DNA from: a virus
Virus record (IMG/VR): IMGVR_UViG_3300025435_000073
Location: 1 to 26,618 of that record
Reading direction: 5' to 3' (one strand)
DNA length: 26,618 bases
Of the stretch, positions 1 through 26,618 are shown one piece after another. The notes beneath the pieces were generated by a model. It did not search any database and was not told the origin of the DNA. It was given only the letters and a program-made list of their open reading frames with translations. The position numbers and the translations under genes were made by a program. Positions within the stretch are counted from its first letter, which is position 1. Each line of letters begins with the position of its first letter.

Positions 1-2
1 CT

Positions 3-101
3 TCGCGATTAGTTACGGTTGGCAGTTATTCCCATTCTAGCGAAAATACTTACCATGACGGTTGGATCTTTTTCACAGAGCCGTCATCTTTTAAAGCCTG
101 A
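3..101 (+). CDS. Possible C-terminal fragment of a plus-strand gene cut by the window edge
   Basis: The third forward frame is open from the window edge to a TGA at 99-101. It encodes about 32 residues ending in YHDGWIFFTEPSSFKA. The composition (W, FF, Y, H, mixed polar residues) looks protein-like, and the other forward frames hit stops early. No family is recognised. If real, this gene converges on the minus-strand endonuclease gene ending at 224. The same bases can form stem-loops (2-6 with 40-44; 55-61 with 81-87), so a structured RNA is the alternative reading. The fragment is short enough that chance openness cannot be excluded. Confidence 0.35.
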   Translation, partial: SRLVTVGSYSHSSENTYHDGWIFFTEPSSFKA

Positions 102-136
102 AGTTAGCTTTTGTCTGTGGCACCCGAGCTTCTGAA

Positions 137-150
137 CGCAGGAAACTGCG
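137..150 (+). other. GNRA-tetraloop hairpin
   Basis: The stem CGCAG (137-141) pairs perfectly with CTGCG (146-150) around a GAAA loop (142-145). A GAAA loop is a stable GNRA tetraloop only if the plus strand is transcribed; on the minus strand the loop would be UUUC. It lies in a short non-coding stretch (102-223) that is richer in G and C than its surroundings, and it is followed by a second hairpin at 162-179. Together they could be part of a structured RNA or of a transcription-end region between two converging genes. Confidence 0.45.
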
Positions 151-161
151 CCCTCAACGGG

Positions 162-179
162 GATCGAGCCGCCTCGATC
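162..179. terminator. Perfect 7-bp hairpin, possible terminator between converging genes
   Basis: GATCGAG (162-168) and CTCGATC (173-179) form a perfect 7-bp stem around CCGC. A run of six T lies at about 199-204 on the plus strand, roughly 20 bases after the stem, which is farther than in a canonical intrinsic terminator. No T-run follows on the minus strand. The position, just past the end of the minus-strand gene at 224 and after the plus-strand fragment ending at 101, fits a transcription-end or RNA-protecting element. Function is inferred only from position and structure. Confidence 0.35.
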
Positions 180-223
180 AAACAGAGCCTATAGCCTATT
201 TTTTGCCTAATATATGTGCGAGT

Positions 224-820
224 TTATTTTTTTAATTTACCTAACGTCATTCCTTCTGGAACAACAGATTTTCTGTAATTTTTAATTCCATCATTGCACC
301 ATTTTAGAGAAGACATCTTTTTAGACATATTTTCTCGATGCATTGGATTATCCCAAATTGATGATAATTGTTTACATCTTTTTTCGTAATTTTCTGGAAT
401 TGATAGATATTCTTTTGTTTTTTTACTTAAATGTTGTGCTTGTTTTTTCTGTGCCTGCGCATATTTCTTTTTAGTTTCTTCGGTATGTTTTTTGCCTTTG
501 AGTGCTTTTGATACTTTTTGTCTACTTTCAATGGTCCACAGCATAGCACCACCATCTCCCATTTCAGGAACTATGTTAGCAAAATCTTTAGATTCTACAA
601 TATTCCATAAAGTTGAATAATATATTCCAACTTCTTTAAGTTCTTTTTGATCATTTGTTTCAAGTAAAATTTCAGTTGTTACATCATAACCGTGTTTTTT
701 AATATGACGTTTCCATACAGTTCCTGAACCTTGATATAAATGCGGATCATTAGAGATAGTCTTGCCGAGATATTTTAACCCAGTCTTGTTGTGTGTTTTC
801 ACATAGAGGTAAATAGGCAT
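224..820 (-). CDS. Free-standing GIY-YIG homing endonuclease with NUMOD3 motif
   Basis: This is a predicted site-specific DNA endonuclease of the Seg/GIY-YIG type, the usual free-standing homing nuclease of T4-like phages. The N-terminus PIYLYVKTHNKTGLKYLGKT carries the GIY-YIG half-motifs as IYLY and KYLGK. Around residues 95-125 a NUMOD3-type DNA-binding motif is seen (SKALKGKKHTEETKKK), followed by a Lys-rich helix. The C-terminus has the W-x-NDG ... PEGMTLGK pattern common in phage homing nucleases. The start at 820 (197 aa) is chosen over an upstream in-frame ATG at 925 because it begins exactly at the GIY-YIG domain, has an AAGGA ribosome binding site 9 bases upstream, and avoids overlap with the preceding gene. 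A late-type AATAAATA box lies about 63 bases upstream, so it may be transcribed independently. Confidence 0.82.
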   Translation of the reverse strand: MPIYLYVKTHNKTGLKYLGKTISNDPHLYQGSGTVWKRHIKKHGYDVTTEILLETNDQKELKEVGIYYSTLWNIVESKDFANIVPEMGDGGAMLWTIESRQKVSKALKGKKHTEETKKKYAQAQKKQAQHLSKKTKEYLSIPENYEKRCKQLSSIWDNPMHRENMSKKMSSLKWCNDGIKNYRKSVVPEGMTLGKLKK

Positions 821-882
821 GCTGATAGTTCCTTCATAACTGTTAGAACGGATGGATGTTGGCGCATCGCGATCCGTACTAA

Positions 883-890
883 TATTTATT
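883..890 (-). promoter_or_regulatory. Candidate T4-type late promoter box for the homing endonuclease
   Basis: On the minus strand the bases read CTGTAATAAATATTAG, containing AATAAATA (7 of 8 to the T4 late consensus TATAAATA). It sits at the stop codon of the 148-aa nuclease gene and about 63 bases before the 820 start, so the transcript would have a leader of roughly 50 bases. T4 seg genes often have their own late promoters, which supports the reading. The identical octamer occurs upstream of two plus-strand genes. Confidence 0.55.
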
Positions 891-1335
891 ACAGTTTGAA
901 TCTTCTTACTTTTACAGAAATCCATCCGTTATACCATATACTTTCATCTAACAACACATCACAATCAAATTGATATTTTGATTCATAATATGACAATTCA
1001 GTTTTGCTTTTACAATATCTTAAAATTTCTCTTGTAAAATTATCTTTACCTATTTTGCCTACATCTTCGTTTAAAACATCATTTGATCCGTAATACTCTT
1101 GCCAATCACTATCTACTTTGCTGCGAATTTTCTTTTTTTTCTTAGTACCGTTTTTTAATTTTACTACCTTATAGGTAGTCTTTGCAAACTTTGCAAGCTT
1201 CTTGCCTATATATTTCCTGCCTGTGGTATTATTTGTGATTAGATAAACGAACCCAACACAGTCTTCAGGGAGAACTTCTACTATATTACCTTCGTAATAC
1301 CAACTGTTCTCTTTATTTTTGACTGCTCCTGTCAT
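889..1335 (-). CDS. GIY-YIG domain nuclease, 148 aa
   Basis: A small protein that is essentially one GIY-YIG nuclease domain. GFVYLITNNTTGRKYIGKK (about residues 28-46) gives the two half-motifs as FVYL and KYIGK. A basic loop KNGTKKKKKIRSK follows, then SDWQEYYGSN and a conserved Glu-rich helix (ELSYYESKYQF). The end, YNGWISVKVRRFKL, matches the usual ending of this family in T4-like phages as I recall it, so it looks full length. The start overlaps the end of the upstream small gene by 23 bases, with only a weak ribosome binding site, suggesting translational coupling. It lacks the NUMOD DNA-binding modules of the neighbouring nuclease, so it may be a resident phage nuclease rather than a homing enzyme. 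Substrate unknown. Confidence 0.75.
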   Translation of the reverse strand: MTGAVKNKENSWYYEGNIVEVLPEDCVGFVYLITNNTTGRKYIGKKLAKFAKTTYKVVKLKNGTKKKKKIRSKVDSDWQEYYGSNDVLNEDVGKIGKDNFTREILRYCKSKTELSYYESKYQFDCDVLLDESIWYNGWISVKVRRFKL

Positions 1336-1552
1336 TTCTTAGTCGTTTTTTTCTTTCTTTGCGCTGCTGTTGGATCTCCATGCGCCTCTTGCGAGCGAGA
1401 ATCCTTATGACACCTAGCGCATTACGTGCATCTATTCCAGGACGATCAGCGTCGCCAGTTTCCCAGCGCTCGTTAGCTTTGAAATATTTTATTATTTCCA
1501 GCATCAGCTGTTCGTTTAAGTCACCTGGACCAAATACAATCTTATTACTCAT
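1313..1552 (-). CDS. Small basic protein of unknown function
   Basis: Encodes 79 aa from the ATG at 1552, or 88 aa from an in-frame ATG at 1579 inside the end of gp46. I prefer 1552, which leaves 13 bases after the gp46 stop, but neither start has a convincing ribosome binding site. Visible features: an acidic/hydrophobic N-terminal half (GDLNEQLMLEIIKYFK), then DARNALGVIRILARKRRMEI and a strongly basic helical tail (QQQRKERKKRLRN). The motif ARNAL-x-x-IR-x-LA-x-x-RR-x-EI resembles the ARKAL-x-EI-type basic segment of small phage proteins sometimes annotated as histone-like; this is a weak similarity from memory. Its place between gp46 and a nuclease suggests a DNA- or nucleoprotein-related role, but no function can be assigned. 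Confidence 0.7.
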   Translation of the reverse strand: MSNKIVFGPGDLNEQLMLEIIKYFKANERWETGDADRPGIDARNALGVIRILARKRRMEIQQQRKERKKRLRNDRSSQK

Positions 1553-1565
1553 TATATAACCATTT

Positions 1566-3341
1566 TCAGTCGTATACATCTACAGAATTGGCGTAAGAAG
1601 TATAGCCGTTTTCTTTTATAACTTTCAACACGTTATTAACTCTACCTATCAATTCATCCTTATGAGATATTAGATAGATGTTTTTATTGCTTTCTCTAGC
1701 CATCTTCTTTAGAATAGCAAGTGAATTTTCAACACCAGCACTGTCCATGCCGCTATCGATCAATTCATCGATGAACAGCAAGTTGATAGGCTGATAGAGA
1801 TTTTCCCACATATCTCTAAAACTCCAGCTCAATGAAAGTATAAGCCTATTGCGTTCACCACGAGAAAGATTATCAAAATCCAAATCTTGACCAAGCTGCG
1901 TAATCTCCACTTGAAGATCGTTTTGGAAAACGACCTGATGAGGTAGTCCTGTTTTGTCTAAGTAATAGGTTAATCTCTGGTTGAGATAGCTAAGATTCTG
2001 ATCTATGATCTTCTTGCGTATGAAACTGTCCTTGTTGGTCAAGAGTTTCAAAAGGAACTCTTGATGTTCGCGGAATCTCGTTAGCTTATTGATAGAAGTC
2101 CAATCAATTTCTTGTATCGCAGTGTTCTCTAGCTCTTCGATCTGTTCCTGATAGGGATCAGTTTCTAGTTTTTTATTAGAATACTGATGTACGAGATTAT
2201 CTAAATTGCTCTTATGCTCGTATGCATCTTCTATCTTATCATAAAAAGTAGATGGCTTATGGGATAGTTCACCAATTTCTTCCAGTGCAGACACTAGTTC
2301 TGTTAGCTTATTTTCTAATCCGTTGAGATAGTTGGCACTATCTTCTACATCTTTGCTGGCTTTTGCTAGCATCTCTTTCTGTTTCTCTTCGTGCAGAGCC
2401 TGTCCACAGGCGTGGCATGAGTGAGATTCTGTGTCAGCTAACTGTTTTTTGAAGCGAGTTAGTGTCTTATCCGCTTGTGAGATGCTGCTTTCAACGGAAG
2501 CCTTCTCCCTATGAATAGCTCTAATATTATCATTCTTTGTGCTCCACGTTTTGAGAGCAGCATGAGCCTCAATTTCGGATCCAATATCCAGGTCTTGGAG
2601 ATGGCGAATAGCGGTTTCGATACTTTTAATTTCTTCTTCGTGCTTGTTGTACCACGCTTTCTTTTTGAAATTAAGAGATTCGATCGTTGTATTGATACGT
2701 TCGTTGCTAGCCTTAGTCGCTTCAATGTTTGCATTCTCCTGTGTTATCTGTTCTTTGACTAACCTAACCTGTTCTTTTAAAAGATCTGCTTTTTCACTGA
2801 GCGTTGTTATTCCTAAAAGCTGTTCAATAACTTCTCGCTGGTCATTGGCCTTCATACTTAGGAACGGTTCAGTATAAGTGTTTAGTGCCAGGATATGCTT
2901 GAACATCATATGGCTCATACCGATAATCGTATTGATAGACTCTTGTGTCTTACGACTGTCGCCTTGGCTTTCGTCTAGATCAGTTTCCTGTTCTTGATTA
3001 TTGACATAGAACTTCAATACATTGGGTTTTCTACCACGTTCGATACGATATTCGACACCGTCTCTCTCAAAGATGACGGTTACTAACATATTTTTTTGGT
3101 TAATGTTATTGATTAGGTTATCTTTTTTGATATTAGTGAGTGCTTGACCAAATAAACTGTAGCTGAGCGCATTAATAATAGTAGTTTTGCCTGTACCGTT
3201 ACGTGAGCCACTATCATCGCCACCCATGTCTAGATTTTCACCTAACACTAGGGTAAGCTGTTCTTTTTCAAAGTCTACAGCTTGGGTTTGATTGCCCACA
3301 CTCATAAAATTCTTAACTGTTAAGCTCTTTATCTTAATCAT
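1566..3341 (-). CDS. 46: Recombination endonuclease subunit gp46 (SbcC/Rad50-like ATPase)
   Basis: ATPase subunit of the gp46/gp47 exonuclease complex that resects DNA ends for recombination-dependent replication and host DNA breakdown. At 591 aa it is close to T4 gp46 (560). The N-terminal Walker A is GSRNGTGKTT (about residues 44-54). Long charged coiled-coil arms flank a zinc-hook CHAC (C309 and C312). The C-terminal half has the ABC signature LSRGERNRLILS, Walker B LLFIDE with a following D-loop (DSGMD), and the H-loop ISHKDE. All catalytic motifs are intact. Its ATG overlaps the gp47 stop as ATGA, so the two subunits are translationally coupled. It belongs to the minus-strand operon headed by gp55. 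Confidence 0.96.
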   Translation of the reverse strand: MIKIKSLTVKNFMSVGNQTQAVDFEKEQLTLVLGENLDMGGDDSGSRNGTGKTTIINALSYSLFGQALTNIKKDNLINNINQKNMLVTVIFERDGVEYRIERGRKPNVLKFYVNNQEQETDLDESQGDSRKTQESINTIIGMSHMMFKHILALNTYTEPFLSMKANDQREVIEQLLGITTLSEKADLLKEQVRLVKEQITQENANIEATKASNERINTTIESLNFKKKAWYNKHEEEIKSIETAIRHLQDLDIGSEIEAHAALKTWSTKNDNIRAIHREKASVESSISQADKTLTRFKKQLADTESHSCHACGQALHEEKQKEMLAKASKDVEDSANYLNGLENKLTELVSALEEIGELSHKPSTFYDKIEDAYEHKSNLDNLVHQYSNKKLETDPYQEQIEELENTAIQEIDWTSINKLTRFREHQEFLLKLLTNKDSFIRKKIIDQNLSYLNQRLTYYLDKTGLPHQVVFQNDLQVEITQLGQDLDFDNLSRGERNRLILSLSWSFRDMWENLYQPINLLFIDELIDSGMDSAGVENSLAILKKMARESNKNIYLISHKDELIGRVNNVLKVIKENGYTSYANSVDVYD

Positions 3342-4351
3342 AGGCTGTTATAAATCTCCAAAAGCAGTGCGGGTTCATAATTATCGCTTTCGATACTGAC
3401 GATTTGATTGGTAACGATCTGATCTACGCTTTCAAAATTGGTAATTTCCAAGTGACTAACGTTTCCATCTAGATCTTTCTTCTCTGGAATCAGTGTTAGC
3501 TCTCTTATAGCATACTTGCTCATAACAGTTTCTTTGATAAAGTTAGCTTCTTCAAAGCTAATATCGATATCTAAGCTAACTCTTAGATGCATCTTTGGTT
3601 TACAAAGCTTATCCATGTCGTCTATCAGCTTACTCAGCTTTGTAGTCCTATACAGAGGAGCATTTGGCCAATCTATGTATTGCGGTTCTGATCCCCATTC
3701 GAGTATCATCATTCCTCGTTCGCTATCCCAAGCATCCGCAAAGTTATGGGGGAAAGCATTACCGATATAATGGATATTGCCTTTGTTTTGGCGTTTATGG
3801 AAGTGTCCAGTAAAAACATACTCGTTATTTGCTAGATCTTCAGCTTTTACATCGCCGTGATCGGGCATTTGTACCATGGCGTTCATCATAAACATCGGCA
3901 ATTCGAAGTGTCCAAACATATAGCGGCTTTTCATTTTAGTGATTTTACGCCATTCGTCCCCTACTAGCCAAGGGATAAACGCAACATCATCCATAATGAT
4001 AGGATCTGTGATCATAGTGATCCCAGGAACGTGCTTTCCGAACGCTACAGAATTCATATCTCTGCGATCTTTGTAATAAAGATCGTGATTTCCAGGAAAG
4101 AACACGGTTTGATTGAATGCTTTTCCTAGTTTTTCTAAACACTCTAACCCTGTGTTCATCGTAGTGATATTAATACTGTTTCGATTGTGATTCCAATCTC
4201 CGCAAAATATCGCAGTTTCACACCCGTTAGCTTTAGCAGTAGCAATAAACCAATCAACAAATTCTACACAATCGTCGTTATGTGCTTTAGAATTTGACTT
4301 TAATCCGAGATGGATATCAGTAAACACGGCAGCTTTCTTAAAAAACTCCAT
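3338..4351 (-). CDS. 47: Recombination endonuclease subunit gp47 (SbcD/Mre11-like)
   Basis: Nuclease subunit partner of gp46, a metal-dependent phosphoesterase. Phosphoesterase motifs appear in order: FTDIHLG (D-x-H, about residues 11-16), FCGDWNH (GD-x-x-H), FFPGNHDLY (GNHD), an isolated GHFELP histidine, and FTGHFHKRQ (GHxH). At 337 aa it matches T4 gp47 (339). The C-terminal third is the capping/ATPase-binding region and has fewer obvious motifs. A strong AAGGAG ribosome binding site lies about 7 bases before the ATG. The 44-base gap after gp55 contains no strong promoter, so it is probably co-transcribed with gp55. Confidence 0.96.
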   Translation of the reverse strand: MEFFKKAAVFTDIHLGLKSNSKAHNDDCVEFVDWFIATAKANGCETAIFCGDWNHNRNSINITTMNTGLECLEKLGKAFNQTVFFPGNHDLYYKDRRDMNSVAFGKHVPGITMITDPIIMDDVAFIPWLVGDEWRKITKMKSRYMFGHFELPMFMMNAMVQMPDHGDVKAEDLANNEYVFTGHFHKRQNKGNIHYIGNAFPHNFADAWDSERGMMILEWGSEPQYIDWPNAPLYRTTKLSKLIDDMDKLCKPKMHLRVSLDIDISFEEANFIKETVMSKYAIRELTLIPEKKDLDGNVSHLEITNFESVDQIVTNQIVSIESDNYEPALLLEIYNSL

Positions 4352-4395
4352 AGTAACTCCTTGTGATTATAACTTAACACTAAAAAATGTTCTTG

Positions 4396-5226
4396 TCAAT
4401 CGGAAGTTCCACCACTATTTCTATCTTTAGCAAGCTGCCATTCGTGGTTTCCCTGTCTAGTATAGCTTGGATTGAAGTTATTCATTTCTAAGATATCGTC
4501 TCGTATGTTTTGATTGCGCTTCTCTATGTTGATAACCCTAGTAAAGCTGTTTGTGACTGCTGCTGTATAGTATGCGAAAGGGTTTTGGCTCTTTGATTCG
4601 TCAAATTGCAAGCCTATCTGTGTTAACTGTAAGATAGCCTGTCCACGCATTTCGTCATTATAGGTATATCCGCGGACATTTCCTCTCGTAGCATAGCGTT
4701 CACAGAGTTTCATAAACATCTTTGCTAGCTTGTTAGTAAACTGTCCTTGATCTTTCTTAAAGTAACCATTTTCCATGCCGCCGATCCAATGGCTCTTTCC
4801 AACGCACATTAGGTTATTGTTTTCATCATATTTCCAATGTTGGAACGGTGGAAAGTTTACTTTATCGTGGCTATCTGCTACTGTTTTGGTTTTTTTCTTT
4901 CTTCCTGGAGCTAAAGGTATGTGATCATAGGTCATGATACGGAATACGAGATCTGATTTCTCTATCTTTCGATAATCTATCTCACAATCTCCTAATTTAC
5001 TCTTCTTATCTCCAGCTAACTTCCTTCGTTCAAACTCTTGTGCGGTAAGTTTCTTGGCTCTAGTACGTTTAGCATCTGCTATAGTCCTGATATTGATCTT
5101 ATCTAGGCTAGGTAATATAGCATCATAATCACAATATGACGGATCTGTATAACTGCAATAGCTATTTTTGCTTTTATGTATCTCGTCGAGTAAGTCCTTG
5201 TTGTTTAAATAGTTTATTTTTGCCAT
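4396..5226 (-). CDS. 55: Late-transcription sigma factor gp55 with large central extension
   Basis: Sigma-family factor that lets host RNA polymerase recognise late promoters. The N-terminus INYLNNKDLLDEI matches the T4 gp55 start (YNYVNNKELLQAI as recalled). The sigma core is at residues 186-245: GYTYNDEMRG, then QFDESKSQNPFAYYTAAV and FTRVINIEKRNQN, collinear with T4 GYTQSWKQEM and the FDETKYKNPHAY helix. The protein is 276 aa against about 185 in T4; roughly 120 extra residues (about 20-185, with KKKTK and HWIGGMENG motifs) separate the N-terminus from the core. The hydrophobic clamp-binding tail of T4 gp55 is not obvious: this protein ends in WQLAKDRNSGGTSD. The start has GGAG 9 bases upstream. 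A sigma70-type promoter precedes it, so it is itself not dependent on gp55. Confidence 0.88.
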   Translation of the reverse strand: MAKINYLNNKDLLDEIHKSKNSYCSYTDPSYCDYDAILPSLDKINIRTIADAKRTRAKKLTAQEFERRKLAGDKKSKLGDCEIDYRKIEKSDLVFRIMTYDHIPLAPGRKKKTKTVADSHDKVNFPPFQHWKYDENNNLMCVGKSHWIGGMENGYFKKDQGQFTNKLAKMFMKLCERYATRGNVRGYTYNDEMRGQAILQLTQIGLQFDESKSQNPFAYYTAAVTNSFTRVINIEKRNQNIRDDILEMNNFNPSYTRQGNHEWQLAKDRNSGGTSD

Positions 5227-5247
5227 TATTATTATTCTCCAATCTAC

Positions 5248-5276
5248 ATTATAATATACGCAGTTAATTTTTGCAA
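5248..5276 (-). promoter_or_regulatory. Sigma70-type promoter for the gp55-gp47-gp46 operon
   Basis: Read on the minus strand: -35 box TTGCAA (5276-5271), a 17-base spacer, and a perfect -10 box TATAAT (5253-5248). The expected start is near 5241, giving a very short leader with GGAG at about 5238-5235 before the gp55 ATG at 5226. The spacing is optimal, so this is a good candidate for recognition by unmodified host RNA polymerase before late transcription. The -10 lies in the palindrome ATTATAAT, so TATAAT is also present on the plus strand, but there it has no matching -35. Confidence 0.65.
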
Positions 5277-5282
5277 TAAATA
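5275..5282 (+). promoter_or_regulatory. Candidate T4-type late promoter box for the structural operon
   Basis: AATAAATA (7 of 8 to T4 TATAAATA) lies 17 bases before the first structural gene, followed at once by a strong AGGAGG ribosome binding site (5286-5291). It overlaps the -35 box of the opposing gp55 operon promoter, so polymerases could not occupy both at the same time. The predicted start falls next to or within the ribosome binding site, which is unusually close and leaves some doubt. The same octamer stands upstream of gp6 and of the homing endonuclease. Confidence 0.5.
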
Positions 5283-5298
5283 TCTAGGAGGATTTCCT

Positions 5299-6204
5299 AT
5301 GGAAGAAGATGATTTTTTAGGTGGAACTAGTGATGCACTAGCGTCTGTTACTGATGGACTAAGTGATAGCGTTAGTAACGCGACTGATTCATTAGGTGAT
5401 CTAGTAACTGATGGACTAAATGGATTAGCAAATGTAGCTGCTGGTGCATTAACTGGTGCTGCATTGGGTGCTGTAGGCAGTATATTAGGTGGATTCAATA
5501 CTTTAGATCCTAATTTTGTTCTCAGTTCGTATCGTAGCCAAGGAATACCTCCAGGTGCAGAATACAATTATAATTCTAGTAGTGTTGCTACTAGATTCTT
5601 TACTCCGCCTAACCAAATGGATTGGCGTGTTAGCATTTTTAGTCCAATAATTTTAGATAGCGATGCTCTAGCACCTCTAGCAGAAACAAATGGAATGATA
5701 TTTCCATATTTACCAACTATATCCTTTAGCAGCAGCGCACATTATGATCAGATTCCTGTATTACACAGTAATTATCCCTTTTATGCCTACAGGAATTCAC
5801 AAGTTGAAGATATAACTATCACTGGAAGTTTTACAGTCCAAGATCAAAAAGAAGGTGTCTACTGGCTAGCAGTGATGCATTTCCTTCGCACTGCTACGAA
5901 AATGTATTCAGGAACAGGAGCAGATCTAGGAAACCCACCACCTATCTGCACGCTTAACGGGTACGGAGATTTTGTTTTTAATAATGTAAGTTGTGTAATA
6001 AAGCAGTTTAATATCTATTTCCAAAAAGATGTTGATTATATTTCAGTAAGAGGACCTATGGGCATAAGTTATGTGCCTTCTAGGGCAGAAATAACAGTTG
6101 TAGTGTCTCCTGTTTACAGTAGAGACAAGATTAAAACATTTAATCTATCTAGCTTTGCTAATGGCGATCTAATAACTGGATATGACGGGAACGGTTGGTT
6201 ATGA
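5299..6204 (+). CDS. Tail/baseplate structural protein, first gene of the structural operon
   Basis: Encodes 301 aa. Residues 1-60 are a low-complexity, Gly/Ala/Ser/Asp-rich segment with repeated small-residue spacing (LGDLVTDGLNGLANVAAGAL, then GAVGSILGG). The remaining 230 residues look like a compact beta-rich structural domain (FPYLPTISFSSSAHYDQIP, YAYRNSQVEDITITGSFTVQ, YWLAVMHFLRTATKMY, SRAEITVVVSPVY). This body resembles the tail-tube-like proteins at the tube-baseplate junction of T4-like phages (gp48/gp54 role), but I cannot assign it to either. It heads the baseplate operon behind a late-type promoter and an AGGAGG ribosome binding site. Its stop overlaps the next start as ATGA. Confidence 0.75.
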   Translation: MEEDDFLGGTSDALASVTDGLSDSVSNATDSLGDLVTDGLNGLANVAAGALTGAALGAVGSILGGFNTLDPNFVLSSYRSQGIPPGAEYNYNSSSVATRFFTPPNQMDWRVSIFSPIILDSDALAPLAETNGMIFPYLPTISFSSSAHYDQIPVLHSNYPFYAYRNSQVEDITITGSFTVQDQKEGVYWLAVMHFLRTATKMYSGTGADLGNPPPICTLNGYGDFVFNNVSCVIKQFNIYFQKDVDYISVRGPMGISYVPSRAEITVVVSPVYSRDKIKTFNLSSFANGDLITGYDGNGWL

Positions 6205-6506
6205 CAGCAAAATATTCACCTTCTAGTCCTTGGTATAAGACTCCTATATTAAATAATTCTCTAGATTTATGGGCTCCTAGGACCATACCTGCAAGAGATG
6301 ATGATTTTGAATATACTATATTACCTCAATACAACTATAGACCAGATCTATTAGCATTTGATATCTATGGAAATCCAAAACTATGGTGGGTTTTTATGCA
6401 GAGAAACAAGGATGTTATATTTGATCCTATATTTGATTTTAGGGCAGGAACTACTATCAAGTTACCTAAGAAGTCTGCATTATTATCGGCATTAGGAGTA
6501 AGTTAA
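6201..6506 (+). CDS. 53: Baseplate wedge protein gp53-like
   Basis: A 101-aa protein of the gp53 wedge family, which in T4 joins the wedge during baseplate assembly. The core LLAFDIYGNPKLWWVFMQRN followed by DPIFDFRAGTTIKLP has the family's D-x-YG-x-x-x-LWW ... G-x-x-I-x-LP pattern, a LysM-like arrangement. The ATG at 6201 is preferred over an in-frame TTG at 6195, because it overlaps the previous stop as ATGA, the coupling also used by gp47/gp46. It is about half the length of T4 gp53 (196 aa), keeping only the conserved domain. Confidence 0.82.
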   Translation: MTAKYSPSSPWYKTPILNNSLDLWAPRTIPARDDDFEYTILPQYNYRPDLLAFDIYGNPKLWWVFMQRNKDVIFDPIFDFRAGTTIKLPKKSALLSALGVS

Positions 6507-6509
6507 CCT

Positions 6510-8726
6510 ATGGTTAGTATAACTGGTGCTCCCTTAACAAGTGATGGTAGTTCTGGAAATCCACAAGCTATTGATTCTACCGGAAATAATTCTAAGGATT
6601 ATACAGTTTATAAGAATAGTCCAGAGATAGCTGGTATTTTAAATAATCAGCCACAGGGACAGGATAATCCATTAAATGCATACAAAACCTATAATTATCT
6701 ATTCACTTTATCGATATTACCTAAAGGTATGTATAATAACGGTGACTATCCTTCTCCAGGGCAATTACCATTTATCTTAGTCCGAAATCAAGGCGATTGG
6801 GAAAATGCTGATAGAGTAACAACAGAATTTGGTCAATTTGATTATCATATAGATGATCTAGTTTTAAATCTTTATGTTTCTCCTAAAAAAGAAACTGGCA
6901 CATTAGTTAACCAAGGAGCGGTTAATTTTAATGTAACAGAACCATATAGTGTTGGATTGTTTGCAGAAGCACTTGCTAAGGGAGGATATCTTGCAGGATA
7001 TGAACAACCAATGCAGGCAGTTATTTTGCTTGCAATAGAATTTGCAGGATACCGCGATGACGATGTTCCTGTGATCGATCAATCATTAACTAGGTATATG
7101 ACATTAAAAATTAATAATATCGTGATGAATATAAGCTCATCAGGATCAACTTATCAAGTCAGTGCCGATTTTTATAGTAATCTTAATAGTCAAGATACAC
7201 ATTCTCAAACTAAGTTTGATCATCAATTACAAGGAATAACAGTTGAAGATTTCTTAGCTAAAAATTTAAAAGGAAGTTTAAAGTATGCTCTAAATAGGGC
7301 ATATCAGCAACTAAAAACTGATGGAACATTAGCAACAACTGATAATATAGAAATTAAAATTATAGATAATCCTAGTTTACCAGGTGTATCTGAACAAATA
7401 TCAAAATCTAAATTATTTAGAGATAATAATGCTGCTGGCAGTCAGCCGCAACCTGATCTTAATAAAGTTTATGATAAAGCAAATAAAGTTTATAAAGAAA
7501 ATTATAATGTAAAAGAAGATAGAGTTATGACTATTCCTAAAGCAACTCCTATATTATCTGCTATAAAAGAAGTTATTTTATCAAGTTATTATATTACTGA
7601 TCAAATTTCTGGTGGCAACTTTATAACAGATTCAATGGGCATGATAAATTGGTTTATAATTAAAACTAGGAACGAAATAGGCGAATTTAATCCACAGTTA
7701 AATAGGAATAATATGAAGTGGATTTATGAAATTATGCCTTATAAAGTGACCATAGATCAATTTGTACCGCCCGGAACACAACCACCGGGATACGATCAAA
7801 TTAAATATAATATACCAAAAGTATATGATTACATATATACCGGAAAGAATACAGAAATTATAAATTGGAGCATTGTTTATGATAATGTTGCTACAGATCT
7901 TAAACCTGCAGATTTAGGAACTAATACAGGAACTTCTAGCTCTAGCTTGCGAGGCGATGCTGATATTCTGCAAAAGGGAGCTAAATTAGCAAATGCTATT
8001 AGTCTTGGAACAGGTGAATTATCTCCACAGGTAGCTCTTACAGGAGCAAAAGAGCTATTAATTTCGGGTAGTCCTGGTAGTGGATCGAGCACTGCTAATG
8101 TAGTTAACAATAGAATAATGGATCAAATAGTTAATGGAGAAGGACCTAAGGCATATCTTCTAGATATGACTATTAGAGGTGATCCATTTTGGTTAGCAAA
8201 TGACTCTTCCGGAAATAAACAAATATCTCCTGCATCATATCACGAAAATAGCGACGGAACAATTAATGCCTTTAGCGGAAAAATATTTGTTTTAACTAAT
8301 TTTAGGACTCCTATTGATCTTGATCCGGCAACAGGAAAATATAGATTCGCCACCACCCTAGATACAATTAGTGGACTATATGAAATAGACAATTATATAG
8401 CAACGTTTTCAAAAGGAAAATTTACTATTACTTTCGTCAAATCGATGAGGTTAAGGGCACAGCTTACTACCAGTGGACAAGGATCTGGATTTGGAATAGC
8501 ATCGGGTCAAGGCGGTGGCTTCTTATCTGCAGGTGCTACGGATCTATTAAGCACAGCATTGAATATATTTGGTAAAGGTGGTAATGTATTTGGTTCTGGA
8601 TTATCTGTGCCTAATCTAGGGGGCATACTAAGTGGCGTTGCAGGCAATATCGGTTCGGAAATAGGCGGAGCAGTTGAAGATATCACTTCAGCTGTTGGAG
8701 ATATAGGATCTACTTTCGGTGATTAA
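6510..8726 (+). CDS. Large virion structural protein, probably baseplate
   Basis: Encodes 738 aa. I recognise it as a type of protein found in the structural operon of marine T4-like phages, but not by T4 name. Visible segments: LNAYKTYNYLFTLSILPKGM (about residues 56-75), MTLKINNIVMNISSSGSTYQV (about 190-210), YDYIYTGKNTEIINWSIVYD (about 440-460), and an Asn/Ser/Gly-rich linker. The last 85 residues are Gly/Ser/Ala-rich with regular small-residue spacing (GGILSGVAGNIGSEIGG), resembling the N-terminus of the first gene of the operon. Lying between gp53 and the gp5-like spike, it could take the gp27-like hub or a tube-adaptor role; this is inference from position. An AGGAG ribosome binding site lies inside the end of gp53. 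Confidence 0.8.
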   Translation: MVSITGAPLTSDGSSGNPQAIDSTGNNSKDYTVYKNSPEIAGILNNQPQGQDNPLNAYKTYNYLFTLSILPKGMYNNGDYPSPGQLPFILVRNQGDWENADRVTTEFGQFDYHIDDLVLNLYVSPKKETGTLVNQGAVNFNVTEPYSVGLFAEALAKGGYLAGYEQPMQAVILLAIEFAGYRDDDVPVIDQSLTRYMTLKINNIVMNISSSGSTYQVSADFYSNLNSQDTHSQTKFDHQLQGITVEDFLAKNLKGSLKYALNRAYQQLKTDGTLATTDNIEIKIIDNPSLPGVSEQISKSKLFRDNNAAGSQPQPDLNKVYDKANKVYKENYNVKEDRVMTIPKATPILSAIKEVILSSYYITDQISGGNFITDSMGMINWFIIKTRNEIGEFNPQLNRNNMKWIYEIMPYKVTIDQFVPPGTQPPGYDQIKYNIPKVYDYIYTGKNTEIINWSIVYDNVATDLKPADLGTNTGTSSSSLRGDADILQKGAKLANAISLGTGELSPQVALTGAKELLISGSPGSGSSTANVVNNRIMDQIVNGEGPKAYLLDMTIRGDPFWLANDSSGNKQISPASYHENSDGTINAFSGKIFVLTNFRTPIDLDPATGKYRFATTLDTISGLYEIDNYIATFSKGKFTITFVKSMRLRAQLTTSGQGSGFGIASGQGGGFLSAGATDLLSTALNIFGKGGNVFGSGLSVPNLGGILSGVAGNIGSEIGGAVEDITSAVGDIGSTFGD

Positions 8727-8744
8727 TTAAAGGTGATATAAAAA

Positions 8745-11700
8745 ATGGCAAGAACATCTGAACACGATCTCTCTTCATTAAGGATAGACCCGGGTCCGCA
8801 TATTGGTAAGATCGTTAGCAATGTTGATCCCCATAGGCAAGGTGCGGTACAGGTAGAATTATTAGGAAATATTGGTAATCAAAGAGGCGCAGATCAACAG
8901 GTATTTACTGTTAGATATGCTAGCCCTAGTTTTGGTTCTACGGATGTAGAACATGATGCAACGAATGCTGATGATCATCACTCATCGCAACAGAGTCACG
9001 GATTTTGGTCACCTCCTCCTAATACAGGATCTATGGTATTATGTGTTTTTGTTGGAGGAGATCCGGGACAAGGATATTACTTTAGCAGCATACAAGATCA
9101 ACATATGAATCAAAGTGTACCAGGAATAGCTTCAACTAAAAATACAAAGAAGCAATACAAATCTTATAATCCTGATACCGGAGATTGGTCTAAAACGACA
9201 GATACTAGTAGCCTCACTGATCAGGGTTCACAGCTTCCAGTAAGTGAGATAAATCGTCCGGCAGCCAAAGGTGTACAACCTGACACAAATAAAATGGAAA
9301 AACCTGTAAATAGTGCTAGGGTTAGCCAATTAGCAGAACAAGGACTTATAGATGATCCCTATAGAGGCACTCATACTAGCAGTGCTAGGAGAGAAAGTCC
9401 AAGCAATGTACACGGTTGGAGTACTCCCGGACCGTTAGACAAGACGCCAGGAGCTCCTACAAGATCAGTAGGACCTAGAGACACACAAGTAACTAAACAT
9501 ACATCTCGCCGCCCAGGGCATTCATTTATCATGGATGATGGCGATGAATCAAATCTCAGAAAGAGCAAAGCCGGCGAAGGACCTGCAGAATATGTTAATC
9601 TACAAAACGGCGAAACTGGCGGCGATGTATCGGTACCAAAAGATCAACAGATAAGGATAACCGCCGCTAATGGTGCACAATTTATAATGCACTGTGCAGA
9701 AGATTTCATACACATACATAATTCTAAAGGTACTGCCTGGATCGAAATGACCAGCAATGGCAAGATAGATATCTATACAGCAGATTGTGTTAGTGTACAT
9801 ACTGAAGCAGATTATAATATCACATCTGATAGAGACGTAAACATACACGCAGGCCGTGCTATCAATCTCTATGCAGATCATGATATCAATGCACATTCTA
9901 AATCAGAGATGCATATCAAAAGTGATTCTAATATAGCTATGAGTGCTAGTACTCACATCGCAGTAAATGCCGAAGGTGGTGATATCACCCTAATGTCAGA
10001 TGGTACAGCTAATATGACATCAGGTGATATAAGATTAGATTCTAGGAATATAGATGTTATGGCGCATGGTCATATACATTTAACTAGCAGCGGTAATACT
10101 GAGATTAGGGCAGAAAGCATCGCAGCAAGTGCTAGTATTGATATAGATATTTTAGCAGCCGGTACTATAAATCAAACATCTGCTACACAGCAGCTCAAGA
10201 CTTATTCGGCTTTCATATTGAAATCCGATGGCACGATAGATCAAAGATCAGATGGGCCTTTCAGTACTTCAGGAAGCGACATGGCTATGACATCAGATGG
10301 ACCACTTGCTGTTACTGGCGGGGGTACTATAAACATACAAGGCGGACCAAATGTCTTGCTCAACAGTGGTCCGGGCAGGAAAAAAGGTTCGACTACAGTA
10401 GCTACTGATCCATATAATGCCAGTTTAGATGCTGCTGCTACTTCTCCTATATCTGCTGGAGCAGCTAGGCAGGCAAATGAAGCTATGGGACGTAAACCAC
10501 ACCCAGCTAAGATCACAGCCGATCCAATCACCCACGCGATACACACTAATTATGGTAGGGCTATCACTAGCAGAGTACCATTGGATCACGGATCTTTCAA
10601 AGGATTTGAAAATTTTAATCCTCCGGGACATACACAGGATCTAACAGATAGACACAACTCTGATCAGCCGTATGCTAAAGGAGAAGAACGTCGACAGATA
10701 TCTAACAATGATGATCTAGAAAATATACCAAACGGAACACGCAAGCCCAGCCCGAATGTTTCGGGTGCAAGACGAAATCCCTATCCACATCACCCGTCTC
10801 CCAAAGGCGATCCTAGCAGCAATGTTGTTAGTCAAGAAAGCCAAATCAGTGATAGGAACACACCTAGTGATTGGGTACAAGATCAGGAATTTATGGGAGA
10901 TGTAGCAAAACTATCAGGTAAGCTAGGTATAACTGTAGCTGAACTGCTGTCTATATTTGCTGCAGAAACAGGAACTGCTAGCCTAGATCCATCAAAATCA
11001 AACGGTGATGGCTGCGTTGGTTTGGTACAGATCTGTAAGCAAACTAATCCGAAAACAGGAAAAACCAACTTTGATGAGCTCGCTGCACGTAGTCCAAAAG
11101 AAGCTGCAGAAGATCTAATATCTCCTGAAGGTATGAGGAAGTTGACTAGACATAGGCAGATGTTTTGGATAGAAAAGTATTTTGATCTTATATTACCCGG
11201 CGGTGCTGGTATCTTTCCAAAAGAAGATAGAGCTGTTTACATATGGTTAGCATTGGCTGCGGGAACAGATTCTAGCAAGCTCATTACTAAAAAAACTATC
11301 TATCCTTTCGCAGATACGAGATGCAAGCAGAACAAAGGTTGGCAAGATCCCACGCAGAATAATGACTGCACGGTCAAAAAAGCAGGTACATGGTTGCGTT
11401 GGTATGAGAAACAGTTTATAGCTCCTAAACTAGGAGCCAAAAGCTACAGCCCAGATCTATCATCTGGTCCGGGATCAACTATACAGCCAGGACCGGCAGC
11501 AAGCGCTCCGCCTCCAGGAAATTCATCAAGCAACTGGCCGGCCAGCACACAGAACGCACAGATGCCATCAGATCCACCAGGCGTACCAAATAGCACACGT
11601 TGGGCTTGGTATAATGGCAAATACATTGCCGTCGATGCTACAGGAACTCCAGTTGATTCTTCAGGAAATCAGGTCAGCCCAGATGCAGCATATTCAAAAC

Positions 11701-11807
11701 CACAAGTACTAGATAAACCTTCCGCTCCACCGGAATCGACCGGGGGATTGCCTGCTACACAGATGGCAGGAGGAAATCCTGATGGATCAGAGATTTTAAC
11801 AGCATAA
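8745..11807 (+). CDS. 5: gp5-like baseplate hub spike with C-terminal lytic domain
   Basis: A 1020-aa cell-puncturing spike. Residues about 14-115 form an OB-fold (HIGKIVSNVDPHRQGAVQVE, WSPPPNTGSMVLCVFVGGD). Residues about 290-547 are a repetitive beta-helix needle of VgrG/gp5 type, with short alternating repeats such as IDIYTADCVSVHTEADYNIT and DVNIHAGRAINLYADHDINA. A Pro/Asn-rich linker leads to a lytic domain at about 715-910: LLSIFAAETGT with a candidate catalytic Glu (E741), then GDGCVGLVQI, resembling goose-lysozyme/SLT transglycosylases. The tail (about 910-1020) is Pro/Ser-rich with WAWYNGKYIAVD. T4 gp5 (575 aa) places its lysozyme between OB-fold and helix; here the order differs and the fold appears different. 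The start has AAAGGTGA upstream. Confidence 0.88.
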   Translation: MARTSEHDLSSLRIDPGPHIGKIVSNVDPHRQGAVQVELLGNIGNQRGADQQVFTVRYASPSFGSTDVEHDATNADDHHSSQQSHGFWSPPPNTGSMVLCVFVGGDPGQGYYFSSIQDQHMNQSVPGIASTKNTKKQYKSYNPDTGDWSKTTDTSSLTDQGSQLPVSEINRPAAKGVQPDTNKMEKPVNSARVSQLAEQGLIDDPYRGTHTSSARRESPSNVHGWSTPGPLDKTPGAPTRSVGPRDTQVTKHTSRRPGHSFIMDDGDESNLRKSKAGEGPAEYVNLQNGETGGDVSVPKDQQIRITAANGAQFIMHCAEDFIHIHNSKGTAWIEMTSNGKIDIYTADCVSVHTEADYNITSDRDVNIHAGRAINLYADHDINAHSKSEMHIKSDSNIAMSASTHIAVNAEGGDITLMSDGTANMTSGDIRLDSRNIDVMAHGHIHLTSSGNTEIRAESIAASASIDIDILAAGTINQTSATQQLKTYSAFILKSDGTIDQRSDGPFSTSGSDMAMTSDGPLAVTGGGTINIQGGPNVLLNSGPGRKKGSTTVATDPYNASLDAAATSPISAGAARQANEAMGRKPHPAKITADPITHAIHTNYGRAITSRVPLDHGSFKGFENFNPPGHTQDLTDRHNSDQPYAKGEERRQISNNDDLENIPNGTRKPSPNVSGARRNPYPHHPSPKGDPSSNVVSQESQISDRNTPSDWVQDQEFMGDVAKLSGKLGITVAELLSIFAAETGTASLDPSKSNGDGCVGLVQICKQTNPKTGKTNFDELAARSPKEAAEDLISPEGMRKLTRHRQMFWIEKYFDLILPGGAGIFPKEDRAVYIWLALAAGTDSSKLITKKTIYPFADTRCKQNKGWQDPTQNNDCTVKKAGTWLRWYEKQFIAPKLGAKSYSPDLSSGPGSTIQPGPAASAPPPGNSSSNWPASTQNAQMPSDPPGVPNSTRWAWYNGKYIAVDATGTPVDSSGNQVSPDAAYSKPQVLDKPSAPPESTGGLPATQMAGGNPDGSEILTA

Positions 11808-11827
11808 GTAGTATAAAGGGGTAGGCG

Positions 11828-12268
11828 ATGGCGGTACAAGGTTATAACAATCTAGTTGTAGGAAATGCAAATGCAGATCCTTATTACAAAAATTATCAAC
11901 CTAAGTCCTATAAAGGATTTAGTACTGTTAGCCCTATAGCCAAAAATGGTTCGTTGTATGATCTAGAATTGATCAAACAGGATCTAATTAACGCCTTCCA
12001 TATAAAGAAAGGTGAAAAATTAGAGAATCCTACCTACGGAACTATTATATGGGATATGTTATTTGAACCCTTAACTGATCAATTGAAAAAGATAATAACC
12101 AACGATGTTAACAGTATCATTAACAGCGATCCTAGGGTTAAAGTAGTAAAAAGTGTTATTACACAAGTAGATAAAGGTATACAATTAGAATTTACACTAG
12201 TGTACGTTCCCTATAATATCCAACAGAGTATGCAATTTACGTTCGATCAAAAAAACGGTTTGATTTAA
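11828..12268 (+). CDS. 25: Baseplate wedge protein gp25
   Basis: A 146-aa protein of the gp25/TssE-like wedge family that sits near the tail tube and helps start sheath assembly. It shows the family core: YDLELIKQDLINAFHIKKGE, NPTYGTIIWDMLFEPL, IINSDPRVKVVKS (the DPR/EPR-type motif) and IQLEFTLVYVPYN. T4 gp25 is 132 aa. An AGGGG ribosome binding site lies just upstream. It is placed between the hub spike and gp6, matching its structural partners, since gp25 contacts the gp6 core bundle in T4. Despite the older name, nothing here suggests lysozyme activity. Confidence 0.9.
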   Translation: MAVQGYNNLVVGNANADPYYKNYQPKSYKGFSTVSPIAKNGSLYDLELIKQDLINAFHIKKGEKLENPTYGTIIWDMLFEPLTDQLKKIITNDVNSIINSDPRVKVVKSVITQVDKGIQLEFTLVYVPYNIQQSMQFTFDQKNGLI

Positions 12269-12291
12269 TTAAAGTAGCAGATAATAGTTAA

Positions 12292-12299
12292 AATAAATA
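12292..12299 (+). promoter_or_regulatory. Candidate T4-type late promoter box upstream of gp6
   Basis: TTAAAATAAATAAACA contains AATAAATA in the 53-base gap between gp25 and gp6, 22 bases before the gp6 ATG. This is the only sizeable gap in the structural operon, and it holds the same octamer as the operon head. It would give gp6 and the giant protein an internal late start, sensible because their messenger is over 14 kb long. Confidence 0.55.
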
Positions 12300-12321
12300 A
12301 ACAATATGGGATCCGTACTCT

Positions 12322-15300
12322 ATGTCAGTAACTAACCGCCAGAATACACTATTTGCAGCTGAAGATTGGTCTAAGATCTATCAGACATTTACCAACGCCG
12401 ATTTTACCAGCTATGATTTTGAAAATATACGTAGGGTGATGATAACCTATCTTAGGGAGAATTTTCCTGAGAGTTTTAATGACTATATCGAGTCTAGCGA
12501 ATATCTAGCACTGATAGATCTCATAGCATTTTTTGGACAGAGTCTCGCTTATCGCTTGGATTTCAATGCGAGAGAAAACTTTTTAGAACTAGCAGAGCGC
12601 CGTGAAAGCATACTGAGATTGGCTAATATGATTAGCTACAATACCAGCAGGACTGTTTCTGCTAGCGGATTTTTAAAAATACAGAGTCTAACCACAACAG
12701 AAAATATAATCGATTCTAATGGCATAGGATTAGGAAATGTGCAGGTATCTTGGAATGATGGGTCTAACATTAATTGGTTTGATCAATTCACTAAGATAAT
12801 GAATTCTGCGTTTATAGATAACGTAGCATTTGGTAATCCATTATCTAGTGCTACTATAGACGGATTATATACTGAACAATATAAGATAAACAGCTATATC
12901 ACCGATGTTCCCGTATTTCCTTTTAGCGCAACAGTTAACGGAAACGGTTACAATTTTGAAGCGGTAAGCACTGTGATAGCTTATGATCCTAACTCTCAAA
13001 CCAATGTAGTGAGAGAAGATGTTCCGCAAAGAGGAAACCAGCTTTCTCTGATCTACACAGATGACGGACAGGGTTATGGTAGTGTTAATACTGGATTTTA
13101 TCTTCACTTTAAGCAGGGAACATTAGCACAGAATTCTTTCACTATAAACAATCCTGTTAGCAATCAGATAATCAATGTAGCAGCAACTAACATTAATAAC
13201 ACCGACGTTTGGTTGTATCAATTAGACAAGAATAATTTAGAATCTAAAGCTAATATATGGACACAAGTTCCTACGATTAACGGAAACAATGTGATCTACA
13301 ACAGCATTGATAAGACTGTAAAAAATATCTATTTTGTGCAGACCACTGCTAATGATAGCATTAGTTTAAATTTTGCTGACGGTGTTTTTGGTAATTTGCC
13401 AAAGGGCACTTTTAGGATCTATTACAGGACCAGCAATGGATTAACTTACACTATCCATCCTGCAGATCTATCTACAGTTATAGTAAATGTACCCTATGTT
13501 TCCAAATCAAACACACTAGAAACTCTCAAATTAATATTGGCTTTAGAAACATCCGTAACTAATGCTGCATCCACAGAAACAAATACACAGATAAAACAAA
13601 ATGCTCCATCTGTTTATTATACACAAAACAGGATGATAACAGGAGAAGATTATAATCTAGCTCCATTAAATGTTAGCCAAAATATCGCTAAAATTAAATC
13701 AATCAACCGTACTTCTAGCGGAATAAGCAGGAATTTCGATCTCATTGATTCTAGCGGAACATACAGCAGCACTAGTATTTTCTGTACTGACGGTATCATC
13801 TATCGACAGGACATACTCAATTCTTTTAAATTTACATTCAACAGCACTACTGATATCCAAGAAACTATACTTAATCGCATACAGCCCTTAACATCTCAGA
13901 TTTCTATGAGAGATTTTTATTATTCAAAATATAATAAGATAATTCTAAGTGATATAAATGCGATTTTTTATCAGATCACATCAGGTTATAATCAAAGCAA
14001 TGGTTATATAGGAAACAGTAATGATAAATCGCCGCTGGCTGTTATCTATACCGGCACCGCGCTAAAATATGTACAGCCCGGCGCTTTGATAAAATTTATC
14101 CCACCAGCTGGTAGTTATTTTACTACTAATGGAACACTGACTACTACTCCAGGTCCTAATACTACAGATAGGATATGGGCCAATGTTGTTTCTGTATCAG
14201 GTAATGGCACAGGCGTAAACAATAGCGGCAGGGTAAATTCTAGTGCTAATAGTTTAGGTACTATAACACTTGGACAAACAGTTCCAAATGGCGCTATATT
14301 GAATCAAATAATACCTGTGTTCTTAAATTATCTAACTGCTGATACACAGAGTGTAATGAACAATTTGATTTTTAATTATAGATTTTTTGGTTTAAGATAT
14401 GATGTTATCACAGCATCTTGGCAGATAATACAGGATAGGAATTTGAATTTACTATCTCCTTGGAGCACTGGATATGCAGGAGATAATACGGGTCAAAAAC
14501 TAGACAGCAGTTGGTTGATTTCTTTTGAAACAGATGGTTCTAATTATACAGTATCTTATAGGGGATTAAATTATTTCTTTGAATCTGTGTTAGAAAATCG
14601 TTTCTATTTTGATAACACAAGGAAGATATACGATACCGTGTCTGGATCTATACAGAAAGACAAGATATCAGTATTAAAAATCAATACTAAACCTGATTCT
14701 AATTCACCACTTTCTACTGATTATCCTTGGCAGATCGTGGGAAATGTTACGCAAAATAATGGATATTCCAGCACTAAGGTAGTGCAGGTATCATTTTTTG
14801 ATTCTAATGATGATGGTATACCAAATAATCCTGATGCTTTTGATATCATCGTTAATCCTCCAGTCTTAACTAACGATTCATTAACTAATAATAATTTTGT
14901 ATTTTTTGAAAAATATATAACTGACAATTACACAGAAGATTTTAGATATGTCAGTAATGACAATAATATGTTTTTAATTTTTGCTTCTCAGAATCATATT
15001 TCTAATCTAGGACAATATACTGACGGACAGCTGTTTTATTTTTATTCGTCTGATATAATTAAAAAATATGATGCTGCTAGCAGCAGATTAGTAGTCACGC
15101 AGAGCTATTTTGCTGCTGCTGGTAGGACTGGATTGTATTTCCATTATCTACATAATGCCGATTCTACGACAAGGATTGATCCTAGTTCAACTAATATAAT
15201 TGATGTATTCTTATTAACAAAAGATTATGATGTACAATATAGAAATTGGCTGATAGGCAACACAGATATACAACCACTTCCTCCGACCAGTACTAGTCTA

Positions 15301-15801
15301 CTAACTACTTACGGAGCATCTTTGAATGCTATAAAAAGTATCAGCGATGAAGTTATATACCATCCTGTTAGCTACAAAGTATTGTTTGGAAATAAAGCAG
15401 ATATTAGATTACAGGCACAGTTCTTGGTGATAAAAAACACTGAACAGGTGATAACAGATAACAATGCTAAAGCCAAGATAATACAGACTATCAACCAATT
15501 TTTTGCGCTAGGTAATTTTAATTTTGGAGATACTTTTTATTTTACGGAATTAAGCGCATATGTAATGAATCAGCTAACCCCTTACATAACTTCGTTTGTA
15601 ATAGTTCCATTAGCCAGCAATCAATCCTACGGTAGTTTGCAGGAACTTACATCAGATCCAAACGAAATATTTGTTAGCGGAGCCACTGTTGACAACATTA
15701 CTATAGTAGATTCTATAACAGCAACTAATCTTAAATCCACGGGATATGTATTAACTACATCTACCTTTGATGTAAATTCAACGAACCTAAAAAGCGGATA
15801 A
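12322..15801 (+). CDS. 6: Baseplate wedge protein gp6-like, enlarged
   Basis: A 1159-aa wedge protein of the gp6/baseplate J type; the gp6 dimer forms the inner baseplate ring in T4. The N-terminus has typical gp6 features: FENIRRVMITYLRENFPESF, then LIDLIAFFGQSLAYRLDFNA and ARENFLELAERRESI (about residues 35-105). The C-terminus (VIYHPVSYKVLFGNKADIRL, then FFALGNFNFGDTFYFTELS) is also gp6-like. T4 gp6 is 660 aa; the extra ~500 residues lie mostly between about 430 and 960 as beta-rich, Asn/Ser-rich sequence. Within it DSNDDGIPNNPD (about residue 826) has the D-x-N-x-DG spacing of a calcium-binding loop. The ribosome binding site is weak. A late-type promoter box precedes it. Confidence 0.88.
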   Translation: MSVTNRQNTLFAAEDWSKIYQTFTNADFTSYDFENIRRVMITYLRENFPESFNDYIESSEYLALIDLIAFFGQSLAYRLDFNARENFLELAERRESILRLANMISYNTSRTVSASGFLKIQSLTTTENIIDSNGIGLGNVQVSWNDGSNINWFDQFTKIMNSAFIDNVAFGNPLSSATIDGLYTEQYKINSYITDVPVFPFSATVNGNGYNFEAVSTVIAYDPNSQTNVVREDVPQRGNQLSLIYTDDGQGYGSVNTGFYLHFKQGTLAQNSFTINNPVSNQIINVAATNINNTDVWLYQLDKNNLESKANIWTQVPTINGNNVIYNSIDKTVKNIYFVQTTANDSISLNFADGVFGNLPKGTFRIYYRTSNGLTYTIHPADLSTVIVNVPYVSKSNTLETLKLILALETSVTNAASTETNTQIKQNAPSVYYTQNRMITGEDYNLAPLNVSQNIAKIKSINRTSSGISRNFDLIDSSGTYSSTSIFCTDGIIYRQDILNSFKFTFNSTTDIQETILNRIQPLTSQISMRDFYYSKYNKIILSDINAIFYQITSGYNQSNGYIGNSNDKSPLAVIYTGTALKYVQPGALIKFIPPAGSYFTTNGTLTTTPGPNTTDRIWANVVSVSGNGTGVNNSGRVNSSANSLGTITLGQTVPNGAILNQIIPVFLNYLTADTQSVMNNLIFNYRFFGLRYDVITASWQIIQDRNLNLLSPWSTGYAGDNTGQKLDSSWLISFETDGSNYTVSYRGLNYFFESVLENRFYFDNTRKIYDTVSGSIQKDKISVLKINTKPDSNSPLSTDYPWQIVGNVTQNNGYSSTKVVQVSFFDSNDDGIPNNPDAFDIIVNPPVLTNDSLTNNNFVFFEKYITDNYTEDFRYVSNDNNMFLIFASQNHISNLGQYTDGQLFYFYSSDIIKKYDAASSRLVVTQSYFAAAGRTGLYFHYLHNADSTTRIDPSSTNIIDVFLLTKDYDVQYRNWLIGNTDIQPLPPTSTSLLTTYGASLNAIKSISDEVIYHPVSYKVLFGNKADIRLQAQFLVIKNTEQVITDNNAKAKIIQTINQFFALGNFNFGDTFYFTELSAYVMNQLTPYITSFVIVPLASNQSYGSLQELTSDPNEIFVSGATVDNITIVDSITATNLKSTGYVLTTSTFDVNSTNLKSG

Positions 15802-15820
15802 TCTGGAGTATTAATATATA

Positions 15821-18800
15821 ATGGCAAGTAATGACGAATATCCATTACCAGTAACTATAGACGATCAAAACAAAAGGCAGTCTTCTAGGCATTTGCCTAG
15901 GTTTTTCCGTACTGAGCAGAATGAAAAATTCTTATCTGGAGTGCTTGATCCTCTCCTACAACCTGGAAAATTAAACAGGGTCAACGGATATGTTGGTCGT
16001 AAAGATATACCTAATTTTAATATCAGCGACAACTATCAATCTGATGTTACAACTATGCGTCAGTATTATCAGCTAGAGCCAGGATTTGTATATCAAGATC
16101 CTGCTACAGGAGAACCGACTTGGTTTGCTGATTATTTAGATTATATGAACAGTTTGGCATTTTATGGAGCAAATACAGCTAACCATGCCAAACTTAATAC
16201 AGAAGAAGCCTATGCTTGGGATCCAAGCATTGATCTAGATAAATTTGTTAATTTTAGAGAATATTATTGGTTACCAAGCGGTCCAAATCCAATAACCATT
16301 TTCGGACATCAGATAGCTACTACTAGCACATTTACTATCACTACTATAAATGAAGGTGATAGGATAGATTATCTGTTTACTCCTGATGGACTAACTGCTA
16401 ATCCTAGATTGACTTTGTATAGAGGCAATACCTATACATTCAAAATTAATGCTAAAAATAAACCTTTTTCTATAAAGACACAGCCAATAACCGGAAATAG
16501 TTATCTTTATAACACTGGTGTTTCTAGACAAAATATAGACATCGGAACTATTACTTTTACTGTGCCTTACGAAGCACCCGATTTGCTTTATTATATAGAT
16601 AATAATGATGCTAATTCTCAGGGATTTATAGATATACGAGATATAGATCAAGATACAGAATTAGATGTAGAAAAAGAAATATTAGGTAAGATAAACTATA
16701 CTAGCACTTCTGGTATCTCTTTTATCAATGGTTTGAAATTAAAATTTATTGGAAATATTACACCGGTAAAATATGCTACTGGTACTTGGTATGTTGAAGG
16801 TGTTGGAACAGCGATAAGGTTGATAAGTTTTGATGATTTAGAATCAACTCCCCTAACTAATGATCCAACTGATTTGCCATTTGATTTGCAGCCATTTGAT
16901 ACCGTACCTTTTGACAATGCAAATAACTATCCAACCGCAAAAGAGTATCTGGTTATTAATAGAGGCAGCAGAGATCGCAATCCTTGGACTAGGAACAATA
17001 GATGGTTTCACATAAGTGTTATAGAAACTTCAGCACTAGCCAATAATCAAATTGCTTCTCCTGATCAGACCACACGAGCACAAAGGCCGATCATAGAATT
17101 TTTACCAGATATAAAATTACATCAGTTTGGATGGATAGCTAAAAAAGATGTGGATCTCATAGATACTACTACTAAGACTGTTTTTAGGACTATTGAAGGT
17201 AGTTTGGGATATTATGTAGATGGCGAACCGCTATTACCTGGACAACGTGTATTATTTACAGCAGACACAGACCCACTAGTTAACGGAAAGATTTATACAG
17301 TTAGCACTATAGTAGTTAATACTACTAGAATAAAATTCTTATCAGCAGCGTGTACGTTAGTTACACCTTATCAAGTTACATTTACTTTTGATGAATTAAT
17401 CGCAGCACCACCTATAAATGTAGGATATACTGTTGAAGGGAATAGCAATGCGAACTATAGCGGTCTATATAATGCTATATCTAGCACTACTTCTAGCATA
17501 ACACTAATATATCCACAGAATCCTGGAATTTTTGGAAACGGAATCACTACCGGTGTTTATGATAATTTTGGACGCCGCCCTCAGCTAACTCTCATACCAG
17601 CGGTAGACAGCGATCCTAACGAAGGAGAAGTTGTATATTCAAAGGGCGGAGTTAATAATAAGGGATCTTCTTTTTACTACGACGGTACTGTTTGGCAAAA
17701 GGCACAACAAAAGACAGCAATTAATCAAGCTCCTCTCTTTGATCTCTTTGACAAGAATTCTATTAGTTTTTCTGACAAAACAGTGTATACAAACACATCA
17801 TTTTCTGGAAATAGGATTTTTGGATATAGGATAGGACTTGGTGCAGCAGACACTGAACTAGGTTTTCCTCTATATTATCGTTCTATAGACAACGTAGGAG
17901 ATATTGAGTTTGAGTTTGATCTAGAAAATACCGATTGGAACTATGTAGATGGGTCTGCTCTAGCTACTGTATATTCTTATCAGGGATTTTTGAGGAAGTA
18001 CGATCTAAACGGTTCTTTTAGCTTTTTAAATGGATGGACTGCTACATATCGAAACCTATACCAAAAGGCAGTTAGGATATTAGAAGTTACACAAGCAACT
18101 GATCTAATAGCTATTGATATCTTTAATAATAGTGCAAATCTTTCAGATATAAATGCACAAGTTTATGTTAATAATATCAAGAGAAACGATATCTCCAGGA
18201 CCAACATTAATGGAGTAGCTTATATTAAATTTGCTAACGGATTATCAGTTGGAGATCAAGTCGTATACAAGATACAAACAACAGCTGAAAAAAATGCTAG
18301 AGGATATTATGAAGTACCCTACAATTGGCAAAATAATCCATTTAATGAAACTCTAGGGTATTTTACCCTAGGCGAAGCTGTTGATCACGTCAAGACTATT
18401 GTGGAAAATAATCCAAGATTTTCGGGAAATTTTCCAGGAACAAGTAATCTATCTACGATCGGTAATCTAGCAAAATATGGACATCGTTTTTTACAACACG
18501 CCGGATCATTTCCACTAGCTGCATATCTTATCACCGATAAGAGAAATAATGTAGTAGATGCATTGAAATGGACTGCAACTCAATACACACAATTTAAGAA
18601 AGAATTCTTACGTATAGCAGGTGTTTCTGCTTTTGAAGGTACTATATCTGAGAGAGTAGATCAGATATTATCTGAATTTTCAAAATCAAAATATCTAGAC
18701 AAATCTGCTTTTTATTTTTCAGATATGGCTCCGTGTAAAGGATTTACACAGAGGAACTATATCGTACAGGACACAAGATTACCAGTATTTGTCATTGATA

Positions 18801-21800
18801 GCATTTTCAATCCTCAGTCACAGACTAGGAGAAGTGTGCTAATTTATGTTAATGATGTACAGTTAACATATCTGATAGATTATAATTTTAGCACAACTGA
18901 TGCATTTGTCAACATATCTTTTCCATTAAATATTAATGATACTGTAACTATTAAAGATTATGCTAGTACAAATGGATCATATATACCCTATACTCCATCT
19001 AAGCTAGGAATTTATCCTAGCTATGCACCTAGAATTTATATCGACGATACCTATATAACACCAGTAAAAGTTATACAAGGACACGACGGCAGCATAACAT
19101 TAGCCTATAATGATTATAGAGATAACCTAATATTAGAAATAGAAAAGAGGATTTATAATACTAGGCGCATAGCCTATAATGATAACATTTTTAATATGAG
19201 AGATGTTATTGGCGGATATTTTAGAAGCAGTTTTGTTAGCGCATTCTTTACAAAAAATGATATTGATAATATATTACTACCTGATTTTCTAAAATGGAAT
19301 TCTCTAATCAATCAGGATTATAATAGCAATTATTATTACGAAGATGGAGTTAGCTTTACCTATAATTACAGCAATTCTTTCGCACCAGATGGCGCTACAC
19401 CGTTACCAGGTTATTGGCGTGCAATATATCAGTATATGTATGATACTGATAGGCCACATAGCCATCCTTGGGAAATGCAAGGTTTTACTGTTAAGCCAGC
19501 CTGGTGGGATACGGTTTACGGACCAGCACCCTACACTAGCGAAAACAAAGTAATGTGGATAGCTATCGAACGAGGTATAATCAACACTCCCGGGTATAGG
19601 AGGACTGATTCTAGATACGCACGTTCCGGATTAACAAATTATCTACCAGTTGATGATCAGGGAAATTTATTAAGTCCTTTAGATAGTAACTTGATAAAAG
19701 ATTTTTCTCTAGTCAACGCCAAGGGAATATATTCATTCGGTGACGGTGCACCAGTTGAAGCTGCTTGGCGCCGCTCAAGTGAGTTTCCTTTTAGTATAGT
19801 AAAGGCTATGTGTGTATTATGCGGTAGCGATTATATTGGTAAAATGTGGGATAGATTTACTATAAAAAGGAACCTAGCAGGCCAGATCTATAATGCCAAT
19901 ACCGGAAAAAGATTCAATACAGCTGATATTGTCTATCCAAACACACCATTAGGTGATGCAAACGATCCAAATGTAGCTAGATCTATGAGCAACGGATTGG
20001 CCAATATCATAGATGATTATGTATTTTCTCTCAATGCAGTTAGTTTAGACACTTACAAAAACGTTATAAGCGGGTTAGACAGCAAACTAAGTCATAGATT
20101 AGGTGCTTATACAAGCAAAGATAAACTTAATGTTCTCTTAGATAGCCGCAGTCCTACTGCTAGTGGAACGGTATTTTTACCACAAGACAACTACCATGTG
20201 TTCTACAATCAAAGTTCTCCTGTAGCAAGTGTTGTTTATAGCGGAGTTTTAATCGAAAAATTAAACTTCCAAGGTACTCAAGCCAACCAGATGTCAGGAG
20301 ATTATCTGTATACGGCTCCACCTATTGGTTATAAAGTAAGCGGATATGATAAGAAATACGGTATATTCCAGATATTACCACCATTAAAATTAAAAAATGA
20401 TCCAACCTTTAATATAGGTGGCGTTACAGAACCGTTTGCCGAATGGACACCTAATCAATTTTACAACCAAGGATTTATTGTTAAAACAAACAATCGTTAT
20501 TATAGGGCGATAGTTGCTAATACTTCTTCTGGTAATTTTGCTTTAGATGCTGCAAAATGGGCTTCTTTAAGCAGCCTACCTATTACTGGTGGTGTTACGG
20601 CGATAAACAGGACAAAATTTTCGGATACTACTAAAACTATACCTTATGGAACTATACTACCTGATATACAGTCTGTAGTTGATTTCTTGTTAGGATATCA
20701 AGAAAAATTAAAATCAAATGGATTTAAATTTGATCAATTTAATAAAGATTTAGGTGTAACTTTAGATTGGTTAACAAGTGCTAAAGAATTTATGTTTTGG
20801 TCTCTGCAAAACTGGAATTCCGGTGCTATCATAACATTAAGTCCTAGTGCTACATACCTACAATTTAATCCAACTATTACTGCATCTATTGATGATTTTA
20901 GTTCTTCAGCGTTTGAATACAGCATATTAAAAGCTGACGGAACACCATTTAAATTAAATCTAATTGACATCCATAGGATAGATAATGGATTTACAGCTAG
21001 TCCAAATAACTCTGGAGACGGAATTTATTTTGTTAGAGCAAATCTAATACAGAGAGAACACGTATTATTATTAGATAACATATCTGATTTTAACGATACA
21101 GTCTATGACAAAGTAAGCGGTTATCGACAGGGCAGAGTAAAGCTAATTGGTTTTAAAACAGGAAACTGGGATGGAGGATATACTACACCCGGATTTATGT
21201 ATGATGCTGCTACAATAATCACTTGGCAACCATTTGTAGATTACAATCTAGGCGATATTGTAAGTTATAAAAATAACAACTATGTAGCTATTACCAATGT
21301 GCCCGGATCTAGTGATTTCAAATACAAGGATTGGAAACAGCAAACCAAGACATTACCAGCAGGTCTAATGGCCAATTGGGATTATAGAGTAGAGCAGTTC
21401 CGAGATTTCTATAATTTAGATGCTAGTATTTTTGATGATAATCAAAAGAAATTAGCTAGACATCTAATAGGTTATCAGGATAGACCTTATCTCGATAATA
21501 TAATAATAGATGATGTAGCACAGTTTAAGTTTTATCAAGGATTCATACGAGAAAAAGGCACGTTCAATAGCATAACTAAGCTATTCGATGTGCTAAGATC
21601 GAGTGGATTTAGTACTGTTAATCTATACGAAGATTGGGCATTTAAGGTCGGTGACTATGGTGCATCTGATGCATACACTGAAATAGAATTTCCATTGGAT
21701 GAATCACAATTCCGTCATAATCCACAAGACGTAGTATTAACCATTAATCCTGAATACCAAACAGATTTAACAATTTACAATGTTTCTTCTTCTATGGTCA

Positions 21801-24800
21801 CTATAAAACCATCTGACTATACAGCTACACCATTTCCGACGACAGCTATAGACAGCAGTCAAAAAAATTATGGTATATTTAAATATCAAGTTGCTGGATA
21901 TGTACGATCTGATGATGTAGAACACATAATTTATAATAGGGCAGCCTTATTAAATTATGATATAACACAGTTCCGTAATGGAGATAAGATTTGGTTAGCT
22001 TACACTGAGAATAATGATTGGGATGTTTTAGAATATATCAAATTAGATTTAACTGTTACTACTTGGACAGTTGATTTTGTTACTAATTCGCACATCTACC
22101 TATATTGCGATACTACATTAGATCTTGCTAGAGGTGATGTTATATCGCTATCAAATCTAGATCTAATAGACGGATCATATATAATACAATCTGTAAGCAA
22201 TAATATTATCACTATCTATTCACTGCTTACATTAGCTACTATACCAAATATAGTAACTAGTGGTGTTATACATAGATTAGCTTCTGTTAGATACAAAGAT
22301 CTAAATTCTGTATCTGATAAGATATACAATAAATTTGATATTTCCGGTGAAAAATTATGGATAGATAGTGATTTATCCGGTAATTGGCTGGTTTTAGAAA
22401 ACACAAATGCCTTCTTTAGCTCAGATAAAAAATCAAAAGAAGACGAAATAATACCATATACTAAAGTTGATGGTCAGCAAAATGGATATGAAATAAAGAT
22501 AAGCGGTAATGGATTGTATATGATAGTTAGCTCACCATTCAATGGAAGAGGAACTGTGGTCATATATAAGAGGCCAAACAATCTAAGCCAATGGGCATAC
22601 GCACAGATTCTAAAAATTCCAGCAGACTTTATAGATACTATTTCGAATGATCAATTTGGTATAAGCCTTGAGATTTCATATGATGGGCAGATGATATTAG
22701 TCGGTGCACCGTATGCATCAAATTTACGAAGCTTCTATAAAGGTGTATTTGATCTGTATACTCTATATAATATAGGCGATATAGTAAAATATAGCGATGG
22801 CACAAATGAATTTTTCTATAAAGCAAAAGTACGTGTTCCAGGAAATGGTTCTTCTTTCTTATATCAAAATTGGGACCTGCATAACATATATCTAGGAGAT
22901 CCGGGAGGATATCAGTCGACACTTAGCAATCAGGGTGTGGTTTTTGTTTTTGAATATGATCGTCTCTATACTAACAAGTTTTTAGAAAAAGTAGTATTGG
23001 CATCTAGTGATCCGGTAGCTAACGAGCATTTTGGTTATAAGATGAAAATGGTATCAGATCCAGTTTCAAATGATACTGTACTTTTTGTTTCTGCTAAGGA
23101 TTATAGTTATGATATCTTTAACAAAATCACAACTTCTAGTAGCACAAAATCTACAACATTACATTTTGCAAATACTACCAATATATTAATTGGGCAAGAA
23201 ATATTTGGAATTATAGATCCAGTAACAGGCACTGCGGTAAATGTTAAAGTTGTTAGCGTTAATCAAAATGGCACAACGATCACTGTTGATCAATATGTAA
23301 CGGTATCGTCTAGCCAAACACTCACATTTTCTCTAAATGCTATAGGTAGAGTGCAGGTACTACGTTACAATACTACAGATGGTTGGAGATATAATTATAT
23401 AAATCCTTTCGTAAAATTACCAACAGTTCCGGGAAATTTTCCGCCTAGCAGTTTCAGTATTTCAAGTAATTCTCAATACGGATATGATCTAGATTGTCTA
23501 TCTGATCTCAGTATAGTTGCTATATCTGCACCCGGATCTGGAGCAGGAATAGTATATGTTTTTAAGATAGAATCTCAAACTTATTCAAGCGTTGTTTCGC
23601 AACTGAATGGATTAGGATTTATTTCTTTTGGATTGTTTGAAGTATTAAGTTCGGAAACACTAACTAACGGTAGCTTACTCAACACAGTCGGAGGTTATAT
23701 AACAGAAGGTGATGCATTTGGTTATAAAGTAATATTAAGCGGTAATTCGCTAATAGTAACAGCTCCAAATAATAATTCAAGAGGAAATCACGTAGGTGCT
23801 ATCTTCAATTTCCAAATGTTATCTTCAAATTCTCAGATTAGCTCCGCAAAATATCAACTACAACAGGTAATCATACCTCCGGTTACTAATACCTATGCTT
23901 ACGAGAGATTTGGAACAAGTTTATCTATAGATCCAAAAGGAAATATACTCAGCATAGGTGCTCATGGTGGACCTTCTGTATTAGACACTACATTTGATTC
24001 CTATGCCAGTGCTTTATATCAGAATTATTCTTTTGATTTAACTGAAGTCACTGGTATAAACGGTACAGGACCATATTATGTAGATTTTAATATATTACCA
24101 CAACTAGCAGCTCCTGCTGTTGATCTCTATTATACTATATCAGGAAATGATAACGGAAATTATAATGGAGTTTTCCTAGCAACAAAGAGTAGCGAAACAG
24201 CTATAACATTTGAATTTTTAGATTTTCCTGGACAGTTTAGCACAGGCACAACTGTAGCAGTTGATACTGATTTAAAATATATATTAGATCCTAATAGTGA
24301 AACAATAACTCCTACTACTTTTGACAACAATTCAACTAAATTCTACGATCAGATAGCATTTACTGGAGCAGTTTACGTTTACAACAGATTTGATAACAAT
24401 TTTATCTATGCAGATAGGATAACTCCAACAAATAATCTTAAAGCTCAAGATAATTTTGGTTTTAGTTTATTCACATCATCTAATTGCATCGTTGTAGGAA
24501 CACCCAATAGAGCATTTGCAGGTGCTGTTTATGGATCTGTTTTTGTCTTTAATTATACAAACACTAGCTGGAAAATATTACGATCAGCAACACCGCTAGT
24601 AGATGTTAATAAATTTAAAAAATCTTTTTATTATAACACTAAAACTAACAAATTGATCGGAAATCTAGATCTATATGATCCAGCTAAGGGAAGGATACCC
24701 GGAATAGCTGATCAAGAAATTAAGTATCAAACTTACTATGATCCAGCAGTTTATCAATATAATGGTAATACTTCTTTAGCTATCAATGCCGACCAAACTT

Positions 24801-26618
24801 GGACAGATGCACATATTGGTGAGATTTGGTGGGATCTTTCTACTATAAAATATACTTGGTATGAACAAGGTGACGTAACATATCGTAATCTCCAATGGGG
24901 ACAACTATTTCCAGGATCGATAGTCAATATATATGAATGGGTTGAATCAAAATATCTACCTAGCAAATATGCAACTTTGGCTGATACTACAGCAGGAATT
25001 GCCGCAGGAATAAGCGGTATTCCTAAAGATACATCTGACACCACATATAGCACAAAAACAAAATATGATAAAACTAGTGGAATAGTCACTACTTTATATT
25101 ATTTTTGGGTAAGCAACAGGAAAATAATTCCTTCTTTTAAGGGCAGGAACCTAAGTGCCAGTGATATAACTAAACTTATTGCTGATCCTAAAAGCCAAGG
25201 ATATGAGTTTGTTAGTATGACAAGCGAAAGCAGTCTTTCCTTAATAAACATTAAACCAAAATTAATAGGAACTAATATTTCTCTTAATTTCCAATTTTAT
25301 AAAATTGAAAATAGAGATTTAGCAGTACATAGAGAATATGCATTAATTGCTAAAGGAGACAGAGATTCGGTCATTCCGTCGATACTAGAAAACAAATGGT
25401 TTGATAGTTTGATAGGATTAGATATAGCTGGTAATCCCGTACCGGATACTAATTTAAGTATAAGGCAGAGATATGGAAATTCCAACAATCCAAGGCAATC
25501 TTGGTTTGTAAACAGGAACGAAGCACTAAAGCAATATATAGAATATGTTAATTCTGTATTAATATCATATAATTTATTAGATGAGGTTAACCTAACTAAT
25601 TTACAAAAAGAAGAATTAGCGCCATCTATACTATCCGGAGAAATAGATCTAATCGTTAATACGATAGAAGATCTAGCATATATAGGTACGAGTTCGTTGC
25701 GTACAGCACAGTTGTCATTAGCTATATCTAATGGACAAGTTATAGATGTTTATGTGATTGATTCGGGATTTGGTTACGGCAAAAATAAAATATATCAGAC
25801 TGATATATACGGTAATCCGATACTATGGTACGGTCCTACAGTAGAAATAACTGGTACTGGAACCGGAGCAAAAGTACAGCTTTACGTAGATGCTTATGGC
25901 AGTGTTGACGCCTACGGAACAGCGGAGGTTGTTAAGGGAGGAAGTGGATATGATAATGATATTAGTTCTACAGGAACTTCTATCTCTACGATAGCAACTG
26001 TTAGAGATTTTACAGTATTAGTAACATCAGATTCAGAAGCACTAGGTAGCTGGAGTATACATACTTGGTCATTCATAAGTTCTGTTGCTGCACAAACTTA
26101 CGCAGCAGCGGCACAAAATAGCTTTGCTCAGTTAGCACAAAATGCATTAAAACAGTGGACAAGGATTAAAACACAATCATATAATGTTAAAAGATACTGG
26201 TCTTTCGTTGATTGGTATGCTACTGGGTATACTGCACAATCGGACGTTAAACACATTATTAATCATACTAGTGACCTGGGTGGAACTAAGATAGATATAG
26301 GTGACCTAGTAAAAGTAACCAACGCCGGATTAGGAAATTGGCTGTTGCTATTGAGAGTTGCTGTAACCAACAATCCGGATTTTACTGTAGATTATCATGT
26401 AGTAGGTCAACAAAATGCTACTATACAATTTTCAACGGCGCTATACAATTATAACAACCAAGTTGGATATGATAAAATTTACAGTTATGACCTAGATCTT
26501 TATGATTCTAATCCTAGCCTAGAACTAAGGATAATATTAGAATCTATCAGGGATGACATATTTGTTAAGAATTTAAAGATTAATTACAATACTCTCTTCT
26601 TTAATAACGTACATTATG
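15821..26618 (+). CDS. Giant modular virion protein, right end outside window
   Basis: An uninterrupted frame of at least 3599 codons starting at ATG 15821 (GGAG 12 bases upstream), with no stop before the window edge; I translated it through and found no frameshift. The N-terminus HLPRFFRTEQNEKFLSGVLD and blocks NRGSRDRNPWTRNNRWFH (about 385), HPWEMQGFTVKPAWW (about 1215) and AAWRRSSEFPFSIVKAM (about 1312) look conserved with giant structural proteins of marine T4-like phages. Modules: cupredoxin-like segment (about 188-276), three CBM5/12-like segments (about 1536-1584, 1800-1841, 2311-2354), FG-GAP-like blades (about 2220-2920), GSGY-type repeats (about 3305-3386), then helical sequence. 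Sitting after gp6, where T4 has gp7-gp12, it may replace peripheral wedge or fibre proteins; that role is inference. Host-surface binding is suggested by the modules. Confidence 0.88.
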   Translation, partial: MASNDEYPLPVTIDDQNKRQSSRHLPRFFRTEQNEKFLSGVLDPLLQPGKLNRVNGYVGRKDIPNFNISDNYQSDVTTMRQYYQLEPGFVYQDPATGEPTWFADYLDYMNSLAFYGANTANHAKLNTEEAYAWDPSIDLDKFVNFREYYWLPSGPNPITIFGHQIATTSTFTITTINEGDRIDYLFTPDGLTANPRLTLYRGNTYTFKINAKNKPFSIKTQPITGNSYLYNTGVSRQNIDIGTITFTVPYEAPDLLYYIDNNDANSQGFIDIRDIDQDTELDVEKEILGKINYTSTSGISFINGLKLKFIGNITPVKYATGTWYVEGVGTAIRLISFDDLESTPLTNDPTDLPFDLQPFDTVPFDNANNYPTAKEYLVINRGSRDRNPWTRNNRWFHISVIETSALANNQIASPDQTTRAQRPIIEFLPDIKLHQFGWIAKKDVDLIDTTTKTVFRTIEGSLGYYVDGEPLLPGQRVLFTADTDPLVNGKIYTVSTIVVNTTRIKFLSAACTLVTPYQVTFTFDELIAAPPINVGYTVEGNSNANYSGLYNAISSTTSSITLIYPQNPGIFGNGITTGVYDNFGRRPQLTLIPAVDSDPNEGEVVYSKGGVNNKGSSFYYDGTVWQKAQQKTAINQAPLFDLFDKNSISFSDKTVYTNTSFSGNRIFGYRIGLGAADTELGFPLYYRSIDNVGDIEFEFDLENTDWNYVDGSALATVYSYQGFLRKYDLNGSFSFLNGWTATYRNLYQKAVRILEVTQATDLIAIDIFNNSANLSDINAQVYVNNIKRNDISRTNINGVAYIKFANGLSVGDQVVYKIQTTAEKNARGYYEVPYNWQNNPFNETLGYFTLGEAVDHVKTIVENNPRFSGNFPGTSNLSTIGNLAKYGHRFLQHAGSFPLAAYLITDKRNNVVDALKWTATQYTQFKKEFLRIAGVSAFEGTISERVDQILSEFSKSKYLDKSAFYFSDMAPCKGFTQRNYIVQDTRLPVFVIDSIFNPQSQTRRSVLIYVNDVQLTYLIDYNFSTTDAFVNISFPLNINDTVTIKDYASTNGSYIPYTPSKLGIYPSYAPRIYIDDTYITPVKVIQGHDGSITLAYNDYRDNLILEIEKRIYNTRRIAYNDNIFNMRDVIGGYFRSSFVSAFFTKNDIDNILLPDFLKWNSLINQDYNSNYYYEDGVSFTYNYSNSFAPDGATPLPGYWRAIYQYMYDTDRPHSHPWEMQGFTVKPAWWDTVYGPAPYTSENKVMWIAIERGIINTPGYRRTDSRYARSGLTNYLPVDDQGNLLSPLDSNLIKDFSLVNAKGIYSFGDGAPVEAAWRRSSEFPFSIVKAMCVLCGSDYIGKMWDRFTIKRNLAGQIYNANTGKRFNTADIVYPNTPLGDANDPNVARSMSNGLANIIDDYVFSLNAVSLDTYKNVISGLDSKLSHRLGAYTSKDKLNVLLDSRSPTASGTVFLPQDNYHVFYNQSSPVASVVYSGVLIEKLNFQGTQANQMSGDYLYTAPPIGYKVSGYDKKYGIFQILPPLKLKNDPTFNIGGVTEPFAEWTPNQFYNQGFIVKTNNRYYRAIVANTSSGNFALDAAKWASLSSLPITGGVTAINRTKFSDTTKTIPYGTILPDIQSVVDFLLGYQEKLKSNGFKFDQFNKDLGVTLDWLTSAKEFMFWSLQNWNSGAIITLSPSATYLQFNPTITASIDDFSSSAFEYSILKADGTPFKLNLIDIHRIDNGFTASPNNSGDGIYFVRANLIQREHVLLLDNISDFNDTVYDKVSGYRQGRVKLIGFKTGNWDGGYTTPGFMYDAATIITWQPFVDYNLGDIVSYKNNNYVAITNVPGSSDFKYKDWKQQTKTLPAGLMANWDYRVEQFRDFYNLDASIFDDNQKKLARHLIGYQDRPYLDNIIIDDVAQFKFYQGFIREKGTFNSITKLFDVLRSSGFSTVNLYEDWAFKVGDYGASDAYTEIEFPLDESQFRHNPQDVVLTINPEYQTDLTIYNVSSSMVTIKPSDYTATPFPTTAIDSSQKNYGIFKYQVAGYVRSDDVEHIIYNRAALLNYDITQFRNGDKIWLAYTENNDWDVLEYIKLDLTVTTWTVDFVTNSHIYLYCDTTLDLARGDVISLSNLDLIDGSYIIQSVSNNIITIYSLLTLATIPNIVTSGVIHRLASVRYKDLNSVSDKIYNKFDISGEKLWIDSDLSGNWLVLENTNAFFSSDKKSKEDEIIPYTKVDGQQNGYEIKISGNGLYMIVSSPFNGRGTVVIYKRPNNLSQWAYAQILKIPADFIDTISNDQFGISLEISYDGQMILVGAPYASNLRSFYKGVFDLYTLYNIGDIVKYSDGTNEFFYKAKVRVPGNGSSFLYQNWDLHNIYLGDPGGYQSTLSNQGVVFVFEYDRLYTNKFLEKVVLASSDPVANEHFGYKMKMVSDPVSNDTVLFVSAKDYSYDIFNKITTSSSTKSTTLHFANTTNILIGQEIFGIIDPVTGTAVNVKVVSVNQNGTTITVDQYVTVSSSQTLTFSLNAIGRVQVLRYNTTDGWRYNYINPFVKLPTVPGNFPPSSFSISSNSQYGYDLDCLSDLSIVAISAPGSGAGIVYVFKIESQTYSSVVSQLNGLGFISFGLFEVLSSETLTNGSLLNTVGGYITEGDAFGYKVILSGNSLIVTAPNNNSRGNHVGAIFNFQMLSSNSQISSAKYQLQQVIIPPVTNTYAYERFGTSLSIDPKGNILSIGAHGGPSVLDTTFDSYASALYQNYSFDLTEVTGINGTGPYYVDFNILPQLAAPAVDLYYTISGNDNGNYNGVFLATKSSETAITFEFLDFPGQFSTGTTVAVDTDLKYILDPNSETITPTTFDNNSTKFYDQIAFTGAVYVYNRFDNNFIYADRITPTNNLKAQDNFGFSLFTSSNCIVVGTPNRAFAGAVYGSVFVFNYTNTSWKILRSATPLVDVNKFKKSFYYNTKTNKLIGNLDLYDPAKGRIPGIADQEIKYQTYYDPAVYQYNGNTSLAINADQTWTDAHIGEIWWDLSTIKYTWYEQGDVTYRNLQWGQLFPGSIVNIYEWVESKYLPSKYATLADTTAGIAAGISGIPKDTSDTTYSTKTKYDKTSGIVTTLYYFWVSNRKIIPSFKGRNLSASDITKLIADPKSQGYEFVSMTSESSLSLINIKPKLIGTNISLNFQFYKIENRDLAVHREYALIAKGDRDSVIPSILENKWFDSLIGLDIAGNPVPDTNLSIRQRYGNSNNPRQSWFVNRNEALKQYIEYVNSVLISYNLLDEVNLTNLQKEELAPSILSGEIDLIVNTIEDLAYIGTSSLRTAQLSLAISNGQVIDVYVIDSGFGYGKNKIYQTDIYGNPILWYGPTVEITGTGTGAKVQLYVDAYGSVDAYGTAEVVKGGSGYDNDISSTGTSISTIATVRDFTVLVTSDSEALGSWSIHTWSFISSVAAQTYAAAAQNSFAQLAQNALKQWTRIKTQSYNVKRYWSFVDWYATGYTAQSDVKHIINHTSDLGGTKIDIGDLVKVTNAGLGNWLLLLRVAVTNNPDFTVDYHVVGQQNATIQFSTALYNYNNQVGYDKIYSYDLDLYDSNPSLELRIILESIRDDIFVKNLKINYNTLFFNNVHY
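16382..16650 (+). other. Cupredoxin-like domain segment within the giant protein
   Basis: Codes for residues about 188-276. The pattern PRLTLYRGNTYTFKINAKNK, then PFSIKT, ITFTVPYEAPDLLYY and a final GFIDI matches the edge and core strands of the cupredoxin-like beta-barrel common in marine phage and bacterial surface proteins. In copper-binding versions the strand after the first block carries His (HPF) and the last turn carries Cys/His; here these are KPF and YYIDNNDANSQG, so the metal site looks lost. Domain call is by pattern only. Confidence 0.5.
20428..20573 (+). other. CBM5/12-like module 1 in the giant protein
   Basis: Codes for residues about 1536-1584. EWTPNQFYNQGFIVKTNNRY, then YRAIVAN and DAAKWASL follow the chitin-binding type 3/CBM5-12 layout: W at the first strand, Y-x-x-G-x-x-V, N-x-x-YY-x-A, and a closing K/D-W. 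Confidence 0.5.
21218..21343 (+). other. CBM5/12-like module 2 in the giant protein
   Basis: Codes for residues about 1800-1841. TWQPFVDYNLGDIVSYKNNN, YVAITNVPGSS and YKDWKQ give a clean W ... Y-x-x-GD-x-V-x-Y-x-x-x-x-Y-x-A/V ... D-W pattern typical of small carbohydrate-binding modules. It is the best match of the three. Confidence 0.55.
22478..24580 (+). repeat. Array of FG-GAP/integrin-like propeller repeats in the giant protein
   Basis: About seven degenerate repeats of the type FG-x-S/K-[hydrophobic] ... [hydrophobic]3-GAP/SSP ... GA/GV-[VI]-YVF. Examples: NGYEIKISGNGLYMIVSSPF (22478 on), DQFGISLEISYDGQMILVGA (22646 on), EHFGYKMKMVSD (23014 on), QYGYDLDCLSDLSIVAISAP (23471 on), DAFGYKVILSGNSLIVTAPN (23711 on), ERFGTSLSIDPKGNILSIGA (23906 on) and DNFGFSLFTSSNCIVVGTPN (24449 on). 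Integrin-alpha-type beta-propellers have seven such blades. A third CBM5/12-like module (22751-22881, YNIGDIVKYSDGTNEFFYKA and YQNWDL) is inserted between blades two and three. Confidence 0.65.
25735..25980 (+). repeat. GSGY-type beta repeat segment in the giant protein
   Basis: Codes for residues about 3305-3386. Two copies of a motif of the form G-x-[IV]-x-x-V-x-V-x-x-x-G-x-GY are seen: GQVIDVYVIDSGFGYGKNKI and GTAEVVKGGSGYDND, joined by VEITGTGTGAKVQLYVDAYG. This motif recurs in marine phage structural proteins as short beta-rich linkers; the role here is unknown. Confidence 0.5.

Follow-up and report, generated by a model that had tools for sequence, protein, structure and literature searches.

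A giant protein encoded directly after gp6 in T4-related jumbo phages is probably a greatly enlarged gp7-type baseplate wedge initiator

The window analysed here is a stretch of 26,618 bases that constitutes a whole virus record. Its last part is occupied by a giant open reading frame on the forward strand (15821..26617), of which 3,599 codons are seen. This gene probably specifies the wedge initiator (gp7 type) of a jumbo phage related to T4, in a form that inserted modules have greatly enlarged. Giants of this kind are already known in many jumbo phages, where they have been annotated without an assigned role (PMC5259590, PMC7247149, PMC11242549). The gp7 assignment is new, and no paper assigning the RaK2-type giant to gp7 was found in the literature searched.

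The frame starts with an ATG at 15821 and stays open to the last full codon, as the original prediction of one frame of more than 3599 codons without a stop to the window edge had it. Since the window is the whole virus record and ends inside the gene, the 3' end lies beyond it and the stop codon cannot be read. Several hundred more codons are expected, because complete homologues mostly measure 3,300-4,750 aa and the family alignment extends beyond the last residue of the window. In mononucleotide shuffles of the same stretch (n = 200), the longest open frame had a mean of 89 codons and a maximum of 158, and the remaining two forward frames over this stretch reach only 81 and 49 codons. A sequencing frameshift had been named as one finding that would refute this frame; such a frameshift, or an assembly artefact, is excluded by the many independent intact homologous frames, 64 of which are complete at both ends. 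The giant is a real, intact single gene, most likely for a tail-tip (baseplate) protein.

The giant is preceded by a T4-type baseplate module on the same strand, consisting of a gp5-like hub/lysozyme gene, gp25 and gp6. The predicted placement directly after gp6 holds: the giant starts 19 nt past the end of the gene for this baseplate wedge subunit (12322..15801, +; PHROG 10646 "baseplate wedge subunit", E = 1.5e-283). Further upstream are gp25, another wedge subunit (11828..12268, +; PHROG 261 and 43), the gp5-like hub/tail lysozyme protein (8745..11807, +; PHROG 13211, E 1e-29), a virion structural protein (6510..8726, +; PHROG 11190, E 1e-32) that occupies the same place in PA5oct and RaK2, and a probable gp53 wedge subunit (6195..6506, +), which is proposed from its position by comparison with RaK2 ORF080w and the gp53 of Vibrio phage 2.275. 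The complete order (sigma factor, structural protein, wedge subunit, structural protein, hub, gp25, gp6, giant) is nearly identical to that of PA5oct, RaK2 and PBECO4. The baseplate module is adjoined by gp46/gp47-like SbcC/SbcD genes and a late sigma factor on the opposite strand. Two adjoining ORFs resembling homing endonucleases (224-925 and 889-1335, - strand) lie beside the SbcC/SbcD genes, and in Atu_ph07 an endonuclease-like ORF of 237 aa, judged by eye, is found directly 3' of the giant gene (locus L002, 31459-32172). The hub protein of the window has 1,020 aa and, beyond its gp5-like part, weakly matches peptidase/hub PHROGs at aa ~704-816; its PA5oct counterpart has only 477 aa.

The giant has a significant full-length profile match, in five stretches, to PHROG 10938 "virion structural protein" (E = 5.3e-291), a family whose PHROG category, "head and packaging" and not tail, speaks against a wedge protein; NCBIfam gave no matches. 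The tblastn searches recovered homologues in RaK2-like jumbo phages and their relatives, with lengths of 3,326-4,555 aa in the RaK2-like group, among them RaK2 (3,326 aa), PBECO4 (3,333), Vibrio phage 2.275 (3,771), SCTP-2 (3,807), PA5oct (3,857), Atu_ph07 (4,449) and Phosso (4,555). XacN1 (3,313 aa, E 2e-38) and RAS14 (3,138 aa, E 8e-41) are distant members (A2 profile). A single scan of IMG/VR added 168 related stretches, and the 64 complete frames of all loci span 2,999-5,056 aa. The gene order is conserved as well: gp6 directly precedes the giant in RaK2, PBECO4, PA5oct, Atu_ph07, Phosso, GAP32, BF, XbC2, Hallingskeid, fENko, Vibrio phage 2.275, XacN1 and environmental contigs, most of these records carry a gp25-type gene ahead of gp6, and in SCTP-2 and RAS14, which are unannotated, the gene immediately ahead of the giant is large.

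The window virus is a metagenomic contig, and the idea that its giant is a virion protein is supported by homologues that were detected in virions by mass spectrometry. PA5oct gp355 was identified by ESI-MS/MS and fENko ENKO_265c by LC-MS/MS. CBB_236, which adjoins the gp6 gene CBB_237, yielded 21 virion peptides (PMC5259590), and phAPEC6 gp245 (381.88 kDa), which adjoins the baseplate wedge gene gp244, yielded 17 (PMC7247149). The giants of PHROG 10938 (RaK2 ORF070, CBB_236, PA5oct gp355, Atu_ph07 gp180) are homologous to the window protein over most of the frame and have a similar size and the same gene order. Nevertheless, the window giant is only 24-30% identical to the isolate proteins, has its own set of carbohydrate-binding modules (CBM) and bears an FG-GAP region, most of which seems to be missing from the RaK2-type proteins, to judge by their shorter length and the falling alignment occupancy.

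The relationship to gp7 was sought at the level of the gp7 core. T4 gp7, the baseplate wedge initiator, is also encoded directly after gp6, and its two core motifs appear to map in order onto the giant: the helical motif A (T4 gp7 ~645-690) at aa ~1600-1665 (20618..20815, +) and the KGT motif B, "FYQGFIREKGTFNSITKLF" (T4 gp7 ~725-758), at aa ~1884-1950 (21470..21670, +). Motif B is strongly conserved across the family. When the family alignment (4,291 columns) was cut into ~106 overlapping tiles and scanned without bias against the gp7 core, the seven best tiles fell at two sites only, in gp7 order (aa ~1600-1665 and aa ~1896-1935, "GFIREKGTFNSITKLF"), with scores of 21.2-22.4, against 17.1 for the next tile and a maximum of 18.2 for the reversed gp7 profile. 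Slices aligned with hhalign gave P = 2.9e-4 for the A-A pair (0/200 column shuffles reaching the real score) and P = 0.007 for the B-B pair (1/200), and the crossed pairs of A and B were not significant. Since these slices were picked after the motifs had been noticed, the tile scan is the less biased of the two tests.

The homology is at the detection limit, and the giant, with more than 3,599 aa, far exceeds T4 gp7 (1,032 aa). The full core-core comparison between giant and gp7 (P 0.03-0.05) is not significant alone, and the gp7-core HMM had its best E-value, 0.03, in PA5oct and did not report the window giant. The core site was not singled out by a full-length gp7 scan of the family, and no match was obtained from full-length family slices against full-length T4 gp7, from PDB sequences searched with a profile of the core or from a scan of viral contigs seeded with the Desulfovibrio phage gp7. 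Pfam returned only CBM5/12 and noise on 19 core slices. The AF2 model of the core (aa 1585-2110) has low confidence (mean pLDDT 55.8), and Foldseek related it mainly to chitin-binding domains and phage fibres, not to gp7. Taken from sequence comparison, a two-part gp7 core whose motifs A and B are split by an insertion of ~240 aa is moderately supported, and the giant is likely to be orthologous to gp7.

The giants that follow gp6 in cyanophages offer a parallel. In Bellamy, gp25 and gp6 are followed by a 4,067 aa protein annotated as "baseplate wedge initiator" and then by gp8; this giant matches T4 gp7 725-758 with 44% identity over 34 aa (BLAST E 6e-4). In syn9, gp25 and gp6 are followed by gp101, a 6,076 aa protein annotated as "virion structural protein, putative fiber" (loci L232/L233), which matches the gp7-core HMM with an hmmsearch E of 1.5e-38 in two halves (aa 8-108 and 616-761) lying ~500 aa apart. 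Since it carries a split gp7 core, gp101 is probably the gp7 of syn9. Both giants carry the gp7 core, which therefore appears to consist of two motifs that insertions can push far apart. The cyanophage giants share with the window giant their position after gp6, their giant size and a gp7 core split by insertions, the latter as proposed for the window. Nevertheless, their gp7 core is near the N-terminus and not at aa ~1600-1935, and gp8 is a separate gene in cyanophages whereas it was not found in the RaK2-like relatives. It has been reported that gp7 is absent from cyano- and pelagimyophages and apparently substituted by VrlC (PMC7029224). If the Bellamy and syn9 giants are the VrlC that was meant, the gp7 core that they carry suggests enlargement rather than substitution.

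Across 65 homologues, the giant consists of conserved stretches (aa 1-480, 600-1500, 1620-2100 and 2940-3300) interrupted by variable insertions. The expectation of a single multi-domain protein with at least four kinds of modules is borne out by cupredoxin, CBM5/12 and FG-GAP modules and by a weak gp10-like beta domain. The AF2 model of aa 1-1200 contains a cupredoxin-like beta sandwich (aa 184-301; 16370..16723, +), which Foldseek matched to copper nitrite reductase and CueO with E 2e-4. A Foldseek match of the same aa 1-1200 model to a portal-tail chain of cyanophage A4 was dismissed (probability 0.28, TM 0.06). A carbohydrate-binding module of the CBM5/12 type (Pfam PF02839) is present at aa 1541-1580 (20441..20560, +). 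A second CBM5/12-like module, at aa 1801-1843 (21221..21349, +), lies between both gp7 motifs and was also recovered by motif; on the slice, its Pfam CBM5/12 match (E 2e-4) is below the curated cut-off, and Foldseek related it to chitin-binding domains (E about 0.03-0.2). A third, recognised by a motif match, is found at aa 2311-2355 (22751..22885, +) within the FG-GAP region. This region (aa ~2160-2940; 22298..24640, +) matches Pfam FG-GAP_2 in three stretches (E 7e-12) and contains seven repeats of the FG-GAP motif, at aa 2221, 2279, 2404, 2553, 2633, 2697 and 2879, three of them found by HMM; it probably folds into a seven-bladed beta-propeller. It is followed by a block conserved across the family (aa 2941-3300; 24641..25720, +), with an occupancy of 0.85-0.95 over the 65 homologues and invariant residues.

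Some of these modules are also found elsewhere. Vibrio phage 2.275 gp6 (locus L012, 5046-8909) is annotated with a CBM5/12 domain, so the insertion of such modules is not confined to the giant. The cupredoxin copy of the window is devoid of copper ligands; 42 of 52 homologues retain H...C-x2-H-x2-M ("GHPF...YYQCGNHDAM"), a pattern that resembles type 1 copper sites. Homologous domains occur, for instance, at 10523-10912 of locus L019, and the same ligand residues are carried by Bellamy gene 29. Cupredoxin-like domains were found in 313 phage records, nearly all of them from cyanophages and often in baseplate or fibre proteins; no literature linking cupredoxin to phage baseplates was found in the papers searched.

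T4 has separate gp8-gp12 genes after gp7, and the giant had been proposed to replace the peripheral baseplate set gp7-gp12. Its location at the gp7 position agrees with this proposal; the persistence of separate fibre-like genes in most relatives does not. No gp7 core (PHROG 26741) outside the giant and no gp8 (PF09215) was found in the complete genomes of RaK2, PBECO4, GAP32, PA5oct and SCTP-2, with T4 and Bellamy positive as controls, so that the separate genes which would have spoken against the original prediction did not turn up in these five relatives. Elsewhere, PHROG 26741 matched only with its profile positions ~196-364, which are not the gp7 core, in giants and in further long frames on the largest contigs. 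Environmental contigs of up to 245 kb were searched as well, and gp8 (PF09215) was absent from the three largest; among all records searched, it turned up in T4 and Bellamy only.

Within the giant, the gp7-like part is the only one with a detectable T4 match in a consistent place. The gp8 fold is not detectable in the giant (best tile P 0.04). The beta domain at aa ~975-1050 (18743..18970, +) weakly resembles T4 gp10 aa 161-256 (tile score 30.3), with an uncorrected P of 0.0014 for the best of ~106 tiles and a two-sequence profile. Apart from weak stretches scattered over relatives, PHROG 958 (gp10) matched only a fibre-like domain at the C-terminus of PA5oct gp358, and tile scans of the giant for gp8, gp9, gp11 and gp12 gave no convincing site. 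PHROG 438 matches in the giants of Atu_ph07 and Phosso were rejected as gp8, since they cover profile positions ~186-300 only; they probably correspond to a shared inserted module.

In most relatives the giant is followed by a gene of ~200 aa (PHROG 11259) and then by fibre-like proteins with shared N-termini; it is the relatives outside the RaK2-like enterobacterial group that retain separate fibre-like genes downstream of the giant. The PHROG 11259 companion occurs once in each of the 12 giant-bearing records tested and is absent from T4 and Bellamy. It has no profile similarity to gp8-gp12 and is possibly an obligate partner of the giant. Examples of this gene after the giant are found at 23559-24305 of locus L019, 21420-22079 of L020 and 23886-24491 of L027.

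Several scenarios may explain the presence of a giant at this place. One of them, which follows the original prediction, is that a non-homologous protein took the place of gp7 and also does the work of gp8, gp10 and the short fibre. The missing gp7-core and gp8 matches outside the giant of the complete relatives, the weak gp10-like domain at aa 975-1050, the CBM and propeller modules, which could serve as binding parts, and the apparent substitution of gp7 by VrlC in cyano- and pelagimyophages (PMC7029224) would all be congruent with this scenario. Nevertheless, the motif sites match gp7 in order, the cyanophage giants at the equal position contain the gp7 core, and most relatives still carry fibre-like genes as separate units downstream, which makes a non-homologous replacement unlikely. 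An enlarged gp7 that took over some rim functions fits better than a fusion replacing gp7-gp12.

Alternatively, the giant could be a large protein of a tail fibre or whisker whose place beside gp6 is incidental, as might be suggested by its carbohydrate-binding modules, by the hair-like fibres of CBB and phAPEC6 (PMC5259590, PMC7247149) and by the "putative fiber" annotation of its positional counterpart in syn9. Yet it is always one gene in a fixed position after gp6, it is mostly conserved along its length and not repetitive, and fibre genes exist separately; in RaK2, which has the giant, the tail fibres have been assigned to gp526-534 (PMC10253068). A fibre or whisker is thus quite improbable. 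An assembly or sequencing artefact that fused several genes into one frame could be invoked only for the unusual length and because the contig ends inside the gene; its probability is negligible, as it is already refuted by the intact homologues from isolates and different contigs, and a second contig is 100% identical over the first 949 aa and near-invariant residues are spread along the frame.

In contractile systems including T4, each wedge forms when gp7 joins a gp6 dimer, and the hub is ringed by six of them. If the giant is an enlarged gp7, by analogy its core would pair with the gp6 dimer, together with gp25 and gp53, in each of the six wedges, and six copies would ring the tail tip, as in T4 and other contractile systems. 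The inserted or appended modules (CBM, cupredoxin and propeller) may project outward from the wedge rim, where they could touch surface glycans, as putative ligands, and dock fibres, tasks that belong to separate proteins in T4. Contact signals might be relayed from these modules via gp7-gp6 to the release of the sheath. The giants would vary in size, between about 3,000 aa and more than 5,200 aa, through the gain and loss of modules in loops that lie outside the core. A more specific and rather doubtful proposal is that a single chain of ~400-500 kDa, six per baseplate, unites the gp7 core with gp10-like docking, glycan-binding and an integrin-like propeller. In that case, one polypeptide would initiate the wedge, contact the receptor and signal contraction, and the baseplate would be built differently from the many-protein rim of T4.

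Few phage proteins are larger than the members of this family, which are common both in jumbo phages and in environmental viromes but carry no annotation beyond "virion structural protein". Should they indeed be enlarged gp7 proteins, the RaK2-like baseplate core (gp6, gp7, gp25 and gp53) would be complete and the missing gp7 would be explained. It would also follow that insertions into loops can expand a wedge core protein several-fold, and the RaK2-like phages would be testable models for baseplates that gain host-recognition parts without new genes.

Follow-up and report, generated by a model that had tools for sequence, protein, structure and literature searches.

An integrin-alpha-type beta-propeller in a giant baseplate protein of uncultivated jumbo phages: a candidate receptor-binding platform

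We found that a giant protein encoded in the baseplate region of an uncultivated virus contains a predicted closed seven-bladed beta-propeller of the integrin-alpha type, with additional modules on one face of the ring. We tentatively propose that, in an uncultivated jumbo-phage clade, this integrin-head-like propeller could be a modular receptor-binding platform, with a constant ring and one decorated face that expands by taking up CBM-like and larger domains, a parallel to the alpha-I insertion of animal integrins; this full proposal is possible rather than probable. The finding places an integrin-type propeller as a fixed part of a giant baseplate protein in a widespread clade of uncultivated jumbo phages.

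Integrin-type propellers are known mainly as animal adhesion domains and from uncharacterised bacterial proteins. The original prediction, made from the DNA sequence, had called such a fold under-described in phages, and the literature agrees with this view. Among open-licence papers, none was found that brings FG-GAP, phage, and baseplate together, and those joining FG-GAP, phage, and propeller deal with unrelated topics. Two jumbo-phage overviews contain neither 'propeller' nor 'integrin'; one of them names LamG and other lectin domains.

The window (the whole stretch of DNA analysed, 26,618 nucleotides) is a 26.6-kb virus record, and its last ORF, 15821-26617 on the plus strand, bears the propeller. 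This ORF has 3,599 codons and is open at the contig end, with no stop codon. In the nearest relatives the protein has about 5.5 kaa, the open frames of L088-L090 being 5,499-5,612 aa. The profile phrog_10938, labelled 'virion structural protein', covers most of the scaffold around the propeller. The order gp25, gp6, giant ORF matches that in phrog_10938-type jumbo phages, and about 2,000 residues can be aligned with giant proteins encoded at this place in the gene order of Agrobacterium phage Atu_ph07, Sinorhizobium phage Phosso, Pseudomonas phage MIJ3/PA5oct, RaK2, SCTP-2, and Vibrio phage 2.275.O. The giant ORF is the gene after gp6 of a T4-like jumbo phage, the position of T4 gene 7; we claim this position and not identity with gene 7. 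The T4 gp7 chain was not among the matches listed in a fold search of scaffold residues 900-1985, which does not exclude gp7. By its gp53-, gp5-, gp25-, and gp6-like neighbours (Table 1) and its homology to the jumbo-phage virion structural family, the protein belongs to the baseplate region, as had been predicted. The opposite strand of the window carries gp46-, gp47-, and late-sigma-factor (gp55)-like genes, as well as two ORFs, 224-925 (-) and 889-1335 (-), that resemble GIY-YIG homing endonucleases by eye.

Table 1. Positions in the window of the baseplate genes, the giant protein, and the predicted parts of its propeller
Feature	Position	Strand	Basis or remark
gp53-like baseplate wedge subunit	6195..6506	+	phrog_7145, E 1.2e-26
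gp5-like baseplate hub and tail lysozyme	8745..11807	+	phrog_13211, E 1e-29
gp25-like baseplate wedge subunit	11828..12268	+	phrog_261, E 9.7e-15
gp6-like baseplate wedge subunit	12322..15801	+	phrog_10646, E 1.5e-283
Giant virion structural protein	15821..26617	+	at least 3,599 aa; phrog_10938, E 5.3e-291
Scaffold upstream of propeller	18518..21775	+	residues 900-1985; common to RaK2-like jumbo phages
CBM5/12-like module 1, in scaffold	20441..20533	+	residues 1541-1571; PF02839, E 5.7e-6
CBM5/12-like module 2, in scaffold	21206..21346	+	residues 1796-1842; fold match 8fqc_P1
Predicted integrin-alpha-type seven-bladed beta-propeller	22406..24583	+	residues 2196-2921; AF2 model, VIA-align, FG-GAP_2
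Blade 1	22481..22615	+	model strands
Blade 2, split by CBM-like insert	22649..23002	+	model strands; FG-GAP_2, 19.6 bits
Blade 2 strand 2-3 insert, CBM5/12-like	22712..22933	+	core 22757-22873 (residues 2313-2351)
Blade 3, split by all-beta insert	23024..23419	+	model strands
Blade 3 strand 2-3 insert, small beta domain	23099..23344	+	model
Blade 4	23471..23650	+	model strands
Blade 5	23711..23878	+	model strands; FG-GAP_2, 21 bits
Blade 6, split by insert	23903..24427	+	model strands
Blade 6 strand 2-3 insert	23966..24364	+	model; similar module elsewhere in relatives' copies of the protein
Blade 7	24449..24583	+	model strands; FG-GAP_2, 20.3 bits
Scaffold downstream of propeller	24623..25600	+	residues 2935-3260; conserved

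The structure of residues 1986-3020 was predicted by AlphaFold2 (AF2) with 44 sequences. The model had a mean pLDDT of 78, with values of mostly 85-94 in the blades and poor ones in a stretch of the blade-6 insert. DSSP assigned seven blades of four strands each. In the Foldseek search integrins ranked first (E 5e-10), and VIA-align was then run against the best Foldseek candidates; its top 50 rows were integrin alpha chains without exception (50/50; Z 29.4-31.9, 357-379 aligned residues, rmsd 2.7-3.4 Å). The matched part, model residues 211-936, corresponds to protein residues 2196-2921, which according to the model form a closed seven-bladed propeller of the integrin-alpha type. A closed integrin-like propeller had been expected at 22478-24580, and structure prediction, which had been suggested as a check, gave this fold over almost exactly that span. 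Matches among viral predicted structures (BFVD) included an uncultured Caudovirales protein, many giant-virus FG-GAP proteins, a cyanophage S-TIM5 virion protein, the Atu_ph07 'hemagglutinin', and proteins of mimivirus-like viruses. The phiKZ protein gp131C was absent among the fold-search matches listed, which excludes nothing. The PDB matches share the fold, and a shared fold is not a demonstrated function.

The repeats are also evident in the sequence. The ORF contains seven in-frame FG...GAP...GxVYVF repeats, in agreement with the 'about seven' that had been noticed. PF14312 (FG-GAP_2) matched the 3,599-aa protein with 45.7 bits (cut-off 23; E 7.3e-12) and the slot alone, i.e., the stretch between the conserved scaffold blocks that end at residue 1985 and resume at 2935, with E 5.3e-14. 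In a Pfam scan it matched 43 of 44 homologous slots, and blades 2, 5, and 7 were scored singly (Table 1). An HMM for single blades, built up from the seven query repeats, scored above 8 bits 347 times in 91 homologous slots and not once in 273 shuffled slots. The repeats thus have a significant profile match, though PF01839, the profile originally proposed for this check, matched nothing in the window and only 3 of the 44 homologous slots. A PDB sequence search gave one non-significant match (E 0.04). The G of the strand-1 FG motif is present in all seven query blades, preceded by an aromatic residue in six, and is retained in 49-67 of 67 aligned slot sequences, depending on the blade. The Cage proline after strand 2 occurs in five of the seven query blades and in 1-61 of the 67 sequences by blade; it is poorly retained in blades 3, 4, and 6 of the relatives. 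DxDxDG calcium loops were absent from the query slot, and one of the 67 relatives has one.

The propeller fills this single slot. MIJ3, RaK2, Vibrio phage 2.275.O, and L100, a locus from IMG/VR, have a short slot whose flanks align with no propeller between them, and the slots of Atu_ph07 and Phosso hold a long stretch with no blade hits. None of the six cultivated relatives examined directly (of 59 phage records with the protein) has a propeller in the slot. In a tree of the upstream scaffold with 57 propeller-bearing rows, these six relatives fall outside the propeller clade, and the propeller label needs two changes; L100 is probably a loss of the propeller. When 50,697 phage records were searched at the protein level with the propeller of the query or of L090, no same-slot homologue was found: the query matched only Phosso FG-GAP proteins (E 3e-4), L090 matched none, and a DNA-level search of phage records gave no match. 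Likewise, an IMG/VR scan with the propeller alone returned no relatives, and the conserved flanks were needed to find them; related contigs number roughly 600. The alignment for AF2 prediction of the scaffold was built without rows from annotated phage records, and the fold of the upstream scaffold gave no convincing whole-domain match, with only its two CBM-like modules being matched. The best explanation of this distribution is that the propeller was inserted as a folded unit in a loop of the giant baseplate protein of jumbo myoviruses and then kept across a large uncultivated clade.

FG-GAP_2 proteins also occur outside the baseplate gene. In G012 (the record of L082), three adjacent FG-GAP_2 ORFs of about 415 aa each lie at 30806-34940, and others lie at 80019-80966 in the record of L043 (G005) and at 19395-20537 in that of L026 (G006). 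Phosso (PV764938.1) has 64 FG-GAP_2 matches at E<=0.1 in 48338-68978 and 92229-94508, spread over four ORFs, two of which encode proteins of about 3,200 and about 3,700 aa while the other two are smaller. In a GTDB scan, contigs with the giant-protein gene were found in six bacterial MAG loci (L104-L109), from Endomicrobia, Neomarinimicrobiota, Puniceicoccaceae, and Gammaproteobacteria. We set these aside as host evidence, as phage contigs have most likely ended up in bacterial bins here.

We then surveyed the loops in 67 aligned homologous slots. All seven blades are retained, with near-constant cores. The strand 2-3 loop measures 6-830 aa in blade 2 and 14-259 aa in blade 3, and upper loops reach 83 aa in blade 4 and 133 aa in blade 6. 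Length ranges of the upper loops go up to 824 aa, whereas the lower (1-2 and 3-4) segments are mostly 0-25 aa; two lower outliers, with ranges of 62 and 73 aa due to one sequence each, may be alignment slips. The ranges of the 13 upper (2-3 and 4-1) and 14 lower loops differ (Mann-Whitney p 5e-4). Searching the slots with a profile derived from both CBM5/12-like scaffold modules gave 65 CBM-like hits, and every one lay in an upper loop: blade 2 had 29, blade 3 had 23, blade 4 had 11, and the last 2 were in 4-1 loops. The same search of 335 shuffles gave none. Because of the propeller topology, the 2-3 and 4-1 loops share one face; the CBM-like and other modules, which lie almost solely in these loops, therefore stand on one face. 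The display of the insert on a propeller face, as originally suggested, is thus supported. In integrins, the ligand contacts and the alpha-I domain sit on the FG-GAP/Cage face, opposite the calcium loops. The calcium loops of integrins join strands 1-2 and 3-4 and lie at the other end from the FG-GAP/Cage motifs [PMC3192720]. The limitation of the insertions to the integrin ligand-binding face hints at the site of the host-recognition surfaces of these phages, and the insertions form a natural series on one scaffold that is open to comparison and testing.

The CBM5/12-like insert that had been placed between blades 2 and 3 is real, its core matching a family-specific local CBM profile with E 1.8e-5, but its place is within blade 2, in the loop that joins strands 2 and 3. 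It is also not single, since blades 3 and 6 carry two more inserts in the same strand 2-3 loop. The blade-2 insert alone gave no Pfam hit, including PF02839; across homologous slots, PF02839 (CBM_5_12) matched 21 of 44 at E<=0.01. Module 1 of the scaffold gave chitin-binding-domain fold matches, and module 2 matched the phage Milano baseplate chain 8fqc_P1 with Z 8.0 over 45 aa. In the fold search, CBM-like segments of the giant protein resembled modules of the Milano baseplate and the 7-7-1 tail fibres, with further matches in the Anabaena contractile system and the KP1 baseplate cup. The blade-2 inserts of L057, L024, and L020 are 550-830 aa long; in the slots that were scanned, Pfam gave only FG-GAP_2 and a weak CBM_5_12 match.

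The scaffold shares 83-90% identity with that of the three nearest relatives (L088, L090, and L089), against 56-67% for the blade cores and 54-60% for the upper loops. As the identity of blade cores and loops is lower than that of the scaffold, the propeller domain changes faster than its surroundings. In pairs with flank identity of at least 85%, the slots are 72-95% identical, and no swapping between phages was seen. Tail-fibre tips, unlike the propeller slot, are exchanged as cassettes. This pattern fits a host-facing or partner-adapting surface and not a fast cassette system.

We consider it somewhat probable that the propeller is a platform that displays modules on one face for attachment to the host surface. 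The blades would form a rigid ring, the wedge-associated scaffold would anchor it at the baseplate, and its decorated side, exposed at the baseplate rim, would point outward and grip host-surface glycans or other receptors during attachment, thereby taking part in adsorption. What such a platform grips is most likely the bacterial surface. The giant protein of L090 also has a Laminin_G_3 (concanavalin-like, lectin-like) domain downstream, at residues ~4220-4360, in the C-terminal part that lies beyond the end of the window. The lack of slot swapping in close pairs counts against an attachment platform.

The main alternative, possible if on the doubtful side, is a docking hub whose decorated face binds virion proteins such as tail fibres or neighbouring wedges, with the CBM-like modules acting as protein-protein connectors. 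Folds of the CBM5/12 type occur within solved phage baseplates and fibres, so sugar binding is not required, and the four contractile or tail structures matched by the modules (Milano, 7-7-1, Anabaena, and KP1) favour such connectors. The joint divergence of scaffold and propeller without swaps also favours docking, and the many extra FG-GAP proteins of these phages could do the host binding instead. A partner-constrained interface, however, fits less well with inserts of 6-830 aa in one loop and with evolution faster than that of the scaffold, and relatives manage without the domain.

The cultivated relatives that have no propeller still have working tails, as would be expected if the insertion were a passive spacer that just enlarges the baseplate; the retention of seven blades across a divergent clade and the location of every CBM-like insertion on one face make this improbable. 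Still harder to credit is an enzyme, i.e., a sialidase- or lyase-like depolymerase similar to phage endosialidases: Foldseek does list the latter, but only from rank 43 down, the top 50 VIA-align rows are all integrins, and Pfam scans of the 3,599-aa protein and of 44 slots matched no hydrolase family.

Among known phage systems, phiKZ gp131C (4GBF) forms a propeller of seven blades at the periphery of the baseplate, for which a receptor role has been proposed, and the receptor-binding protein of the siphophage phi11 is a homotrimer with five-bladed propellers [PMC4901313]. The former resembles our case as a seven-bladed propeller in a jumbo-phage baseplate, but it is the C-terminal domain of another protein rather than a domain inserted in the gene that follows gp6; the latter likewise uses propellers as platform domains but differs in its five blades and homotrimeric state. 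The FG-GAP proteins in BFVD (S-TIM5, the Atu_ph07 'hemagglutinin', and mimivirus-like viruses) share the propeller fold but are mostly smaller or stand-alone, and they are not known to be inserted in any baseplate scaffold. The RaK2-like giant structural protein (phrog_10938) has the same scaffold and gene order, whereas its examined cultivated members have no propeller in the slot. Bacterial integrin-type propellers, described in 2011, are likewise prokaryotic sevenfold FG-GAP repeats without integrin context [PMC3192720]. That set required seven full-length motifs, whereas the phage motif is degenerate in some blades, and the phage domain sits within a baseplate protein.

From the N-terminal propeller of integrin alpha, the phage propeller differs in sequence (15-18% identity) and in having no DxDxDG calcium loops. 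Metazoan integrin alpha chains carry these loops in blades 5-7 and in some cases also in blade 4. The phage inserts are CBM-like or small beta domains inside the blades instead of a vWA domain, and a beta-subunit partner is not expected in a phage. The two share seven four-stranded blades with FG-GAP repeats, and the whole ring aligns with an rmsd of about 3 Å. In both, an extra domain buds near blades 2-3: the CBM-like insert in the phage and, in integrins, the alpha-I domain, which sits between blades 2 and 3 [PMC3192720, PMC12422189].
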